Assembly (NCBI GenBank): GCA_902531755.1
Contig: CACAFI010000001.1
Span: forward strand, 62,001 to 126,000
Direction of reading: 5' to 3'
Length of the DNA stretch: 64,000 nt
From: an uncultured Alphaproteobacteria bacterium
GTDB taxonomy: Bacteria; Pseudomonadota; Alphaproteobacteria; Rhodobacterales; Rhodobacteraceae
The notes under the pieces were generated by a model. That model saw only the letters and a program-made list of their open reading frames with translations. It ran no database searches and was not told the origin of the DNA. A program made the translations under genes and the position numbers. Positions within the stretch are counted from its first letter, which is position 1, and each line of letters starts with the position of its first letter. Shown one piece after another: positions 1-64,000 of the stretch.

Positions 1-22
1 TTCATTATCTTTTTCTTTATAA

Positions 23-50
23 GAAAAGGCGGATGATTTTCCGCCTTTTC
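23..50 (-). terminator. Intrinsic terminator of the pyrimidine/F420 operon
   Basis: A perfect 10-bp inverted repeat (GAAAAGGCGG / CCGCCTTTTC) encloses an 8-nt loop. It lies 24 bp beyond the stop codon of the substrate-binding protein that ends the leftward operon. Read on the minus strand, the 3' arm ends in TTTTC and continues TTAT, as in a rho-independent terminator. The sequence could also work in the other direction for a gene left of the window. Confidence 0.7.
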
Positions 51-74
51 AAAACAAATGCTATGTAAATAAGA

Positions 75-1061
75 CTACTTCAAAGCTGCGTTTGTAATTT
101 CGTTAGTCCACGCACCTGATGGTTTCTTTGTAATAACAGGATCAGAATCACCGGACATCAATACCTTTACCGTCCTTTCGTAATCTGCAGGATCAAGTGA
201 ACCATTAGATCCAGCTGTAAGCTTTGCAATTTCGCCCATCATTCTGACTTGATGTTTCTCGGTTTGCACACCAGCATCATCATTGTCTAGAATAATCATC
301 GCAGCCTCTTTAGGGTTTGCTTCAGCGTACTTCCAACCTTTCATGGATGCTCGAACAAATCTTACCATTTTGTCTTTGAACGAAGCGTCGCTAAGGTTTT
401 TCTCATGCACATATAACCCGTCCTCAAGAGTTGCAGCGCCTTCTGCCTGGTACTTGAAAACAGTTAGCTGTTCAGGAGAGTATCCGGCATCTCTTACAAC
501 CCAATATTCATTATAGGACATAGTAGAAACACATGCTGCCTGACCTTCCGTTAAAGGCTCGACACCCCAGCCTTGCTTTAAAACAGTAACGCCATTTGAA
601 CTACCGTCGGTTTTTAAGCCTAATCTGCTCATCCAGCTGAGAAAGGGATATTCGTTTCCATAGAACCAAACCCCCAATGTCTTTCCTTTAAGATCAGCAG
701 TAGTATTTACGCCCATATCTTTCCGACAAGTAAGCATCATACCTGAGCTTTTAAAAGGTTGGGCTATGTTTACTAGTGGAAGTCCTTTTTCTCTTGCTGC
801 TAGAGCTGATGGCATCCAGTCAACCATAACATCGGCTCCGCCACCTGCTAAAACTTGTGCAGGAGCAATATCCGGTCCACCTGGTTTAATAGTTACATCT
901 AGGCCCTCAGCATCGTAAAAGCCTTTATCTTTTGCTACATAATATCCAGCAAATTGGGCTTGAGTAACCCATTTTAACTGAATTGTGACCTTGTCAGCAG
1001 AAAAAACAGCTGACGCGCTCAATATAAAAGCACAGGTCAATACAGATAGAATCTTCTTCAT
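75..1061 (-). CDS. ABC transporter substrate-binding protein, NMT1/THI5-like
   Basis: This 328-residue periplasmic protein should capture the substrate of the importer encoded upstream. A Sec signal peptide covers about residues 1-22 (basic MKK, hydrophobic core, ASAVFSA cleavage region). The mature part opens with LKWVTQAQFAGYYVAKDKGFY-type sequence, the usual start of the NMT1/THI5/SsuA fold that binds pyrimidines, thiamin precursors, sulfonates or riboflavin. It is the last gene of the run, 56 bp after the second permease. Because the same operon encodes dihydropyrimidinase and a carbamoyl-amide hydrolase, the likely ligand is a pyrimidine base, dihydropyrimidine or hydantoin. The family assignment is firm; the ligand is inferred from context. 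Confidence 0.88.
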   Translation of the reverse strand: MKKILSVLTCAFILSASAVFSADKVTIQLKWVTQAQFAGYYVAKDKGFYDAEGLDVTIKPGGPDIAPAQVLAGGGADVMVDWMPSALAAREKGLPLVNIAQPFKSSGMMLTCRKDMGVNTTADLKGKTLGVWFYGNEYPFLSWMSRLGLKTDGSSNGVTVLKQGWGVEPLTEGQAACVSTMSYNEYWVVRDAGYSPEQLTVFKYQAEGAATLEDGLYVHEKNLSDASFKDKMVRFVRASMKGWKYAEANPKEAAMIILDNDDAGVQTEKHQVRMMGEIAKLTAGSNGSLDPADYERTVKVLMSGDSDPVITKKPSGAWTNEITNAALK

Positions 1062-1117
1062 TTTTTTCCCTCTTTGTGTTTTTTTTATTGTTAATCAAAT
1101 TCAATTGATACGCAACG

Positions 1118-1960
1118 TTATTTTTGTTGGCTGGGATGCCAAAAAGTTGTGCGCCTTTCAATTAACGCAATTACCCCATAAAAAAGACAGCCAGCCATTC
1201 CCGCGACAAAAATTTCTGCCCACACCATGTCCAAAGCAAAACGACCTACTTCAGAGGATATTCGAAACCCCATCCCTTTAATCGGAGATCCAAAAAACTC
1301 AGCAACAATTGCGCCGATTAATGCAAGTGTGGAACATATTTTCAAGCCATTAAAGATAAAGGGCAATGCAGAGGGTAAACGGAGCTTGAATAGTGTTTGA
1401 GTGTAGGATGCATTATATGTTCTCATAAGGTCTTGTCGACTTGGGTCTATCAGTTCTAATCCTTGCACACTATTTACAAGCATTGGGAAATAAACCATTA
1501 CTACGACAATGGCGCATTTCGATTGCCAATCGAATCCAAACCACATCACAAAGATTGGTGCCATTCCTACAATTGGTAGTGCTGAAATAAAATTACCTAA
1601 TGGCAAAAGGCCTCTTTTAAGAAAATTAAACTTATCAATTGCAATAGCAGTGAGAAAAGCAGAGCCGCAGCCTAATATGTATCCGGACAGGGCTCCTTTC
1701 ACCAAGGTTTGAACAAAATCAATCCATAAAATATCTAAAGAACTAGAAAATTTTGAAGCTATGGCAGTCGGAGCGGGTAACAACACAGGGTTTATGGTTA
1801 GCCCAATTACAATCAACTCCCACATAAATAGAAATACTACCCCAAATAAAGACGGGACTATAAACTTTGCCAAATTGAAAGTTTCAAATTTGGATATTCT
1901 AACGTTAAGCCACCATCCTCCAATCCATATTATAAAGAACATAAGCAAATAAATATTCAT
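1118..1960 (-). CDS. ABC transporter permease (second permease)
   Basis: This 280-residue inner-membrane protein has about six hydrophobic segments. It carries the binding-protein-dependent transport (BPD_transp_1) fold of the SsuC/TauC/ThiX group. The coupling region near residues 160-185 (LELIDPSRQDLMRTYNASY) contacts the ATPase. Its start overlaps the stop of the upstream permease gene by 4 bp, so the two are translationally coupled and probably form a heterodimeric channel. Unlike most members, it begins with an extra hydrophobic helix at residues 1-18. Substrate specificity lies with the binding protein, so this gene alone does not reveal the substrate. Confidence 0.87.
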   Translation of the reverse strand: MNIYLLMFFIIWIGGWWLNVRISKFETFNLAKFIVPSLFGVVFLFMWELIVIGLTINPVLLPAPTAIASKFSSSLDILWIDFVQTLVKGALSGYILGCGSAFLTAIAIDKFNFLKRGLLPLGNFISALPIVGMAPIFVMWFGFDWQSKCAIVVVMVYFPMLVNSVQGLELIDPSRQDLMRTYNASYTQTLFKLRLPSALPFIFNGLKICSTLALIGAIVAEFFGSPIKGMGFRISSEVGRFALDMVWAEIFVAGMAGCLFYGVIALIERRTTFWHPSQQK

Positions 1961-2832
1961 CTTATTATAGCCATTCTTTTAAGAGTGATTTTTTGTAAAA
2001 AATCTATTGTAAACACTAAAAAAGCAGCCAAAAATGCTGCGGCAAATAGTGCACTCCAAATCATAATTGTCTGGCCATAATAGGTGCCAGCCAGCATCCT
2101 AGCACCCAAACCAGAAATAGCACCTGAGGGAAGTTCTCCCACTATAGCCCCAACCAGAGAAGCAGCTACTCCGACCTTCAATGAAGCAAAAAGAAATGGC
2201 AAGGATGATGGAAATCTTAAGTACCATAAAATTTGGTTCGAGGATGCAGACCAGGTTTTCATTTGATCTAGTTGAATCTGGTCTGGTGATCTAAGACCTT
2301 TTACCATGCCTACAACTACAGGAAAAAAAGAGAGATACATGGAAATAATAGCTTTTGGCAATAAACCTGTCACTCCAACCGAGTTCATAACAACAATAAT
2401 CATTGGTGCTATAGCAAGAATGGGTATAGTTTGACTCGCAATTACCCAGGGCATAACACTTAGATCCATCGCTTTATTATGTACTATTCCTAAAGCTAGT
2501 AGAATTCCAAAAAGAGTTCCTAGAAAAAAGCCTGCCAGTGTAGCCTGTAGAGTAATCCAACCGTGGTAAACAAGTGAACGTTTTGAGTTAATTTTCTTGA
2601 AAAATGTAGTATTCACCATTTCTGTAATAATTTGATGAGGCGTAGGGAGCTTTGGTTTTTTAAGGCTCCAGCACTTAATTACATGCTCACTAGTCGGAAG
2701 ATCTTTGAATTGTCTTGAAACTTTTTCGGAGTTCATTGGTATCGCTACCAGATACCAAAAAACCCCAATAAGGAGCACTATTGTAGTAACGGGAATGAGT
2801 TTATAACTAAGATACGATGATTTCATTCCCAT
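1957..2832 (-). CDS. ABC transporter permease (first permease)
   Basis: This 291-residue permease belongs to the same BPD_transp_1 family as its neighbour. A membrane anchor at about residues 12-30 is followed by an extracytoplasmic stretch to about residue 90, and then the core of five or six helices. The coupling loop near residues 175-195 reads KGLRSPDQIQLDQMKTWSAS. It starts 8 bp after the ATPase gene and overlaps the next permease by 4 bp. With the ATPase and binding protein it forms a complete importer. The substrate is inferred from the operon to be a pyrimidine or hydantoin. Confidence 0.87.
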   Translation of the reverse strand: MGMKSSYLSYKLIPVTTIVLLIGVFWYLVAIPMNSEKVSRQFKDLPTSEHVIKCWSLKKPKLPTPHQIITEMVNTTFFKKINSKRSLVYHGWITLQATLAGFFLGTLFGILLALGIVHNKAMDLSVMPWVIASQTIPILAIAPMIIVVMNSVGVTGLLPKAIISMYLSFFPVVVGMVKGLRSPDQIQLDQMKTWSASSNQILWYLRFPSSLPFLFASLKVGVAASLVGAIVGELPSGAISGLGARMLAGTYYGQTIMIWSALFAAAFLAAFLVFTIDFLQKITLKRMAIIR

Positions 2833-2840
2833 AAATCCCT

Positions 2841-3614
2841 TTAAATAACATCTTCGGTATGTCCTGCCTTTAAACCTTCTCTTACTCGTTGAGCTATTTT
2901 AATAAATTCTTGGCTGTCTCGAATGTTTAAATCACGATTTTTTGGTAGTGGACTTTCTATTATGTCGGTAATTCTTCCTGGTCTGGGAGACATAACAACA
3001 ATTTTTGTTGATAAGAAAACTGCTTCTGGAATTGAATGCGTCACAAAACATATAGTTTTGCGGGTTCTAGCCCATAAATTTAAAAGCTCTCCGTTCAATC
3101 TATCTCTAACAATTTCGTCAAGAGCTCCAAAAGGTTCATCCATTAATAGGATATTGGCGTCAAATGCCAAAGCTCTCGCAATAGACGCCCGTTGTTGCAT
3201 TCCGCCAGACAACTGCCAAGGGAACTTTTTTTCGAACCCATTTAATTCTACTAAGTCTATTACTTTTCGAGTTCGGTCTTTTTTCTCACTGGTGGAGTAC
3301 CCCATAATCTCCAAGGGTAGTTTGATGTTTCCACTTACTGTTCTCCAGGGGTATAAACCTGCTGCCTGAAACACATACCCATATTCTCTGGCTTTTCGAG
3401 CTTCATCAGGTGTCATTTTATTTACAGTCACCCTACCTTCAGTAGGGATCTCAAGTGCTGCAATAACTCTAAGAAGAGTTGTTTTCCCACATCCAGATGG
3501 TCCAATGAAGGATACAAAATCTCCTTCATTAACTTCCAAAGATACATTCTTTAACGCATTTACGGGACCGTCATTTGTTTCAAATGTTAGGCTAACATCG
3601 GATACGCTTATCAT
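2841..3614 (-). CDS. ABC transporter ATP-binding protein (SsuB/TauB/ThiZ group)
   Basis: This 257-residue cytoplasmic ATPase energises the importer. Visible motifs are Walker [10 protein letters not shown] (about 38-46), the signature LSGGMQQR (about 138-145), Walker [10 protein letters not shown] followed by ALDE, and the switch histidine in THSI. PFGALDE is typical of the nitrate/sulfonate/taurine ATPase group, whose partners are NMT1-like binding proteins, and this matches the neighbouring genes. The gene starts 21 bp after the dihydropyrimidinase stop and ends 8 bp before the first permease. The binding partner and operon position are clear; the transported molecule is inferred. Confidence 0.92.
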
Positions 3615-3635
3615 AAGTTTTCCTTCGTGTGGCTT

Positions 3636-5096
3636 TTATACCCCAGATGGTATATTTAAAGGATCACGTTCTATTTTTCTTGGTGTATTTAGTGCCTTCC
3701 ATTTTGATACAGCACTATGTAATGCTGGGAAAGCAGGTCTTGGGACGAATCTACCCCTTCCTGGTTGTGGACTAGAGTTCTTGCCCCATGCCCATATTAC
3801 ATCACCTCTAGATAATGTGTATCTTGGTTGTGCTGTGACTTTGAATCCTTCGAAAACATTATAGTCTAAAATTGATTTATGGGTGCTTGTCGAAATTGTT
3901 TTAGAAATCTTTGGGTCCCAAACAACAAGATCTGCATCTGCTCCTTCTAAAATTGCTCCTTTTTTTGGATAAATGTTTAGAATTTTAGCAATATTACTTG
4001 AAGTAATTGCAACAAACTCCTGTCGGGTTAGACGCCCCGTTTCTACGCCCTCTGTCCAAAGCACTGATAACCTTTCCTCAAGCCCGTTACTACCATTTGG
4101 AATCTTAGTGAAGTCATTTACTCCCATTCTTTTTTGTTCTGTCGAAAACGCGGCATGGTCTGTAGCGACAACTTGCAGAGACCCAGACTGAAGACCAGCC
4201 CACAATCCGTCCTGATGAGATTTGTCTCTAAAGGGAGGTGACATCACACGTCTAGCGGCATGTTCCCAATCTTTATTAAAGTATTCGCTCTCATCCAAAG
4301 TTAGAAATTGAATAAGGGGTTCACCAAAAACTCTAATACCTTTTTGCCTAGCTCTTCTAATAGCTTCATGAGCCTGCTCACAAGATACGTGAACAACATA
4401 CAACGGTACTCCCGCGGCATCTGCTATCATTATTGCTCTATTAGCTGCCTCACCTTCTACCTCTGGGGGTCTTGAGTATGCGTGTCCTTCAGGACCAGTT
4501 ACTCCTTCTTGCAGATATTTTTGTTGAAGCTCGGCAACAATATCACCATTTTCTGCGTGAACCATGGGCAGAGCGCCGATAGCTGCACATCTTTTGAAAG
4601 ACGCAAACATTTCATCATCTTCAATCATTAGGGCTCCTTTATAAGCCATAAAATGCTTGAAGGAATTTACTCCCATCTCAACTACCTTTGGCATATCATC
4701 AAAAATCTGTTCAGACCAACCTGTAACTGCCATGTGATAACCGATGTCAGAACAAATTTGAGGCTCTGATTTTCTATGCCACTCCTTTACTGCATTGACC
4801 AAACTGCCATCCTCACCGGGAAGACAGAAGTCTACTAACATAGTTGTTCCGCCGACTGCGGCTGCCCAGGTGCCTGTTTCAAAAGTCTCGGCGGCGGTGG
4901 TCCCCATAAATGGCATCTCAAGGTGCGTATGTGGGTCTATTCCGCCGGGGATCACATAAGCGCCTTCGGCGTCAATGGTTTCATCCCCCTTTAGATTTTC
5001 CCCAATCTGCTTTATTTTTTCATTTTCTATTAATACATCAGCTTTCCACTCTCTGTCAGCTGTTACAATGGTTCCACCTTTTATTACTTTAGTCAT
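3636..5096 (-). CDS. hydA: Dihydropyrimidinase / D-hydantoinase
   Basis: This 486-residue amidohydrolase opens the ring of dihydrouracil, dihydrothymine or 5-substituted hydantoins to the N-carbamoyl acid. The binuclear metal site is recognisable: DPHTHLEMPF near residue 56, the carbamylated lysine in HFMAYKG near 153, histidines in VHAENG (about 185) and VHVSCE (about 240), and the metal aspartate in ATDHAAF (about 315). Length matches the family (460-490). It is flanked by the next enzyme of reductive pyrimidine breakdown and by an importer. A CPS_4043-type F420 oxidoreductase lies in the same operon, an association I recall being noted for that family. Dihydropyrimidinase and hydantoinase activity cannot be separated from sequence alone. 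Confidence 0.93.
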   Translation of the reverse strand: MTKVIKGGTIVTADREWKADVLIENEKIKQIGENLKGDETIDAEGAYVIPGGIDPHTHLEMPFMGTTAAETFETGTWAAAVGGTTMLVDFCLPGEDGSLVNAVKEWHRKSEPQICSDIGYHMAVTGWSEQIFDDMPKVVEMGVNSFKHFMAYKGALMIEDDEMFASFKRCAAIGALPMVHAENGDIVAELQQKYLQEGVTGPEGHAYSRPPEVEGEAANRAIMIADAAGVPLYVVHVSCEQAHEAIRRARQKGIRVFGEPLIQFLTLDESEYFNKDWEHAARRVMSPPFRDKSHQDGLWAGLQSGSLQVVATDHAAFSTEQKRMGVNDFTKIPNGSNGLEERLSVLWTEGVETGRLTRQEFVAITSSNIAKILNIYPKKGAILEGADADLVVWDPKISKTISTSTHKSILDYNVFEGFKVTAQPRYTLSRGDVIWAWGKNSSPQPGRGRFVPRPAFPALHSAVSKWKALNTPRKIERDPLNIPSGV

Positions 5097-5109
5097 TTTA
5101 CCCTCCCAA

Positions 5110-6357
5110 TTAAACTATTTCTGCAGCTTCTAATACTGCATGCAATAAAACATCGGCACCTGCTGAAGCCCACTTTTCGGATATCTCTTCTGCTTCATTG
5201 TGGCTCAAACCGTCAATACACGGGCACATTATCATGGCCGTTGGCGCTACTTTATTTATCCAACAAGCGTCATGCCCCGCTCCCGATATAATATTTTTAT
5301 GTGAATACCCTAATCTCTCAGCGGCTCTTCTAACTTTGTCTACACATCCTTCATCAAAGGTCACGGGGTCAAAATGCCCAACCTTTTCAAATTCCACAGT
5401 CAATTCCAAATCAGAAGCAATTTTTTTAGCTCCTTCATATAAACGTTTTTCCATATCATCCTGGACGTCAAATGATGGAGATCTAAAATCTATAGTAAAC
5501 ACCACTTTCCCAGGTATTATGTTTCTACTATTAGGAAACACATCGCATTGACCTATTCCACCAACTGCAGATGGTTGGTGACTCATAGCGATCTCTTGAA
5601 CTAGCTCTGTAATCCTAGCCATACCAAGACCGGCATTTTTACGCATCGGCATGGGGGTTGATCCCGTATGACTTTCTCGACCTTTAAGAGTTACTTGTAT
5701 CCAATTTAGCCCTTGTCCATGGGTCACAACGCCAATATCTTTATTTTCAGCCTCTAATATTGGACCTTGCTCTATGTGTAGTTCAAAAAAAGCATGCATT
5801 TTTCGTGACCCTACTTCTTCGTCACCAATCCATCCGATGCGATTGATTTCTTCTCCAAACGTTTTTCCTGCTGCATCCTTTCTATCATAAGCCCATCGGA
5901 GTTCATGTACTCCTGCAAAAACTCCCGATGCCATCATTGGAGGAGCAAAGCGAGTTCCTTCTTCATTTGTAAAATTTACGACTACAATTGGATGCTTTGT
6001 TTTTATATCAAGTTCATTGAGTGTTCTTATTATCTCCAACCCACCCAGAACTCCTAAAACTCCGTCATACTTACCGCCAGTTGGTTGGGTATCAAGATGG
6101 CTTCCAACGTAAACAGGTAAAGCATTTGGGTCTGTTCCTTCACGTCGAGCGAACATTGTTCCCATTTTGTCAATACCCATTTCCAAATTTTCTTTATCAC
6201 ACCACTTTTGGAACAACTCTCGTCCTTCTGCGTCTTCGTCCGTGAGTGTTTGTCTGTTGTTTCCACCTGCGACACCGGGACCTATTTTTGCCATCTCCAT
6301 TAGGGAGTCCCAAAGACGAGATGAGTTTATTTTTAAATTAGCTGCTGGTGTTGACAT
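5110..6357 (-). CDS. Zn-dependent N-carbamoyl-amino-acid / beta-ureidopropionase hydrolase
   Basis: This 415-residue M20-family enzyme removes the carbamoyl group from the product of dihydropyrimidinase, releasing CO2, ammonia and a beta- or alpha-amino acid. Metal ligands are visible in GSHLDTQPTGGKYDG (about 80-95), NEEGTRF (about 130), HIEQGPILE (about 195) and GAGHDACW near residue 365. HIEQGP is diagnostic of the hydantoinase/carbamoylase (HyuC/AmaB, AllC) branch of M20. The gene lies 13 bp upstream of dihydropyrimidinase in the same transcript, which favours beta-ureidopropionase or L-carbamoylase over allantoate amidohydrolase. The exact substrate remains inferred. Confidence 0.9.
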   Translation of the reverse strand: MSTPAANLKINSSRLWDSLMEMAKIGPGVAGGNNRQTLTDEDAEGRELFQKWCDKENLEMGIDKMGTMFARREGTDPNALPVYVGSHLDTQPTGGKYDGVLGVLGGLEIIRTLNELDIKTKHPIVVVNFTNEEGTRFAPPMMASGVFAGVHELRWAYDRKDAAGKTFGEEINRIGWIGDEEVGSRKMHAFFELHIEQGPILEAENKDIGVVTHGQGLNWIQVTLKGRESHTGSTPMPMRKNAGLGMARITELVQEIAMSHQPSAVGGIGQCDVFPNSRNIIPGKVVFTIDFRSPSFDVQDDMEKRLYEGAKKIASDLELTVEFEKVGHFDPVTFDEGCVDKVRRAAERLGYSHKNIISGAGHDACWINKVAPTAMIMCPCIDGLSHNEAEEISEKWASAGADVLLHAVLEAAEIV

Positions 6358-6376
6358 TCGATCCTCTTAACAAATT

Positions 6377-7288
6377 TTATATCTTCGCTTTTGCATTATC
6401 ACTAATTAGCACTAATAATGCAAAGGCAATTATCAAGCCTCCAAAAATTATGCTTGTATTTGGAAAGCTAGTGTTAATAATCATCTCACCTAATGCCACC
6501 CAAAAAGGAACAGCATAGGTGTAGGCCATTACTTTTGAAGCGCTTATTCTTTTCGCTGCAAACTGGATTAAGAAAAAAGTAAAAGCTGTCGCAATAGTTG
6601 CCAAGTAAATTATAGTTATCCAGATCAATGGAGATAGGCTAAGCCAATTTGTTTCTAAAACATCATTAGTAAAAATTAAAATAAGTAGTAGGAATCCAGC
6701 ACTTAAAGTTCCTAAGGTTTGCGATGCTGCATTTTCACCTTTGTTGAGAACAGGGATTAGAATAGCATATAGAGCGTGTCCGACACACCCCCAAAAAAAG
6801 AGTAGTTCGCCATAACCTATTTTTAATGCTAAAAGGTTTTCTAGATTACCTTCAAAAATTACCCAAATTGCTCCCATTGCTCCAAGAGAAATCGCAAGGA
6901 ACGCCTTGAGTGTCACTTTTTTCTTTAAAAAATATTCAAAAAAAAGTGCAATAAAAGGGGTAAGCGTAAAGACTACAGCTAGTGATAGAGAAGAAGCTGT
7001 TTTTAATGCTTCGAACATTAATACAAAATAGATAACTATACTTAATCCGAGAATGAAAAATCGCCATGGTTTTTTGAAATCCTCTTTCTTAAGGTTTTTT
7101 GAAAAAAATAATAATGTTCCCATTACAATTGCCCCTATCAAAAACCTTGCTGCTGTTATGGCTCCTGGTTCTATATCATTTGCGACCATGGCTCCTAAAA
7201 TATAAGAAACTGATACACACAAGGAGAAAAGGAGCATTGCCCCATGTCCCCAAACCTCCGATGCCTCTACTGATATTTTTTTTATCAA
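6377..7288 (-). CDS. EamA/DMT-family membrane transporter
   Basis: This 303-residue inner-membrane protein has about ten hydrophobic helices in two related halves, the layout of the EamA drug/metabolite transporter superfamily (RhaT, YdcZ, PecM relatives). The first half contains GAITAARFLIGAIVMG-like sequence near residue 40. The proposed start is TTG at 7288, preceded by a weak AGG; ATG codons further in would remove part of helix 1. The gene is 19 bp upstream of the carbamoylase and 99 bp downstream of the F420 oxidoreductase. That 99-bp gap holds only A/T-rich hairpins. A role in exporting an end product such as beta-alanine, or in a second uptake route, would fit but is a guess. Confidence 0.85.
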   Translation of the reverse strand: MIKKISVEASEVWGHGAMLLFSLCVSVSYILGAMVANDIEPGAITAARFLIGAIVMGTLLFFSKNLKKEDFKKPWRFFILGLSIVIYFVLMFEALKTASSLSLAVVFTLTPFIALFFEYFLKKKVTLKAFLAISLGAMGAIWVIFEGNLENLLALKIGYGELLFFWGCVGHALYAILIPVLNKGENAASQTLGTLSAGFLLLILIFTNDVLETNWLSLSPLIWITIIYLATIATAFTFFLIQFAAKRISASKVMAYTYAVPFWVALGEMIINTSFPNTSIIFGGLIIAFALLVLISDNAKAKI

Positions 7289-7387
7289 GAGCTAATTAAC
7301 CTAAAATATTTCCTGAGCTATATTTGAAATGTAGTTTTTTATAGCTAAAAAATAGAAAAAAGTCTTTTTTATAATAACTGAGGCATC

Positions 7388-8389
7388 TTATGAAAAAGCT
7401 GGTATAACATTTTCACCGTATTCTGCGATAATTCTCTCTTCGTCTCCACTATCCAGATAAATATTGAATTGGGTTACTCCTAGATCTTTTAATGTTTTAA
7501 GTTTTTTTACATGTTGTTCAGCAGTTCCCAAAACACAAAACTCTTCAACTATTTCATCTGTGATAAACTCTAAATAGGGATTGTCGCTCTGGCCATGCTT
7601 AGAGTAATCATAGCCTCGGCGATCTTTAATGTAGTCCGTAAGGCTGTTGGGAATGTCTTTACTATCCTCACCATACTTCTCAACTATATCAGCTACGTGA
7701 TTTCCAACCATGGCGGGGAACCACTTTACTTTTTCAATACTTTCCGCTCTGTCTCCAAAGTAAGCGGGTGCGGCCACCATTACCTTGTAGTCTGACATAT
7801 CACGTCCGTGTTCTTCTCCCGCCTTTACCGCTTGATCTCTGAGCCACTTGCAAACGGTTGGAGAAGCAATTTGAAGCACTAAACCATCTCCAACTTTTCC
7901 CGCAGATGTAAGAGCCTTTGGCCCATATGCAGCTACCCAGACTGGTAAATCATATCCTTCTGCCCATGGGAATTGGATTGGGTTTGGAACATCACCATAC
8001 TGGACTTCATCCCCCTTAACCATTGCCTTAACTTTTAAAATAAATTCTTCCATTCGTGCTAGGTTAGCAGGTTTTTTTCCCATTACGCGAACAGCGCTAT
8101 CGCCTCTTCCAACACCAATATCAAATCGTCCATTGGATTGTAGAGCAAGTGAGCCAAACATTGATGCCGCTAAAGACCAGTCTCTAGTATTGGGATTGGT
8201 TACACACGGTCCAAACCTCATTTTTTTTGTGTGTTCCATACACATAGCCATTTGAGCAAAGCTTTCTCTCCAAAGTATATGGCTATCGTAGAACCAGCAA
8301 TATGTGAAGCCAGCGCTTTCTGCCAATCTAACCAGCGCTTTTGCTCGATCTGGTTGAACAAACCCTTTAAAACAAATTGCAAATTCCAT
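7388..8389 (-). CDS. F420-dependent luciferase-like oxidoreductase, CPS_4043 type
   Basis: This 333-residue TIM-barrel protein belongs to the bacterial luciferase-like superfamily, near methylene-tetrahydromethanopterin reductase (Mer). N-terminal features are FKGFVQPDRAKALVRLAESA and YCWFYDSHILWRE (about 27-40). GVTNP-like CVTNPNTRDW lies near residue 63, RFDIGVGRGDSAVRVMG near 90, and PVWVAAYGPKAL near 150, all typical of F420-binding LLM enzymes. It matches what I remember of the CPS_4043 family (TIGR03842), whose proteobacterial members are often encoded beside dihydropyrimidinase, as here. AAGGAGG lies just before the ATG. The substrate is unknown; the operon suggests a reduced or oxidised pyrimidine or hydantoin. 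FMN or FAD use cannot be fully excluded. Confidence 0.85.
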   Translation of the reverse strand: MEFAICFKGFVQPDRAKALVRLAESAGFTYCWFYDSHILWRESFAQMAMCMEHTKKMRFGPCVTNPNTRDWSLAASMFGSLALQSNGRFDIGVGRGDSAVRVMGKKPANLARMEEFILKVKAMVKGDEVQYGDVPNPIQFPWAEGYDLPVWVAAYGPKALTSAGKVGDGLVLQIASPTVCKWLRDQAVKAGEEHGRDMSDYKVMVAAPAYFGDRAESIEKVKWFPAMVGNHVADIVEKYGEDSKDIPNSLTDYIKDRRGYDYSKHGQSDNPYLEFITDEIVEEFCVLGTAEQHVKKLKTLKDLGVTQFNIYLDSGDEERIIAEYGENVIPAFS

Positions 8390-8404
8390 ATCTTCCTCCT
8401 TATT

Positions 8405-9073
8405 TTATTCCTCTGGTGGCCAAATTTTTATTCCTGCATGTGAAAAAGGCACCGCTTTGGACATATTTATTCTTATCAATATAGGCGTTATAGCCTCTAA
8501 ACATCTCGCTGATGTTGCATCACCTGCATTATAAGCTTGGACTTCTAAATTTTTTAACAGCTCTATAGTTTCTAACCTAGCATCCAAATTGTTTCCACAT
8601 ACCAAGATATCACAATTAATTTTTTTCTCTAGGTGATTAAGTGTATTCGCGGAAACATTATGAAGAGCGCCAACTACTGGAATGTCAGGTCCTAATATGG
8701 CTTGGGCCGCTTCTGTAGCTGAGCCTTCAGGGGGCATAGCTACTTTTCTAGGGTTTCCATCTTCTAACGGAACTACTATGTCAACAAGTACCTTATCCGC
8801 TAGCATTCCTTTGATTTCAGAAAGTGTATTATTGTGACCAGTCCAAGGCACTGAAAATATTACAAACTTGTCTGTGAATGCTACTGCTTCGCTATTCGAT
8901 AGCCCAATTATCGACCCCGCGAGGTTTGGATTTTTTGATGATAAACTATCTGCGACTTCGATAGCTCTGGATTCATCACGTGACCCCAAAGCAACTTGAA
9001 AACCTGTCTTAGCAAATCTAAGAGCGAGGCCTTTCCCTTGAGGCCCAGTTCCTCCAATAATTGATAACTTCAT
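8405..9073 (-). CDS. npdG: NADPH:coenzyme F420 oxidoreductase
   Basis: This 222-residue protein transfers hydride between NADP(H) and coenzyme F420. The Rossmann start [21 protein letters not shown], with GSRDESRA near residue 32 for the NADP phosphate, matches the Fno/NpdG family. IIGGTGPQG is a signature of that family rather than of ProC-like reductases. The length (about 220) is normal. It overlaps the cofE stop by 4 bp and sits 15 bp before the luciferase-like enzyme, so it most likely recharges F420 for that enzyme. Function follows from family; its place in this pathway is an inference from the operon. Confidence 0.87.
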
Positions 9074-9849
9074 CTAAACATATCCTCATTTTGTTTCCGT
9101 AGAATGTCATTTGCAGAGCCATGCTTGCTACTCCAGCTAAGTCCTCTTAATAAAATTGCAGGACATTTCCCTGCTTTACTCATTAGAAGCCCTGAAGATG
9201 CTGCTATTTCATCACAAAAAGCTGGTTCTGTCACGAATAATTGATTTCCCCAAGCATCTCTAGTTCCCTGCTCTTTTTTTGTCGCGGGTAGTCCTGCGAT
9301 ACCAATAGCGACATTGACCTGTCCAATCCTCCATGGCCTTCCAAAGGTATCGCTCATAACTATCCCTAAATTCTCCAAATCAAAGTAATTTTTTAGTTTA
9401 TCTCTTAAAACTTGCACACTAAGGTCAGGATTTTTTGGAACGGTTATTACTGTTTCCTGACCTGCTATATTAGACTCGTCAACTCCTGCATTAGCGCAGA
9501 TAAATCCAAGTTTATGCTCGCAAATGAGAGTTCCTTCATTTTGTTCCTGTCTTTTAAAAGAGCGAATAATATTGTTACTCTCTTGTAATACGACTTCGAT
9601 CTTTCTTGGGTCCTTGTTAAGGCTTTTCCCGAGTTCGATTGCTTTTCTGGAGGGAGAAATTTCTGTTAATTTTATTATGCATCCCTCAGCTTTTGAAAAT
9701 ATTTTATGTGCTATACAAATAACGTCAAACTCTTTCAGACGTATAGATGATTTGTTTAAAACAGAAATTAGGATGTCACTAATGTTATCACCCTTATCAA
9801 TGTCAGGAATATGCGGGATTATATTTAAATTTAACGTTGAATTGGACAT
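9070..9849 (-). CDS. cofE: Coenzyme F420-0:L-glutamate ligase
   Basis: This 259-residue enzyme adds glutamate residues to F420-0 using GTP. Recognisable CofE features are the opening [26 protein letters not shown] near residue 50, the central [20 protein letters not shown] near 165, and [13 protein letters not shown] downstream. The length matches the single-domain archaeal/proteobacterial form; actinobacterial FbiB carries an extra nitroreductase-like domain, which is absent here. It overlaps npdG by 4 bp and follows cofD after a 96-bp gap that contains only A/T-rich repeats and no clear terminator. Together with cofD it shows that the cell makes its own F420. Confidence 0.93.
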
Positions 9850-9945
9850 TTTCTTTAATAGCTACCTTAATCTGCGATTATACTACTTATAGATCAAGAT
9901 CTGTAATTAACCTTTTAAAAAAAAGTTCTAAAGTTTTTTTAAAAA

Positions 9946-10887
9946 TCAATCAATAGGTTGGTTAATTATGAACTTAGCTAGCCTTTTCTTGTCTACAAGA
10001 GAGGTCATCAGAGTATCGGTAAATATAGGTTTTTGATTTAGTGAGACAAATTGTTTCTTAAGGTCTATATCGGACCTATCGAGAATGAATGATTTGCAAA
10101 TGTCTTTGTAAATCTGCATACAAGAAAATGCATTTGGCTTGAAACCTAATTGTTTTAGCATTTTAGATGTAGGTCCTTTTACAGCTTTTCCTTGGATCAG
10201 CGGACTTATTGCTATCACCTTTTTATTGTTTTTTTGAATGATCGATTTAAATCCGGGTATTTCAAGTATTGGTTTTATGCTTACTAAAGGATTTGACGGA
10301 GCAATAATTATTAGTTCAGCGTTAAGGAGTGCTTTTTTTGCCTCTTTGGTAATTTTGGCTGATTTAATTCCGGTGTACTTTAGCTTTATAATTTTTGGTG
10401 AACACCGTTTTTTGACAAAATATTCCTGAAATGATATCCAGCCCGACTCAGTTTGCACCTCAGTTCTAATCTTGTCGTCAGTCGGTAAGATTATATCAGC
10501 CGTTATCCCCAGTTTTTTAGCGATCTCATTAGCGATAATTGTTGGACGATGATCTTTTAATAGTCTAAGGTGTCTGTAAATATGAAGACCAAAGTCGAGA
10601 TCACCTAAAGACATCCAGGTTTCTTCGCCCAATTTATTTAACATTGATAACGTTTTATAGTCGTCATTCTTTACTCCCCATCCTTGCTTTGGGTTCACCA
10701 TTCCTGAAAGTGTATACGTTAAGGTATCTATATCTGGAGAAACTCTTAGCCCATGGAACTCATCATCATCTGCAATGTTACCAATGATAGCGAGATTTAT
10801 ATCTTTTATGGAATGTAGTCCCTCTGCTAATTTTGCTCCGCCTACACCTCCCGCTATGAGAACGATATTTTTGATAGATCTTTTCAT
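9946..10887 (-). CDS. cofD: 2-phospho-L-lactate (or PEP) transferase to Fo
   Basis: This 313-residue enzyme joins the phospho-lactyl or phosphoenolpyruvyl guanosine donor to Fo, making F420-0. CofD motifs are clear: GGVGGAKLAEGL near residue 13, GNIADDDEFHGLRVSPDIDT at about 36-55, GWGVKND near 70, GDLDFGLHIYRHLRLL near 97, and IAPSNPLVSI near 195. It is the first gene of the leftward run, and the 160-bp gap to the divergent TPR gene should hold the operon promoter. cofC and cofGH (fbiC), needed for donor and Fo synthesis, are not in this window and must lie elsewhere if the pathway is complete. Confidence 0.94.
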   Translation of the reverse strand: MKRSIKNIVLIAGGVGGAKLAEGLHSIKDINLAIIGNIADDDEFHGLRVSPDIDTLTYTLSGMVNPKQGWGVKNDDYKTLSMLNKLGEETWMSLGDLDFGLHIYRHLRLLKDHRPTIIANEIAKKLGITADIILPTDDKIRTEVQTESGWISFQEYFVKKRCSPKIIKLKYTGIKSAKITKEAKKALLNAELIIIAPSNPLVSIKPILEIPGFKSIIQKNNKKVIAISPLIQGKAVKGPTSKMLKQLGFKPNAFSCMQIYKDICKSFILDRSDIDLKKQFVSLNQKPIFTDTLMTSLVDKKRLAKFIINQPID

Positions 10888-11047
10888 TTTCTCTAAAGTT
10901 AGTATCTTTATTTTAGCTTCCGAAAGTGGGTATAATTAACTCAGCTAAAGTTAAATGTAAACATTTGATAGAGTTTTTAAATTCTGGCTTGAAAAAAAGA
11001 ATATTACGCTAAGTCTACAGAAGAGATCAATTGGCATCTACGTTTCA

Positions 11048-11614
11048 ATGGTAAAAAAACTTATATATATCTGTTGCTTTGCAATCTGCTTTACCTTTTT
11101 GATTACATCACTTTCTCTCTCATCCAAAGAGAAAAAAAGAATAGAAATACTGCTTGATCAATTAGCATATTCACCAAGCTCCTCTAATGCAGGGCTTATA
11201 AGAAGAGAAATTTGGAGTTTGTGGTTAGAAGGGTATATCGATAAAACAAATAAGAGCAAGATCGATGAAGCATTAGACTTATTCAATGCTGGAAAACTAG
11301 AAAAAGCAAAGATAGCGTTTAGCGAAATAATTGAACTAGATCCCGATTATGTAGAAGGATGGAATAAGAGGGCAACGGTGAAATTTTTATTGGGTGATTT
11401 CTATGGATCACTTAAAGATATTGAGGAAGTGCTCAAAAGACAGCCTCGTCACTTTGGAGCAATATCTGGTTCTGGGCTTATTCATATTCACAATAGCGAT
11501 TTTCTTGAAGCGTATAAATCATACAAGAGGCTCACTGAGATCGATCCCCAGAATGAGGATGGTAAAAGGTTTTTGCCTATGCTAGAAAGCAAAATATATG
11601 GAAAAAGTTTATAA
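11048..11614 (+). CDS. TPR-repeat protein with N-terminal anchor
   Basis: This 188-residue protein has a hydrophobic N-terminal segment at about residues 5-25 (signal or anchor) and a helical body. At least two tetratricopeptide units are visible at about 75-150: ALDLFNAGKLEKAKIAFSEI followed by LDPDYVEGWNKRA, and then KRQPRHFGAISGSG and TEIDPQNEDG. It is likely periplasmic or membrane-tethered and mediates protein contacts; no enzymatic motif is present. It is divergent from cofD and lies 3 bp before the next frame. There is no strong Shine-Dalgarno. Similar small TPR proteins are common and mostly uncharacterised in alphaproteobacteria. Confidence 0.8.
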   Translation: MVKKLIYICCFAICFTFLITSLSLSSKEKKRIEILLDQLAYSPSSSNAGLIRREIWSLWLEGYIDKTNKSKIDEALDLFNAGKLEKAKIAFSEIIELDPDYVEGWNKRATVKFLLGDFYGSLKDIEEVLKRQPRHFGAISGSGLIHIHNSDFLEAYKSYKRLTEIDPQNEDGKRFLPMLESKIYGKSL

Positions 11615-11626
11615 AAAATGCAACCA

Positions 11627-11956
11627 ATGACGGCATATCTCTGCCTTTTAGCTGCAATTGTCTTTGAGGTGTGTGGTACTCTTTTGTTACCCGCGTCTCA
11701 AAACTTTACAAACGCAAAAGCTACTATATCTCTAGTGTTACTCTACGGTATTTCTTTTTACTTTTTGTCAATTGTTGTGAACTTTATTCCTATTGCGATC
11801 ATGTATGCTACTTGGAGTGGATTAGGAATTTTTACTTTGGCCTTAGTATCGTATTTCGCTTTCAATCAATCTCTCAACTCTTTGTCTCTGATAGGATTAG
11901 TTCTAATAGTTATTGGTGTTATTCTCGTAAATATGAATATCACGTTACCCAAATAG
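11627..11956 (+). CDS. Small multidrug resistance (SMR) transporter
   Basis: This roughly 109-residue protein has four transmembrane helices, the size and layout of EmrE/QacE. Starting at the ATG at 11627 places the essential membrane glutamate (AAIVFEV) at residue 14, exactly as in EmrE. The alternative ATG at 11618 would add three residues and put it at 17. Helix 3 carries the conserved YATWSGLGIF, matching the family's A-x-W-x-G-x-G. The dimer probably exchanges protons for cationic compounds or guanidinium-like metabolites; QAC-type and Gdx-type SMRs cannot be separated with confidence here. It converges with the thioesterase gene, 11 bp apart. Confidence 0.9.
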   Translation: MTAYLCLLAAIVFEVCGTLLLPASQNFTNAKATISLVLLYGISFYFLSIVVNFIPIAIMYATWSGLGIFTLALVSYFAFNQSLNSLSLIGLVLIVIGVILVNMNITLPK

Positions 11957-11967
11957 ATTACTAAAAA

Positions 11968-12399
11968 CTATTTATTCATCCCGTGCGTATCGAAAAGGAA
12001 CCCTGTATGAAGACAGGAAGCTACCAATTTATTCTTTTCTTTAAAAACCTTACCTTCTACCGAAACGATATTTTTGCCTATTTTCAAGACGGATGCCTTT
12101 ATTATTGCAGGCTCTAGCGACAATGGCCGATGGAATGTTGTGTGGAAGTCCGTTGTGTTAGGAAATCTTTTGCCTTTAGTAGAAAACAAAACACATAGTG
12201 CAGTACAATCATCTAGTACACTCGTAATCATTCCGCCCTGTACATTTCCTTGAGGGTTTAAACAATCAGGAGGAAAGCACACTTTAAAAACAAATTCATT
12301 ATCATATTCCTCCAAAAAATTGATTGAAAAAAATTTCCCAACACCCTTGCTTTGGTAGACCTTCATTACGGCATCAATCAGAGCTTTTTCAATAGACAT
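11968..12399 (-). CDS. PaaI-like hotdog thioesterase
   Basis: This 143-residue single-domain hotdog-fold protein probably hydrolyses acyl-CoA thioesters. The PaaI/4HBT pattern is visible: LNPQGNVQGGMITSVLDDCTAL at about residues 47-70, where the GG and the Asp of the long helix form the active site, followed by TDFHTTFHRPLSL at about 85-97. The length is normal. It is monocistronic, convergent with the SMR gene and divergent from the micro-ORF before pobA. The acyl group is not predictable; an aromatic acyl-CoA would suit the nearby pobA, but that is speculative. Confidence 0.85.
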   Translation of the reverse strand: MSIEKALIDAVMKVYQSKGVGKFFSINFLEEYDNEFVFKVCFPPDCLNPQGNVQGGMITSVLDDCTALCVLFSTKGKRFPNTTDFHTTFHRPLSLEPAIIKASVLKIGKNIVSVEGKVFKEKNKLVASCLHTGFLFDTHGMNK

Positions 12400-12525
12400 C
12401 TCGACTCACCCAATAGGCTATATTGTTTCCTAAAACTGTTATTTCTGGTCTTTGAGTCAATTATGAATTTTATAGTTTGAGAAGAATACAAAATATCTTA
12501 CATTATACATTAGAGTTTAACAACT

Positions 12526-12540
12526 GAAAGGAGGTGGTCC
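12526..12540 (+). promoter_or_regulatory. Extended Shine-Dalgarno of the 28-codon ORF
   Basis: GAAAGGAGGTGGTCC can pair along 15 nt with the usual 3' end of 16S rRNA (GGATCACCTCCTTTC), 14 positions being Watson-Crick and one G:U. It lies directly before the ATG at 12542, with 7 nt between GGAGG and the start. Ordinary genes in this window show 4-7 nt Shine-Dalgarnos. Confidence 0.8.
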
Positions 12541-12541
12541 A

Positions 12542-12628
12542 ATGTCTAGTGATTATTCGATGATAGTGGCAGACATAGACACCCTCTCGACAAAAATTTT
12601 CGAGGGGCAAAAGGGGGTCTGGCACTAA
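12542..12628 (+). CDS. 28-residue micropeptide / leader ORF of unknown function
   Basis: ATG at 12542 to TAA at 12626-12628 encodes 28 residues, beginning MSSDYSMIVADIDTLSTK and ending GQKGVWH. I do not recognise a family. It has no signal peptide, no membrane segment and no run of one amino acid, as a classical attenuator leader would have. Support for translation comes from the 15-nt Shine-Dalgarno immediately upstream and the intrinsic terminator 13 nt after the stop, which together form a compact transcription unit. A small hairpin (CCCTC/GAGGG) lies inside the coding sequence at about 12582-12606. It could be a free-standing peptide gene or a leader controlling pobA. Confidence 0.65.
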   Translation: MSSDYSMIVADIDTLSTKIFEGQKGVWH

Positions 12629-12640
12629 ATCGTCAGTCAC

Positions 12641-12672
12641 CGAAGGAGGCTTAACAGCCTCCTTCGCTTTTT
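12641..12672 (+). terminator. Intrinsic terminator between the micro-ORF and pobA
   Basis: A perfect 10-bp stem, CGAAGGAGGC / GCCTCCTTCG, encloses the loop TTAACA and is followed by CTTTTT. This is a textbook rho-independent terminator and ends only 5 nt before the pobA ATG. The 5' arm contains GAAGGAGG, a Shine-Dalgarno-like sequence that is sequestered in the stem. Confidence 0.92.
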
Positions 12673-12677
12673 AAATT

Positions 12678-13859
12678 ATGGTAAATTTTAAAACACAAGT
12701 AACGATTATAGGTGGTGGTCCATCGGGCCTATTATTATCCCAGTTGCTTATGAATGAGGGTATAGAAACCATCGTTCTAGAGAAACACACTAAAAGCCAT
12801 GTATTATCAAGAATAAGAGCAGGTGTTCTGGAGAGCGGGACCGTAGAAATATTGAAGCAAGCTGGTGTGGGTGAAAGAATAGATATTGATGGGTTCGTTC
12901 ATGAAGGTACTTATCTGTCTTCAGAAAATAAAGGTTTCAGAGTTTCTTTTTCAGAGACCGTGGGAAAAAGCGTTACAATTTTTGGACAAACTGAAGTAAC
13001 AAAAGATATATATCAAAAGCAAGAGGAAAGAGAGGCTAATATCTTTTTCCAAGTAAAAAACGTAAATATAATCGACCCAAAGTCTTCAAAGACGGAGGTA
13101 ATATTTTCAGATGAAATGGGGAAAGAAAATAAAATTGTGTCCGATTTTATTGTAGGCTGTGATGGATTTCATGGCGTTAGCAGACAACGCATACCTTTAA
13201 ACCAAAGAAAAGAGTATGAAAGAATATATCCATTCGGCTGGTTAGGTATTTTGTCTGAAACCCCTCCCGTCAGTGATGAATTGATTTATGCCAACACTAG
13301 TGATGGATTTGCTTTATGCTCGATGAGGAATAATAATCTATCAAGATACTATCTTCAGTGTGATGTGAATACTAGAGCAGAGGACTATTCGGATGATTAT
13401 TTTTGGAAGGAACTAATTAAACGACTGCCCGAGAATTCAAAGGATAATTTAAGGACTGGTCCTTCAATTGAGAAATCTATCGCTCCGTTGAGGAGTTTCG
13501 TTGTCGAGCCGCTTCAATACGGGAATCTCTTTCTTGTAGGAGACGCTGCTCACATTGTGCCTCCAACTGGAGCTAAGGGTTTAAACCTAGCGGTGTCAGA
13601 TGTGTATTATTTATCTCAAGGTCTTATATCCTTTTATAGAGGAGAGGGTGATAAGAAATTGTTTAACTACTCTAAAACGGCTTTGAATAGAATATGGAAA
13701 GCAGTAAGGTTTAGTTGGTGGATGACTACTTTGATGCATGAGTTTCCTGAAACTAAAGAATTCGATAGGAAAATAAAAATAAGTGAATTAGAGTACCTTT
13801 CTCACTCTAAATTTGCGCAAGCCCATTTTGCTGAGAATTACGTGGGCGTACCAATGTGA
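12678..13859 (+). CDS. pobA: 4-hydroxybenzoate 3-monooxygenase
   Basis: This 393-residue flavoprotein converts 4-hydroxybenzoate to protocatechuate with NADPH and O2. FAD motifs are GGGPSGLLLSQLL (about 12-24), RIRAGVLE (about 43-50) and GDAAHIVPPTGAKGLNLA near residue 290. All residues that hold 4-hydroxybenzoate in the Pseudomonas enzyme are present in context: ELIYAN (Tyr201 equivalent), ALCSMR (Ser212, Arg214), SRYYLQC (Tyr222) and AENYVG (Tyr385). Substrate and reaction are therefore well supported. The ATG sits 5 nt after a strong terminator and has no Shine-Dalgarno. The stop overlaps the next gene by ATGA. No protocatechuate ring-cleavage genes are in the window. Confidence 0.95.
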   Translation: MVNFKTQVTIIGGGPSGLLLSQLLMNEGIETIVLEKHTKSHVLSRIRAGVLESGTVEILKQAGVGERIDIDGFVHEGTYLSSENKGFRVSFSETVGKSVTIFGQTEVTKDIYQKQEEREANIFFQVKNVNIIDPKSSKTEVIFSDEMGKENKIVSDFIVGCDGFHGVSRQRIPLNQRKEYERIYPFGWLGILSETPPVSDELIYANTSDGFALCSMRNNNLSRYYLQCDVNTRAEDYSDDYFWKELIKRLPENSKDNLRTGPSIEKSIAPLRSFVVEPLQYGNLFLVGDAAHIVPPTGAKGLNLAVSDVYYLSQGLISFYRGEGDKKLFNYSKTALNRIWKAVRFSWWMTTLMHEFPETKEFDRKIKISELEYLSHSKFAQAHFAENYVGVPM

Positions 13860-14437
13860 AACAGTTATTAGAAATAGCTTTAAAGGTTATAGAAGAAGAA
13901 ATAATACCAGAAACAATAGAGAGTGTGGCAAGGGGTAATAAGGTGTTTGGCGGAGCAATTCTGACTAAAAATGACTATGCAACCCTCACCATAGGAGTGA
14001 ACCAAGAAACAGAAAATCCTCTTTTCCATGGAGAAATATCTACGCTAAACAAATTTTTTGCTGAAAACAAAAATAGGTCCACAGATGATCTCATATTTTT
14101 ATCAACTCATGAGCCTTGTCCGATGTGTTTATCAGCGATTACTTGGGCAGGGTTTGACATCATTTATTATTTCTTCAATTATCAAGAGACAAAGAAGACA
14201 TTTAACATATCGCATGATTTGGACATTCTATCTGAAGTGTTTGGGAGATCTGATGGAAAATATAATAAAGAAAATTATTTTTGGAAATGTTATGCAATAA
14301 AGGAGCTTATCAGCAAACTAGAGCCAGAAAGCAAGGATAATTTATTGGAGAGAGCGGAACGGATATCTTCAATCTATGATAGCTTGTCCAATGAGTATCA
14401 AAATAAGAAAAATGATAATAGTATCCCGCTTAGCTAG
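13856..14437 (+). CDS. Cytidine/deoxycytidylate-deaminase-fold protein
   Basis: This 193-residue protein has the zinc deaminase signature: H58-G-E60 in LFHGEISTL, and P87-C-P-M-C91 in HEPCPMCLSAITWAG. These supply the His/Cys/Cys zinc ligands and the catalytic Glu of the CDA/TadA/guanine deaminase superfamily. The family's usual HAE is HGE here. A C-terminal helical extension of about 80 residues is unlike TadA. The 4-bp overlap with pobA indicates co-translation, which is unusual for a nucleobase deaminase. It may act on an aromatic or heterocyclic amine, or on a base; the substrate is unknown. Confidence 0.78.
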   Translation: MKQLLEIALKVIEEEIIPETIESVARGNKVFGGAILTKNDYATLTIGVNQETENPLFHGEISTLNKFFAENKNRSTDDLIFLSTHEPCPMCLSAITWAGFDIIYYFFNYQETKKTFNISHDLDILSEVFGRSDGKYNKENYFWKCYAIKELISKLEPESKDNLLERAERISSIYDSLSNEYQNKKNDNSIPLS

Positions 14438-14514
14438 ATATAAATTGAGATTGCTCTAATTATATGACGTCGGTCAACAAACAACGTTAAATTGGTTTTT
14501 AAGGAGTATAAAAT

Positions 14515-14913
14515 ATGTTTGATGAAAAAGATTACTTTGATCCCAGAAAATCACAATTAAATGTAATTGGTACAACTCTTGAACCTTGTTCCACTGACCC
14601 ATTAACTGGGTTTTTGAGAGATGGTTGTTGTAGTTGGGATCCTAGAGACGGAGGCAGTCATACGGTCTGCGCAATAATGACAACAGACTTTCTTGAGTTT
14701 TCAAAAGATAGAGGAAATGATTTATCGACACCTAGACCAGAATATCAATTTGAGGGCTTAAAGGATGGAGATCGCTGGTGTCTTTGTGCAGCAAGATGGG
14801 AAGAAGCTAGGCTGGCAGGTAAGGCGCCCAAAGTTGTTCTTGAATCAACGAATATCAAATGCCTAGATATCTGTGATTTAGAACATTTAAAAATACACAC
14901 AGGAGGAAATTAG
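14515..14913 (+). CDS. DUF2237 family protein
   Basis: This 132-residue soluble protein is recognised by LNVIGTTLEPCSTDPLTGFL and RDGCC near residues 16-42, DGGSHTVCAIMT near 45 and GDRWCLCAARW near 85, the conserved cysteine-rich blocks of DUF2237. Members are about 120-130 residues long, widespread in bacteria and some eukaryotes, and have no established function. The conserved Cys residues suggest metal or redox chemistry, but this is not shown. AAGGAG precedes the ATG. The gene abuts the next one without a gap, and a 77-bp spacer separates it from the deaminase. Confidence 0.85.
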   Translation: MFDEKDYFDPRKSQLNVIGTTLEPCSTDPLTGFLRDGCCSWDPRDGGSHTVCAIMTTDFLEFSKDRGNDLSTPRPEYQFEGLKDGDRWCLCAARWEEARLAGKAPKVVLESTNIKCLDICDLEHLKIHTGGN

Positions 14914-15324
14914 ATGTCAGAAAATTCACATGACAATGGAGGTTTTAGGGTCTTCTCATTATCTATTGAATTACTAACAACAATTTATGGTCTGTTTATG
15001 GTCCTCTGGGCTTTTTCCATATCATCAGTTTCAGGAAGTTCCTCTATAACCTCTATGATACCTGCCTTCTTTGGGTTTCCACTAGTGCTTATTGGATTTA
15101 TATCAATGATCAAGCCGACATTTAGAAAAGCTTTAATGCATATAGCGGTATTGATAGGTATCATCGCTTTCTTGGGCGGCCTCGACTTCTTTAGAGGAAT
15201 GTTTACTAATTATTATGCCGGATTATCAAAGCTCATGCTGCTGATTACGGGGTCTGTTTATGTATATTTTTGCGTCCAGAGTTTTATCTTTATACGACGA
15301 CAAAAAAATCTGAAGTCTAATTAA
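14914..15324 (+). CDS. Small membrane protein with four helices, unknown function
   Basis: This 136-residue protein has hydrophobic segments at about residues 15-37, 45-66, 72-92 and 102-125 and a basic C-terminus (RRQKNLK). The ATG follows the DUF2237 stop directly, with GGAGGA before it, so the pair is co-translated. FFGFPLVLIGFISMIKP and GGLDFFRGMF are the most distinctive stretches. I do not recognise a family with a known role. It is probably an inner-membrane protein; no catalytic or transport motif is seen. Confidence 0.75.
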   Translation: MSENSHDNGGFRVFSLSIELLTTIYGLFMVLWAFSISSVSGSSSITSMIPAFFGFPLVLIGFISMIKPTFRKALMHIAVLIGIIAFLGGLDFFRGMFTNYYAGLSKLMLLITGSVYVYFCVQSFIFIRRQKNLKSN

Positions 15325-15357
15325 AAATAATGTCCTAGAATTTTTAGATATTTTTAG

Positions 15358-15388
15358 TTGACACAAGAAAAATTTACTCCATTTTACT
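15358..15388 (+). promoter_or_regulatory. Possible promoter of the pseudoazurin gene
   Basis: A perfect -35 box TTGACA lies at 15358-15363. The -10 region (15381-15388, ATTTTACT) matches TATAAT poorly, with TTTACT at a 19-bp spacing as the best fit. AGGAGG at 15411-15416 then sets the translation start at 15422. Confidence 0.35.
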
Positions 15389-15421
15389 GCGTGGGGACCA
15401 CAACTCGTATAGGAGGATATT

Positions 15422-15862
15422 ATGAGATTTTTACCATTAACGTTAACATTGTTAGCTAGTTTTTTTGTAACCGGGGCTATTTGGGCAGCAGACATTGAAG
15501 TAAAAATGCTAAATAAAGGTGAAGAAGGAAAAATGGTATTTGAGCCTTCATTTATTAAAGCTCAAAAAGGTGACAATATCATTTTTCTGCCTACTGATAA
15601 AGGGCACATGGCCGCGTCGATAAAGGGATTAATCCCTGAGGGAGCTAAAAAGTTCAAGAGTAAAATCAATAAGAAATTTACTTACACGGTAGAGGTCGAA
15701 GGTCTATATGGGATTCGGTGCACACCACACTACGCAAACGGTATGGTTGCTCTAATCCAAGTCGGCGATTCTGTTGATCCGTCTGATTTTTTAAAAGGAA
15801 AAAAAGTTCCGAAAAAATCTAAAGAGAGGCTCGAAAAATATTTAAGTCAAGTTGGGTCTTAA
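15422..15862 (+). CDS. Pseudoazurin (type 1 copper protein)
   Basis: This 146-residue periplasmic blue-copper electron carrier has a signal peptide ending near residue 22 (GAIWA|A). With cleavage there, the copper ligands H62, C100, H103 and M108 become mature His40, Cys78, His81 and Met86, exactly the canonical pseudoazurin numbers. They lie in KGHMAAS and GIRCTPHYANGM. Pseudoazurins donate electrons to nitrite reductase, methylamine dehydrogenase or other periplasmic oxidases. None of these partners is next to it; a copper amine oxidase occurs at 57.5-59.5 kb, but that lacks a signal peptide and normally uses O2. Strong AGGAGG upstream suggests good expression. Confidence 0.93.
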   Translation: MRFLPLTLTLLASFFVTGAIWAADIEVKMLNKGEEGKMVFEPSFIKAQKGDNIIFLPTDKGHMAASIKGLIPEGAKKFKSKINKKFTYTVEVEGLYGIRCTPHYANGMVALIQVGDSVDPSDFLKGKKVPKKSKERLEKYLSQVGS

Positions 15863-16600
15863 CTATCTATTTTGTTTAAAGGATCTCCTCAGGGAGATCC
15901 ACACAAAGTAAGCCGTGCTCATTAACCATATTCCGAAAAATATTGCATGAAAGTCGTGTAATAAATAGCCGTGCTTATTTAAGATAAGAAAAACTGCGCT
16001 TACGGACCATACCCCAAGCATTAATAATGAAGAGTTTCGTAATTCCTTCACTCTTAAGGGGTGAATTATCTTAATTGGGATAAACGTTAGTACCAAACAG
16101 GTGCATATAGCTATGAAATTAAACCATAGCCCAAGGTCTAAAATAAAAAGAAAGAACACTAACAAGTTCCATAGTGCAGAAAAGCCTTTGAAATAATAAT
16201 CAGATGTCTTCATGTTTTTATCTGAAAAGGTGTAACAACTAGCCAACAAAATAGCGATGCAAGTAAGGTTGACAAGATTATATGGAACCATTGAGAACCA
16301 ATAAATCATCAATACAGGAAGTATTGAGTAGTTAAACATATCGATGACGTTGTCTAAAGTACTCCCGTCGACCTCTGGAAGTGCTTCTTCTACGTTAACG
16401 TATCTGGCTAGAGTGCCATCAACGCCGTCAATTATCAAAGCTAACCCCATAAATAAAAATGCTAAAGTTTGTTCACCATTTAGTATTGCTATTAAACCCA
16501 GAAAACCGAAAATAAGTCCGGATGCAGTGAAAATATGAGCCGCCCATGCAAAAGCTCTATTAACTTTTCTTGATTTAAAAACAATATCCTTTAGTTTCAT
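15863..16600 (-). CDS. pcs: Phosphatidylcholine synthase
   Basis: This 245-residue inner-membrane enzyme condenses CDP-diacylglycerol with choline to give phosphatidylcholine. The CDP-alcohol phosphotransferase motif is seen as DGVDGTLARYV near residue 58 and GSTLDNVIDMFNY near 78, with the wider spacing typical of bacterial Pcs. Downstream KTSDYYFKGFSALWN and FIPIKIIHPLRVK also match rhizobial Pcs. About seven to eight membrane helices are present. Pcs is largely alphaproteobacterial and implies choline uptake. A palindrome (GGATCTCC-TCAG-GGAGATCC, 15881-15900) lies within the last codons and may help end transcription. The gene ends base-to-base against pseudoazurin. Confidence 0.92.
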   Translation of the reverse strand: MKLKDIVFKSRKVNRAFAWAAHIFTASGLIFGFLGLIAILNGEQTLAFLFMGLALIIDGVDGTLARYVNVEEALPEVDGSTLDNVIDMFNYSILPVLMIYWFSMVPYNLVNLTCIAILLASCYTFSDKNMKTSDYYFKGFSALWNLLVFFLFILDLGLWFNFIAICTCLVLTFIPIKIIHPLRVKELRNSSLLMLGVWSVSAVFLILNKHGYLLHDFHAIFFGIWLMSTAYFVWISLRRSFKQNR

Positions 16601-16647
16601 GTCTTAAAAATAAATAAATGTGAATATATGTCAAACAATTAGAAGTT

Positions 16648-17862
16648 TTAGGATTTTTCCATGATTTCTGTAACTTGAAACCCATCGTTCCTTAATGCCT
16701 TAATTATCGAGGTGATATGTTCTACACTTAACGCTTCGATGATGGCATCAATTTTTGCATTCTTAACTGGAACGTCATTAAACATTCTTTGGTGATAGAT
16801 TTCTATGATGTTACCTCCATACTTGGCAATTAAGTTTGAAATTCTAGCAAGCATTCCAGGTTCATCAATTATATCGATCCTTACTTTGGTCATCCGGCCA
16901 TCCATTAAAAGCTTTCGGTTTAGTATGCTGGCAAATAATCTGGCATCTATGTTGCCCCCACAAATTACTGTTCCTACTCTTTTACCAGAAAATATATTTT
17001 TATTTTTCATGATTGCCGCCACACCTGCAGCGCCGGCTCCTTCTGCAACAACTCTCTCGTTTTCAAAAAGAGAACTAATTGCTTTTTCAATCTCAAATTC
17101 GTTTACAAGCAGGATATCGTCAACGTGTTCCTTTATTATTTCTGAAGTAATTTCCCCGGGTCTTTTCACTGCTATTCCATCGGCTAAGGTGTCTCCTAAA
17201 ATTTCAAGATCTTTTTTGTGAAGGATGTTGTACATAGAGGGGAATTTTTCAGTTTGCACCCCATATATTTTTATATTGGGGTTAAGAGTTTTGGCCACTA
17301 TCGATATACCTGATATTAATCCACCTCCTCCTGTAGGAATAACAAGTAGGTCCAAATCTTTAACATCTTCCATAAACTCTAATCCGAGAGTGCCTTGGCC
17401 AATTACAACGTTATGATCGTCATATGGATGTATAAGGGTCAATTTTTTATCATTTACCAACTCGGAAACATAACTTTGAGACTCATTTAGAGTTCGTCCC
17501 TTCAGTATAACGTCTGCACCTAAGCTTTTTGTTTTCATTACTTTGGATAAAGGTGCGTGTTCTGGCATAACAATTGTAGCGTTGACACGTTCTTTTTTTG
17601 CCCACCAAGCTACAGCCTGTGCGTGGTTGCCGGCTGACATAGCAATAACACCCACTTTTTTTTGCTCTTCTTTTAAACGTTTTATAGAGATGTATCCCCC
17701 TCTAACTTTAAAAGAAGACGTGTACTGAAGGTTTTCTAGCTTAAGAAAAACTTCAGCATTAGTATCGATGCTTAGTTGCTGAGATCTAATAGTAGGCGTT
17801 CTAATTATATTACCTATTAGTTCCTTGCTAGCGTCCTTTATTGTGTCTAAATTGATCTTCAT
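16648..17862 (-). CDS. ilvA: Threonine ammonia-lyase (dehydratase) with ACT domain
   Basis: This 404-residue PLP enzyme deaminates threonine (and serine) to the 2-oxo acid and ammonia. The PLP lysine is in SSFKVRGGY near residue 52, followed by MSAGNHAQAVAW (about 75), the phosphate-binding GGGGLISG near 178 and the C-terminal Cys/Ser region VICGGNIDA. A single ACT domain occupies about residues 325-400 (RIDIIDEPGMLARISNLIAKYG). This is the one-ACT form rather than the two-ACT E. coli IlvA. It can serve isoleucine synthesis or threonine catabolism. It lies 47 bp upstream of pcs on the same strand; no other isoleucine genes are near. Confidence 0.92.
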   Translation of the reverse strand: MKINLDTIKDASKELIGNIIRTPTIRSQQLSIDTNAEVFLKLENLQYTSSFKVRGGYISIKRLKEEQKKVGVIAMSAGNHAQAVAWWAKKERVNATIVMPEHAPLSKVMKTKSLGADVILKGRTLNESQSYVSELVNDKKLTLIHPYDDHNVVIGQGTLGLEFMEDVKDLDLLVIPTGGGGLISGISIVAKTLNPNIKIYGVQTEKFPSMYNILHKKDLEILGDTLADGIAVKRPGEITSEIIKEHVDDILLVNEFEIEKAISSLFENERVVAEGAGAAGVAAIMKNKNIFSGKRVGTVICGGNIDARLFASILNRKLLMDGRMTKVRIDIIDEPGMLARISNLIAKYGGNIIEIYHQRMFNDVPVKNAKIDAIIEALSVEHITSIIKALRNDGFQVTEIMEKS

Positions 17863-18034
17863 TTTTAGGGTTAATTATATAAAAGCTCTTTATTTACCAT
17901 TTTAATAAGAAAATAAAGTAAAATTTTATGGAGTTAGATTAGAATAATAAAAAGATAAAAGTGGAATAGTTCAGGGTAATTTTGCAACAAACGCTATTTT
18001 TTTTGATGAATATATATATAATGTAATCAGGAGT

Positions 18035-18049
18035 ATGAATTTAATTTGA
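18035..18049 (+). other. Four-codon mini-ORF overlapping the hpf start
   Basis: AGGAG (18029-18033) is followed almost at once by ATG AAT TTA ATT TGA (Met-Asn-Leu-Ile-stop). The TGA overlaps the TTG start codon of hpf in the string TTGA. The same Shine-Dalgarno lies 12 nt from that TTG. TATAAT at 18017-18022 is a possible -10 box but lacks a clear -35. The mini-ORF could be chance in AT-rich DNA. Confidence 0.3.
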
Positions 18050-18669
18050 ATATAAAAATAGTCGGAAAAAATATTGAACTTGGCGAATCGTTCCAAGTTT
18101 ATAGTAGTGCCCGAATAGGCGAAGTGTTAAAAAAATATTCATATGATGCTGTAAGTACTCAGATAACTTTAGAAAAAAGAATTGGGAACTTTAAAGCTAA
18201 GTTAAAAGTATACCTCAAGAACAAGATTGAATTAGACGCAACTGGCAGAGGCAAGGATGCAAATGCCAGTTACGACGATGCCTTGGATCATATAGAAAAA
18301 AAACTGAGGCGTTATCATCGAAGGATGAAAAGTCACAGAAATTTCGAAAGTAAGAGTATTCCATCGACTAATGAACCACTAAGAATTTATCAAAGCGTTT
18401 TAAACTTAGATGACAAAGATATAGATAGCCACAATGGGGATAGCATGCCCGTGATTGCAGAATTATCATATAAAATCGACGAATTAACGGTTGAGCAAGC
18501 AGTTATTCGTCTAGAGCTAGAAAATGAAAGCTGTATATTTTTCCGGAATGCTTCGCACTCAGGACTAAATTTAGTCTACTACAGGCAGGACGGTAATATT
18601 GGTTGGATTGATCCAAGAGGTAGTCGAGAGAAAACTATAGCTAGAAACCATAATTCTTCAGAAAGCTAG
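18046..18669 (+). CDS. hpf: Ribosome hibernation promoting factor, long form
   Basis: This 207-residue protein dimerises idle 70S ribosomes. The N-terminal S30AE domain (about 1-100) starts NIKIVGKNIELGESFQVY and contains GRGKDANASYDDALDHIEKKLRRY. The C-terminal dimerisation domain (about 135-195) contains MPVIAELSYKIDELTVEQAV and ends GLNLVYYRQDGNIGWIDPR. A TTG start is chosen because the upstream ATG at 18035 is in another frame and hits a stop after four codons. In many proteobacteria hpf lies between rpoN and ptsN; neither is here, and a Sel1-like gene follows 16 bp later. Confidence 0.92.
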   Translation: MNIKIVGKNIELGESFQVYSSARIGEVLKKYSYDAVSTQITLEKRIGNFKAKLKVYLKNKIELDATGRGKDANASYDDALDHIEKKLRRYHRRMKSHRNFESKSIPSTNEPLRIYQSVLNLDDKDIDSHNGDSMPVIAELSYKIDELTVEQAVIRLELENESCIFFRNASHSGLNLVYYRQDGNIGWIDPRGSREKTIARNHNSSES

Positions 18670-18685
18670 TGAAAATGAATGCAAT

Positions 18686-19129
18686 ATGAATGAGGAGGAC
18701 ATCATATCCCTTTTTTACGCAAAGAGTCATTTAGAAACTTATAAAGTTTTATTTCCGTTGGCACAAAAAGGTAATAAATTTGCTACCTATTTTATAGGTA
18801 ATATGCTTATTTCACCCATAGATCAGACAGTTGAGGTCGACATTCTTTCAGGATTAAGTTACTTAAAATTATCTGCAAAAGCTGGGTATACCCCTGCGCT
18901 TGAGTTTCTAGGAAATCTATATGCTTACAATGAAAAGGTTGAAAATAACTTAGTTGCTGCCCACACTTTTTTTTATCTTTCAGCCATAATTGAGAATAAG
19001 ATTGATATAGGTTACCATTTAATTATCGAAGATGAGTTTAGCATTTCAGTGGCTGATATAAATAAATCCAAAGAGATTGCTGAATATTGTGTAGAAGTTG
19101 GGCTGGAAGATTGTGAATTATTTAAATAA
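18686..19129 (+). CDS. Sel1/TPR-like repeat protein
   Basis: This 147-residue protein is made of paired helices. LSGLSYLKLSAKAGYTPALEFLGNLY (about residues 50-75) is a clear Sel1-like repeat, preceded by a weaker unit at about residues 16-40 (YKVLFPLAQKGNKFATYFIG). A third, less regular unit follows (LVAAHTFFYLSAII). It has no signal peptide, so it is probably cytoplasmic. It begins 16 bp after hpf and may be cotranscribed with it. Sel1 repeats mediate protein-protein contacts; no specific partner can be named. Confidence 0.75.
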   Translation: MNEEDIISLFYAKSHLETYKVLFPLAQKGNKFATYFIGNMLISPIDQTVEVDILSGLSYLKLSAKAGYTPALEFLGNLYAYNEKVENNLVAAHTFFYLSAIIENKIDIGYHLIIEDEFSISVADINKSKEIAEYCVEVGLEDCELFK

Positions 19130-19191
19130 CATAATGTAGTATAGAATAAAGCTCGCCAACACAAAAAAAGACTTTTTAAATACCGACAAAT

Positions 19192-20346
19192 ATGAAAAAT
19201 TCCCAAAGAAGTATAATAGATCCTTTTATCGTGATGGATATCATGGAAAGAGCTCATTCCATTGAGCAGAAAGGACAAACAGTGGTACATATGGAAGTTG
19301 GACAGCCAGGAACCTCAGCTCCAAAAGCTGCCAAGGATTTTCTAAAAGCTACTATGGAAGACAATCCAATGGGTTACACCGTAGCTCTTGGATTGCCTGA
19401 TTTACGAAAAAAAATTGCTGAATTATATGGCGAGTGGTATGGAGTGGATCTTGATTGGAATAGGGTCATTATAACAGGCGGCTCATCTGCAGGGTTTATT
19501 CTCGCATTCACTGCACTCTTTGATAAGCTTGACAAAGTGGGATTAGCTAATCCAGGTTACCCCAGTTATCGGCAAATTATGAAAGCTCTTAATTTAGAAC
19601 CGGTACTTATAGACACTACTGAAAAAAATAAATTTCAACCGACTCTTAGTGACTTAATTAGCCACAATATTAATGGCTTATTAATCGCATCGCCAGGCAA
19701 TCCAACTGGCTGCATGATCGAAAGAGAACCTTTGGAGGCTTTGATAGATTATTGCAAAGATAAAAAGGTGTCACTAATAAGTGATGAAATTTATCACGGC
19801 ATACAATACGATGTGCAACCATCAACTATGCTGGAGTTTAGCGATAGCTGCTATATCATAAATTCTTTCTCAAAATATTTTTCAATGACTGGTTGGAGGA
19901 TAGGCTGGATCATTGTTCCGAAGGAACACGTAAGAATAGTAGAAAGAATACAGCAAAACATGTTTATATGTGCTTCCCATGCTAGTCAAATTTTAGCACT
20001 GGGAGCGTTTGAGGGTAGAATGGAGTTAGAAAAAAACCTTGAGACATATCAAACAAATAGAAAAAAACTGCTAGCTGCTTTGCCTGAATTGGGTTTTAAT
20101 AATATTGCTCCGCCAGATGGGGCGTTTTATTTATATATAGATATCGGTGAATTTTCATCTGATAGTTATGATTTTGCAAAAAAAATGCTGGATATTGGGG
20201 GAGTTGCCCTAACTCCTGGAATAGACTTTGATCCAATTAATGGAAAATCAAAGATAAGAATATCCTATGCTAGAAGTACACCTGAGATCTTAATGGGTAT
20301 AGAGAGAATAAAAATATTTATGAACCAAAAGAAATATCTTCAATAA
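19192..20346 (+). CDS. Class I/II PLP aminotransferase
   Basis: This 384-residue fold-type I aminotransferase shows the Aat/MalY-like features MEVGQPGTSAPKAAKDFL near residue 34, ITGGSSAGFILAFTAL near 93, SPGNPTGCMI near 168, and SDEIYHGIQY near 200. The PLP-binding lysine lies in SFSKYFSMTGWRIGW near 228, and an Arg for the substrate carboxylate in RISYARS near the C-terminus. Its family includes aspartate, aromatic and alanine aminotransferases; the amino donor is not predictable. It has its own start after a 62-bp gap and is followed 27 bp later by an SDR, suggesting a two-gene unit. Confidence 0.88.
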   Translation: MKNSQRSIIDPFIVMDIMERAHSIEQKGQTVVHMEVGQPGTSAPKAAKDFLKATMEDNPMGYTVALGLPDLRKKIAELYGEWYGVDLDWNRVIITGGSSAGFILAFTALFDKLDKVGLANPGYPSYRQIMKALNLEPVLIDTTEKNKFQPTLSDLISHNINGLLIASPGNPTGCMIEREPLEALIDYCKDKKVSLISDEIYHGIQYDVQPSTMLEFSDSCYIINSFSKYFSMTGWRIGWIIVPKEHVRIVERIQQNMFICASHASQILALGAFEGRMELEKNLETYQTNRKKLLAALPELGFNNIAPPDGAFYLYIDIGEFSSDSYDFAKKMLDIGGVALTPGIDFDPINGKSKIRISYARSTPEILMGIERIKIFMNQKKYLQ

Positions 20347-20373
20347 AAACAAACGTAAAGGATAGGATTTATT

Positions 20374-21216
20374 ATGGGAAATAGATTGCTAGATAAAGTG
20401 GTTGTAATTACAGGAGGAACAAGTGGCATCGGACTAGAAATAGCTAAACATTCAATTTCGCAAGGTGCTATCGTGGTTATTTCTGGAAGGAGAGAAAATG
20501 AAGGAAAAAAAATAATAAATGAGCTAGGAGAGAAGTGCTTGTTCATAAAGTGTGATGTTTTATACGAAGAGCATATTTGTACACTTGTGAAAGAAACGGT
20601 TGCCCACTACGGAAAAATAGACGTTATGTTTAATAATGCAGGCGCACCAGATTTTGTAAGAAACATTGAAGATATTTCCTACAATAAAATAAGGCATAGC
20701 CTTGATCTTCTTTTGACAAGTGTCATTATCGGGACGAGAGAAGCGACTAGAGTAATGAGCAAGCAAAAATACGGCAGTATAGTAAATACAGCTAGTATTG
20801 CTGGCCACTGGGGAGGCTGTGGTGGATCAGTCTATTCAGCTGCAAAGGCTGGGGTGATACATTTTAGTAAAGTAACCTCTCTTGAGTTAGCAAAATATAA
20901 TATAAGGGTTAATTCCATTTCTCCTGGAGCAATAATAACTGAAATATTTGGTGTCGGTCAGAGATTGTCTGGTGAAAAACTATCTTTGAGTGATGCTCGT
21001 CTTAAATCAAGTGATGCCTTTAATGATTTTCAACCTATACCCAGAGCCGGACTACCAGAAGATATTGCTAACTTAGCAATATACTTGGCCAGTGACGAGA
21101 GTTCATTCGTAACCGGTCAAGACTTCGTTGTAGATGGTGGATTGTTGGCTGGTCGACCTATCAATGTAGCAAGTCAATCTTTTAAAAAGATTAATAGTTA
21201 TTTAAAATCTTTTTAA
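20374..21216 (+). CDS. Short-chain dehydrogenase/reductase (classical)
   Basis: This 280-residue cytoplasmic NAD(P)-dependent oxidoreductase has the cofactor motif TGGTSGIG near residue 14, an RR pair at 38-39 that hints at NADP preference, and NNAGAPD near 88. The catalytic set is Ser in NTASIAGHWG near 138 with Tyr/Lys in YSAAKAG near 155. VTGQDFVVDGG near 250 is the usual end of classical SDRs. It follows the aminotransferase by 27 bp with AAGG before the ATG. The substrate is unknown. Confidence 0.88.
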   Translation: MGNRLLDKVVVITGGTSGIGLEIAKHSISQGAIVVISGRRENEGKKIINELGEKCLFIKCDVLYEEHICTLVKETVAHYGKIDVMFNNAGAPDFVRNIEDISYNKIRHSLDLLLTSVIIGTREATRVMSKQKYGSIVNTASIAGHWGGCGGSVYSAAKAGVIHFSKVTSLELAKYNIRVNSISPGAIITEIFGVGQRLSGEKLSLSDARLKSSDAFNDFQPIPRAGLPEDIANLAIYLASDESSFVTGQDFVVDGGLLAGRPINVASQSFKKINSYLKSF

Positions 21217-21241
21217 ATCTTATAGATTGTCAAAAAAGGTG

Positions 21242-21664
21242 CTAATTAAGAAATTGGCTAAATAGCAAAGGGTTTTCTATTAAAAACATGGCCACGGCAG
21301 TAGCACTTATCGCAGAACCTATCATTATAGCCCTATCTCCCCACTGCATACCTACATAAATCCATCCTATAGCACTTATTAAGTATGCTAACTGTCCAAA
21401 AAGGTATATTTCCGCGGATATAAGAAAGACGCCCATAACCCCTAAGATCATCGAACTCCATTTAACATACCAATCTCTGGTTCCGGTTGGTGTCAGAGGC
21501 TTAATATCATCATATTCTCCCTGCAGTTCTTCAAGTTCTTGAGCAAGGCGCTTTTTCTCTGCTGCTAATTCCATAGCCAGCCTTCCAGCCTTCGAAGTAA
21601 TGTTATGCATCTTATCAGACTCTACAGATATATTTAACTCATCGTTCTCAATATCTTTGACCAT
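21242..21664 (-). CDS. Membrane protein with N-terminal coiled coil
   Basis: This 140-residue protein has a charged, soluble N-terminal half with a probable coiled coil at about residues 25-52 (LAMELAAEKKRLAQELEEL). Two or three hydrophobic segments follow, at about residues 70-92, 93-110 and 113-135. It is likely an inner-membrane protein with the coiled coil in the cytoplasm. I do not recognise a family. It converges with the SDR gene (25 bp apart) and is divergent from the Sel1 protein across a 260-bp spacer that carries a strong palindrome. Confidence 0.7.
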   Translation of the reverse strand: MVKDIENDELNISVESDKMHNITSKAGRLAMELAAEKKRLAQELEELQGEYDDIKPLTPTGTRDWYVKWSSMILGVMGVFLISAEIYLFGQLAYLISAIGWIYVGMQWGDRAIMIGSAISATAVAMFLIENPLLFSQFLN

Positions 21665-21737
21665 TTTTTTTACCTCAAGACTATATCATATGAATGTCTA
21701 CAAATTTTTTTTTCTTTTTCAAGTATTTATTTTTAAC

Positions 21738-21756
21738 ATGCCTAAGTTTTAGGCAT
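21738..21756. promoter_or_regulatory. Perfect palindrome, operator candidate
   Basis: ATGCCTAA-GTT-TTAGGCAT has 8-bp perfect arms with a 3-bp centre. It stands alone in the AT-rich spacer (21665-21927) between divergent genes, about 75 bp upstream of one start codon and 170 bp upstream of the other. There is no T-tract, so it looks more like a dimeric repressor site than a terminator. Confidence 0.45.
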
Positions 21757-21805
21757 ATGGGATGAAGTTATTATCGAATAGAGGTTTAGTAAAATTTTTT
21801 TCTAC

Positions 21806-21826
21806 TAATTCACAGGGTTTTCCACA
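21806..21826 (+). other. Two DnaA-box-like 9-mers
   Basis: TAATTCACA (21806-21814) and TTTTCCACA (21818-21826) lie 3 bp apart. The second matches the DnaA box consensus TTWTNCACA exactly, and the first differs at one position. Only these two are seen, so they are not by themselves an origin. Confidence 0.3.
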
Positions 21827-21927
21827 GATTATATGGAAAACAATCAATAAGAGACAAAATGAATAAAATATGTTTTAAACACAAAACTTTGTATAACTAA
21901 AAGACTTGAAAAGGGAGTGAAGAAGTG

Positions 21928-22689
21928 ATGTCAAAAAAAAAGGCTAAAATTGATTTTTTAAAATTAACAATGATCTTTTTTTCTCTTTGGCATTGTTTCC
22001 ATGTTACTTCAATTGTAGCAGATACGCCCAGAGGCCTGATAAGAGAGGGACTTAATTTTTATGATGAAGGAAACTATGCTGAAGCGTTGCAGAGTTGGAA
22101 ATCGGCATCTCAAGTTGGCAGTAGGGAAGCTGATTTTCTTTTGGGTTTCTTGTATGATGGGATCTTACAAAATGACAAAGAAGCATTATTGTTTTTCAAA
22201 AAAGCTGCTGCATCTGGTCATATTCAAGCGCAAATTAACGTTGGGTTGAAATATGAGAAAGGCGAAGGGACTAATGTCGATAAAGAAAAAGCACTTTATT
22301 GGTATTCACAGGCAGCATTTAATCAAAACGATATTGCCCAATTTAGGCTTGCATCTTTATTGCAAGAAGAGTTTGGAAAAGTTCAAGAAAGTCATTTCTG
22401 GTTTTCAAAATCAGCTCGTCTAGGAAACCCTGAGGCACACTTAGCTCTAGCTACTAATTTCATTTTAGGGCGTGGTGTAGAAAAAGATTTAACCCTTGCA
22501 CACGTTAGTTGTAACTTGGCAACTTTTCTCTCTAGAGATATCAGTAGCATTAGTCGAAGTATTCAATTAAGAACTGAATTAGAAACAAAAATGTCTAAGG
22601 ATCAAATAAAGAGAGCCGAACAACTATCAAGGAAATGTATTGAAAAAAAGTTTAAAGAGTGTATGACTTACACAGTAGAGGATAGGTAA
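21928..22689 (+). CDS. Secreted Sel1-repeat protein
   Basis: This 253-residue protein (ATG 21928; a GTG at 21925 would add one residue) has a hydrophobic signal or anchor at about residues 10-32. The body carries several Sel1-like repeats at about residues 45-195: FYDEGNYAEALQSWKSA, then KEALLFFKKAAASGHIQAQI, KALYWYSQAAFNQNDIAQFR and SHFWFSKSARLGNPEAHL. It is probably periplasmic. GGGAG lies before the start. Sel1 proteins act as scaffolds in envelope or signalling complexes; no partner is evident. The lipoprotein-like gene follows after 4 bp. Confidence 0.82.
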   Translation: MSKKKAKIDFLKLTMIFFSLWHCFHVTSIVADTPRGLIREGLNFYDEGNYAEALQSWKSASQVGSREADFLLGFLYDGILQNDKEALLFFKKAAASGHIQAQINVGLKYEKGEGTNVDKEKALYWYSQAAFNQNDIAQFRLASLLQEEFGKVQESHFWFSKSARLGNPEAHLALATNFILGRGVEKDLTLAHVSCNLATFLSRDISSISRSIQLRTELETKMSKDQIKRAEQLSRKCIEKKFKECMTYTVEDR

Positions 22690-22693
22690 TATT

Positions 22694-22900
22694 ATGAAAT
22701 ACATTCCAATATTGTTTTTGGCTTTTGGATTTTGTGTATCATGTGGAGGTCCAAAGCTCTTCAATAACCCAGAAGACTTTATGGGTGGAAATAGAGCCGC
22801 CGCCGCCGCGACTCACTGCGCAAGAAATGGCGGGATGAATAAAGAAGGACTTGCTTATAAATTGTGTCAAGAGAGCTTTAAAACCCATTATAGTCGATAA
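22694..22900 (+). CDS. Small secreted protein, possible lipoprotein
   Basis: This 68-residue protein has an N-terminal signal (MKYIPILFLAFGFCVSC). Cys17 is a candidate lipidation site, but the preceding C-V-S is a weak lipobox. The mature part is short and contains a stretch of five alanines, encoded by a GCC-rich run that stands out in this AT-rich DNA, and two more cysteines. No family is recognised. It is 4 bp after the Sel1 gene, suggesting cotranscription, and ends 1 bp from the convergent AEC gene. Confidence 0.65.
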   Translation: MKYIPILFLAFGFCVSCGGPKLFNNPEDFMGGNRAAAAATHCARNGGMNKEGLAYKLCQESFKTHYSR

Positions 22901-22901
22901 C

Positions 22902-23837
22902 TTAATATAAAAAATAAATCCATAGTGTAGAAGAAAATACGGTAAACACGGTCGATACTAGGATTGTCGTGGCAACAATATCTTTGCACTCATCGTACAT
23001 ATTAGCAAAAAAATATGCATTTAAACCAGGAGCCATAGCAGCCATTATGACTGCATTTTTTAAATGGTCTAATTTAACATCCAAAAACTGAGTGCCAAGA
23101 AAATAAACGACAGCAGGTTGAATTATCAGTGATGTAGAGATTATTGCAAGGGGTATTTTATATTCTTTCGATACTCGATAAAAATATAAAACTCCCCCCA
23201 TTGTAAAAAGCGAAACCGGTATAATCCAAACCGTTCCTATTTTAAGCAAGCCTTCTATACTTGGTGAAAATTGAAAGTTAAAGACGTTAAACCCAATACC
23301 TAATAAAATTCCTATTGTTAAGTTATTTAATAAAATTGCCTTTAAAGAACTTTTGATCCCATAGAAATAAGTGTCATTTTCAATTTTTCCAACTTCTATA
23401 AGGGTAATCCCGACTAGATAGCAGAAAGGTGCATGGCCAATAATTATGGTATAATTGATAAAAAGGCTCTGCTCCCCAAAAGCAAGTTCACTGATAGGAA
23501 GTCCTAAAAGAACGCCATTAGAAAACATCGCACAAAATCCCAATATAATCGAAGAATTATAGGACTGTTTAAATATAAAAAATAAAGAGCAACTTATAAT
23601 AGTAAATGAGAATATCATTGAGAGGTAAAAACAAATTAATAGCCCAAGATCAAACGCACTATTAAGATCTAAAATTGCCAGATTGAAAAATAAGAGAAAA
23701 GGAATGCCAAAATCTTGACAAAATTTCGTAAACCTATCAACTAATCGCTTATTTAATAAGTGGAAAAGGGAAAAAATAAAGCCTAGGGCTACAAGTAGAA
23801 AAACTGGGAGAATTACAAGAGCAATTTTTAAGATCAT
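22902..23837 (-). CDS. AEC-family (auxin efflux carrier-like) permease
   Basis: This 311-residue inner-membrane protein has about ten helices in two halves, beginning LPVFLLVALGFIFS and containing FCAMFSNGVLLGLPIS near residue 102. That N-G-x-x-x-G-x-P-I pattern is characteristic of AEC/MdcF transporters, which move malonate, malate or other organic acids. Its start overlaps the metallo-hydrolase stop by 1 bp, so it is attached to the end of the dac-tmk-holB operon. Substrate and direction are not predictable. Confidence 0.85.
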   Translation of the reverse strand: MILKIALVILPVFLLVALGFIFSLFHLLNKRLVDRFTKFCQDFGIPFLLFFNLAILDLNSAFDLGLLICFYLSMIFSFTIISCSLFFIFKQSYNSSIILGFCAMFSNGVLLGLPISELAFGEQSLFINYTIIIGHAPFCYLVGITLIEVGKIENDTYFYGIKSSLKAILLNNLTIGILLGIGFNVFNFQFSPSIEGLLKIGTVWIIPVSLFTMGGVLYFYRVSKEYKIPLAIISTSLIIQPAVVYFLGTQFLDVKLDHLKNAVIMAAMAPGLNAYFFANMYDECKDIVATTILVSTVFTVFSSTLWIYFLY

Positions 23838-24631
23838 TAATTTATGATAATCTCGAGACCATCAAATGCCGGTTCGATGTTTTTAGGAAGTTCCTTTTTT
23901 AGCTCAGTATAATCTAGATCATTATGCAAGTTTGTTAAAATAGCTCGCCTTGGCTGGAGTTTTCTAAGCCAAAGAAGCGTTTTTTCTAAGTGTGTGTGGC
24001 TTGGATGAGGATCTCTACGAAGTGCGTCTATTATGAGTACATCAAGGTTTTGTAACTCTTTCCAACTACTTGACGGAATTTCAAGAACGTCAGGAATGTA
24101 TGCTGATTTTTCTATTTTAAAGCCGAGTGAGTCAATATCTCCATGGTTAACTGTTAGTGGCCGAAAATTTATTCTTCCTCCAGCTCCCTGAACCGTCACA
24201 TCATCTGAGCCAATTAAATTCAACTCACAGATGGGGGGATATTTACTTTTTTTTGGTGTATTAAAAATATATGAAAAGCCTTGTAATAATCTTTCTTGGG
24301 TCGCTTTATCAGCCCACAGAGGAATCCTCGACCTCTTCTTGTAAGCTAGTGTCCTTAGGTCGTCTATACCATGAACATGATCGGCATGTGAGTGGGTATA
24401 TATTACAGCATCTAAATTAGTAACATGCGCTTGTAAAAGTTGCTCTCTAACGTCTGGACCTGTATCTATCAAAACAGTTGTTTTATCTGAGTTAGAGATT
24501 TTCTCAACTAACAAGGAACATCTTAATCGTCTGTTTTTTTTGTTCTTTGGGTCACACTTGCCCCAACCAAAACCCACTCTGGGAACTCCTCCTGACGATC
24601 CACAGCCCAAAATTTTAAATTTATAAGGCAT
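23837..24631 (-). CDS. Metallo-beta-lactamase-fold hydrolase, PhnP-like
   Basis: This 264-residue protein has the metal motif THSHADHVHGID near residue 80, a first Asp in IDTGPDVREQ near 55 and a later histidine in TVNHGDIDS. The opening KILGCGSSGGVPRVG with conserved Cys residues (WGKCDPKNKKNRR) is typical of PhnP-type phosphodiesterases. Alphaproteobacteria keep such a gene after tatD, as here (2-bp gap), which suggests a housekeeping role, perhaps on cyclic nucleotide or phosphoester substrates. It is not associated with phosphonate genes. Confidence 0.87.
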   Translation of the reverse strand: MPYKFKILGCGSSGGVPRVGFGWGKCDPKNKKNRRLRCSLLVEKISNSDKTTVLIDTGPDVREQLLQAHVTNLDAVIYTHSHADHVHGIDDLRTLAYKKRSRIPLWADKATQERLLQGFSYIFNTPKKSKYPPICELNLIGSDDVTVQGAGGRINFRPLTVNHGDIDSLGFKIEKSAYIPDVLEIPSSSWKELQNLDVLIIDALRRDPHPSHTHLEKTLLWLRKLQPRRAILTNLHNDLDYTELKKELPKNIEPAFDGLEIIIN

Positions 24632-24633
24632 AT

Positions 24634-25434
24634 CTAAATTGCTTTCTTGAAAAGAGAATAGAAGTTTTCTGTTGTCTGAGATCTAAAAACATTTTCATCA
24701 ACGCGAAGAATTTCTGCACCCTTTTTAGCAACGAAGGAAACAAAGGCAGGTTCGTTAGACTTTCCGCGATGTGGTGCCGGGGCCAAATATGGGCTGTCTG
24801 TCTCGACTAATATTTTGTCTAATGGGACCTTCGAAAATATATCTCTAAGGTTTTGAGAATTTTTAAAAGTAACTATACCTGACATTGACAGGTAAAAACC
24901 GAGTTCAATCGCCTCCTCTGCTAGATAAGAGCTTGAAGAAAAGCAATGCATGACACATGAAAAAGAACTTCTTTGGTATTGCTCATATAAAACTTTACCA
25001 ATTTCTTTATCCGCATTTCTTGCGTGGATTATAACAGGTAAATTCGCTTCTCTAGCTACTTCGATATGTTGAATAAGTGAATAAATTTGTTCCTTTTTAC
25101 TGTGCAGTGAATAGTGAAAATCTAACCCGGTTTCACCTATCCCAATCATTTTTTGATGTTTGCAAATCTCCAATAAATCTTCGTTTTTAAACTTTAGGTT
25201 TTCGAATGGTTGATTGGGATGGATGCCAGCTGCAAAAAAGATTTCTTCAAACCTTTCACTCAAAGAAATAGTTTGGGTGATTTCTCTAAAGTTTGTCCCG
25301 ATAGTCAACATTTTTGATACACCCTCAGACTTTGCTCTACTCAGAACGCCAGGTAGATCATCAGTCAATGTATTGAAATCTAGATGACAATGGCTGTCTA
25401 TTACGACTGATTTATTGTTTTTTGTATCTTGCAA
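24634..25434 (-). CDS. tatD: TatD-family metal-dependent hydrolase (DNase)
   Basis: This 266-residue TIM-barrel hydrolase shows DSHCHLDF near residue 13, GIGETGLDFHYS near 97, IIHARNADKE near 135 and VETDSPYLAPAPHRGK near 215. These are the complete set of TatD metal ligands. Relatives are 3'-5' exonucleases linked to DNA repair or quality control. Its start overlaps the end of holB by 23 bp, a long overlap implying strong translational coupling. The gene order matches the conserved alphaproteobacterial tmk-holB-tatD block. Confidence 0.92.
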   Translation of the reverse strand: MQDTKNNKSVVIDSHCHLDFNTLTDDLPGVLSRAKSEGVSKMLTIGTNFREITQTISLSERFEEIFFAAGIHPNQPFENLKFKNEDLLEICKHQKMIGIGETGLDFHYSLHSKKEQIYSLIQHIEVAREANLPVIIHARNADKEIGKVLYEQYQRSSFSCVMHCFSSSSYLAEEAIELGFYLSMSGIVTFKNSQNLRDIFSKVPLDKILVETDSPYLAPAPHRGKSNEPAFVSFVAKKGAEILRVDENVFRSQTTENFYSLFKKAI

Positions 25435-26476
25435 AGGCCAATTCTATTGTGTTTAAAGCTAGAAAGAGAACTTTTTTCATATCGATATTGTACTCTATTG
25501 ATTGGTGTCTCAAAAGTGAAATTTGTGAATATAAATGAGCAGCAATAAGGGTAATATCTGTGCGCACTATTTCAGTATTTATTCTTAAATCTATTTCTTG
25601 TTTAGCAATAGATGCGAGCAACCTTAGAATAATTCCAAAGGCAGACTTGTCTGGATCAGAACTAAGAACATATTCTCTATTTCCAGTTAATAAAGAAATC
25701 GCTTTTCTTTTATTTAGATTTGGAAGGTCTAAAAATAATACCTTCATGCTAGTAAAAAATTTAATATAATCTTTATCTAGCAAATTAAGAAGTTTTCGTG
25801 CCGATCCTTCGCAAGAGGATATTAAACTGGTTTCTTCGAGCTGATTAAACTGGTTTTTTTTAAAGAAAACTGTGGATATTTTTCGAAGATCTGGTTCATC
25901 TAGCCTTTGGAAACCAATTTTTTGGCATCGTGAAAGAATTGTTGGCAAGATAGCTTGTTGGTTGTTTGATACTAAAATAAAAAGTGTTTTTTTTGGAGGT
26001 TCTTCAAGTATTTTTAAGAGCGAATTTGATGCAGACAGATTTAGATCTTCCGTTGTATCGACTATACAAACTTTGTAAGAGTTATCGGTAGAAGATAAAG
26101 AAAATCTTTTACTTAGGTCTCTGATATCATCGATAGGTATATATTTTTGAAAAAGCTTTTTTTTGTTATCCCACTTTTTTTTGCAGTGGAAAACATTATT
26201 GATATTAATAGGTACCTTCGGGTCTCTTATATCTTCTTCAGAAATATTACTCACATCAGCAAATTTTGAAAAATTCATATTTGATAATATCTTCGCCAAG
26301 TTCAATGCCAAAGAAGCTTTTCCAATCCCTAATGGTCCATGAAAAAGCCATGCGTTAGGAATTTTATTTGTCTTTATGCAATCTAAGATGAAAGTTATCT
26401 GTTCCCTATGCCCGAAAAGAACAGGAGTGACTGTATCTGATGATACTTTCAGAGTAAATTTTTCTTGCTCTATCAT
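25412..26476 (-). CDS. holB: DNA polymerase III subunit delta'
   Basis: This 354-residue AAA+ protein forms part of the clamp loader. Walker A is GPLGIGKAS near residue 46, and LKILEEPPKKTLFILVSNN near 155 with the sensor SRCQKI near 185 fits delta'/DnaX. The usual zinc cysteines appear reduced, with only one Cys (FHCKKK) in that region. It begins 1 bp after tmk and overlaps tatD by 23 bp. The identification rests on motifs and on its conserved position between tmk and tatD. Confidence 0.92.
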   Translation of the reverse strand: MIEQEKFTLKVSSDTVTPVLFGHREQITFILDCIKTNKIPNAWLFHGPLGIGKASLALNLAKILSNMNFSKFADVSNISEEDIRDPKVPININNVFHCKKKWDNKKKLFQKYIPIDDIRDLSKRFSLSSTDNSYKVCIVDTTEDLNLSASNSLLKILEEPPKKTLFILVSNNQQAILPTILSRCQKIGFQRLDEPDLRKISTVFFKKNQFNQLEETSLISSCEGSARKLLNLLDKDYIKFFTSMKVLFLDLPNLNKRKAISLLTGNREYVLSSDPDKSAFGIILRLLASIAKQEIDLRINTEIVRTDITLIAAHLYSQISLLRHQSIEYNIDMKKVLFLALNTIELAFARYKKQ

Positions 26477-26477
26477 A

Positions 26478-27095
26478 TCACGGAATTAAATTGTTTACAC
26501 TTTCAATTATTTGAGCAGCAATATTTTCTGGGGATTGATCTCCATCAATAACCTTTATTCTCTCTCTCTGTTTATTTGCAATATCAAGAAAGTTTTTTCG
26601 CAGTTCATTTTGAAAGTTGATTCCATAATTTTCAAATCTATCCTCTTCTGTTGCTCTATTCAATGCACGATTTAGAGCAATTTTTGGGTCCATATCAATA
26701 AGAAATGTGATGTCTGGATTAATTGCTATTAGCTCAAATAAATTTAGGCTCAATTTTTTAGCCTTTGCGCTACGCATGCCTTGGTAAACTATAGTACTAT
26801 CCATAAATCGGTCACATAAAACGATTTTATTATCCTTAATGGCAGGTTTAATAACTTTTTCAACATGATCAACTCTGGCAGCCATAAAAAGCAAGGTCTC
26901 AGTTTCAACTGACCAGTGAAAATTGTTTTCTCTGAGAAGAATTTTTCTAATTTCATTTGATCCTTTTGTACCGCCAGGCTCCTCAGTTTTAACAATAGGT
27001 TTTTTCTCTTTGATGAGATACTTTGCAAGAAGGTCTATCTGAGTAGATTTTCCACTACCATCAATCCCTTCAAAGCTAATAAATAAACCCTTCAT
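26478..27095 (-). CDS. tmk: Thymidylate kinase
   Basis: This 205-residue enzyme phosphorylates dTMP to dTDP. The P-loop FEGIDGSGKSTQID is at about residues 7-20. EEPGGTKGSNEIR near 38, LLFMAARVDHVE near 67, the DR motif in CDRFMDSTIVYQG near 92 and a LID region with RATEEDRFE near 145 all match Tmk. The size is normal. The start shares one base with the dac stop, and the stop is followed at once by holB. Confidence 0.95.
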   Translation of the reverse strand: MKGLFISFEGIDGSGKSTQIDLLAKYLIKEKKPIVKTEEPGGTKGSNEIRKILLRENNFHWSVETETLLFMAARVDHVEKVIKPAIKDNKIVLCDRFMDSTIVYQGMRSAKAKKLSLNLFELIAINPDITFLIDMDPKIALNRALNRATEEDRFENYGINFQNELRKNFLDIANKQRERIKVIDGDQSPENIAAQIIESVNNLIP

Positions 27096-28261
27096 CAGTT
27101 AGACCCAAATAGAAAGAAAAGGTTCGATTTTAAAGTATCCAAATTCGTTGTTAGTTTGTTTGCTAAACCGCCTCTTTCTAAATCTTCACTAACCTCAATG
27201 GGAAAAAATAACTGTTTTATCTCTTCATTCGTTTTAAGAAGAGGAGTCGTTCTAATTACTAAATGACCATTTATTTTTTGTCCTTTTTTTAAGGGGGCTA
27301 CAAGAGGTTCTTTCAAGACAACGTGCATTGTAGTATCATCCTTTGAATCATTAGCAAGAAGTATTTGAATATCATTCGTAGCAGATATTTTTACACGTTC
27401 TTTTTTACCTCTCCAAACGGGCGCTTCCAGAATGACGGAGTTTTTTTTGAAAAATGTTTTCAATTTAAATTTTTTGAAAGCCCACGTGGTTATTCCTTTT
27501 GCTTCACGCGCCCTTTGCCCAACAGATTTTAGGCCAGTAATAACAAAAGTTATTCGTCTTTTGTTTTGTGTTGCTGAAGCAATTAATCCATAACCAGCTT
27601 CCTCGGTATACCCGGTTTTCAATCCATCGGCCCCTACGTTCATCGAAAGCAAAGGATTTCTATTTTTCTGTGAAATTTTATCCCAAGTAAACTCTAGATC
27701 ATCAAATATTTTGTAATAGGAGGGATATTCTTCTCTGATCTTAGTTGCTAGAGTAACAAGGTCCTTTGAAGACATCTTGTGCTCAGGATCAGGCCAACCA
27801 GTTGAATTTTTAAAATGTGAGTTTGTCAATCCAATTTCTTTTGCCCTTATGGTCATTAGTTCTGAAAAATTTTCTTCTGTTCCGGCTATTCCTTCTGCCA
27901 AAACGATGCACGCATCATTCCCTGATTGAATAATTACCCCTTTAATTAGGTTTTCAATTGTGACGTACTCTCCCTCTCTAAGAAACATCTTTGACCCGCC
28001 TTTCTTCCATGCTTTTCTTGAGACTCTGAAAGTATCATCCAAGTCTATCTTGCCTTCCTCCAAACTTTCAAACACCATCCACAGTGTCATTAATTTTGAC
28101 ATTGAAGCGGGGGAAATAGGACGATTAATGTCTTTAGAAAGTAAGATTTCACCGGTTGTGTTATCAATGACCAAGGCCGTCCTAGCAGATGTTGAAAACC
28201 CTTGTGCTACGGTACTGTAGATACCAAGCAAAAAAGTGCTAAAAATTAATAATTTTGTCAT
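27095..28261 (-). CDS. D-alanyl-D-alanine carboxypeptidase (PBP5/6 family)
   Basis: This 388-residue periplasmic enzyme trims the terminal D-Ala of peptidoglycan pentapeptide. A signal peptide of about 20 residues is followed by the serine peptidase motifs SMSKLM (SxxK) near residue 53, SGND (SxN) near 113, and KTGYTEEAGYG (KTG) near 215. A C-terminal beta-domain extends to the end and a terminal hydrophobic stretch (NLFFLFGS) may anchor it. It is the first gene of the operon with tmk, holB, tatD, the metallo-hydrolase and the AEC permease. The 93-bp gap to the divergent acyl-CoA synthetase should hold both promoters. Confidence 0.93.
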   Translation of the reverse strand: MTKLLIFSTFLLGIYSTVAQGFSTSARTALVIDNTTGEILLSKDINRPISPASMSKLMTLWMVFESLEEGKIDLDDTFRVSRKAWKKGGSKMFLREGEYVTIENLIKGVIIQSGNDACIVLAEGIAGTEENFSELMTIRAKEIGLTNSHFKNSTGWPDPEHKMSSKDLVTLATKIREEYPSYYKIFDDLEFTWDKISQKNRNPLLSMNVGADGLKTGYTEEAGYGLIASATQNKRRITFVITGLKSVGQRAREAKGITTWAFKKFKLKTFFKKNSVILEAPVWRGKKERVKISATNDIQILLANDSKDDTTMHVVLKEPLVAPLKKGQKINGHLVIRTTPLLKTNEEIKQLFFPIEVSEDLERGGLANKLTTNLDTLKSNLFFLFGSN

Positions 28262-28354
28262 AAATTGGTTTCTTTAATTTCTAATTCACTATTATCATAA
28301 AGCCAATAATAGATTATAGATATTCCTTTTAATATTAAAATCGGAGTCTTTAAA

Positions 28355-29890
28355 ATGATTGATAATACTCATTTCGATATTTTAAATGTAATTGAGACCC
28401 ACGGTACTTATCAACCTGAAAAGCTAGCTATATGTTGTGGTGAAAAAAAAAGGCTTTGGCGAGATCTTAAGCAAAATATAAACAAGGTAGCAAATTTTTT
28501 TAAAAAAATAGGTGTTGATAAAGGAGATAATGTCGCGCTTTTAATTGGCAATAGACCTGAAATAATAGAGCTAATTTTTGGAATAGTGAAAATGGGGGCG
28601 TGTGTTGTACCTCTCTCTGGTCTTTTAACTACAGAGCAAGTAACCGTTTTGGTTAATAACAGTGATGCAAAATTTTTTGTAGTAGACAATGAATTTTTTG
28701 ATTTAGTTACTTCGGATTTATCAAAGCTTAGAAATATTGACAAAGACAATCTACTATTCTTAGGCGGCGAGCAAGACTGTTGGGAAAAAATTTCTTCTGA
28801 GAAACATGACTATAGCTTCGAATATAATTGTGGTCCAGACGATAATTTCAATATCATATATTCGTCAGGAACGACGGGCGTCCCAAAAGGCATAGTTCAA
28901 ACACATAGAGCAAGAAGTCATTGGGCAACATCTAATGCGATCGAAATGTCGTTTAATTCAGAATGTAAGTCGCTCACAACAACAGCTCTTTATTCAAATG
29001 GCACTTGGCTTATGATGTTACCCACGTTATTTGTCGGCGGGACACTTCATGTTATGAATGGGTTCGATCCAAGAGCTTTTGTGGATTTAGTGAAGAGAGA
29101 AAGTATTACGCATACGTTTCTTGTTCCGCCTCAATTTAGTGCAATTCTGTCTTCAGAAAACCTAGAAAGAGACAATTTTAATTCCTTAAAGACTATCCTT
29201 TCGGCTGGATCTCCACTAAGGCTCGATTTAAAGGAAGATATATTACTACGAATGAGTGAAAACTTATTCGAGCTTTATGGATTTTCTGAGGGATTTGCTA
29301 CGATGTTAAAACCTGACGACCAACGGAAAAAATTTGGTTCTGTAGGAACCCCAGTCTTGGGGTTTGAGATTAAAATTATTGATGAAAAAGGTAAAGAGTG
29401 CGCTCCAAACGTTGCAGGTGAGATAGCGGGCTATGGAGCCGGTATGATGAAGGAGTACTATCGTGAAGTTGAACTAACAAATAACCTCATTTGGGCAGAT
29501 ACTAGGGGTAGAAGTTTTATAAAATCTGGAGATATAGGTAGTTTGGACGAAGATGGGTTTTTAACCATTCTTGATAGGAAAAAAGATATGATAATATCTG
29601 GAGGTTTAAATGTTTTTCCAGTAGACATTGAAGAGGTGGTTGGCAAACACCCAGATATAACTGACGTTACTGTCATAGGAGTTCCTCATGAAAAATGGGG
29701 GGAAACGTGCTTAGCGCTCATAATTCCCAAGAATGGAGTAGAGCCAGATTGTGATGAAATTAAAAAATGGAGCAACGAAAAGTTAGCAAAACACCAGAGA
29801 TTACGTGATGTAGAAATCAGAGAGGAGTTTCCCAGAAATGCTTTGGGAAAAGTCTTGAAAAGAGTCCTAAGAGAGCCTTACTGGTCCTAG
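28355..29890 (+). CDS. Acyl-CoA synthetase (AMP-forming)
   Basis: This 511-residue enzyme activates a carboxylic acid to its CoA thioester through an acyl-adenylate. Motifs are the P-loop YSSGTTGVPKG near residue 168, LYGFSEG near 306, the adenylate Asp in FIKSGDIGSLDEDGFLTILDRKKD near 392 and the catalytic lysine in NALGKVLKR near the C-terminus. The form resembles long-chain/aromatic acyl-CoA ligases. GGAG lies 9 nt before the ATG. It stands opposite a P450-thiolase operon; activation of the acid that those enzymes process is plausible. The stops of this gene and the thiolase overlap by 4 bp. Confidence 0.92.
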   Translation: MIDNTHFDILNVIETHGTYQPEKLAICCGEKKRLWRDLKQNINKVANFFKKIGVDKGDNVALLIGNRPEIIELIFGIVKMGACVVPLSGLLTTEQVTVLVNNSDAKFFVVDNEFFDLVTSDLSKLRNIDKDNLLFLGGEQDCWEKISSEKHDYSFEYNCGPDDNFNIIYSSGTTGVPKGIVQTHRARSHWATSNAIEMSFNSECKSLTTTALYSNGTWLMMLPTLFVGGTLHVMNGFDPRAFVDLVKRESITHTFLVPPQFSAILSSENLERDNFNSLKTILSAGSPLRLDLKEDILLRMSENLFELYGFSEGFATMLKPDDQRKKFGSVGTPVLGFEIKIIDEKGKECAPNVAGEIAGYGAGMMKEYYREVELTNNLIWADTRGRSFIKSGDIGSLDEDGFLTILDRKKDMIISGGLNVFPVDIEEVVGKHPDITDVTVIGVPHEKWGETCLALIIPKNGVEPDCDEIKKWSNEKLAKHQRLRDVEIREEFPRNALGKVLKRVLREPYWS

Positions 29891-31140
29891 TGAGAACCTT
29901 CTAAAATTATTACTGAACATGCGGCCTCTTCAAAACCGATAACGCCTCCTCCATTCTCAGCAAGGCCAATTTTGTTTCTTTCGCTTTGTCGTTTTCCCGC
30001 TTCGCCCTTAAGCTGGATAGCGAGTTCGTGTATCATAGATAATCCTGTTGCACCTACTGGGTGACCCTTTGATACCAATCCTCCTGATAAATTCACAGGC
30101 AACTGACCCCCAAGTTGGGTATGTCCTCTTTCAACAAATCTTCCTCCAGATCCAATTTCACAAAAACCAAGCATTTCAAGCTGATATATTTCACAAAATG
30201 ATGTAGCGTCATGAATCTCGACAATATCTACTTCGTTTGGTTCTAAGTCAGCTTGTCTATATGCCTTCTTCGCTGCTACCCTGGATAATCCTAATTCGTG
30301 AGGTGTACGGTATTTACCACCAGACAGCACACTCGCTTTTATTTTTATAGCTGATTTTTGAATTTCTGTTGGAAAGTACTCTAGGCCTTTAGCAGAACAA
30401 ATAAGAGCTGCCGCTGCTCCATCTCCAATAGGCGCACACATTGCTCTAGTTAATGGGTATGAAATTTCTCTATCATTTAAAACGTCGTCAACGCTTACTT
30501 TAAATTGATATTGTGCTTTATCATTCAGTGAGCCGTGAAAATGATTTTTTGAAGCCGCGAAAGCAATTTGGCTTTGAGTGGTGCCATAAGTCTTCATGTG
30601 CCAAAGCGCTTGAAGACCATAAGTGTCCATAAAAATTGTTCCTTTTTTATTTTCAGAATCGAAAGGGTTTCCGAGTTCGTCGCCAATTGATTTGTAAAAA
30701 TCTAACCATTCATTTCGATCAAATTGATCAATGCCTCCATCATATATTTCTTGAATTTTTTCTGGTTGATTTGGCTGGTATATTTTTTCAACGCCTATTG
30801 CTAAAGATACATCCTCTGTTCCAGAAATGACATCTTTCCATGCCCCATGAAATGCCATTGATCCTGTTGCGCATCCTCCTTCAACGTTAATAATACCGAC
30901 CCTCTCAGGAAACAGCTTTTTTTGTACGAGCGGAGTAAAACAAACTTGACCTCTTATATTATTTTGTCCGAATGTACCCATTCCACAATTACCGAACCAT
31001 GCTTGTCCAATCATATCTCCATTTTCCACTTTAGCAGATTTAAGTAAGTCACAATAAATCTCCTCTGTGAGACTTTTAAATGTCTGATCTGCTTTTTTCT
31101 CAAATTTTGTGCATGCGGTGGCTATAAGATATGCTTCCAA
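29887..31140 (-). CDS. Thiolase family protein (SCP-x-like)
   Basis: This 417-residue protein belongs to the thiolase fold, closest in style to SCP-x/lipid-transfer thiolases. The nucleophile is in VEGGCATGSMAFHG near residue 89, followed by EIHDATSFCEI near 298 and SKGHPVGATG near 352. The C-terminal block ENGGGVIGF lacks the second catalytic Cys (CxG) of classical thiolases, as is normal for SCP-x types. It probably cleaves branched or cyclic beta-ketoacyl-CoA, for example sterol or terpenoid side-chain intermediates. It is cotranscribed with the P450 13 bp upstream. Confidence 0.88.
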   Translation of the reverse strand: MEAYLIATACTKFEKKADQTFKSLTEEIYCDLLKSAKVENGDMIGQAWFGNCGMGTFGQNNIRGQVCFTPLVQKKLFPERVGIINVEGGCATGSMAFHGAWKDVISGTEDVSLAIGVEKIYQPNQPEKIQEIYDGGIDQFDRNEWLDFYKSIGDELGNPFDSENKKGTIFMDTYGLQALWHMKTYGTTQSQIAFAASKNHFHGSLNDKAQYQFKVSVDDVLNDREISYPLTRAMCAPIGDGAAAALICSAKGLEYFPTEIQKSAIKIKASVLSGGKYRTPHELGLSRVAAKKAYRQADLEPNEVDIVEIHDATSFCEIYQLEMLGFCEIGSGGRFVERGHTQLGGQLPVNLSGGLVSKGHPVGATGLSMIHELAIQLKGEAGKRQSERNKIGLAENGGGVIGFEEAACSVIILEGSH

Positions 31141-31153
31141 TTTATTCTCCTTG

Positions 31154-32359
31154 TTAGGTCAATTTGACGTGTAATTTTTTCAAGCCCCGTGGAACCATCG
31201 CATCTATCCATTCAAAAGAATTCTCCGCCTTCAGCGTAGTTTTAGGGTATTGTTTGAAAAAATTTATTATAGCAATGCGACCTTCCTCTCTTGCAAGCGC
31301 TGCCCCAATACACAGATGTGGACCATAACCAAATGTTAGATGTCTGTTGGGCGAACGGTCTATTTTAAACACATCAGGATCATCGAAGATATTTTCATCT
31401 CTGTTTGCACTTGAAACCATTGCAAAAACTCTGTCACCTTTTTTGAGTCTTTTATTATGAAGTTTATGATCTCTTTCAACATTTCTCACAAGTGAGTTCG
31501 TTGGTCCGTCATACCGCATTATCTCTTCTATGGTGGGATCGAGTAGCTCTGGGTTTTTAAGGAGTTTTGATAACTCAGCTGGATTTTTTATCAGTGTGAG
31601 AATCCCATTAGAGATAAGGTTGGTAGTGGTTTCATGTCCAGCGAATAAAATAAGCATACAAGTCGCAATCAACTCATCATCAGAAAACTTATCGTTTTCA
31701 ACAGATGCATTTATCAAATCCATAAGGAAGCCTTCCGCCGGGCTTTTTCGTCGTTCCTCTATTACTTCCCTGAAGAAAGAAACCATTTTTCTACATCCGC
31801 GAGAAGCTTTTTGATACTTATGCTTATCGTTTCGAGCGCCGCCAATAAATTTAGACATATCATCCGACCATGATTTAAATTCGTCAAGCATATCTATTGG
31901 AACTCCTAGTAAGTGCATTATGGTAAGAGCAGGAATGGGAGAGGCATACTGATTAACTAGGTCAATTTCTCTAATCTTGTTAAGTTTTGATAACGTAGCG
32001 TCCGTGATGGAATTTATTTTTGGTTGCATTTCCGTTATAGATTTCCTGGTGAACGCGACCATCATTATCTTTCTCATTCTGGTATGATCGGGAGGATTTC
32101 TGAATGCAGCCCATAGATTTAAATATTTTACAATTTCTGCCAACAGCCTTGCTTCCTTGCTAGGAAGCTTACTATAAAAGTTATTTAACCTATCAACAGT
32201 AATATTATCGCTGGAAAGTATAGATCTAACGTCGTCATACCTCGTAATTATCCATGATTTCAATTTCCTATGCCAATGTATAGGATCTTCGTTTCTAAGT
32301 GCCAAGAAATAGGGATATGGATTAGCCAAAGTATTTGGGTCAGATGGATCGTAGTTCAT
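31154..32359 (-). CDS. Cytochrome P450
   Basis: This 401-residue soluble bacterial P450 has the I-helix AGHETTTNL near residue 240, the K-helix ExxR in EEIMRYDGPTNSLVR near 280, and the haem loop FGYGPHLCIGAALARE near 343. RNPPDHTRMRK near residue 92 is typical of class I P450s. It needs a ferredoxin and reductase, which are not adjacent. Its start overlaps the end of the Old Yellow Enzyme gene by ATGA, and the thiolase follows. The substrate is inferred to be a hydrophobic acid or cyclic compound, given the CoA ligase and thiolase neighbours. Confidence 0.95.
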   Translation of the reverse strand: MNYDPSDPNTLANPYPYFLALRNEDPIHWHRKLKSWIITRYDDVRSILSSDNITVDRLNNFYSKLPSKEARLLAEIVKYLNLWAAFRNPPDHTRMRKIMMVAFTRKSITEMQPKINSITDATLSKLNKIREIDLVNQYASPIPALTIMHLLGVPIDMLDEFKSWSDDMSKFIGGARNDKHKYQKASRGCRKMVSFFREVIEERRKSPAEGFLMDLINASVENDKFSDDELIATCMLILFAGHETTTNLISNGILTLIKNPAELSKLLKNPELLDPTIEEIMRYDGPTNSLVRNVERDHKLHNKRLKKGDRVFAMVSSANRDENIFDDPDVFKIDRSPNRHLTFGYGPHLCIGAALAREEGRIAIINFFKQYPKTTLKAENSFEWIDAMVPRGLKKLHVKLT

Positions 32360-33438
32360 GCTGAATCACTTACAAAATTTTTCCATGTAGACATATAGTC
32401 AACAAACGTTTCTGATAAGCCCTCTTTAAATAGATGATCTCTTGTAACGGGAGCAGAGTAGGGCTGAAAGTTTGATCCTTGAGCTTTAAGGCGGTTTGGA
32501 AATTGATGGTCTAAAATCGCAGCTCTCCCTAAACAGAAAAAGTCAACATTATTATTTTGTAAAATTTCTATATCTTCATAAGTAAAAATCTTTCCTGCCA
32601 CGGTTAGTAACTTTTTACCTCTATCGATAGTCGTAAATAGTTTTAACAAACTCTCACCTGTGAAAGGTCCATAGTCGACCAATTTGAATGAATCCCAAAG
32701 TGAAATATCGATAAAATGAATATTATTATTTTCGCATAGCGTTTTATAAAGAGTTATCATTTCGTCAGTGTCTAAACCAAACCTTTCTGGAGAAATTCTC
32801 ACACCGATCAGAAACTTCGAAGAAGTCTTCTCTTTAATTTCATCGATAATATCCATTAGAAACTTAGCTCTGTTTTTGAAAGAACCTCCATAGTCGTCTT
32901 TTCTTCTATTGAACTTTTTGGAAAGAAATTGACCGATCAGATAACCGTGAGCAGCATGTAGTTCTATGCCATCATAGTTACATTCGTGTGTTCTAATAGC
33001 ACATGTTACAAAGGCTTCTTTCATTTTTTCAATTTCTGTTATCGACATCTCTCTTGCAGACTTTTCTGAATTCATACTTGGACCTATTTTATCGCCTCCA
33101 TAATTGATATCTGCCCTTATCCCTGCATGAAATATTTGTGCTATGGAGAGCGCCTCTAATTTGTGCAACCTGTCATTTAAACGATTGTGACCATCTTCAT
33201 GCTTAGGATCATATATGCCAAGTTGTCCTTTCCAACCAATGCCGGATTTTAACACTGGCATGGCACAAGTCATTATTATTCCAAAACCTCCTTCCGCTCT
33301 TTTTGTAAGCCACATGAACTCATCATCAGAAATCTTCCCTTGATCCGGACTTTGCATATTGGTGAGTGGTGCAAGCAGAAATTTATTTTTTGCCTTTACC
33401 CCGTTTGAAAACGTGAGTTCTTTAAATAATTTTTCCAT
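32356..33438 (-). CDS. NADH:flavin oxidoreductase, Old Yellow Enzyme family
   Basis: This roughly 360-residue FMN TIM-barrel enzyme begins MEKLFKELTFSNGVKAKNKF. ATG 33438 is preferred because the open frame further up overlaps the divergent YceI gene; ATG 33456 is also possible. Features are LLAPLTNMQS near residue 23, AQIFHAGIRA near 97, and GIELHAAHGYLIGQFLS with RRKDDYGGSFKNRAKF near 157-185. It probably reduces activated C=C bonds or acts as a dienoyl-CoA-type reductase without the second domain. It opens the OYE-P450-thiolase operon. Confidence 0.9.
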   Translation of the reverse strand: MEKLFKELTFSNGVKAKNKFLLAPLTNMQSPDQGKISDDEFMWLTKRAEGGFGIIMTCAMPVLKSGIGWKGQLGIYDPKHEDGHNRLNDRLHKLEALSIAQIFHAGIRADINYGGDKIGPSMNSEKSAREMSITEIEKMKEAFVTCAIRTHECNYDGIELHAAHGYLIGQFLSKKFNRRKDDYGGSFKNRAKFLMDIIDEIKEKTSSKFLIGVRISPERFGLDTDEMITLYKTLCENNNIHFIDISLWDSFKLVDYGPFTGESLLKLFTTIDRGKKLLTVAGKIFTYEDIEILQNNNVDFFCLGRAAILDHQFPNRLKAQGSNFQPYSAPVTRDHLFKEGLSETFVDYMSTWKNFVSDSA

Positions 33439-33482
33439 AGCTTTATAATAAAACATACTTTCATCTGAACAAAGGTCTATTA

Positions 33483-34058
33483 ATGCATTTAAAAAAAATA
33501 TCACAGTTTAAAAACACATTAATTTTTTTTGCATTTCTTTTATTAGGAAATAATCTCTTTGCAAAAGAGACATATACGATCGCGAATTCAAGAACACTTA
33601 AATTTACTTATTTTGTAAGTGGAGTTCCTTTAGTTGGTGAGTTTCATATAAACACATCTTATTTCACCATCGATTTCAGTAAAGAAGAGCAATCTAAGTT
33701 TTTAATTAAAGTAGATATCAGAAAGAGTACCGCAGGCTTCCCTTTGGCTACCAGAGCCATGTTAGGTTCAAGCGTCTTAAATGCAAACAAATATCCGTTT
33801 ATGGAGTTTAAAAGCACTAGTATATCTAAAAAGGATGAGGGATATAGAGTAAGTGGCTCACTCAACCTGAAAGGTACAAAGAAAAATATTGTTATTATGG
33901 TTTTTAACAAAGACAGATATAGAAAAAATGCAAAAACTCTAAAATTTGAAATAAAGTCTTTTATTAACAGATATGATTTTGGAGCTGATGGGTTTCCTTT
34001 TTTTGTTGGCAAGGAAATTAAACTAAATTCTAACATCGTATTAATAAAAGAGGAGTGA
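33483..34058 (+). CDS. YceI-family secreted protein
   Basis: This 191-residue protein has a signal peptide (hydrophobic at about residues 12-27, ending LFAKE). The lipocalin-like YceI fold follows: SRTLKFTYFVSGVPLVGEFH, then RKSTAGFPLATRAMLGSSVLNANKYPFMEFKS and SGSLNLKGTKKNI. YceI proteins bind polyisoprenoids or other hydrophobic ligands in the periplasm. The gene is divergent from the OYE gene and 1 bp before the nuclease gene, so those two are probably coexpressed although their roles look unrelated. Confidence 0.87.
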   Translation: MHLKKISQFKNTLIFFAFLLLGNNLFAKETYTIANSRTLKFTYFVSGVPLVGEFHINTSYFTIDFSKEEQSKFLIKVDIRKSTAGFPLATRAMLGSSVLNANKYPFMEFKSTSISKKDEGYRVSGSLNLKGTKKNIVIMVFNKDRYRKNAKTLKFEIKSFINRYDFGADGFPFFVGKEIKLNSNIVLIKEE

Positions 34059-34059
34059 T

Positions 34060-34833
34060 ATGGCTAGGCATAGAGGAAAGTTTGATAAAAATAACAATGA
34101 GCCATATGAACTAAGCAGAAGCAGAATAGAAAACTTTGTTAAATGTAAAGCTTGTTTTTATATGGAACAAGTAGAGGGAATAAAGTTTCCCTCTATTCCT
34201 GGATTCAATATAAATGAAGCTACGGATATATTGCTTAAAAGGGATTTTGATAAATATAGAGCAATTGGAGAGCCGCATCCATTTTTGGTCGCTAATGGCC
34301 GGGAATTTTTAGTTCCTTTCGCGCATGAACATTTTGAATTATGGACCCAAAGTTTACATTTTGGAGCAAAAGATAGGCTTAACTTTGTAGACCCCAAAAC
34401 AAATCTTAAAGTTGGCGGGGGTCTAGATGACGTTTGGTTAAATATTAATACAAGTTGTTTGCATATAGTTGATTATAAAAGTACGTCTCAAAAATCAGAC
34501 AAAGGACCTATTACATTAAATGATCCCTGGAAAGCTTCTTACAAAAGGCAAATGGACCTATATGTCTGGGTGTTGAGAAAAAAAGGCTTTCATGTCGATG
34601 ATATGGGGTTCTTTTTATATTGCGATGGAGATAGGTTTAGTGAGTATGATTTTTTATCAAGCACTATTGCATCTATGAATTTTAAGATGACTTTAATTGA
34701 CTACCAAACTAACGACTCCTGGATAGAGCCAACCTTGCACGATATTTGCGAGTGTTTGAACGAGAGCAAAAGACCCCAACATTCAGACTATTGTGAATAT
34801 GGAAAATTTCTTATTCAAAGTTCAAATCAATGA
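34060..34833 (+). CDS. PD-(D/E)XK nuclease-superfamily protein, RecB/Cas4-like
   Basis: This 257-residue protein resembles a stand-alone RecB-type nuclease domain. LSRSRIENFVKCKACFYME (about residues 18-36) is the usual opening helix of such domains. The active site is GGLDDVW near residue 123 followed by LHIVDYKST near 136, giving D-x(n)-DxK. Several cysteines are present (KCKAC near 29-32, CECLNE and DYCEYG near the C-terminus), a layout that in Cas4 and AddB holds an Fe-S cluster; this is suggestive only. No helicase, CRISPR or restriction genes are nearby. The last 12 bp overlap the convergent FAD monooxygenase gene. Confidence 0.72.
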   Translation: MARHRGKFDKNNNEPYELSRSRIENFVKCKACFYMEQVEGIKFPSIPGFNINEATDILLKRDFDKYRAIGEPHPFLVANGREFLVPFAHEHFELWTQSLHFGAKDRLNFVDPKTNLKVGGGLDDVWLNINTSCLHIVDYKSTSQKSDKGPITLNDPWKASYKRQMDLYVWVLRKKGFHVDDMGFFLYCDGDRFSEYDFLSSTIASMNFKMTLIDYQTNDSWIEPTLHDICECLNESKRPQHSDYCEYGKFLIQSSNQ

Positions 34834-36081
34834 ACTTAAAATACTATCTGAGTTGTTAAGTCTTTCAATATTTAGACCAGCAACTGATTTATATTTCTCG
34901 GAGTGATTTTTAAGTTCGTTCTGGCTAATGATTTCCTGGATGTTATTGAAAGATCCTTCACAACGGTCTTCAACTACTTGTAGAAGAGCATCCGGACCAG
35001 AACTTCTATTTGCCAAAGTTATTTTGGCAGTTAGGGGAAGCATTTCCTTTTCATAGTTCAATAAAGCTGCTTCGTTAGGTCCATTTACTTTTAAATAGAA
35101 TGCAAGTTTCCTAGCGTCAATAATAGCTTGGCTGGCACCATTTGATCCAACCGGATATGTTGGGTGGGCAGCATCACCTAAAAGTGTTGTTCTTCCGAAC
35201 GTCCATTTTTGCAATGGATCTCTATCAACCATTGGATACTCATAGATTGAGCTTGTTTCTGAAATAAGGCTTAAAGGATTTATCCATTCAAAGGACCAAT
35301 CTTTAAAGCTATTTATAAATTTTGATTTATCTACTTTTTTACTCCAGTCACTTTTCATATATGTTTTTTGAGGATTAAATTTTAGTTCTGCTATCCAGTT
35401 AATTTTTGTATTTCCATGACAGTCTTTTTGACTTATTGGATATGAAACAAATCTTTGGGTATCATGTCCAATCATTACCATGGAGGCACCGGTTCTAAAC
35501 GGAGAAGCATCTGTTAGCCCACGCCATAATATTGCTCCATTCCATAAAGGTTCCCCTTCATCTGGGAATAACTGCTTTCTGATATTTGAATTTATCCCAT
35601 CACAAGCGACGAGAATATCCCCATAAAATCTTTCATTTTTTTTTGTGTTTTTATTGAAGCATTGTAATTGTACTGAAGACGATAAATTTTTGAAGCCAGT
35701 AGCGCTCATACCCAAATTAACAGAGTTTTTTTTCAAGCGTTCAGTAAGAGTATCATAAAGAAATTTTTGGAGTTCTCCCCTATGGACAGAAAATTGTGGT
35801 ACAATGTATCCAGCTTTTAAGCCTCGTGCTTCAGTCCAAATTTCCAAACCTTTTTTTGAAAATAATCCAAATTCCTCAGTTTGAATCCCAATCCTTGTGA
35901 GATCATCTTTTAATCCTAATGCGAAAAGTTCTCTGACGGCATTAGGTTGTAGGTTGACTCCAACTCCTAGGGGTTCAATAGATACTGAGGACTCAAATAT
36001 TTGAAATGGTATATTCAATTGTTGTAGGGAAAGCCCTAGACACAAACCACCTATTCCTGCACCACAAATTATAACTGTCAT
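34822..36081 (-). CDS. FAD-dependent aromatic-ring monooxygenase (PhzS/salicylate hydroxylase-like)
   Basis: This 419-residue class A flavoprotein monooxygenase has the dinucleotide fold IICGAGIGGLCLGLSLQ at the N-terminus, VACDGINSNIRKQLFP near residue 162, and the FAD-binding GDAAHPTYPVGSNGASQAI near 300. VGVNLQPNAVREL (about 40) and SVHRGELQKFL (about 108) match the PhzS/NahG branch. It hydroxylates an aromatic or heterocyclic substrate using NAD(P)H and O2. It is the last gene of a four-gene leftward unit with a hydratase, an ATC-hydrolase-like protein and a membrane hydrolase, so a ring-degradation role is likely. Confidence 0.88.
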   Translation of the reverse strand: MTVIICGAGIGGLCLGLSLQQLNIPFQIFESSVSIEPLGVGVNLQPNAVRELFALGLKDDLTRIGIQTEEFGLFSKKGLEIWTEARGLKAGYIVPQFSVHRGELQKFLYDTLTERLKKNSVNLGMSATGFKNLSSSVQLQCFNKNTKKNERFYGDILVACDGINSNIRKQLFPDEGEPLWNGAILWRGLTDASPFRTGASMVMIGHDTQRFVSYPISQKDCHGNTKINWIAELKFNPQKTYMKSDWSKKVDKSKFINSFKDWSFEWINPLSLISETSSIYEYPMVDRDPLQKWTFGRTTLLGDAAHPTYPVGSNGASQAIIDARKLAFYLKVNGPNEAALLNYEKEMLPLTAKITLANRSSGPDALLQVVEDRCEGSFNNIQEIISQNELKNHSEKYKSVAGLNIERLNNSDSILSSLI

Positions 36082-36134
36082 TTTAAATTAATCTTTGTTG
36101 GGTTATGTATATGTAGACCATATTAAGCCTGCAT

Positions 36135-37646
36135 TCAATTAACATACAATGGTAGTGCCGTGGAAAATGTCCACGCCAATGCTATTCCATTAGCCAAGCC
36201 TACCGAAAGAGTGTTATTGTACCTTTTACTTATCATATTTGCTAAAAATCCAAATATTAATACGAAGGCAAGAAATAGAACTATTGCGTAACCCATGATA
36301 AACAGTTGGGTAATATCTAACAAGATTGAAGTTGATAATGAAATTATAATAAATAACTTAAAGATATTGCCTGCTATCCAACCATTTGAATAATTATCAT
36401 AATACATTTGCATCAGTACCATCAATGGAATAGACCCAATTAAACAATAGAAAAACACAGGTACTCTAGTTCCTGTCAAAAGAAACGAGCTCACGTAGTT
36501 ATCCAAAATTGATCCAAAAACAATACAAAACAAAATAAATAGAAAGGCAAATAATGGAAAATTAAATGATTTTGTTAACTCTTTAAACTGGGTAGATGGG
36601 ATACTGAACAATAGAATTATTGATATTAAGAACATCTGATTAATTAGATGATTGTGGGCAGGAAAATTAACAAATTTAAATGTAAAGTGATATAATATCA
36701 GTGGCGGGAGTGCACAAGCGAGAATATTTATGGAAAAGAACCGTGTATAGCTAAACTGATATTTACCTAAGGTTTTTTGAGGTAGAAACTTGGTCAGCAA
36801 TATAATAAGAAAAAAGATACTAAAAAATAAAATACCCGCCCATATTCCGATATTATTGCTAATAAATATTTGTTTGTCCTTTTTTAGGATTTTAATCCAA
36901 TCTATCAGCTCTTTCTGAGTGCGCACTGAATATAAAACACCTACATGGTCGGCGTTTTCAATAAAATCCACTTTTCTAATTGTATTATCATCAAGCATTC
37001 CGTATGTTCTTCCCTCATTTGGATTATCAATTCCGATATTTTGTAAAATATCTAAAGATTTCGATCTTAATTGAGGTTCCCATTGACCATTTAAAATTAA
37101 GACATTTTTAGGTTCTTTGGCTTTGAGAGCGTCAGTATAAGCGGAAATAGCAACAGCGCTATTAATGCTAGGATTCAAAGAGGCCGACCTGATTATTATA
37201 TCGGACGCCATTGAATGGCCAATAATCATTGAAAAGCTAGGGTCATATTTTAATAGATAATGAGAAATTATCCAATTCGTTTGATTAACAAATTTCTGGG
37301 TCGCTCCTTCAATTGTTGTAATATCTCCTGAGTATGGTAATGGATGACGCCCATGCCCTAAAAAATCAAAGCGAACTGTTAAATAGCCAGCCTCTGCAAG
37401 AGCCACTGCTATTGGTCTCATAAAGCTTGTAGATCCAGCAAATCCATGTGCTAAAAATACTATACCCTCAGTTTTTGTATTATCTTTAAAAGTTAAAGTA
37501 ATTGGTGTCTTGTTAACGGACTCTTTAATGCTCGTCAAATTTGTTTCAGAAAGCTTGAGTTTCCCAAATGCAAATATGGCAATTAAAATCAAAAATAGAC
37601 AAAAGACTTTATGTATATAATTGCTAAAGCTTTTGAGCAAATACAA
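36135..37646 (-). CDS. Alpha/beta hydrolase fused to a polytopic membrane domain
   Basis: This is a protein of about 503 residues. An N-terminal membrane anchor (FCLFLILIAIFAFG) precedes an alpha/beta-hydrolase domain. The oxyanion region is FLAHGFAGSTSFMRP, VRFDFLGHGRH follows, and the nucleophile elbow reads IIGHSMASD. About eight to nine membrane helices fill residues 275 to the end. The frame extends upstream to a GTG at 37706, overlapping the preceding gene by 59 bp. I favour TTG 37646, which follows that gene's stop by one base; no ATG is available near the start. The hydrolase half probably faces the periplasm. The substrate is unknown. Confidence 0.75.
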   Translation of the reverse strand: MYLLKSFSNYIHKVFCLFLILIAIFAFGKLKLSETNLTSIKESVNKTPITLTFKDNTKTEGIVFLAHGFAGSTSFMRPIAVALAEAGYLTVRFDFLGHGRHPLPYSGDITTIEGATQKFVNQTNWIISHYLLKYDPSFSMIIGHSMASDIIIRSASLNPSINSAVAISAYTDALKAKEPKNVLILNGQWEPQLRSKSLDILQNIGIDNPNEGRTYGMLDDNTIRKVDFIENADHVGVLYSVRTQKELIDWIKILKKDKQIFISNNIGIWAGILFFSIFFLIILLTKFLPQKTLGKYQFSYTRFFSINILACALPPLILYHFTFKFVNFPAHNHLINQMFLISIILLFSIPSTQFKELTKSFNFPLFAFLFILFCIVFGSILDNYVSSFLLTGTRVPVFFYCLIGSIPLMVLMQMYYDNYSNGWIAGNIFKLFIIISLSTSILLDITQLFIMGYAIVLFLAFVLIFGFLANMISKRYNNTLSVGLANGIALAWTFSTALPLYVN

Positions 37647-37647
37647 C

Positions 37648-38154
37648 TTATTGTTGCTCGTTAGGATTATCAAAAGTGTACCTAAAGGTACAGCATTTGC
37701 CACCACTCATTATGGTTGTTTCCCGATCAAGGCTCGCATCTTGGTTGAATCCCTCAATCATTGCAGCATCCCTATTACAAGACAAAATAGCACCAAGGTC
37801 TTGTATTCCCAACGTCTTGTACATTTCGGCATACCTACACCTAGTTACATTGAAATTCAGTTTTGTTTCGTTTTTCTCAAGCAAATCTATTTCTAAAGCT
37901 CCATCTTGGGTCCAGAACTTCAACGTTTCAAGAAAAGCAGAAACATCATTCCCATATTCTTTAGCCAGAGATGATCCTTGACTGCGTGCTAGATCCATTA
38001 TTGTTTTTTCTAAAATCGGAGTTACTTTTTCTTTGCCAAAGGTTTTTATTAGGGCATCTACAAATGGTGCGATAATCCTAGCCTCTGTTTCTCGCCTTGT
38101 TAAAACGCCGATCTTTTGAGTTAGCTCATCTTTCAACTTTTTGTCGCTTTCCAT
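37648..38154 (-). CDS. L-2-amino-thiazoline-4-carboxylate hydrolase-like protein
   Basis: This 168-residue protein matches the ATC-hydrolase family (PF14196-type). The C-terminal core is NVTRCRYAEMYKTLGIQDLG, then LSCNRDAAMIEGFNQDASLDR and ETTIMSGGKCCTFRY, with conserved Arg, Asp and Cys residues. The founding enzyme opens a thiazoline ring in cysteine synthesis by Pseudomonas; many members instead occur in catabolic clusters with unknown substrates. It lies 29 bp after the MhpD-like hydratase, suggesting a hydrolytic or ring-opening step in the same pathway. Confidence 0.82.
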   Translation of the reverse strand: MESDKKLKDELTQKIGVLTRRETEARIIAPFVDALIKTFGKEKVTPILEKTIMDLARSQGSSLAKEYGNDVSAFLETLKFWTQDGALEIDLLEKNETKLNFNVTRCRYAEMYKTLGIQDLGAILSCNRDAAMIEGFNQDASLDRETTIMSGGKCCTFRYTFDNPNEQQ

Positions 38155-38183
38155 CTATTATCTCCAAATTAAATAGTTGCTAT

Positions 38184-38960
38184 CTAAATAACCTCAATGC
38201 TTACTTTCCCATGACCAGAAAGAGTATGGTTTATTTTATCACCTATTTTTGCTTGTCTCACTTTAAATACACTTCCAGTTATTACAATCATCCCAGGCTT
38301 TAGCTCATTTTTACGCAAGTGTAGTTCATTGATTAACCAGCAAAGATTCTCAAAAGGTTTTGCGTCCAGCACGCCAGTTGTTAACTTTGGTTCTTGGTTC
38401 CACTCACAGGTCGATTGTATGGCAAGAAAATCTTCTTCCTGCCAATTGTATATTGGGTCTCCTAAAACTAGACCCCCAGACCAAGCGTTATCACAGGCTA
38501 GGGAAAGTGGATCTAGACCGTCATAATTTGCCCCCCTATCATCTATAAGTTCAATTGCAGGCATCACGTTTGAAATATCTTCAATAATATTTTCTGGCTT
38601 TCTGTGGATAGTAGAATCCATAATGCGGTCTGATAGCTTGAAAGCTAATTCAAACTCGACACTCATTCTATGATAGTTTTTTAGTACTATTGTCTTAGGA
38701 CTAGTAAATATCTCATTCTTAAATAGACCACCATAAACTGGATGACTGATTTTGTGATAGTCTTGTTGAATTTTCGAAGAAAGGGCAATTTTGTAACCTC
38801 CAAGTGACCCTCGTGGTAACTTCTGCCGCAATCGTTTCTGAATTTCGTAAGCTTCATCGAAATCCTTTGGTTTCATATCTTTTTCGAGATTTCGAAATCT
38901 ATCACCGCGTTCGTGAGCCTCAAAAATAAAAGTACTTATTTTTTCAATGCTAGATGTCAT
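38184..38960 (-). CDS. MhpD-like 2-keto-4-pentenoate hydratase / decarboxylase
   Basis: This 258-residue protein belongs to the fumarylacetoacetate-hydrolase-fold hydratases (MhpD, DmpE, HpcG) or oxalocrotonate decarboxylases. Typical features are DFDEAYEIQKRLRQ near residue 33, GGYKIALSS near 54, SVEFELAFKLSD near 100 (metal Glu residues), MPAIELIDDRG near 132 and SGGLVLGDP near 160. It adds water to a 2-oxo-pentenoate made by meta ring cleavage. It is the first gene of the four-gene leftward unit and is divergent from a GST across 130 bp. No ring-cleavage dioxygenase is nearby. Confidence 0.87.
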   Translation of the reverse strand: MTSSIEKISTFIFEAHERGDRFRNLEKDMKPKDFDEAYEIQKRLRQKLPRGSLGGYKIALSSKIQQDYHKISHPVYGGLFKNEIFTSPKTIVLKNYHRMSVEFELAFKLSDRIMDSTIHRKPENIIEDISNVMPAIELIDDRGANYDGLDPLSLACDNAWSGGLVLGDPIYNWQEEDFLAIQSTCEWNQEPKLTTGVLDAKPFENLCWLINELHLRKNELKPGMIVITGSVFKVRQAKIGDKINHTLSGHGKVSIEVI

Positions 38961-39090
38961 ATTCTTTTTTTAACATTTTTTTCTAATTTTCCCAATGTTA
39001 TAACGACCAAAAACATTCTATTTTTTATTTATGCATGTATTTCATTCATAATATGAACTAAGCTATTTTGAGAAAATTAAGGAAAACATC

Positions 39091-39723
39091 ATGAGACTAT
39101 ATCAATTTGATCTGGCCCCAGCTTCTAGAAGAGTTACTTCCTTTCTCAAAGAAACAGGGATTAAGGTGCCAATAGTTCAACTAAATGTTAGAGATGGGGA
39201 TCAATTTGAAGAACCTTTCAGTTCGCTAAACCCATTTCATTGCATTCCTTTCCTTGAATTAGAGAATGGGACTACAATTTCCGAAAGTGTGGCAATCTGT
39301 AGATTTTTAGAAGAGACAAATAACACCTCAAAAAAGTTATTTGGTAAGAATTCACAAGAAAGAGCAATCATAGAAATGTGGAATAGACGATTGGAAATTG
39401 ATGGTTACGTGCCTTTAATTAATGGTATTAGAAATAAATTTGAGAGATATAAGGGCAAAGTTTTACCTGGAACACGTAACGATTTACCTCAAGTTCCTGA
39501 AATAGCAAAAAGAGGGATAGAATCGTGCAGAATACTTTTCGAGCGTCTAAACGTACATTTAAATACGACCACAAATGTAGCTGGTGACGCGCTTAGTATC
39601 GCCGACATAACAGGTTATGAGGTGGTACAGCTAGCTATTGCTCTTGAAATGAAGCTTGATGAATTTGAAGAAATTAAAGCGTGGCATGAAAAACTAGAGA
39701 GAAGGTTCAAGTTAGATGAATAA
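39091..39723 (+). CDS. Glutathione S-transferase family protein
   Basis: This 210-residue protein has an N-terminal thioredoxin-like domain (about 1-80) opening MRLYQFDLAPASRRVTSFL. Ser or Arg there lies in the glutathione-activating position; NPFHCIPFLELENGTTISES near residue 48 holds the cis-proline and the Glu-Ser that bind glutathione. An all-helical C-terminal domain follows to residue 210, with the usual ALSIADITGYEVV near 170. The next gene, an SDR, overlaps its end by 8 bp. A role as isomerase or conjugating enzyme for a reactive catabolic intermediate is inferred from the neighbours. Confidence 0.88.
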   Translation: MRLYQFDLAPASRRVTSFLKETGIKVPIVQLNVRDGDQFEEPFSSLNPFHCIPFLELENGTTISESVAICRFLEETNNTSKKLFGKNSQERAIIEMWNRRLEIDGYVPLINGIRNKFERYKGKVLPGTRNDLPQVPEIAKRGIESCRILFERLNVHLNTTTNVAGDALSIADITGYEVVQLAIALEMKLDEFEEIKAWHEKLERRFKLDE

Positions 39724-40426
39724 AAAATTATGTATATTGACGGGAGTAGGACCAGAGACTGGAACAGGTGCTGAAATTGCGCGTTATTTTTCCGAGAATG
39801 GATACCATGTGGCCATGATTGCTCGAACTGAAGAAAATCTCAAATATTTAGAAAAAAAGTATCACAATACTTCTGCTTATCCTTGCGATGTGGGGAATAT
39901 CGAGGATTTTGAAAAAACAATAAATAAAATACAAACAGAGCTTGGACCGGCTGAAGTTGTTATACATAATGCTCCCTTGGGAACGCGAGGTCCCATACTA
40001 GATTTGAGCTACAAAGATTTAGAAAAAAATTTTAGAGTTAACACAACTGCCTTACTTATTTTATCACAAATGACCCTTCCAAAAATGTTAGAACAAGAGA
40101 GCGGAACAATCATTGTTACTGGCAACACAGCTGCCGAAAGAGGAAAAGATGGTTGGGGGTTTTTCGCTGCGTCCAAATCGGCTCAGAAGATATTAGCAGA
40201 GTCTATGGCAAGAGAATTTGGACCAAAGGGAATACATGTAGCGTATATTATTATAGATGCCTTAATTGATACACCCAGAACACGACCTCGTCTTGCCCCA
40301 GATAAGCCAGATAATTTTTTTGCTTCGCCAAGAGATATAGCAAAAGAGGTTCTCAATGTCGTAAAGCAGGATAGATCTGCATGGTCATTCCGCGTAGAAT
40401 TGCGTCCTTATGGAGAGTATTGGTAA
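39716..40426 (+). CDS. SDR-fold protein lacking the catalytic tyrosine
   Basis: This 236-residue protein has an SDR Rossmann fold. TGVGPETGTGAEIARYF near residue 9 is the cofactor loop, IHNAPLGTRG near 83 replaces NNAG, and NFRVNTTALL near 105 holds the structural Asn. The YxxxK motif reads FAASK (Phe150, Lys154), and the usual catalytic Ser position lies in TGNTAAERG. The catalytic Tyr is therefore absent. Such SDRs can still bind NAD(P), often as regulatory or atypical enzymes. It overlaps the GST gene by 8 bp. Its stop codon lies in the loop of a 13-bp inverted repeat. Confidence 0.83.
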   Translation: MNKKLCILTGVGPETGTGAEIARYFSENGYHVAMIARTEENLKYLEKKYHNTSAYPCDVGNIEDFEKTINKIQTELGPAEVVIHNAPLGTRGPILDLSYKDLEKNFRVNTTALLILSQMTLPKMLEQESGTIIVTGNTAAERGKDGWGFFAASKSAQKILAESMAREFGPKGIHVAYIIIDALIDTPRTRPRLAPDKPDNFFASPRDIAKEVLNVVKQDRSAWSFRVELRPYGEYW

Positions 40427-40440
40427 TCTCTCCATAAGGA
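40405..40440. repeat. 13-bp inverted repeat around the SDR stop codon
   Basis: TCCTTATGGAGAG and CTCTCCATAAGGA are perfectly complementary arms separated by 10 nt that contain the TAA stop. The sequence following on the plus strand is A-rich (AAAAGAATC), not T-rich, so it is not a standard rho-independent terminator for the SDR. It may act as an mRNA-stabilising or rho-assisting stem between convergent genes. Confidence 0.6.
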
Positions 40441-40463
40441 AAAGAATCAATATTTGGTAAAAA

Positions 40464-40733
40464 TTAATTATAACCTATAAGATCGAGTGCTTTTTTGCAC
40501 TTTGCTGTTTCATATGTTGATATGCCCAAATTGACTTCATTATGACATTGAATTGTGAGTTCATCTATTTTAAGCAAGGTTTCTGTATCAAGAGAAGCAG
40601 TTTGAATAGCATTTTTTATCTTATCCGAAAACAATACTGACTTTGGGTCACATGAATGGTTCCAAAGTCCTTGGGCAAAAGACGATGTACTAAAACAAAA
40701 AAGCAAAATTGTGCTTAATAAATTTAGTTTCAT
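40464..40733 (-). CDS. Small secreted protein, unknown function
   Basis: An 89-residue protein is expected from ATG 40733, chosen over the longer frame (40760) because AAAGGAG lies 9-15 nt before it and because it gives a clean signal peptide (MKLNLLSTILLFCFSTSSFA). The mature part is about 69 residues, mostly helical, with three cysteines (SCDPK, IQCHNE, AKCKKAL). I do not recognise a family. It is convergent with the SDR gene and downstream of the acyl-CoA-dehydrogenase-like frame. Confidence 0.68.
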   Translation of the reverse strand: MKLNLLSTILLFCFSTSSFAQGLWNHSCDPKSVLFSDKIKNAIQTASLDTETLLKIDELTIQCHNEVNLGISTYETAKCKKALDLIGYN

Positions 40734-40811
40734 ACCTCTACTCCTTTCAAATTTTCTCAAAAAAGCATACCAAACTAATGGTATTTTGGAAAGGTATAAA
40801 TTTTGAACTTT

Positions 40812-41663
40812 TTATTTTAGAAGGTTGAAGAAAATAATCTTATCAAATTCCCAGCCAATTATTACTTTTCTCTCAGGTAAACTATCAAAAATATGTATCA
40901 ATTTTTTAAAGTTTTTTTTGTGAAATCTAACTGTCAATTTAGGAGAATTACGTCTGTTGAAATCAACAATTAACGTTTTTACTGCTTTGTAGAACATTTT
41001 CTTAAGTTTGATATTCTTGACTTTAGTAACTAAAAATATTCCTAGAGAGAGCATAACAAAAAATTGCTCTAAATGCCCAAAACCTCTAATATTTTTCCCA
41101 AAAAAAATATTATTGAGAGTAATTTTTGTATTTTTCAATGTTAAACTGCCCTGATTTAAATTTTTTAGAAATTTTCTTTTATCGAACGTTTCACGAATTG
41201 CAGATTTTTCTTCATAAACTGGTGCTAAAACTGAGTTTAAAAAATTCGTCCTGTTGTTCAGTGATAATTCGATAGGGGTCTCTAGCTTTATATACAATAG
41301 GATCATGTCCACATTTGTGCTAACCAACCATGACTTTTTGCCACTTAGTGACAATATATTTTTTTTTTTATCAAAAGTAGTTTTCATAGAAGCACCAGAG
41401 GTTTCTCTGACTGCTAGAGAAATAGTTGCATTAATTTTTTGCTTAAAGTGATGTCTTATCGCACATTGATAGGCAGAGAAAAAGATCCATGACAGATTAT
41501 TTGATACAGATGCTACGGTAACTAGTGTCCTTGTATAATCAATTTTTGATAGATCTTTTTCGTTCCAGAAATGGAAAAAACGCTCTTCTTTTTGGAACTG
41601 GGAAGCAAGTGTTTTTTGTTCAACAAGCTTATTTATTGAAGGTATTTTTAAACGGTAATTGAT
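40812..41663 (-). CDS. Acyl-CoA-dehydrogenase-like protein with no canonical start codon
   Basis: An uninterrupted frame of 283 codons runs from 41663 to the stop at 40812. The first ATG is at 41387, but the preceding 92 codons also look coding. VASVSNNLSWIFFSAYQC and AVRETSGASMKTTFD followed by LSLSGKKSWLVSTNVD resemble the middle of the acyl-CoA dehydrogenase fold (substrate helix, then T-x-x-G-x-x-xK and S-G-x-K-x-W/F). No ATG, GTG or TTG occurs between the upstream stop (41664-41666) and 41387. An AGGA lies 8 nt before the first codon, ATC, so a non-standard start or a recent start-codon loss is possible. The C-terminal FAD-binding part is degenerate and shorter than usual. Confidence 0.5.
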   Translation of the reverse strand: MNYRLKIPSINKLVEQKTLASQFQKEERFFHFWNEKDLSKIDYTRTLVTVASVSNNLSWIFFSAYQCAIRHHFKQKINATISLAVRETSGASMKTTFDKKKNILSLSGKKSWLVSTNVDMILLYIKLETPIELSLNNRTNFLNSVLAPVYEEKSAIRETFDKRKFLKNLNQGSLTLKNTKITLNNIFFGKNIRGFGHLEQFFVMLSLGIFLVTKVKNIKLKKMFYKAVKTLIVDFNRRNSPKLTVRFHKKNFKKLIHIFDSLPERKVIIGWEFDKIIFFNLLK

Positions 41664-41784
41664 TTAATTAGTCCTAACAAAAATTACTATATTCTAACGA
41701 GATAGAGAAATCAGACTTTACATGTTTCTCTAAAGTTCATATTAAGTGGTACAAAATTTTTTTAAACTATTAAAGAGGCAGTCA

Positions 41785-43383
41785 GTGATAAAAACAGCGA
41801 TTTCAATATTAGCTGAAAGTTTTCAGAATAATTCTCTCAACAATCAGCTCTCCGTCTCACTATTGAGAGTTGAAATTCTTGCAGGATTAACGGTAGCCAT
41901 AGCATTAGTCCCTGAAGCAGTTGCTTTTGCTTTTGTAGCGGGAGTAGAGCCTCTTGTTGGATTGTATGCAGCTTTTATTGTTGGTTTGGTTACTGCTATT
42001 TTTGGGGGAAGGCCAGGGATGATCTCGGGTGCGACAGGTGCCCTGGCTGTAGTTATGATCTCCCTCGTATCGGAGCATGGTGTCCAATACCTATTTGCGA
42101 CTGTAATCCTTATGGGTATACTTCAAATACTTGCTGGGGTTTTCAAGCTCGGAAAATTTATTAGAATGGTTCCTCAGCCAGTGATGTTAGGGTTTGTTAA
42201 TGGGCTCGCAATAGTAATAGGCTTCGCTCAAATAAGACAATTTCAATATGAAACTGCAGACGGCAATTTGGAATGGATGAGTGGCGTATTGTTAAGCACT
42301 TCAGTCTTAATAGTCTGCATTACAATGGTTTTAATTTGGCTAACTCCAAAAATAACACGGCTTTTACCTGGACCTTTAGCAGCAATAATCATCGTTAGCT
42401 TAGTAGTTATTTACTTTGATGTTCCCGTTCCATCAGTGGGAGATCTAGCTCCAGTCGCTGGTGGCTTGCCACTGTTTTCTGTTCCCACAGTTCCCCTTAA
42501 CTTGGAAACTTTATATATTATTTTCCCTTACGCGATAGTTCTGTCTGCTATTGGATTAATCGAAAGTCTTTTGACACTCAACCTTGTTGGAGAAATTACT
42601 AACAAAAGAGGTGGAACAAGACAAGAGTGTATGGCACAAGGCGCTGCAAATACGATTACGGGCTTTTTTGGTGGGATGGGTGGATGTGCGATGATTGGTC
42701 AATCTATGATAAATGTCAAATCAGGTGGAAGAACGAGAATTGCTGCTACAGCGGCCTCTCTTTTTCTACTTTTCTTTATTTTGTATGGCAGTGCTCTTAT
42801 TGAAGCTATACCAATCGCAGCTTTAGTAGGTGTTATGTTCATGGTGGTGATCGGCACCTTCGCTTGGAGTTCTATCAGCTTAATCACCAAAATTCCGAAA
42901 TCAGATGCTCTTGTTATCATCTTGGTAACCGTTGTCACGGTTCTCGAAGACTTAGCTGTTGCTGTTCTAGTAGGGGTGATAGTTTCTGCTTTAGTATTTG
43001 CTTGGAACTCAGCTATCAGGATCAGAGCGGTTGAGCGCCCTTCTATAAGAACAAAAGGAGCCAAGGTTTATGATATTGAAGGACCTCTTTTTTTTGGGTC
43101 AGTCGAAAGTTTTGTTGAAATTTTCAAACCACAAGATGATCCCAAAACAGTTATTCTAGATTTTGCTAAGTCAAAAGTAGTTGATCAATCGGCGTTGAAA
43201 GCCATTGAAGATATTGCTGAAAAATATCAAAGTTCTGGAAGGGAAGTGAAATTACGTCACTTAAGCCGTGATTGTCATGATCTCTTGACTAAAACAGGCC
43301 AGCTGATGGTAGACAGCGATGACGATCCAACCTACCAGATCGCTGTTGACTATAATGTAAAGACAGGCGTCTTAGCTAAATAA
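41785..43383 (+). CDS. SulP-family anion transporter with STAS domain
   Basis: This roughly 532-residue protein has about 12-14 membrane helices. The SulP signature regions AGLTVAIALVPEAVAFAFVAG and PLVGLYAAFIVGLVTAIFGG lie near the N-terminus, and a cytoplasmic STAS domain lies at about residues 420-520 (VILDFAKSKVVDQSALKAIEDIAEKY). It imports sulfate, bicarbonate or another anion. GTG 41785 is preferred because GAGG lies 6 nt upstream; GTG 41746 would add 13 residues but has no Shine-Dalgarno. The neighbours do not reveal the ion. It converges on the M20 gene, 9 bp away. Confidence 0.92.
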   Translation: MIKTAISILAESFQNNSLNNQLSVSLLRVEILAGLTVAIALVPEAVAFAFVAGVEPLVGLYAAFIVGLVTAIFGGRPGMISGATGALAVVMISLVSEHGVQYLFATVILMGILQILAGVFKLGKFIRMVPQPVMLGFVNGLAIVIGFAQIRQFQYETADGNLEWMSGVLLSTSVLIVCITMVLIWLTPKITRLLPGPLAAIIIVSLVVIYFDVPVPSVGDLAPVAGGLPLFSVPTVPLNLETLYIIFPYAIVLSAIGLIESLLTLNLVGEITNKRGGTRQECMAQGAANTITGFFGGMGGCAMIGQSMINVKSGGRTRIAATAASLFLLFFILYGSALIEAIPIAALVGVMFMVVIGTFAWSSISLITKIPKSDALVIILVTVVTVLEDLAVAVLVGVIVSALVFAWNSAIRIRAVERPSIRTKGAKVYDIEGPLFFGSVESFVEIFKPQDDPKTVILDFAKSKVVDQSALKAIEDIAEKYQSSGREVKLRHLSRDCHDLLTKTGQLMVDSDDDPTYQIAVDYNVKTGVLAK

Positions 43384-43392
43384 ATTGATTAT

Positions 43393-44565
43393 TTAATTAC
43401 AATCTGTGGGCAATTGCTTTTCTACTAACCTGGCTAAAACTGATGCACCAACTGGAATTATATCTGGGTCTAGCATAAACTTGGGACTATGCAATGGTTG
43501 AGTTCCACTGTGGCCTATTCTGCAATATGCCCCTTTTACATGCTTTAACATATCCGCAAAATCTTCAGATCCCGTAGCGGGTTCGGCTGATCTAATAATA
43601 TTTTCCTTTCCCACGATCTCCTCAGCCGCATCCATATAGAGATCACTTAGTTGATCATCATTATGTAAAACATCAAAAGTATTTCGGAGATCGGGAATTA
43701 CTTCCACTTGGTACGCTGTTTCAAGCCCCTTACATATCGCTTTCACACGTTTCTCAACTAAAGCGTAAACTTCTTCAGAAAAATACCTTATTGTTCCACA
43801 AAGACTAGCCTCTTCAGGAATCACATTGTAAGCGGATCCAGAGTGTATTTGAGTTATTGATAAGACAACGCTTTCCAGCGGTGGCGTGTTTCTTGAAACT
43901 ATAGCTTGCATTTGATCAATCAAATTTGAGCAAATAATAATCGGGTCTACTGATTGATGAGGCATGGCTGCATGACTACCTTTTGCGTTTATTTTTATGT
44001 CAAAAAAAGAAGCACCTGCCATGGCTTTGCCTTTGCAAATAGCAATCTCGCCATGTTTATCATTCGGAGAATTATGTATTCCGTAAATTTCAGAGCAAGG
44101 AAATCTTTCGAATAACCCCTCTTGCAACATTAGGCGCGCTCCACCCATACCTTCTTCGGCTGGTTGAAAAATCAATACAGCTTTACCTTTAAAATTTCGA
44201 GTTTCACACAAATGTTTTGCCGCGCCCAACAACATTGTAGTATGTCCATCATGTCCACAAGCATGCATTTTCCCAGGCGTTTTTGATGCGTAATTAAGGT
44301 TAGTGGTTTCCTCTATTGGAAGTGCATCCATGTCAGCCCTAACACCAACTTGCTTTGGACCTTCTTCGTTGCCGTAAATGATAGCGATAACCCCAGTTTT
44401 TCCTATTTCGGTATGAAGTTCGTCTACCCCAAATTCTTGAAGTTTTTCTTTTACAATTTTTGATGTTCTTATTTCTTCAAAACCCAATTCAGGGTGTTGG
44501 TGCAGATCTTTAAATATTGCAGTTAGTTCTGCAGATATTTTTTTGATTTCTGGCAAAATATTCAT
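43393..44565 (-). CDS. M20-family amidohydrolase (hippurate hydrolase / IAA-amino-acid hydrolase type)
   Basis: This 390-residue metal-dependent hydrolase removes an acyl or amide group from N-acyl amino acids. GVRADMDALPIEE near residue 73, HACGHDGHTTMLLGAAKHL near 100, PAEEGMGGARLML near 135 and IHNSP near 165 match the HipO/AbgB/IlL branch. The Cys and His residues in HACGHDGH hold the metal. It starts as the mirror-image neighbour of the Liv/Urt-type importer across 222 bp, so the two may share regulation and the enzyme could process an imported amide. Substrate is not predictable. Confidence 0.9.
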   Translation of the reverse strand: MNILPEIKKISAELTAIFKDLHQHPELGFEEIRTSKIVKEKLQEFGVDELHTEIGKTGVIAIIYGNEEGPKQVGVRADMDALPIEETTNLNYASKTPGKMHACGHDGHTTMLLGAAKHLCETRNFKGKAVLIFQPAEEGMGGARLMLQEGLFERFPCSEIYGIHNSPNDKHGEIAICKGKAMAGASFFDIKINAKGSHAAMPHQSVDPIIICSNLIDQMQAIVSRNTPPLESVVLSITQIHSGSAYNVIPEEASLCGTIRYFSEEVYALVEKRVKAICKGLETAYQVEVIPDLRNTFDVLHNDDQLSDLYMDAAEEIVGKENIIRSAEPATGSEDFADMLKHVKGAYCRIGHSGTQPLHSPKFMLDPDIIPVGASVLARLVEKQLPTDCN

Positions 44566-44713
44566 CGGTATTCCTTGACACTAATTATGACAAACACAAA
44601 TTTTTAAAAAATTAAATAATATTTTATACAGAAATTTATCATTAACAAATGCAAAATTATTACAAGTTGCATCTTTTGCATGGCTGGTTTGCTTAATTTG
44701 AAAAATTCAAGAG

Positions 44714-44743
44714 TTGACTCAAGTAAAAAAAAATAGATAAAAT
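44714..44743 (+). promoter_or_regulatory. Probable promoter of the amide/urea import operon
   Basis: TTGACT (44714-44719) and TAAAAT (44738-44743) are separated by 18 bp and lie 45 bp before the ATG of the first permease. Upstream at 44668-44680 is TGCA-TCTTT-TGCA, a small dyad that could be an operator; it does not fit the NtrC or sigma-54 consensus in spacing. The rest of the 222-bp spacer is plain AT-rich DNA. Confidence 0.5.
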
Positions 44744-44787
44744 ATGAAATGGGATTTTTCAAACACAATCAGTCTAGGATTTAGGTC

Positions 44788-45672
44788 ATGGATGAGATTA
44801 TCAAAATAGCATTTGATATTCTCTCTTTCTCTTGCATAATGGTATTAATCGTTTCAGGGCTTGCAATAATTGCCAGTCTCATGGGTATTTTTAATTTTGC
44901 TCATGGGGAATTCGTTTTACTGGGAGCTTATGTAACTTTTTTGTTTCAAGCTATGGGTTTACCTGTAGGACTTGGCATGGTGTGCGCACCTATTGTTGTG
45001 GGATTTTTTGGGTTTTTGCTTGAGGGATCCATTATTCGTAGATTTTATAAAGCCACAATAGTGGCAATGCTAGCTACTTATGCGATAGGTTTGATTATAA
45101 GAGAGATAATTCGCGGAGCTTTGTCCGGCCGATTCTGGAAGGTTACAGAGCCGATCCCTGGGTTATTCGAGATAGGCGACATGAGCTTTTCTATTTGGCG
45201 CGGTGTAATCATTATTATTACCTTGGTAGTTATGGGTGCTTGCTACTATTTTTTAACTAAAACACTATACGGTTTAAAAATCAGAGGAGCTATGGAAAAC
45301 CCATCTTTAGCAAGAGCAAGTGGTATTTCTACAACCAGATTATATTCCTTTACTTTCGCGTTTGGTGCGGCTTTGGCGGGGTTAGCGGGTGCGTTGATGG
45401 TACCACTATACACTTTGTTTGCAGATTTAGGTTTACGTTTTCTTGTAATGGCTTTTCTCTCAGTAATGCTTGGCGGAGTTGGAACTTTTGAGGGTCCAAT
45501 TCTTGGAAGCGCATTGATAGGTGCAATGGTACCTGGGTTCCAGTGGCTTAGGGAGGCCCCCTTAATTGTTGATGTTTTAAGCCCAATATTCTCTGAGGTC
45601 TTGGTTTTTATTGTTGCGATTATAATAGTCAAATTTAGACCCCAAGGATTAATAAGACGAGGCAGAATATAG
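44788..45672 (+). CDS. Branched-chain-amino-acid/urea-type ABC permease (LivH/UrtB family)
   Basis: This 294-residue inner-membrane permease has about eight helices. FNFAHGEFVLLGAYVTF near residue 35 and LAGLAGALMVPLYTLF near 195 are typical of LivH-type proteins, and MLGGVGTFEGPILGSALIGAM near 230 is the conserved coupling region. It opens a plus-strand operon with a binding protein, a LivM permease and two ATPases. The position next to amidase and urease genes suggests amide or urea uptake (UrtB/FmdE-like) rather than leucine uptake. Ligand choice is inferred. Confidence 0.9.
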   Translation: MDEIIKIAFDILSFSCIMVLIVSGLAIIASLMGIFNFAHGEFVLLGAYVTFLFQAMGLPVGLGMVCAPIVVGFFGFLLEGSIIRRFYKATIVAMLATYAIGLIIREIIRGALSGRFWKVTEPIPGLFEIGDMSFSIWRGVIIIITLVVMGACYYFLTKTLYGLKIRGAMENPSLARASGISTTRLYSFTFAFGAALAGLAGALMVPLYTLFADLGLRFLVMAFLSVMLGGVGTFEGPILGSALIGAMVPGFQWLREAPLIVDVLSPIFSEVLVFIVAIIIVKFRPQGLIRRGRI

Positions 45673-45709
45673 AACTGAGCAGGTTTTTCAAAAAAAGAAA
45701 GGACTAAAA

Positions 45710-46942
45710 ATGAAAGATAAATCCAAAATAAATAGTAGAACGACTGATAGACGCTCGTTTTTGTTTGGCACGAGCGCTCTAGCTGCGGCTGGATGGGTCG
45801 CTGTTGGAACTGGTACTTTTGTATTAAAACCAGACTGGGGTTTGGCTGCAGATCCAATAAAGATGGGTATCGCTACCGATATCACCGGTGCAATTGCCGC
45901 AGGAGGGAACTCTTGTTGGCGAACGGCCCAATTGGCAGTCAAGCAGATAAATGATGCCGGAGGGATATTGGGAAGGCCTATTGAACTTGTATTAGAAGAT
46001 ACGGCATCAGATCCAGGTGTAGCCGTTGGTAATGTAAGACGTCTTATCCAGCAGGCGAAAGTGGATGTTGTATTTGGTGGCATTACTAGCGCAATGAGAG
46101 AGGCAATAAAAAATCCAATTGTGAAGAGAGGTAAAACATTGTATCTCTATCCGCAGCTATATGAGGGACAAGAGTGTACCCAACACTTATATTGTACAGG
46201 CCCAACTCCTTACCAGCAGGTATCTGAGTTAATCCCTTACTTAATTAAGCAAGGAAATAAGAGATTTGCTATGCCTTCAGCAAACTATTTGTGGCCACAA
46301 TTATTAAATAAAGCAACCAAGAAAGTAATTGAAGACAATGGTGGTGAAGTGGTTTTAGAAGAATACTTTCCCTTAGATCAGGTAGAATATTCTGCAACGA
46401 TAGGTAAGATCAAAAGTGAGAAAGTTGACCATGTATTTCTAACCATTATTCCTCCTGGATTAGGGCCATTTGGTAAGCAACTTTATGAATCTGGTTGGCA
46501 GAATGATGGGGGCACCATCTCATGTGTGTATTATGATGAAAACTCTCCCTACTACGTCGAACCATATGCGTTAGAAGGTACATATAGTTGTTTAGATTAT
46601 TTCCACACAGTAGATGATCCTTTTAGTAATAAGCTCTTGGCAGAATATAATGCTATGTGGGATGATAAGTTCCTTTTCACCGCTGGTGCTGCTGCTACGG
46701 GTATGTATCGGGCAATCAAGCTTTATGAACAGGGAGTGATAGCTACAAATGGAGACCTAAAAAGAGAAGCTGTTTCTGAAGCCCTTGATAACATATCAGT
46801 GGCAAATGGTCCAGGAGGTGGTTACAAAACTGTGCCTGGTACCGGGCATTGTGCCATGAATATGTATATTGCTCAGAATAAGGGCGGGAAATGGGATATA
46901 ATTTCTAGCTCAGAGATGGTTGATCCTAAAGAGTGTGCGTAA
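45710..46942 (+). CDS. Amide/urea-type ABC substrate-binding protein, Tat-like signal
   Basis: This 410-residue periplasmic-binding protein is of the LivJ/UrtA/AmiC (Peripla_BP_5) class. Its N-terminus has TDRRSFLFGTSALAAAG, close to the twin-arginine motif, with cleavage near residue 47 (GLAAD). The mature start IKMGIATDITGAIAAGG, then LAVKQINDAGGILGRPIELVLEDTASDP, is close to UrtA/AmiC; TSAMREAIKNPIVKRGKTLYLYP near 130 and YPQLYEGQECTQHLYCTG match the urea/short-chain-amide binders. The likely ligand is urea or an amide. A terminator-like hairpin follows at 46960, as often seen after abundant binding proteins. Confidence 0.9.
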   Translation: MKDKSKINSRTTDRRSFLFGTSALAAAGWVAVGTGTFVLKPDWGLAADPIKMGIATDITGAIAAGGNSCWRTAQLAVKQINDAGGILGRPIELVLEDTASDPGVAVGNVRRLIQQAKVDVVFGGITSAMREAIKNPIVKRGKTLYLYPQLYEGQECTQHLYCTGPTPYQQVSELIPYLIKQGNKRFAMPSANYLWPQLLNKATKKVIEDNGGEVVLEEYFPLDQVEYSATIGKIKSEKVDHVFLTIIPPGLGPFGKQLYESGWQNDGGTISCVYYDENSPYYVEPYALEGTYSCLDYFHTVDDPFSNKLLAEYNAMWDDKFLFTAGAAATGMYRAIKLYEQGVIATNGDLKREAVSEALDNISVANGPGGGYKTVPGTGHCAMNMYIAQNKGGKWDIISSSEMVDPKECA

Positions 46943-46959
46943 AAGATAATTAGGCAATA

Positions 46960-46996
46960 AGGGGGAGAATTAATTATATTAAAACTCCCTCTTTTG
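46960..46996 (+). terminator. Intra-operon hairpin after the binding-protein gene
   Basis: AGGGGGAG (46960-46967) pairs with CTCCCTCT (46985-46992) with one G:U pair, and the 3' arm runs into TTTT. It lies 18 bp after the stop codon of the binding protein and before the next permease. Such stems commonly protect or partly terminate the message so that the binding protein is made in excess. Confidence 0.55.
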
Positions 46997-47032
46997 GCTC
47001 TTTAAACACTTCAAGAAATTCAGAGGAAAGTA

Positions 47033-48058
47033 ATGAGTGAGCAAAAGAATACTCGAAGGTATATACCGATTATCGAAATAATTCTTCTAGTGGGGTTAAT
47101 CTCAGCCCCATTATTTATTAATGAGTTTATTACTGTAATATTGACCAGAATGTTAATTCTGGGTCTTTTAGCGATTAGTTTTGAGTTATGCTGGGGATAT
47201 TCGGGTATTATGACTTTTGGTCAAGGCCTCTTCTTTGGTATGGCAGGTTACGCGGTTGCCCTATTTGCTAATAAGGCAGGATTTGTACAAATATGGGGGG
47301 TAATCCCAATAGGAATTATTGTAGGAACGATTACATCTTTTATTGTGGCATGGCTCCTTCTCTTAGGTAAAAAACCTCCAGAAATAATATTTGTTGCACT
47401 AGGCACACTTACATTTTCGTATGCTGCTGAAAGATTGGTATCTGGATGGTACTGGGTTGGTGGAGGAAACGGAATGTCTATATTTGATTTTTTAAGCTTA
47501 GGATCATACGAAATAGAAGCAGGCCTAGTATTTTATTATATTGCTGGGTTAACACTCTTGTTAGTTTATTTAGCTAGCAGATTTCTAGTAAGATCACAAT
47601 TTGGGTTGGTGTTAGCAGGTACCAGACAAAATGAGAAAAGATTGGCTTTTCTTGGATACAGAGTAAGAACCTTTAAAGCACTTGTGTTTACTTTTGCTGG
47701 TGCAATAGCTGGATTAGGAGGTGCACTTTACGCTCACCACGAAGGCTTTATTGGTCCAAATAATATGGGGATTGGCATATCAACAATGGCAGTTTTATAT
47801 GCTCTCTTTGGAGGGGCTGGATCGCTTCTTGGCCCAATAATTGGAGTTTTAGCAATTGAAAGTATTTCGTTCAACCTATCTGATATTGAAGCCATTAAGA
47901 GTTTTTGGCCCGTGGTGTTAGGTATAATATTACTTGGTGTGGTTACTTTTAAACCTGATGGTATACTTGGTTTTCTTGTCACTCAACGCGAAAGAATTGG
48001 CACGTTCGGTAGAATTAAAAAAAGAAAAAATAAAAGAAAAAACGATTTGGAAAGTTAG
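47033..48058 (+). CDS. Branched-chain-amino-acid/urea-type ABC permease (LivM/UrtC family)
   Basis: This 341-residue permease has about nine helices. CWGYSGIMTFGQGLFFGMAGY near residue 53, and GTRQNEKRLAFLGYRVRTFKALVFTFAGAIAGLGGALYAH near 200, are the conserved LivM blocks; GGAGSLLGPIIGVLAIE near 262 is the second coupling region. The C-terminus is a lysine/arginine-rich tail (RIKKRKNKRKN), longer than usual. It pairs with the LivH-type permease encoded 1.4 kb upstream. AGAGGAAAG precedes the ATG. Confidence 0.9.
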   Translation: MSEQKNTRRYIPIIEIILLVGLISAPLFINEFITVILTRMLILGLLAISFELCWGYSGIMTFGQGLFFGMAGYAVALFANKAGFVQIWGVIPIGIIVGTITSFIVAWLLLLGKKPPEIIFVALGTLTFSYAAERLVSGWYWVGGGNGMSIFDFLSLGSYEIEAGLVFYYIAGLTLLLVYLASRFLVRSQFGLVLAGTRQNEKRLAFLGYRVRTFKALVFTFAGAIAGLGGALYAHHEGFIGPNNMGIGISTMAVLYALFGGAGSLLGPIIGVLAIESISFNLSDIEAIKSFWPVVLGIILLGVVTFKPDGILGFLVTQRERIGTFGRIKKRKNKRKNDLES

Positions 48059-48064
48059 TTATTG

Positions 48065-48799
48065 ATGGCTCTTCTAGAGATAAAAGACGTTGGAAAAAAG
48101 TTTGGGACTTTAAGGGCACTTGACGGCATAAACGTTTCGGTAGGGGAAAATTCCTTTCACGGATTGATAGGACCCAATGGTTCTGGGAAAAGTACATTAC
48201 TTAAAGCTATAGCTGGAGATCATTATGCAGATGAAGGGTCTATAATTTTCAATGGACTTGACATTACTCAGAGATCACCGGAATTTAGAGCAAAGAATGG
48301 ACTCAACTTAAAGTTTCAGATAACTTCAATTTTTCCTGAGTTATCCTGTTACGATAACATTTTATTATCTATCCAATCAATGCAATCTGTTTGGAGTCTG
48401 ATTACCTCTAGAGGAAAGGACTCACTGAATGATAAGATTATGGATACCCTTGAACAATTTAAACTTGCTGATAGGGCGGAAACATTAGCTGGAGAGTTGA
48501 GCCATGGATTGCAACAATGGTTGGAAATCGCCATGTCAGTAATTCGAAAGCCAAAACTTCTTCTCTTAGACGAGCCTACTGGGGGGATGAGCCCAGAAGA
48601 ACGACGAGCGACAGGGGAGCTATTACTTCCTATAAAAAACCATACCACTCTTGTGATAGTTGAGCATGACCTAGAATGGATAAAGGATATTTGTGATAAT
48701 TTAACAGTATTGGATCAGGGAAAAGTTCTCGATGATGGATCAGTTGAACAAATTGAAAAATCAGAAAAAGTTAAGGAGGTATATACGACCCGTGTCTAA
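48065..48799 (+). CDS. ABC ATPase, LivG/UrtD family
   Basis: This 244-residue ATPase has Walker A GPNGSGKSTLLK near residue 34, the signature LSHGLQQWLEI near 142, which is the LivG/UrtD-specific LSHGxQQ form, Walker B LLLLDEPTGGMSPEE near 163 and the switch VEHD near 198. ATG 48065 is preferred over the adjacent TTG 48062. The gene begins 6 bp after the LivM stop and overlaps the second ATPase by 8 bp. It drives import by the five-gene transporter. Confidence 0.92.
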   Translation: MALLEIKDVGKKFGTLRALDGINVSVGENSFHGLIGPNGSGKSTLLKAIAGDHYADEGSIIFNGLDITQRSPEFRAKNGLNLKFQITSIFPELSCYDNILLSIQSMQSVWSLITSRGKDSLNDKIMDTLEQFKLADRAETLAGELSHGLQQWLEIAMSVIRKPKLLLLDEPTGGMSPEERRATGELLLPIKNHTTLVIVEHDLEWIKDICDNLTVLDQGKVLDDGSVEQIEKSEKVKEVYTTRV

Positions 48800-49502
48800 T
48801 AACGATTTAATTTTGGAAGTAGAAAAAGTGAGCTCTGGATATGGTCAAAGTCAAGTTCTATTTGACCTAACTCTTAATTGCCCAAAAAAAGGTGCGATTG
48901 CTATCTTGGGAAGAAATGGTGCAGGAAAAAGTACGCTCCTTAAAACCATAGCTAATGAAATAGATCCGTTAAGTGGTAGTATTATTTTTGATAAGGTTAA
49001 TACGGCTAACGAAACAACTGATAAAATTGTGCGAAGAGGTCTGGCTTACGTACCTCAAGAAGATGCAGTATTCTTAAAACTTACAGTGCAAGAAAATTTA
49101 ATGTTGGGAGCAAGCTCAAATAAGAAATATAACAGTAGTGACCTAGAGATGGTGCTCGATTTTTTTCCGAAGTTATCTCAAAGATTGTCTCAGCAAGCAG
49201 GAACATTATCAGGCGGAGAACGAAAAATGCTAGCGATGAGTAGAGCTTTAATTGGAAAACCAAAATTCATTATGCTTGATGAACCAACAGAGGGTGTTTG
49301 GGTCGGGGTGATCGAGGAAATAGCGGATAGGTTAAGAAAGCTATCAAAAGAGATATCTGTTTTACTTGTAGAGCAGCACGTAGAACTGGCGCTAGAGGTA
49401 TGTGATTACGCATATGTTTTAGATAGAGGAACTATCCCACTTCAGGGAAATAGCGATGATCTCAATAGTGACTCTAAACTAATTAAGCTTTTAGCACCGT
49501 GA
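48792..49502 (+). CDS. ABC ATPase, LivF/UrtE family
   Basis: This roughly 236-residue ATPase starts at GTG 48792, chosen because AAGGAGGT (48773-48780) lies 11-12 nt upstream and because homologues begin near LILEVEKVSSGYG; longer frames extend into livG without support. Walker A GRNGAGKSTLLK, signature LSGGERKMLAMSRAL, Walker B FIMLDEPTEGV and the switch VEQHVE are clear. After DEPTEG the family usually reads I/L-x-P; here it is VWVGVIEEI. It is followed 23 bp later by the first amidase. Confidence 0.9.
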   Translation: MSNNDLILEVEKVSSGYGQSQVLFDLTLNCPKKGAIAILGRNGAGKSTLLKTIANEIDPLSGSIIFDKVNTANETTDKIVRRGLAYVPQEDAVFLKLTVQENLMLGASSNKKYNSSDLEMVLDFFPKLSQRLSQQAGTLSGGERKMLAMSRALIGKPKFIMLDEPTEGVWVGVIEEIADRLRKLSKEISVLLVEQHVELALEVCDYAYVLDRGTIPLQGNSDDLNSDSKLIKLLAP

Positions 49503-49525
49503 AATTTTAACAAAAGGAGGAAAAA

Positions 49526-51046
49526 ATGGCTGTACAATTACCAACAAAAGCACAGATTTTAGAGATAGCAGCAGAGGTCGGTCTTGATCTAAGTGAAGAG
49601 GATGTTAGTTCTTTCCAGGGGTTATTTCAGGGAAGTGTAGATGCTTACAATGCAGTTGATGAAATGCCTGATAATCTTCCCGAGGTTAAATATCCCAGAA
49701 CACCAGGGTATAAGCCTAGAGGTGAAGAGAATAAATATAATGCTTGGCATGTAAAAACTGAGGTTAAAGGAAATTCTAGAGGAAAACTAAAAGGTAAGAC
49801 GGTTGTTCTTAAGGACAACATAATGCTTGCCGGCGTTCCTATGATGAATGGTGCCTCCACGCTTGAAGGCTATGTCCCTGATATAGATGCAACGGTGACT
49901 AATAGGCTTCTTGACGCTGGCGCAACAATCGTGGGTAAGGCGCATTGTGAATTTTATTGCTTGTCAGGAGGAAGCCATACAAGTGCTTCGGGTCCCGTGC
50001 ACAATCCGCATAAAATGGGCTACATGGCTGGGGGTTCGTCCTCTGGAAGTGCAGCACTGGTAGCTGCTGGAGAGGTAGATATGGCAATGGGTGGAGACCA
50101 AGGCGGTTCTATAAGGATGCCTGCTTCATATTGTGGTATTTATGGCTTAAAACCTACTCATGGATTAGTTCCTTATACAGGAATCATGCCTATTGAAATT
50201 TATATTGATCATACTGGCCCCATGACAAATAATGTTGAAGATAACGCTTTAATGTTAGAGGCTATAGCTGGTAATGATGGTTATGATCCTAGGCAATACA
50301 ATGTAAAAACGCAAAAGTACACTGATGCTTTGAAGGGTGTGGATGGCTTAAAGGGTATGAGAATAGCTGTAGTAAAGGAAGGGTATGGGCACGCCAATAC
50401 AGAAAAAGATGTGGACCAAAAAGTTAAAGCAGCTCTAGACAAAATTAAGTCTATGGGCGCTATCGTAGAAGAAGTTTCTATACCCATGCACGCATTAGGG
50501 CCAGCTCTATGGACTCCAATTGGAACAGAAGGTTTAACCCAAACTATGATGTGGGGTGATGGTTATGGCGTAAGCCGCCCTGACCTTTATGTAACAAGCC
50601 TGATGGATTTTCATAGGAACTGGAGGTCAAGAGCAAACGAACTATCCGAAACTACAAAGCTCTTAACAATGTTTGGTACCTACATAAGAAATTACTATGG
50701 AAGTAGGTATTACGGAAAGGCGATGAATCTAACAAGAATGCTTACAGCTGCCTATGATAAGGTGTTAGATAGCTACGATTTGCTTGCCATGCCGACAACC
50801 GTTGTAAAATCTCAGCCTATACCAGCTCCAGATGCTAGTAGGGAAGAATATGTCCAAAGGGGTTTTGAAATGTTGGCTAACACCCAGGGTTTTGATATAA
50901 CGCATCATCCAGCTATGGCTCTGCCATGCGGTATGTCAGATGGGCTTCCTGTTAGTCTTCAGTTGGTAGGAAAACATTTTAATGAGAGTACAATATACCG
51001 AGCAGCTCATGGGTTCCAAGAAGGCACAGACTGGAAAAATATGTAA
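49526..51046 (+). CDS. Amidase, amidase-signature family (copy 1)
   Basis: This 506-residue enzyme hydrolyses amides to the acid and ammonia. The Ser-cisSer-Lys triad is fully visible: Lys96 in VVLKDN, Ser171 in AGGSSSGSAAL and nucleophile Ser195 in GGDQGGSIRMPAS. These are the same positions I recall for the Rhodococcus nitrile-pathway amidase, and the N-terminal extension of about 85 residues matches that group. GGAGGAAAA precedes the ATG. Next to it is a second, very similar copy, and the pair lies between an amide/urea-type importer and urease. A role in releasing ammonia from imported amides is likely. No nitrile hydratase is present. Confidence 0.93.
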   Translation: MAVQLPTKAQILEIAAEVGLDLSEEDVSSFQGLFQGSVDAYNAVDEMPDNLPEVKYPRTPGYKPRGEENKYNAWHVKTEVKGNSRGKLKGKTVVLKDNIMLAGVPMMNGASTLEGYVPDIDATVTNRLLDAGATIVGKAHCEFYCLSGGSHTSASGPVHNPHKMGYMAGGSSSGSAALVAAGEVDMAMGGDQGGSIRMPASYCGIYGLKPTHGLVPYTGIMPIEIYIDHTGPMTNNVEDNALMLEAIAGNDGYDPRQYNVKTQKYTDALKGVDGLKGMRIAVVKEGYGHANTEKDVDQKVKAALDKIKSMGAIVEEVSIPMHALGPALWTPIGTEGLTQTMMWGDGYGVSRPDLYVTSLMDFHRNWRSRANELSETTKLLTMFGTYIRNYYGSRYYGKAMNLTRMLTAAYDKVLDSYDLLAMPTTVVKSQPIPAPDASREEYVQRGFEMLANTQGFDITHHPAMALPCGMSDGLPVSLQLVGKHFNESTIYRAAHGFQEGTDWKNM

Positions 51047-51064
51047 ATCTAGTAGGACAACATT

Positions 51065-52591
51065 ATGGTTATTAAGTTACCAAATAGTTGGGATATAAGG
51101 ACTATCTCAGAAGAAATTGGTTTAGACCTAGAAGAGAAAGAAATTCTCGAATATATAGAGCTTATGGGTCCCGCCATTGAGTCCTACAATTACATTGACA
51201 AAGTCCCTGATAATATACCATCAGTGAAATACAGCAGAACACCTGGTTATAAACCTAAAGGAGAAGAAAATAAATATAATGCTTGGCACGTAAAAACTAC
51301 TGTGAAAGGGAATTCTAGAGGTAAATTAGTTGGCAAAACAGTTGTCTTAAAAGATAATGTGATGTTGGCAGGAGTTCCTTTTATCAATGGATCTGCTACT
51401 CTTGAAGGCTATCAGCCCGATATGGATGCCACGATTGTGACAAGATTGCTTGATGCGGGTGCAACCATAGTTGGTAAAGCACATTGTGAAAATTTTTGTT
51501 TCTCATGCGGTAGCCATACCAATTCGACAGGACCTTGCCATAATCCACATAAAATGGGTTATATGGCAGGAGGTTCTTCTTCAGGAAGTGCTGTATTAGT
51601 AGCTGTTGGTGAAGTTGATATGGCGATTGGAGGAGATCAGGGTGGATCAATTAGAATGCCAGCTTCTTGGTGCGGTATCTATGGAATGAAACCCACTCAT
51701 GGATTGGTTCCTTATACAGGAATTATGCCTATCGAGATTACGGTAGATCATGCTGGTCCCATGACAAATAATGTTGAAGACAATGCACTGATGCTTGAAG
51801 TTATCGCTGGGTCTGACAGTCTTGATCCAAGACAAGTTGATATAAAGACCCACAAATATACAAAGTCATTATTAGGAAAAAATGGGTTAGAGAATTTAAG
51901 GATTGGAGTTGTAAAAGAAGGCTTTCAACAAGAAGGGTGTGAGGATGATGTGAACTTAAAGGTGAGAAGTGCTCTTAATCATTTTAAAGAGGTTGGTGCC
52001 GTTGTAGAAGATGTATCTATTCCTCTTCATTTGGAGGCCCCGGCACTGCTTGCCCCCATATATTTTGAAGGGGCAACTCAGACTATGATGTATGGTGATG
52101 GTTATGGTGTAAGCAGGTCTGACCTCTACTCTACTAGCCTGATGGACTTTCATAGAAATTGGAGAACGAGGGCAAATGAGCTTCCAGCAACAGTTAAATT
52201 GGTTACCCTTTTAGGAACTTATATAAGAAAAAATCATGGAAGCAGATACTTTGGTAAATCCATAAATTTAATTCGAATGTTGCGTTCAGCATATGATGAA
52301 AAACTTTCAAGTTACGATTTACTTGTAATGCCTACAACCGCTGCTAAGGCACAAGCTATTCCCCATGCCGGAGCAAGTATTAAAGAAGTTGTTCAATCAG
52401 CTTTGCCCCTATATTTAAATGGAAATACCCAGCCATTTAATGCAACTCACCATCCGGCTATGGCAGTACCTTGTGGAATGTCCGAAGGTTTACCCATAAG
52501 CCTTATGCTAATTGGTAAGCATTTTGATGAACCAACGATCTACAGAGCAGCACACGCTTTTCAAGAGACAATTGATTGGAGGTCAATTTAA
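51065..52591 (+). CDS. Amidase, amidase-signature family (copy 2)
   Basis: This 508-residue paralogue lies 18 bp after copy 1. The triad Lys96, Ser171 and Ser195 is conserved at identical positions, and stretches such as ENKYNAWHVKT and THGLVPYTGIMPIEI are identical, so the two arose by tandem duplication. Differences include NGSATLEGYQPD, GSHTNSTGPCHNPHKM (copy 1: GSHTSASGPVHNPHKM) and CENFCFSCG against CEFYCLSGG, all close to the substrate pocket. This may have changed substrate range. It ends 22 bp before ureE. Divergence is moderate, so the duplication is not very recent. Confidence 0.92.
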   Translation: MVIKLPNSWDIRTISEEIGLDLEEKEILEYIELMGPAIESYNYIDKVPDNIPSVKYSRTPGYKPKGEENKYNAWHVKTTVKGNSRGKLVGKTVVLKDNVMLAGVPFINGSATLEGYQPDMDATIVTRLLDAGATIVGKAHCENFCFSCGSHTNSTGPCHNPHKMGYMAGGSSSGSAVLVAVGEVDMAIGGDQGGSIRMPASWCGIYGMKPTHGLVPYTGIMPIEITVDHAGPMTNNVEDNALMLEVIAGSDSLDPRQVDIKTHKYTKSLLGKNGLENLRIGVVKEGFQQEGCEDDVNLKVRSALNHFKEVGAVVEDVSIPLHLEAPALLAPIYFEGATQTMMYGDGYGVSRSDLYSTSLMDFHRNWRTRANELPATVKLVTLLGTYIRKNHGSRYFGKSINLIRMLRSAYDEKLSSYDLLVMPTTAAKAQAIPHAGASIKEVVQSALPLYLNGNTQPFNATHHPAMAVPCGMSEGLPISLMLIGKHFDEPTIYRAAHAFQETIDWRSI

Positions 52592-52613
52592 TCGCTAAAT
52601 GGTTTGAATTTAT

Positions 52614-53069
52614 ATGATTTTCGAAAAAATATTGGGAAACGAAAACGACGAATCATTTTCTGAGAAGCTTCATCATCTTTCTCATAAGTCATTGGTAGAT
52701 TACATTGAGATAAAGCCAGAAGATTCTTTTAGACGAAGAATGAGGATGGTTTCAATTAACGGAAGGGAATACAAACTTGCTATTCCAAGATCACAGAAGA
52801 TTGAAAATGGATCTATTCTATGGTTATCAGAAGATTTTGCAGTTGTTATCAGAATACTTAATGGTCCAAAAATTCGAGTAACACCCAAGAATATAACATC
52901 GGCAGTACGACTAGGGTATCATTGTGGAAATTTACATTGGAAAACAAACTTCATTCAAGGAGGCATAGATATCATTCTTAGCGGTGAAAGTCAAAACTAC
53001 TTTGATAGGCTAAAGACATTGGAAGAATTTGCTGATTTTGAAGTGGAATATTTAGAAAATGACAATTGA
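52614..53069 (+). CDS. ureE: Urease accessory protein UreE (nickel chaperone)
   Basis: This 151-residue metallochaperone delivers nickel to urease. Two domains are recognisable: an N-terminal beta domain with RRRMRMVSINGREYKLAIPR at about residues 40-60, and a ferredoxin-like domain with the dimer-interface histidine in LGYHCGNLHWKTNF at about 101-114. The C-terminus ends in acidic residues and lacks the His-rich tail of Klebsiella UreE, which is common in other groups. UreE is first in the operon; it is 22 bp after amidase 2 and overlaps ureF by 11 bp. Confidence 0.88.
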   Translation: MIFEKILGNENDESFSEKLHHLSHKSLVDYIEIKPEDSFRRRMRMVSINGREYKLAIPRSQKIENGSILWLSEDFAVVIRILNGPKIRVTPKNITSAVRLGYHCGNLHWKTNFIQGGIDIILSGESQNYFDRLKTLEEFADFEVEYLENDN

Positions 53070-53715
53070 CTTTTTAAGGTCACTTCAACTTGCAGATAGT
53101 GGATTCCCTACGGGAAGTTTTGGTTACTCTTGGGGTTTAGAAGCAGCAGTTTACAAAGGGTTACTAACAAAAAATAATTTTTCACTATGGTTAGAAAGTG
53201 AAATGTTAGATAGATGGGCCTTTTTTGATCGTATAATTTTGTCCGAAGCTTGGAGTAAAAATATACACAATTTCTTGTTGTGGGAAAAGAAAATAGATAG
53301 ATTTTTTTGGTCTAAAAAACAAAAAAAAGACTCAATTGGTGCTGGTCGCGTTTATTTAGAAAGTCTTAATCGCTTTGATTCAAAAAAGTCATCGGACTTA
53401 TTGAAAATGTTAAACGAAAATAAAATCTATGGACATTTATCTGCGTTACAGGGAATTACATATAAAATGATGGGTTTATCGAGATATCAATCTATGCTCA
53501 TAGGTGCACATGTTAATTCACAATCTTTAATATCTGCAGCTGTAAGATTAAATATAGTTTCATCTATGAACGGACAAATTTACTACTCTGAGTTAATACC
53601 GAAATTAGCAGATCTTTGTTCCAGAAAATGTTGTGAAGATGATATCGGTGGCTTTTTCCCAAGTGGAGAAATAGCGTTGCTCAGCTTTAGACCTAATTCT
53701 TTGTTTATTAATTGA
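53059..53715 (+). CDS. ureF: Urease accessory protein UreF
   Basis: This 218-residue all-helical protein forms the UreD-UreF-UreG activation complex. The diagnostic N-terminal sequence is LRSLQLADSGFPTGSFGYSWGLE, with further family features in GHLSALQGITYKMMGLSRYQS near residue 125-145. The frame overlaps the end of ureE by 11 bp, and 9 bp separate it from ureA/B, with TTGAGGAGT before that gene. The size is normal. It is required to insert nickel with the help of UreG GTPase. Confidence 0.9.
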   Translation: MTIDFLRSLQLADSGFPTGSFGYSWGLEAAVYKGLLTKNNFSLWLESEMLDRWAFFDRIILSEAWSKNIHNFLLWEKKIDRFFWSKKQKKDSIGAGRVYLESLNRFDSKKSSDLLKMLNENKIYGHLSALQGITYKMMGLSRYQSMLIGAHVNSQSLISAAVRLNIVSSMNGQIYYSELIPKLADLCSRKCCEDDIGGFFPSGEIALLSFRPNSLFIN

Positions 53716-53724
53716 GGAGTAATT

Positions 53725-54414
53725 ATGAATTTAACACCTACTGAAATGGAAAGACTAACAATATTTACCGTTGCTGAGCTGGCTAGACGTTATAAAAAGC
53801 ATGGTGTAAAGCTAAGCATGCCAGAGGCACAAGCACTTATAGCGGATGAAATATTATTAGGTGCAAGACGGGGCATGTCTCACTCGGAGCTTGTAACCTA
53901 TGGTAGTAACATTTTAAATTCTGGTGATGTAGAGGAAGGAGTAGCAAACTTAATAAGGTCAATCTCAATCGAAGTATCACTAGAAGAGGGTACAAAATTA
54001 GTAACCATATTTGATCCTATAGAAGCAAATAATTTAGAAAGAATACCTGGCCAAATTTACTGTATGAAGGGAGATATTGAGTTAAACAAAAATAGAAAAA
54101 TGGTAAAATTAAAAGTAATGAATTCTGGAGATCGATCTATTCAAGTAAGATCTCATGCCCACTTTTTTGAGGTTAATAGAGTGCTGCTATTTGATAGAGA
54201 AAGGGCTTTCGGAATGCGATTAGATAGACCTTCTGGAGGAGGGGAACGCTTTGATCCAGGTATAGAAAAAGAGGTTTCCTTGGTCGCTTATGGAGGAAAT
54301 AAGTTTGTAGAAGGATTTTCGGGTTTGACACAGGGACATTTGAGTAAGACTGATGTGAAAGAAAAGGCTTTACAGAAAGCAAAAGAAAATCATTTTATTG
54401 CCAAGGAGAAATAA
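53725..54414 (+). CDS. ureAB: Urease gamma and beta subunits fused
   Basis: This 229-residue protein fuses the gamma subunit (about residues 1-100: LTPTEMERLTIFTVAELARRYKKHGVKL, ADEILLGARRG) to the beta subunit (about 110-215: IPGQIYCMKGDIELN and RSHAHFFEVNRVLLFDRE, then GMRLDRPSGGGERFDPG). The fusion is typical of Helicobacter-type UreA and is less usual in alphaproteobacteria, where ureA and ureB are normally separate. It overlaps the ureC start by one base (ATAATG), so the three-part enzyme would be made stoichiometrically. Confidence 0.93.
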   Translation: MNLTPTEMERLTIFTVAELARRYKKHGVKLSMPEAQALIADEILLGARRGMSHSELVTYGSNILNSGDVEEGVANLIRSISIEVSLEEGTKLVTIFDPIEANNLERIPGQIYCMKGDIELNKNRKMVKLKVMNSGDRSIQVRSHAHFFEVNRVLLFDRERAFGMRLDRPSGGGERFDPGIEKEVSLVAYGGNKFVEGFSGLTQGHLSKTDVKEKALQKAKENHFIAKEK

Positions 54415-56117
54415 TGAAGATATCGAGAGAGCAATACGCTTCCTTTTATGGTCCTACCACAGGCGATATTTTTCGTCTAGGGGATACCTCGCTGCTTGCA
54501 GAAGTTGAAAAAGACTATGCATACTATGGCGACGAATTGACAACGGGGGCTGGTAAAAACATGAGAGACGGCGAAGGATTTCGTCCGAGCGGAACAGATA
54601 AATCAGGCGCCTTAGATTTAGTTGTTCAAAACGCTGTAATAATTGATCCAATATTAGGCATTATTAAGGGAGACATAGGAGTAAGAAGAGGCAAGATTGT
54701 CGATATCGGCAAGGCAGGTAATCCGGACATAATGGATTCTGTTAGCAAAAATTTGGTCACTGGTCCAAATACTACAGTCATCCATGGTGACAATATGATA
54801 ATAACACCAGGAATAGTAGAAGCACATTCACATTTTCTTTCTCCACAACAAGTATGGCATGCACTTGCAGGTGGTTGTACAACAATGATAGGTATGAGCC
54901 CTGGTCCACATTTTGATGTCAGTTGCTCCGGTCCATTTACATTAGGAAAACTAATTCAAGCGGCAGATGAGTTTCCAATTAATTTTGGGTTCTTGGGTAG
55001 AGGTTCGTCTAATCCAGCAGCTGTTGAAGAGAGTGTTGGAGGTGGTGCTCTTGGAGTTAAAATTCACGAAGATTTTGGCGCATCGGGAGCTGTGATTGAT
55101 GGGTGTTTGATCGCAGCTGATAACAGTGATTTTTCTGTACATATTCATACTGACACAATAAATGAATTTGGTTTTTATCAAGATACAATGAAGGCAATTA
55201 AAGATCGAACAATCCATATGTACCATACTGAAGGAGCAGGTGGGGGACATGCACCTGATATCTTAGCTGTAAACGGTTGGGAAAATGTAATTCCCTCTTC
55301 AACAAATCCAACCAACCCCTTTACGGCAGCAGCGCTTGAAGAGGGAGTACCGATGACGATGCTCGCGCATATGATGAGTTATGAGTTGCCAGAAGATGTC
55401 TCATTTGCAGAGTGTAGAATACGTCCCCAGACTATGGCAGCAGAAGATATCCTGCATGATATGGGAGCAATTTCAATATTTGCAACGGATACTCAGGGAA
55501 TGGGAAGACTTGCAGAAAATGGAACGAAAGCCTTTCAATTGGCTTCAGTAATGAAAGATCATTTTGGAAGGTTTAAAGAGGAAAAAACCGCAAATGCAGA
55601 TAATGAAAGGATCTTACGTTATATCGCAAAGCTAACAATAAATCCCTCTATTGCGGCAGGTATTTCTGATTATGTTGGTTCTATAAGTTCAGGAAAATAT
55701 GCAGACTTTGTGATTTGGCGAAGAGATCATTTTATGGCAAAACCTGAACAAGTGGTTAAGTGTGGAGAAATAGTGTGGTCAAAAATGGGTGACGGAAACG
55801 GAAGCTTTATAGGGGCTGAACCATTGATTCAAAGACCTATGTGGGGAGCAATGGGGCGTTCAAAATCAGAAAATGGTTTCACCTTCGTGAGTAAGTTAGC
55901 AGTGGAGAATGCAGTACATGACAAGTTGGATGTAAAAAAGAAGTTTTTACCGATTAAATCCGTGCGTACACTTAGAAAAACAGATATGGTTCGTAATAAT
56001 GCGACACCGTCAATAGAAGTTGATAGCAACACATTTGAGGTGAGAGCAGACGGACGTCTATTGAATTCTCCACCAGCGAAGCGGGTCCCTTTAAATAGAA
56101 GTTATTTTGTCAGATGA
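54414..56117 (+). CDS. ureC: Urease alpha (catalytic) subunit, divergent
   Basis: This 567-residue protein carries the nickel active site. Metal ligands are H138 and H140 (EAHSHFL), carbamylated K216 (GVKIHEDFG), H245 (IHTDTIN), H271 (HTEGAGGGH) and D359 (ATDTQGMGR). The general acid corresponding to Klebsiella His320 is H319, but the flap cysteine (Cys319) is Ala318 (MLAHMM in place of MVCHHL). Other departures are HSHF in place of HIHF, HEDFG in place of HEDWG, and the segment at 160-175, where TPGPW-type sequence is replaced by [12 protein letters not shown]. It should therefore be a nickel amidohydrolase; urea is the natural guess, but the substrate is less certain than usual. Confidence 0.9.
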
Positions 56118-56719
56118 CAGCAGCTAGAATAGGAATAGGTGGTCCTGTTGGATCCGGTAAGACTGCTTTAATAGAGCAATTATTAGATAATTTTAAAAAA
56201 AAATCGATTAGTGTTGCGGTAATAACAAACGATTTAGTAACCGATGAGGATGCACTAAGGATAAGAAAAAGCGGAAAATTAAAAGAAGATAGAGTGGTTG
56301 CTGTTCAAGCAGGAGCTTGTCCACATACAGTGATAAGAGAGGACCCCAGTCTTAACATTAGCGCTGCTGATAAACTGGAAAGTAAGTTTCCAGATTTAAA
56401 AGCTATTTTAATTGAAAGTGGTGGTGATAATCTAGCGTCAACGTTTTCCCTAGATCTAGTAGATTGGTGGATGTTTGTGATTGATGTTGCAGGAGGTGAT
56501 GACATTCCAAGAAAAAATGGTCCGGGCGTTTTAAATTGTGATTTATTAGTAATAAACAAAATTGACCTTGCTCCATATGTTGGGGTTAATCTTGAAGATA
56601 TGCTTCTAGAGGCAAAGTCAGCAAGGCACGGTAGGAAAGTTATTAGCTCAAATTGTAAAACTGGTATAGGAGTTGATGAATTGTTTTCTATAATTGAGAA
56701 CGAGGTTATTTTTGAGTAA
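56114..56719 (+). CDS. ureG: Urease accessory GTPase UreG
   Basis: This 201-residue GTPase drives nickel insertion. P-loop [15 protein letters not shown] at about residues 8-22, the metal-binding [11 protein letters not shown] near 76-86 (the CPH motif that binds nickel at the dimer interface), [14 protein letters not shown] near 101, and [10 protein letters not shown] near 152 are all present. It overlaps the end of ureC by ATGA and overlaps ureD by 8 bp. The residues needed for nucleotide and metal binding are intact, so the maturation machinery looks functional. Confidence 0.93.
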
Positions 56720-57530
56720 ACATTTCGACAAACTTAGAGAAGAAAGTAAATTTGTCTTTAATATTGAGATTAAGAAAAACAATCACAACAAGTTCAAGCT
56801 AGTAAAAAAGAAAGTTACCTTTCCTTGGTCTCTAGGACGAGGTTATGAGCAAAGAAGTGGTATGAATTGTATTCGGATATTACCTCAAGTAGCTGGGGCA
56901 GGATTAATGTCTGGAGATAACTTTTTTCAAAGAGTTTATTTAGGGAAAGATGCAAGAGTCAGGATGGAGGACTCAGGTTCTATGATTGTCCTTTCAGGAG
57001 AGAAGGGTCCCGCGGCAACCCATTGGGAATATACTGTAAATGAAGGGGGTATACTAATTCTTGATAGTGAGCCGTACTGCCTTTTAGATAACGCGAGGTG
57101 TGAATTTTATAATACCTTTTATTTATCTGAAAGTGCCACCGTAATAGCTCTTGACGGTTTTTGTCATTCAAAAAATTTAGTAGAAAAATTCGGATACTAT
57201 AAAAACGAAACCAAGGTCAGGTCTCTGGATGGGAAATTAATTTTGATGGATCGACAAAAAGCTTTAGCTGGCTCTCTACATCGTCTTTCAAAGTATGTTG
57301 AGAAAGGGTCGGGAGCAGTTGGAACAATAAATATTTTTGCTGTGGAAAAGGTAAGTGCAAACCTGATAGCAGTTGTTGATGATTTAGATATTCCTCATGC
57401 AAGAACGGCGTTCAATGGTATATCTGGTTTTTCTGTACGGTTACTGGCTCCATCCGGAGGACAACTTCGTAATGTAACAAAACATGTTTTAGGCCAGTTC
57501 GAGCAAAAACTTAAAGAGTTAATTGTTTAA
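56712..57530 (+). CDS. ureD: Urease accessory protein UreD (UreH)
   Basis: This roughly 272-residue scaffold protein binds apo-urease with UreF and UreG. TTG 56712 is preferred because GAGG lies 7 nt before it and because the start then overlaps the ureG stop in the string TTGAGTAA; TTG 56694 would add six residues. Family features are [20 protein letters not shown] near residues 58-77, [22 protein letters not shown] near 105, and [23 protein letters not shown] near the C-terminus. UreD is normally the first gene in alphaproteobacterial urease operons; here it is last. Confidence 0.88.
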
Positions 57531-57542
57531 TTCAACAAACAC

Positions 57543-59468
57543 TTAACTACCTTTAACAGAGCAACTAGCTTGATTTTTTTGAGCCCCAAGATCTATAGAG
57601 GGGTTTTTATCAAAAAACCCAACTGGCATAAGTTTAAAGCCAGTTTTTACTACAGGTTGAACAGGATAATCCTCTATTCGTGGTAAATGGTGAAGGCCAA
57701 AAACATGCCAGGCAACGAGATCTTTATTTTTGATGCTTCTCTTCTTTTTAATAAATGAAGGTAATCCTTCATCAGATTTTGACCCGTTAACAAACTCCCC
57801 TGCAGGATATCTTTCTTCTCTATCAAATTCAGTTGCCCATAATGAGTTAAAGATAAACTTCATACGAGACCCAGAAGACCCGTTTGGATCATGAAATGAT
57901 GCTATACTGCCTGTTGGCTCAATCTTGTAAGACGTATTATTTCCCATTATGTTTTTTTTATTCTCACTTACAAACTTCCAGTATCTTTGCTTATCTGGAT
58001 TACGTTTGAAACCTCCTTCTACCTTGAGTGCTTTCTCTTGAACATAGAAAGCGTTGCCAAAAGGATTCAATTCCGATGATTTTTCTTGCTCTGTATCACA
58101 TTGATATAGTGAATTTTTTTCGCCATCAACTGCCATATCTAATCTAGCACAAAAAATATGTTGATGGATCTGGCCAACAACTCCTGGCGCTACTTCTGTT
58201 CCATATTTGTCACCAGAATGGGGTATGCAGCCGACTGTATTAATTACTCCGGTAGCTTTCATTTCAAATTCTATTTCTCCATCAAGATAAAGATACCAGT
58301 ATGAAGCATAATCATAATTTCCTACTGTTGAAATAGATGAAATCACAAGACGTCTTCCTCTTCTGACTTCCGTGCTATCGAGTCTGAAGTCGTAGTGCTT
58401 CCACAACAAGCCATGGTCTTCTTCATGAATGCATATCCCATTTTTTATTTTCATCGGATTTCCATTTGTGTCTGCTATCCAGCAGTCCATGTAGTAAATC
58501 GATCCTAAACAATCACACCCAAGCTCTAGAGAATTTGCTAATTTTCCAATCCCATATTCACCAATATCAAAAACATTTTTTCTTGCATGTGTTTTATTAG
58601 GACTTCCATAAGGTACTACCATTTCTGCAATCGATGCTCTGTAACATATTGATCTATTATCGTAGCATACATTATGAAGGGTTAAGCCTTCTCTGGAATT
58701 GAAACCGACTACTAGAGACCACTTGTCCCATAGAAGCTTTCCATCTTTAAACTCAAATGATACGCCGGAGGGCTGATTAATATTTATTTGCTTAAGATTA
58801 TTTCGCGGATTTTTCTCAAATTCAGGCATGTAGTTTCCTGGCGCTTTCGGAATAGGAATATCTCCCACATCTATAACTTCTATAACTTCTAAAGTTTTTA
58901 TGTCGACGGTAGCGTTTAAGCCCTCAATTGGATGTGCATATTGATGATCGGTTGGACTGTTTCGTACCCAAGCAAATATATGGCTTATATGTCTACCTTC
59001 TTCATCCTTAGAGGCAACAAAACCTGCTGACCAGGCATCAACGCACACCAAGTCCATATCTACAATACCTCTTCTCTTACATCCTTTAACGAAGCGAGGG
59101 TCGCTCTTTACTGCATTTTCAATATCTAAAAACTCTTCCAGCTGAATCATAGGCTGTGCATCAGAATATATCTCCTCTGATATAACTCTTTCTTCAGAAA
59201 TAGATACCTTTACAACGTTTATACCAACTTTGCCTTCTTTGAAAATATTCACTCTAGCAACTCGGGATATTTGCATACCTTTTTTGAAATTCAGTACAAA
59301 AGATTTCTCAGGTTCTTCGAGTTGAATTGTTTCAAAAAATATTTTTTCACGCGTCTCTACAAAATAATTTTTTACGATCTTAGCGGCAATATAAATTTCT
59401 TCCTCTGTCAAAGGATTAAGAGGATGCTTAATAGACTTAATTTTGTCTGACTCTACTAGTTGATCCAT
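57543..59468 (-). CDS. Copper-containing primary-amine oxidase
   Basis: This 641-residue enzyme oxidises primary amines to aldehyde, ammonia and H2O2. The cofactor tyrosine that becomes topaquinone is Tyr385 in VGNYDYAS (NYD/E motif). The catalytic base is Asp301 in FDIGEYG, and copper ligands are H435 and H437 (IHQHIF) with a third His in GLHHLPRIEDYP near residue 600. No signal peptide is seen, so the enzyme is likely cytoplasmic, as in Arthrobacter. It converges on ureD with 12 bp between, and adds another ammonia-releasing activity to this region. The amine substrate is unknown. Confidence 0.93.
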   Translation of the reverse strand: MDQLVESDKIKSIKHPLNPLTEEEIYIAAKIVKNYFVETREKIFFETIQLEEPEKSFVLNFKKGMQISRVARVNIFKEGKVGINVVKVSISEERVISEEIYSDAQPMIQLEEFLDIENAVKSDPRFVKGCKRRGIVDMDLVCVDAWSAGFVASKDEEGRHISHIFAWVRNSPTDHQYAHPIEGLNATVDIKTLEVIEVIDVGDIPIPKAPGNYMPEFEKNPRNNLKQININQPSGVSFEFKDGKLLWDKWSLVVGFNSREGLTLHNVCYDNRSICYRASIAEMVVPYGSPNKTHARKNVFDIGEYGIGKLANSLELGCDCLGSIYYMDCWIADTNGNPMKIKNGICIHEEDHGLLWKHYDFRLDSTEVRRGRRLVISSISTVGNYDYASYWYLYLDGEIEFEMKATGVINTVGCIPHSGDKYGTEVAPGVVGQIHQHIFCARLDMAVDGEKNSLYQCDTEQEKSSELNPFGNAFYVQEKALKVEGGFKRNPDKQRYWKFVSENKKNIMGNNTSYKIEPTGSIASFHDPNGSSGSRMKFIFNSLWATEFDREERYPAGEFVNGSKSDEGLPSFIKKKRSIKNKDLVAWHVFGLHHLPRIEDYPVQPVVKTGFKLMPVGFFDKNPSIDLGAQKNQASCSVKGS

Positions 59469-59596
59469 TTAAATACTCCCCTTTTATAAGTGGTGTAATA
59501 TTTATGTTCTTTACTTTTAGTTAATCCCAATAGTATTCTCTAATTGTTATAGCTTACACCAATAAGCTAAATTTTTAAATAATCTAATTGCATAAA

Positions 59597-60571
59597 ATGG
59601 CTTCAATAATTGAAATAGAGAAATATGGCCCCTCATCGGTTTTAACTTATAAGACGCATAGTATTGCAACGCCAAAATCAGGGGAAGTTCAGATTAAGCA
59701 TTTGGCAATTGGGGTTAATTATCATGATGTTTATGTTAGATCTGGTCTTTATAAAACCTTAAAACTTCCCGGTATACCTGGTTGTGAAGCAAGTGGTATA
59801 ATAGAAAAAATTGGTAAAAATGTAGATGGCTTTGAAGAAGGAGAAAGAGTCACATACTTGACGAGAGAATACGGAGCATATTCTACTCACATAAATATTG
59901 AAGCTGAAAAAGTTTTAAAGCTTCCAGCTACTTTAGAAGATGAATTGGTGGCAACAAATTTTTTGAGAGCAATGACAGTTGAAATGCTTATAAATCGAAT
60001 AACTTTAGTTGATTCATCAAAAACAATTTTGGTTACAGCAGCATCTGGTGGTGTTGGTCGCCTACTTTGCCAATGGGCAAGCTCCATGGGAGTTAAGGTA
60101 ATTGGTAGTGTGGGGTCTCAAGAGAAAATCCCAGAGACTAAATTGAATGGATGTTTTGAAACTTTCGTTTCAAATGACAAAGAATTTAGTAAGAAAATCT
60201 TGGAAATTACAGATGGAAAGGGTGTTGATATAGTTTTTGATTCTGTTGGAAATGACACTTTCGAATCTTCTTTAACATCATTGGCACATTGTGGATATTT
60301 GATTAACTTTGGTCAATCATCAGGCCCCGTCAAACCTATATTAATGACGACGCTAGCGGAGAAATCATTATCTATTTCTCGTCCTATACTTTTTCATTAT
60401 TTTGGGACACGTCGAAACTACGAAAAAATGGCATCTTCGGTATTTAAAGCTTTTGAAGATAATGTTATTAAGGTATCCGATTTTTTGCCATTCTCTTTGA
60501 AAGATGCATCCAGTGCACATGACACATTAGAATCCAGGAAGGGTGGAGGCAGCATATATCTGATACCCTAA
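59597..60571 (+). CDS. NADPH:quinone oxidoreductase-like (zeta-crystallin family)
   Basis: This roughly 324-residue medium-chain reductase without zinc ligands starts at ATG 59597; TTG 59588 would add three residues. It opens ASIIEIEKYGPSSVLTYK, with AIGVNYHDVYVRSGLYK near residue 40 and GIPGCEASGIIEKIGK near 58. The NADPH fold is VTAASGGVGRLLCQWA near 142. It belongs to the quinone oxidoreductase (Qor) branch of the MDR superfamily and probably reduces quinones or enones. It is divergent from the amine oxidase (128 bp) and 9 bp before the sulfurtransferase. Confidence 0.9.
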   Translation: MASIIEIEKYGPSSVLTYKTHSIATPKSGEVQIKHLAIGVNYHDVYVRSGLYKTLKLPGIPGCEASGIIEKIGKNVDGFEEGERVTYLTREYGAYSTHINIEAEKVLKLPATLEDELVATNFLRAMTVEMLINRITLVDSSKTILVTAASGGVGRLLCQWASSMGVKVIGSVGSQEKIPETKLNGCFETFVSNDKEFSKKILEITDGKGVDIVFDSVGNDTFESSLTSLAHCGYLINFGQSSGPVKPILMTTLAEKSLSISRPILFHYFGTRRNYEKMASSVFKAFEDNVIKVSDFLPFSLKDASSAHDTLESRKGGGSIYLIP

Positions 60572-60580
60572 TGTAATGAA

Positions 60581-61471
60581 ATGGAAAAAACAGAAATAGT
60601 TTGGAAGCATCCTAAAGGAATAATATCATGTGATTGGCTAAAAAGAAATTTGGGCAATAACAACGTTCGTATTTATGACTGTACAACCTTTTTGCACTAT
60701 ACGGATGATAATCCTTCAAAGCCATACGACGTTGAGAGTGGCCAACAAGATTATTTAAAAGAACACATCCCTGGTGCATCATTTATTGATCTTCAAAACC
60801 AGATTTCCGACACTAGTAGTCAATATAAATTTACCTCGCCTAAGGTTGAGTTGTTGAGGAATAAGTTTGGTGAACTAGGAATTGGTGACCCCTACCATAT
60901 TGTTTTGTATTCAACAAATGGTCTTCAATGGGCTACTAGGGTTTGGTGGATGATTTATATGCTAGGGCATCCAAATGTTAGTGTTTTAAACGGTGGCTTG
61001 AGAGGGTGGAAACGAAACAATTATGATCTTGAGTCTGGGAAAAATGTCTATTCCAAAACTGCATTCACGAATTTTAAAAATCAAAGCTTTTTTGTAGGCA
61101 AAGAACAAACATTAGACGCTATGAATGATAACAAATGTTTTTTAATTAACGCGCTAACAAGTGACATTCACAATGGAGAAAGTACGCGTTATGGAAGACC
61201 AGGCAGAATCCCCGGTAGTATAAATATCCCATTTAGTGATCTCATGGATATAGATACGCATATGCTAAAATCACCTCAAGAAGCTTTGGCAGCTTTCGAA
61301 AAACATAACATCACAAAAGATAGTGAGATACTCAACTACTGCGGTGGGGGTATTGCCGCGACATTGAATGCTTTTGTTTTGTACCAGCTCGGTTTTGCGA
61401 AAATAAAAGTTTACGACAATTCGCTTAGTGAATGGGCTATGGATGAAAGTCTTCCCATGGAAGTGGATTAG
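60581..61471 (+). CDS. Thiosulfate / 3-mercaptopyruvate sulfurtransferase
   Basis: This 296-residue protein has two rhodanese domains. The N-terminal domain (about 1-140) has HIPGASFIDLQNQISD near residue 63 and lacks the catalytic Cys (IVLYSTNGLQWATR). The C-terminal domain carries the active loop NYCGGGIAAT near residue 264, preceded by GRIPGSINIPFSDL. The loop CGGGIAA resembles thiosulfate sulfurtransferases, whereas 3-mercaptopyruvate enzymes usually have CGSGVTA, so thiosulfate is slightly favoured. It transfers sulfur to cyanide or thiols. Confidence 0.88.
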   Translation: MEKTEIVWKHPKGIISCDWLKRNLGNNNVRIYDCTTFLHYTDDNPSKPYDVESGQQDYLKEHIPGASFIDLQNQISDTSSQYKFTSPKVELLRNKFGELGIGDPYHIVLYSTNGLQWATRVWWMIYMLGHPNVSVLNGGLRGWKRNNYDLESGKNVYSKTAFTNFKNQSFFVGKEQTLDAMNDNKCFLINALTSDIHNGESTRYGRPGRIPGSINIPFSDLMDIDTHMLKSPQEALAAFEKHNITKDSEILNYCGGGIAATLNAFVLYQLGFAKIKVYDNSLSEWAMDESLPMEVD

Positions 61472-61509
61472 GCAATGATTACTTTAATTAAAAATTAAAG
61501 AGGTTTTTT

Positions 61510-62142
61510 TTGGGTAAAGAAGTCCCGATACTATATAGTTTTCGCAGATGTCCATATGCCATAAGAGCTAGATGGGCCCTTCTTTCATCAAATGTAGACG
61601 TAGAATTAAGAGAGGTTGTGTTAAAAGATAAGCCGAATGAATTTTTGAGTGTTTCACACTCCGGTACTGTTCCATGCCTGCAATTAACGGATAAAATAAT
61701 TGATGAAAGTATTGATATTATGATTTGGGCTTTAAGAAAAAATGATCCTGATAGCTGGTTAGATATGCCCACTGAAGGGTATCGTTTAATTGATGAGGTG
61801 GAGAAAAAATTTAAACCTAACTTAGACAAAACAAAATACGCTACTCGTTATCCCCAAAATGATAGTAAAGTGAGTAGAAGTTCAGCTATTGAATATTTGA
61901 TTGATCTAGACAAAAAAATAAAGGGTGAATTCCTTTTTGGAGAGAAACCAAAGTTAGTTGATGTAGCTATATTCCCATTCGTTCGGCAATTTGCAAACAC
62001 CGACATAAATTGGTTTAATCAATTTGGATGGAAAAAACTTAAAGCTTGGCTAGAAGCTTTTGTTGAATCCAATATGTTTGATAAATCTCAAAAAAAATTT
62101 GTTCAATGGAGGCCGGATGCTGACCCGGTATTTTTTCCATGA
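61510..62142 (+). CDS. Glutathione S-transferase-like protein with CPYA motif
   Basis: This 210-residue protein begins at TTG 61510 (weak AGAGG 7 nt before). Its thioredoxin-like domain carries SFRRCPYAIRARWAL near residues 11-25, with a catalytic-type Cys in CPYA as in glutaredoxin and omega-class GSTs. HSGTVPCLQLTDKIIDESIDI near 50 binds glutathione, and an all-helical C-terminal half follows. It probably acts as a thiol transferase or dehydroascorbate-like reductase. Its stop overlaps the hydratase start by ATGA, so the two are co-translated. Confidence 0.85.
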   Translation: MGKEVPILYSFRRCPYAIRARWALLSSNVDVELREVVLKDKPNEFLSVSHSGTVPCLQLTDKIIDESIDIMIWALRKNDPDSWLDMPTEGYRLIDEVEKKFKPNLDKTKYATRYPQNDSKVSRSSAIEYLIDLDKKIKGEFLFGEKPKLVDVAIFPFVRQFANTDINWFNQFGWKKLKAWLEAFVESNMFDKSQKKFVQWRPDADPVFFP

Positions 62143-62942
62143 GCGCCAGAAAAAATCTGTCAAATTATTTAATTAACTGCTTAGAAAATAAGTACCAAGC
62201 TCAATTACCAAGTAATACTATTCCTAACTTCTCATTGTCAGATGCCTATAAAACCGCTTTTGAGATTAAACAAATTCGTGGAAACAAAAAGGAAAAAGCG
62301 TCCGGAATAAAAGTAGGTTTCACTAACAAAACAATTTGGGACAAATATTCTGTAAACGCGCCAATGTTTGGATTTATGTACTCTTCCACGGTTTTGAGCA
62401 GCGAACAATCATTTTCACCAGAAAAATTCCTTGAACCAAAGTTTGAACCTGAGATCTTCTTTAAGTTGAGCAAAAAACCACATAGTGAAATGAGTGATAT
62501 CGACTTAATCTCTTGTTGTGAGAGCTTTGGAATTGGCGTCGAGCTAGTGCAGAGTATCTATAAAGGATGGACCTTTAAGTTACCTGATACAGTTGCTGGA
62601 TTTGGTTTGCATGGCCAATATAAAATTTTAGAAGAAATAGAAATCCCATCCGATGAAAACAATAGAGTCGCACTAATCGATAATTTAAAAAACTTTAATC
62701 TTACTTTGAGAAAAAACAATAATATTCTAGAGCAGGGAAAGTCCAAGAATATATTAGAAGAAAGTCCATTAACTGCCTTAAGATCTTACATAGAATTTTG
62801 TGAAAAAAACTTAGATTGGTTAGTCCTCAATGGACCAATAACAACTGGTACTATCACAGACGCATACGATATTAATAAGGCTGATGTTTTTTCCTGTGAA
62901 CTTGATCACTTATTTGAAAAGAAGTTTGTTGTTAAATTTTAA
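62139..62942 (+). CDS. MhpD-like hydratase / decarboxylase (second copy)
   Basis: This 267-residue protein belongs to the same hydratase/decarboxylase fold as the gene at 38.2 kb. Features are LSDAYKTAFEIKQIRGNKKEKASGIKVGF near residues 32-60, KFEPEIFFKLSKKP near 100 with the metal-binding acidic residues, and GVELVQSIYKGWTF near 130. The two copies are only distantly alike. The typical substrate is a 2-oxo-4-pentenoate from ring cleavage; no dioxygenase is nearby. It is coupled to a GST and ends 2 bp before the convergent PLP-enzyme gene. Confidence 0.8.
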   Translation: MSARKNLSNYLINCLENKYQAQLPSNTIPNFSLSDAYKTAFEIKQIRGNKKEKASGIKVGFTNKTIWDKYSVNAPMFGFMYSSTVLSSEQSFSPEKFLEPKFEPEIFFKLSKKPHSEMSDIDLISCCESFGIGVELVQSIYKGWTFKLPDTVAGFGLHGQYKILEEIEIPSDENNRVALIDNLKNFNLTLRKNNNILEQGKSKNILEESPLTALRSYIEFCEKNLDWLVLNGPITTGTITDAYDINKADVFSCELDHLFEKKFVVKF

Positions 62943-62944
62943 AG

Positions 62945-64000
62945 TCACCAGACTTTACCTCTTCCAATAACGCTAACTTTTTTTAATTTTTTCTCTTCAG
63001 TGATAAGATTTACTTCATCTAGCATGTTAGTTACTACGCACGCATGATTAGGGATTATTTGGATCTTTTGTCCAATTTCTAAGTTTGTGTTTTGGTCGCT
63101 TACAATCGTGCCATGCTCTTCTGTTAATTGTGTAATTCTGAGTTCAGGGAAGTTTACTATATAACCATGATCATTCATTCCAAAAAGGTCAGAAGTTAAT
63201 ACTTTTGACCCAGCATCGATTATGGCTCTGTTTTTTGTTGGAGTTGACACCACAGTTGCTAAAACAGTTAAAGCGACCTTGTCGTCTGAACAAATTTCTT
63301 TTTTGACGAGAGATCTATCATTAAATATGTAAGTTCCAATTCTATACTCTGTCGCAACGGGAATATCTTGGACTTTCCACATGTCAGGCGAGCCACCGAT
63401 AGAAACTGTATTTACGGCAATATTTTTTGCTTCAATTAGTTTTTTTGCGTCAGTTAAAAAGCGGTTAATTTTTTGAGCTTGGGAAGCAGGAGGGTAGGTC
63501 ATTAATCCATCGAAAATTAGGCCAGGGCTTCTATTTATCAATTCAGCCAAGTCACATGCTTCCTGAGGACTTGTAACCCCACAACGGTTGGCTCCGGTAT
63601 CACACTCAACTAATACAGGTAGAGTTTCCTTAGCTCCTTCAAATGTCTTAGACAAGCCATTTATGCAAAAAGAGCTGTCAGCCACGACAGAAGTCTTCAC
63701 TTTCCTAGCTAAATTTCGAAGGGCCTTTAATTTTTGTTCTCCTATTATATTGTAGGTTATGAGGACATCATTAATTCCACCCTCTGAAATTATAGCCTCG
63801 GCTTCACTTATTTTTTGAGCCGTAATTCCAACCGCTCCAGCTCTAATTTGTAATTTAGCTAAGGTTGGAATTTTATGCGTCTTTATATGAGGTCGTAATT
63901 TAATACCAATATCGTTACAATATTTTTGATATGTGTTTATGTTTTCTTTAACAATATTTAAATCCACAATAATTGCTGGAGTATCAATATCTTCGATCAA
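62945..64000 (-). CDS. D-threonine aldolase / D-serine dehydratase-like PLP enzyme, start at window edge
   Basis: This protein of at least 351 residues is an alanine-racemase-fold PLP enzyme of the D-threonine aldolase/DSD1 family. It starts DIDTPAIIVDLNIVKENI, the PLP lysine lies in RPHIKTHKIP near residue 39, and DTGANRCGV is near 133. The C-terminal metal site includes IIPNHACVVTNMLDE near 315, with the His and Cys expected for D-serine dehydratase or D-threonine aldolase. The reading frame reaches the last three bases (TTG), so the true start may lie outside the window. Confidence 0.87.
   Translation of the reverse strand: MIEDIDTPAIIVDLNIVKENINTYQKYCNDIGIKLRPHIKTHKIPTLAKLQIRAGAVGITAQKISEAEAIISEGGINDVLITYNIIGEQKLKALRNLARKVKTSVVADSSFCINGLSKTFEGAKETLPVLVECDTGANRCGVTSPQEACDLAELINRSPGLIFDGLMTYPPASQAQKINRFLTDAKKLIEAKNIAVNTVSIGGSPDMWKVQDIPVATEYRIGTYIFNDRSLVKKEICSDDKVALTVLATVVSTPTKNRAIIDAGSKVLTSDLFGMNDHGYIVNFPELRITQLTEEHGTIVSDQNTNLEIGQKIQIIPNHACVVTNMLDEVNLITEEKKLKKVSVIGRGKVW

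Follow-up and report, generated by a model that had tools for sequence, protein, structure and literature searches.

Urea importers of the UrtABCDE type are encoded beside urease in many lineages, for example in Corynebacterium glutamicum (PMC3098086), and operons of the fmdCABDEF kind, or with a Urt-like importer, carry the amide hydrolases FmdA or AmiE in Methylophilus, Bradyrhizobium japonicum and Pseudomonas veronii (PMC10781810, PMC3098086, PMC13209695). The first-pass annotation of the locus reported here assigned Urt transporters to urease and FmdDEF transporters to amidases, a contrast that proved too sharp: Urt-like importers are described next to amidases (PMC3098086, PMC13209695), and both short amides and urea are given as cargo of FmdDEF (PMC10781810). 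In searches of the open-licence literature, no title or abstract opening described a single operon of importer, amidase and urease or a fusion of transport ATPase and amidase.

A locus with this combination was found in the window, by which we mean the whole 64,000-nt stretch of DNA analysed, from an uncultured, probably marine alphaproteobacterium. Thirteen ORFs form one row on the plus strand at 44788-57530, with five genes for an importer, two for amidases and six for urease in the order ureEF(AB)CGD. The ORF calls agree with the earlier count of 13 consecutive plus-strand genes separated by at most 90 bp, the junctions reading, 5′ to 3′, 37 bp, 90 bp, 3-6 bp, an overlap, 23, 18 and 22 bp, an overlap, 9 bp and three overlaps. 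The features are as follows.

43393..44565, minus strand: M20-family amidohydrolase (HipO-like), an ORF with its family name assigned by eye; divergent upstream neighbour, outside the putative operon
44788..45672, plus strand: importer permease 1 (LivH/UrtB-like); PF02653 E 1.6e-35; TIGR03409 175.8 bits, cut-off 250.3
45710..46942, plus strand: substrate-binding protein, putatively of amide type; Peripla_BP_6/5; UrtA model 214.4 bits, cut-off 492.75
47033..48058, plus strand: importer permease 2 (LivM/UrtC-like); TIGR03408 158.9 bits, cut-off 296.2
48062..48799, plus strand: importer ATPase 1 (LivG/UrtD-like); TIGR03411 243.7 bits, cut-off 304.1
48732..49502, plus strand: importer ATPase 2 (LivF/UrtE-like); TIGR03410 217.2 bits, cut-off 285.8
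49526..51046, plus strand: amidase 1, amidase-signature, PRK07235 subfamily; NF005565 790.6 bits, cut-off 545
51065..52591, plus strand: amidase 2; NF005565 740 bits, cut-off 545
52614..53069, plus strand: UreE; NF009752 114.7 bits, cut-off 162; PF02814 25.7 bits, cut-off 26.9; place in the ure row
53059..53715, plus strand: UreF; PF01730 42.9 bits, cut-off 23.3
53725..54414, plus strand: UreA-UreB fusion (gamma and beta subunits); PF00547 and PF00699 within one ORF
54414..56117, plus strand: UreC of a distinct clade; above the PF00449 cut-off; tree and residue comparison
56114..56719, plus strand: UreG; PF02492 E 3e-30
56694..57530, plus strand: UreD; PF01774 63.7 bits, cut-off 27
57543..59468, minus strand: copper amine oxidase; PF01179 E 2.4e-150; convergent on the row and outside it
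52591..59650 (borders approximate), no strand assigned: urease and oxidase block of ~7 kb; blastn against L032

Three mechanical starts are probably too early, namely livG 48062 by ~3 bp, livF 48732 by ~60 bp and ureD 56694 by ~18 bp; homologues in the relative L031, whose LivF is 21 residues shorter, suggest 48065, ~48792 and ~56712 as likelier starts. Promoter- and terminator-like sites in the row number at or below the shuffled expectation, no clear common block that might be a conserved promoter was seen when the DNA before 44788 was compared between the window, L031 and L032, and searches for RNA families and tRNAs found none in the 64,000-nt window. Our leading, still tentative reading is that the row works as an operon for scavenging amides and brings an unusual urease of its own; the compound salvaged would be an amide whose cleavage in the cell yields urea or something urea-like.

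The importer is five-part and belongs to the LIV/Urt superfamily, as the first-pass annotation had it, but the Urt type did not stand: none of the five subunits exceeds the curated cut-offs of the urea ABC transporter models TIGR03407-03411, and four of the eight urea contacts of UrtA are changed in the binding protein. There, W120, Q144, N246 and S274 are replaced by I, L, I and V, the S274 column being the least certain. The same residues (I/V, L, I, V) occupy these positions in all 70 aligned type-A binding proteins (66 of them distinct), which also retain the other four contacts S122, Y141, E146 and Y190 in 70/70. All eight contacts are intact in 10/10 control UrtA proteins, taken from genomes within the host's family or class. 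Changing S122, Q144, Y190 or N246 is described as lowering or abolishing urea binding by UrtA (PMC10392092), and AmiC, an amide sensor, is without Q144 and N246 in a printed alignment compared by eye. Because the Urt cut-offs are missed and four urea contacts are occupied by hydrophobic residues, the system looks like an amide importer, with the binding-protein argument being one of residue positions only; pocket residues and neighbouring genes are the two features that point to an FmdDEF-type amide importer. The binding protein carries a twin-arginine-like signal, recognised by eye. Importers of this kind are easily mistaken for urea transporters.

A branched-chain amino acid importer was ruled out on the scores of the curated Liv models, every one of which fell short (binding protein 54.5 bits against a cut-off of 477, LivH 52.4 against 379, LivM 51 against 366, LivG 135.3 against 362, LivF 169.9 against 441), and a plain urea importer on scores and pocket residues together. 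That the row is an ordinary UrtABCDE and urease operon into which amidases were inserted has almost no probability in our view: the shared superfamily speaks for it, but all five subunits score below cut-off, the urea contacts are changed, the permease comes first, unlike in urtABCDE, and importer and amidase pairs are common without urease, including in the near relative L032.

Profile matches confirmed the two amidases and the complete urease set reported earlier, with UreF, UreAB, UreG, UreD and UreC above their Pfam cut-offs and the weak UreE just below. The tandem amidases are 68% identical and both exceed the curated NF005565 (PRK07235) cut-off; amidase 2 is a duplicate within a clade of the host's own genus and two close genera (10-row clade, support 98/99). 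Their best solved relatives, aligned over residues 13-498, are 3A1K and 3A1I, which we take to be RhAmidase, the Rhodococcus nitrile-hydratase partner. K96, S171 and S195, presumably the Lys-Ser-Ser triad in this numbering, are present in both amidases and align with 3A1K, the S195 column holding Ala in 3A1I. No FmdA/AmdA-type amidase was found in the host genome, which is 64.5% complete. Nitrile hydratase genes adjoin such amidases in genomes G012 and G402; cyanamide or a nitrile as starting compound is possible in G012 and was rejected for our locus, since no nitrile hydratase turned up in L031, L032 or the window.

At 77 of 80 loci with these amidases, at least two importer genes are present, and a LivF-amidase fusion occurs in a sister group (10 of 82 amidases), where it would physically link import and hydrolysis. 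Taken jointly, we hold amide import and amidase cleavage to be very probable. Urease was not seen at 76 of the 80 amidase loci, some of which have cut flanks, and importer and amidase operons without it are common, for example in Bradyrhizobium and Reyranella. On the amidase tree, urease linkage changed at least nine times and importer type at least five times, and the trio was therefore assembled, or taken apart, repeatedly; no single amidase lineage goes with urease. This tree left out L033, L035, L095, L040 and L124 (duplicate or partial) and one zero-length row and includes only a few Bradyrhizobium-type loci, and the count set aside 15 short-flank loci (17 rows). Two amidases of G012 (L115) were at first labelled urease-free and have urease 4 to 10 kb away; a recount with one relabelled and one omitted still gave nine and five.

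The UreC of the row belongs to a single branch of 15 members (support 100/100), in which importer and amidase adjoin the urease at 12 of 13 assessable loci (G333 and G598, on contigs of <6 kb, are omitted), even with importers of different types and amidases of different lineages. Ten of the 12 share the order importer-amidase-ureE on one strand, across families and two importer types; the exceptions are G450, with a divergent importer, and L090, with the urease genes first. In 394 genomes of 393 genera drawn from the family, ureC at E <= 1e-186 occurs in nine and an amidase of the row's kind in 46; seven of the nine have both genes on the same contig and within 2 kb (co-occurrence alone, p = 6e-6), one of these, G025, with a urease of a separate, intermediate group. 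Clade carriers number 8/394, 4/385 and 4/398 in the family, class and phylum draws, which are samples that each count the host genome. In contrast, ordinary ureC and amidase lie on different contigs, or 86 kb apart (G059), in all 16 genomes searched genome-wide.

The clade urease is usually a second urease: among carriers with at least 90% completeness, an ordinary ureC is likewise present in all ten, and a UrtA above cut-off in nine. This comes from other carriers and not from the window's own genome, in which one ureC and no UrtA above cut-off were found, absences that say little because the genome is 64.5% complete. No second ureC was detected in G333 either (73% complete), and no UrtA above cut-off in G000, G019, G012, G333 or G450.

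The row is not an assembly accident: in isolate AG-916-C10 (L031) its 13 genes are found again, flanked by the M20 hydrolase upstream and by the oxidase, with gene order unchanged and the proteins 68-98% identical. In L032, where the M20 hydrolase likewise adjoins the importer, the row lacks the urease and oxidase block and has ~230 bp in its place with synteny on both sides (blastn, window 44787-52568 to L032 5263-13046 and window 59705-62463 to L032 13280-16066), so the urease is an addition to the row. The copper amine oxidase, which carries the enzyme domain PF01179 and N2/N3 (PF02727, PF02728), had been placed at the end of the gene series; it is indeed adjacent, but on the opposite strand and outside the row. 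It sits in the block missing from L032, and in the relative G012 a copper amine oxidase adjoins a nitrile hydratase, so it may plausibly, if loosely, be tied to amide chemistry.

A block present or absent at one site between near relatives, and importer types and amidase lineages that vary, are what would be expected if unrelated nitrogen cassettes had merely piled up in a variable island with no common pathway. We consider this very improbable. Importer and amidase adjoin the urease in 12 of 13 loci, so its addition was not random, the order is retained in ten across families, the nearby amidase in seven of nine family ureC genomes makes the row more than chance, and the ordinary ureC has no such linkage in 16/16 genomes. 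The adjacency in 12 of 13 loci and the amidase-ATPase fusion both support the earlier proposal that the genes for import, amide cleavage and urease go together.

The active site of the clade urease is partly conserved and partly rebuilt, with Klebsiella numbering carried over by eye. Nickel ligands and the carbamylated lysine are intact (HxH, K, H, H and D in the motif columns of the rows compared), and His219, Asp221, His320 and Arg336 are retained. All 15 members have M, F, I, C or Q in place of flap His321, F/Y at both Ser253 and Trp222, G at His312 and at Ala363 (SPU Ala366), and a loop at Ala167 (SPU Ala170) that is shorter by four residues (3 + 1) and aligns D/E with this alanine; flap Cys319 is Ala in 11/15 and Cys in 4/15. 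The window UreC has Asp in the shortened loop, Gly at SPU Ala366 and Ala for the flap Cys. Such changes, together with the ordinary ureC in the near-complete carriers, are compatible with a urease that hydrolyses the imported compound or a derived N-substituted urea or amide in place of urea; the carbonyls of Ala170 and Ala366 are described as contacting the urea NH2 (PMC7433671). Against it, the nickel ligands and catalytic residues above are intact, and a similar loop shortening with Gly363 is found in 8/8 'intermediate' ureases of other genomes, so those changes are not special to the clade. Cys319Ala by itself is not known to kill Klebsiella urease. Structures of that variant are cited in PMC10933438. 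The usual pocket residues (Ala170 loop, Ala366, flap Cys) are not known to be needed for activity. We regard it as unlikely that this lineage left urea for an N-acylurea-like N-substituted urea or amide imported as an unrecognised nitrogen source.

In the amide-scavenging reading, the binding protein would take an uncharged primary amide, not urea or a branched-chain amino acid, and the five-part ABC importer would move it into the cell. The two amidases, by family, would cut it to an acid and a nitrogen part, and the urease would hydrolyse the leftover urea or urea-like piece to ammonia and carbon dioxide. An N-acylurea (R-CO-NH-CO-NH2) or similar compound could be such a substrate, and a single compound may, as the first-pass annotation suggested, bear both an amide and a urea-like group; we infer the substrate, the order of steps and co-transcription. 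The sequential link from amide cleavage to urease is a shade more tentative than the reading as a whole. Known members of the PRK07235 subfamily act on simple amides, not acylureas, which counts against it, as do the 76 of 80 amidase loci with no urease seen, the absence of any one urease-linked amidase lineage, and G299, whose clade urease has no such importer or amidase within the 20 kb examined and neighbours formamidase-, asparaginase- and AtzE-like genes. The second importer type likewise linked to this urease retains Q144 in 6 of 28 binding proteins (27 distinct), and FmdDEF, a single importer, is described as carrying both amides and urea (PMC10781810).

An alternative is two parallel branches under one control, with importer and amidases serving amides, perhaps with some urea, to release ammonia, and the urease serving urea that is formed in the cell or arrives by a different route, so that both would not be required for any one compound; this we hold to be possible though rather doubtful. 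AtzE-like amidases and nitrilase-family, formamidase-like and AmiE-type genes cluster at these loci, one of which (L116) has AmiR, AmiE, importer and urease in one island, and G019 (84% complete) and G012 (80%), both of the host's genus, have no UrtA above cut-off, so the row's importer might serve urea too. However, its pocket differs from UrtA at four urea contacts, and with ordinary ureC and UrtA in nearly all the near-complete carriers there would be little need for another urease, unless it were regulated differently.

Ureases are treated as urea enzymes, and the altered-pocket clade suggests, in a way open to testing, that some are specialised or have changed. Its near-constant linkage to an amide importer and amidase, on top of an ordinary urease in near-complete genomes, likewise suggests that a class of dissolved organic nitrogen may have gone unrecognised, and the recurrence of the trio in other bacteria hints at a nitrogen source not previously recognised.

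Compared with known systems, the locus shares with UrtABCDE-urease clusters the superfamily, two permeases, two ATPases and an adjoining urease (PMC3098086), but differs in scoring below every Urt cut-off, in gene order, in four urea contacts and in the two amidases between importer and urease. Like the fmdCABDEF and FmdA/AmiE operons, it sets an importer beside an amide hydrolase, whereas its amidases are of the amidase-signature PRK07235 kind and those operons, as described, have no urease (PMC10781810, PMC3098086, PMC13209695). The Rhodococcus enzyme 3A1K/3A1I is the closest solved relative of the amidases and matches them at the Lys/Ser/Ser positions; the window has no nitrile hydratase match, while G012, of the same genus, has one beside such an amidase. 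Nickel ligands, catalytic residues and the accessory set are those of an ordinary alphaproteobacterial urease, from which the window UreC, ~53% identical, is set apart by a separate branch, an altered flap and pocket loop, the fused UreAB and the linkage to importer and amidases.

The first-pass annotation had described thirteen same-strand importer, amidase and urease genes separated by at most about 90 bp, and open reading frame calls and family searches bear this out, with gaps of at most 90 bp and several overlaps. The window (35–41% G+C) belongs to a genome assembly of 1.52 Mb in 85 contigs, with a completeness of 64.5%. The copper amine oxidase placed at the row's end does lie there, but it converges on the row and is not part of it.

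44788-57530, plus strand: thirteen-gene row, in the order permease, periplasmic binding protein, second permease, two ATPases, two amidases, UreE, UreF, fused UreA-UreB, UreC, UreG, UreD
57543-59468, convergent on the row: copper amine oxidase

Our reading of the row is an operon for amide salvage that carries its own urease. The window UreC and 14 others form one branch (support 100/100), separate from ordinary ureC rows. Two of these 15 members, G333 and G598, lie on contigs shorter than 6 kb and were left out of the adjacency count. In 12 of the 13 assessable members (the window, genomes G019, G012, G107, G113, G199, G323, G450, G608, G770 and G1084, and the Burkholderiales locus L090), an importer of either of two types and an amidase of the PRK07235 subfamily adjoin the clade urease, upholding, in terms of gene linkage, the proposal that the three belong together. 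The clade urease is a recurring partner of importer and amidase. In ten of the 12 linked loci the importer, the amidase and ureE follow one another in this order on a single strand; the importer is divergent in G450, and in L090 UreAB and UreC come before it, with no UreE, UreF or UreG seen within the stretch covered. The exception is G299, where the clade urease adjoins formamidase-like, asparaginase-like and AtzE-like genes. Genome G025 encodes an intermediate-group urease, accompanied by AmiR, an aliphatic amidase, a distant subfamily amidase (42%) and an importer. AmiR-type genes lie beside same-superfamily importers and intermediate-group ureases at L168:5232-8000 (called by tblastn only) and L116:3269-3889 (called by Pfam). 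At four loci (L130, L131, L133, L134) an isochorismatase-family hydrolase gene adjoins the urease genes, accompanied in three by an AtzE-like amidase; its nearest models are RutB and biuret hydrolase, with scores far below cut-off, which hints at chemistry on ureido compounds.

An independent copy of the row is locus L031 (isolate AG-916-C10), where all 13 genes stand in identical order together with the oxidase and, upstream, the M20 hydrolase; the isolate codes of the nearest relatives presumably denote ocean single cells. In the related locus L032 the row is kept through the second amidase, followed by about 230 bp and the next common gene, without the window's 7 kb urease and oxidase block. 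A SulP-type anion permease gene (41746-43383, named by eye) adjoins the M20 hydrolase, in a stretch conserved in both relatives.

Among 394 genomes drawn family-wide, ureC at E ≤ 1e-186 was found in nine (eight clade members and G025) and the amidase in 46, the two lying less than 2 kb apart in seven of the nine (6/8 clade members, plus G025). Ordinary ureC and the amidase are on separate contigs in the 16 genomes searched whole, adjacency across contig ends being possible, except in G059 (86 kb apart). Ordinary ureC is additionally present in 12 of 14 genomes carrying the clade UreC (the L090 genome left out), among them all ten carriers at least 90% complete; no second ureC was found in the window's own 64.5% complete genome or in G333 (73% complete). 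UrtA scores over cut-off in nine of the ten near-complete carriers, G450 being the one without, and no such UrtA was found in G000, G019, G012 or G333.

The row's own importer had been called Liv/Urt-type; the Urt assignment is not supported: all five subunits fall below the curated Urt cut-offs in profile searches, and four urea-site residues are changed. The Prochlorococcus UrtA structure report describes eight strictly conserved urea-site residues, of which Q144 and N246 hold the urea nitrogens (PMC10392092). The alignment comprised 70 type A binding proteins, the type present in the window (66 distinct), 28 of the second type (type B) and 10 control UrtA, the latter scoring over cut-off and taken from genomes in the window's family or class. 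The controls keep 8/8 residues in 10/10 sequences. All 70 type A proteins keep S122, Y141, E146 and Y190 and carry L, I and V at Q144, N246 and S274, respectively, S274 being the least certain column; at W120, 69 have I and one V. Type B proteins have I/V at W120, V at N246, T/V at S274, and L (22/28) or Q (6/28) at Q144. The amide sensor AmiC also lacks Q144 and N246, judged by eye from a published alignment. On our reading of these positions, the pocket would keep the carbonyl and one NH2 contact, with the second-NH2 side turned hydrophobic, fitting R-CONH2. The importer seems not to be of the urea type. The simplest chemistry needing all parts would be import of a compound such as an N-acylurea, from which the amidase step would leave urea for the urease; nearly as likely, amides and urea are salvaged in parallel under one shared control.

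Both amidases belong to PRK07235 (790.6 and 740 bits against a cut-off of 545), are 68% identical, and fall in a 10-row clade (support 98/99) of the window's genus and two close genera. Their top solved relatives are 3A1K and 3A1I, known as the Rhodococcus nitrile-hydratase partner amidase. Genome G012 encodes nitrile hydratase alpha and beta, over NCBIfam cut-offs, between a PRK07235 amidase and a copper amine oxidase, and in G402 nitrile hydratase matches adjoin another such amidase. The G012 row (L115:9409-13504; window's genus), divergent from the amidase, holds, besides the alpha/beta and oxidase genes, two genes that match no Pfam family, one small and possibly accessory, the other encoding 107 residues. 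One G012 amidase copy (L010; G012:C1:232156-233664) has one in-frame stop codon, which may be decay or sequencing error.

The importer and amidase are a common pair, and urease is the variable part: among 80 amidase loci in public genomes, some with cut flanks, at least two importer genes occur in 77 and urease in four. The two importer types partnering PRK07235 amidases are about 30% identical to each other, and on the amidase tree urease linkage requires at least nine changes and importer type at least five. In one sister group, including relatives in the window's genus, a LivF ATPase and the amidase share one reading frame (10/82 amidases), joined by a linker of about 50–75 residues; the window lacks this fusion. 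Where given, the length of the fused product is about 790–805 residues. A flotillin gene (Pfam) lies upstream in 8/10 loci and an acyl-CoA synthetase (named by eye) downstream in 9/10.

L121:10622-13000: LivF-amidase fusion; also in L117, L118, L120, L122, L123, L136, L143, L144 and L146

Upstream of six other importer-amidase operons (L039, L046, L066, L105, L110, L163) lie a lone UrtA/AmiC-like protein, which may be an amide sensor, and a MarR-type regulator (by eye); neither was matched within the 64-kb window.

Clade UreC (Klebsiella numbering, transferred by eye) keeps the nickel ligands, His219, Asp221, His320 and Arg336. Cys319 is Ala in 11/15 and Cys in four (G608, G598, G770, G1084), and His321 is replaced by M in eight, Q in three, I in two and F or C in the others. 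Compared with 18 ordinary rows (17 distinct genes), the clade shows among other changes H312G, W222F/Y, S253F/Y and A363G, and its Ala167 loop is shorter by four residues (3 + 1), the residue aligned at this site being D in 14 and E in one. The Ala167 and A363 sites are equivalent to SPU Ala170 and Ala366, whose carbonyls contact the urea NH2 according to PMC7433671. The boldest reading the data allow is a clade urease with changed substrate; a strong active-site claim is weakened because comparable loop shortening and Gly363 occur in 8/8 intermediate ureases, whose surroundings are amide-related in part only.

In the open-licence literature, judged by titles and abstract openings, we found no published account of an importer, amidase and urease operon or of an ATPase-amidase fusion. 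Urt-like importers adjoining amidases have been reported both from Bradyrhizobium japonicum (PMC3098086) and from Pseudomonas veronii (PMC13209695); PMC10781810 describes FmdDEF as importing short amides as well as urea.
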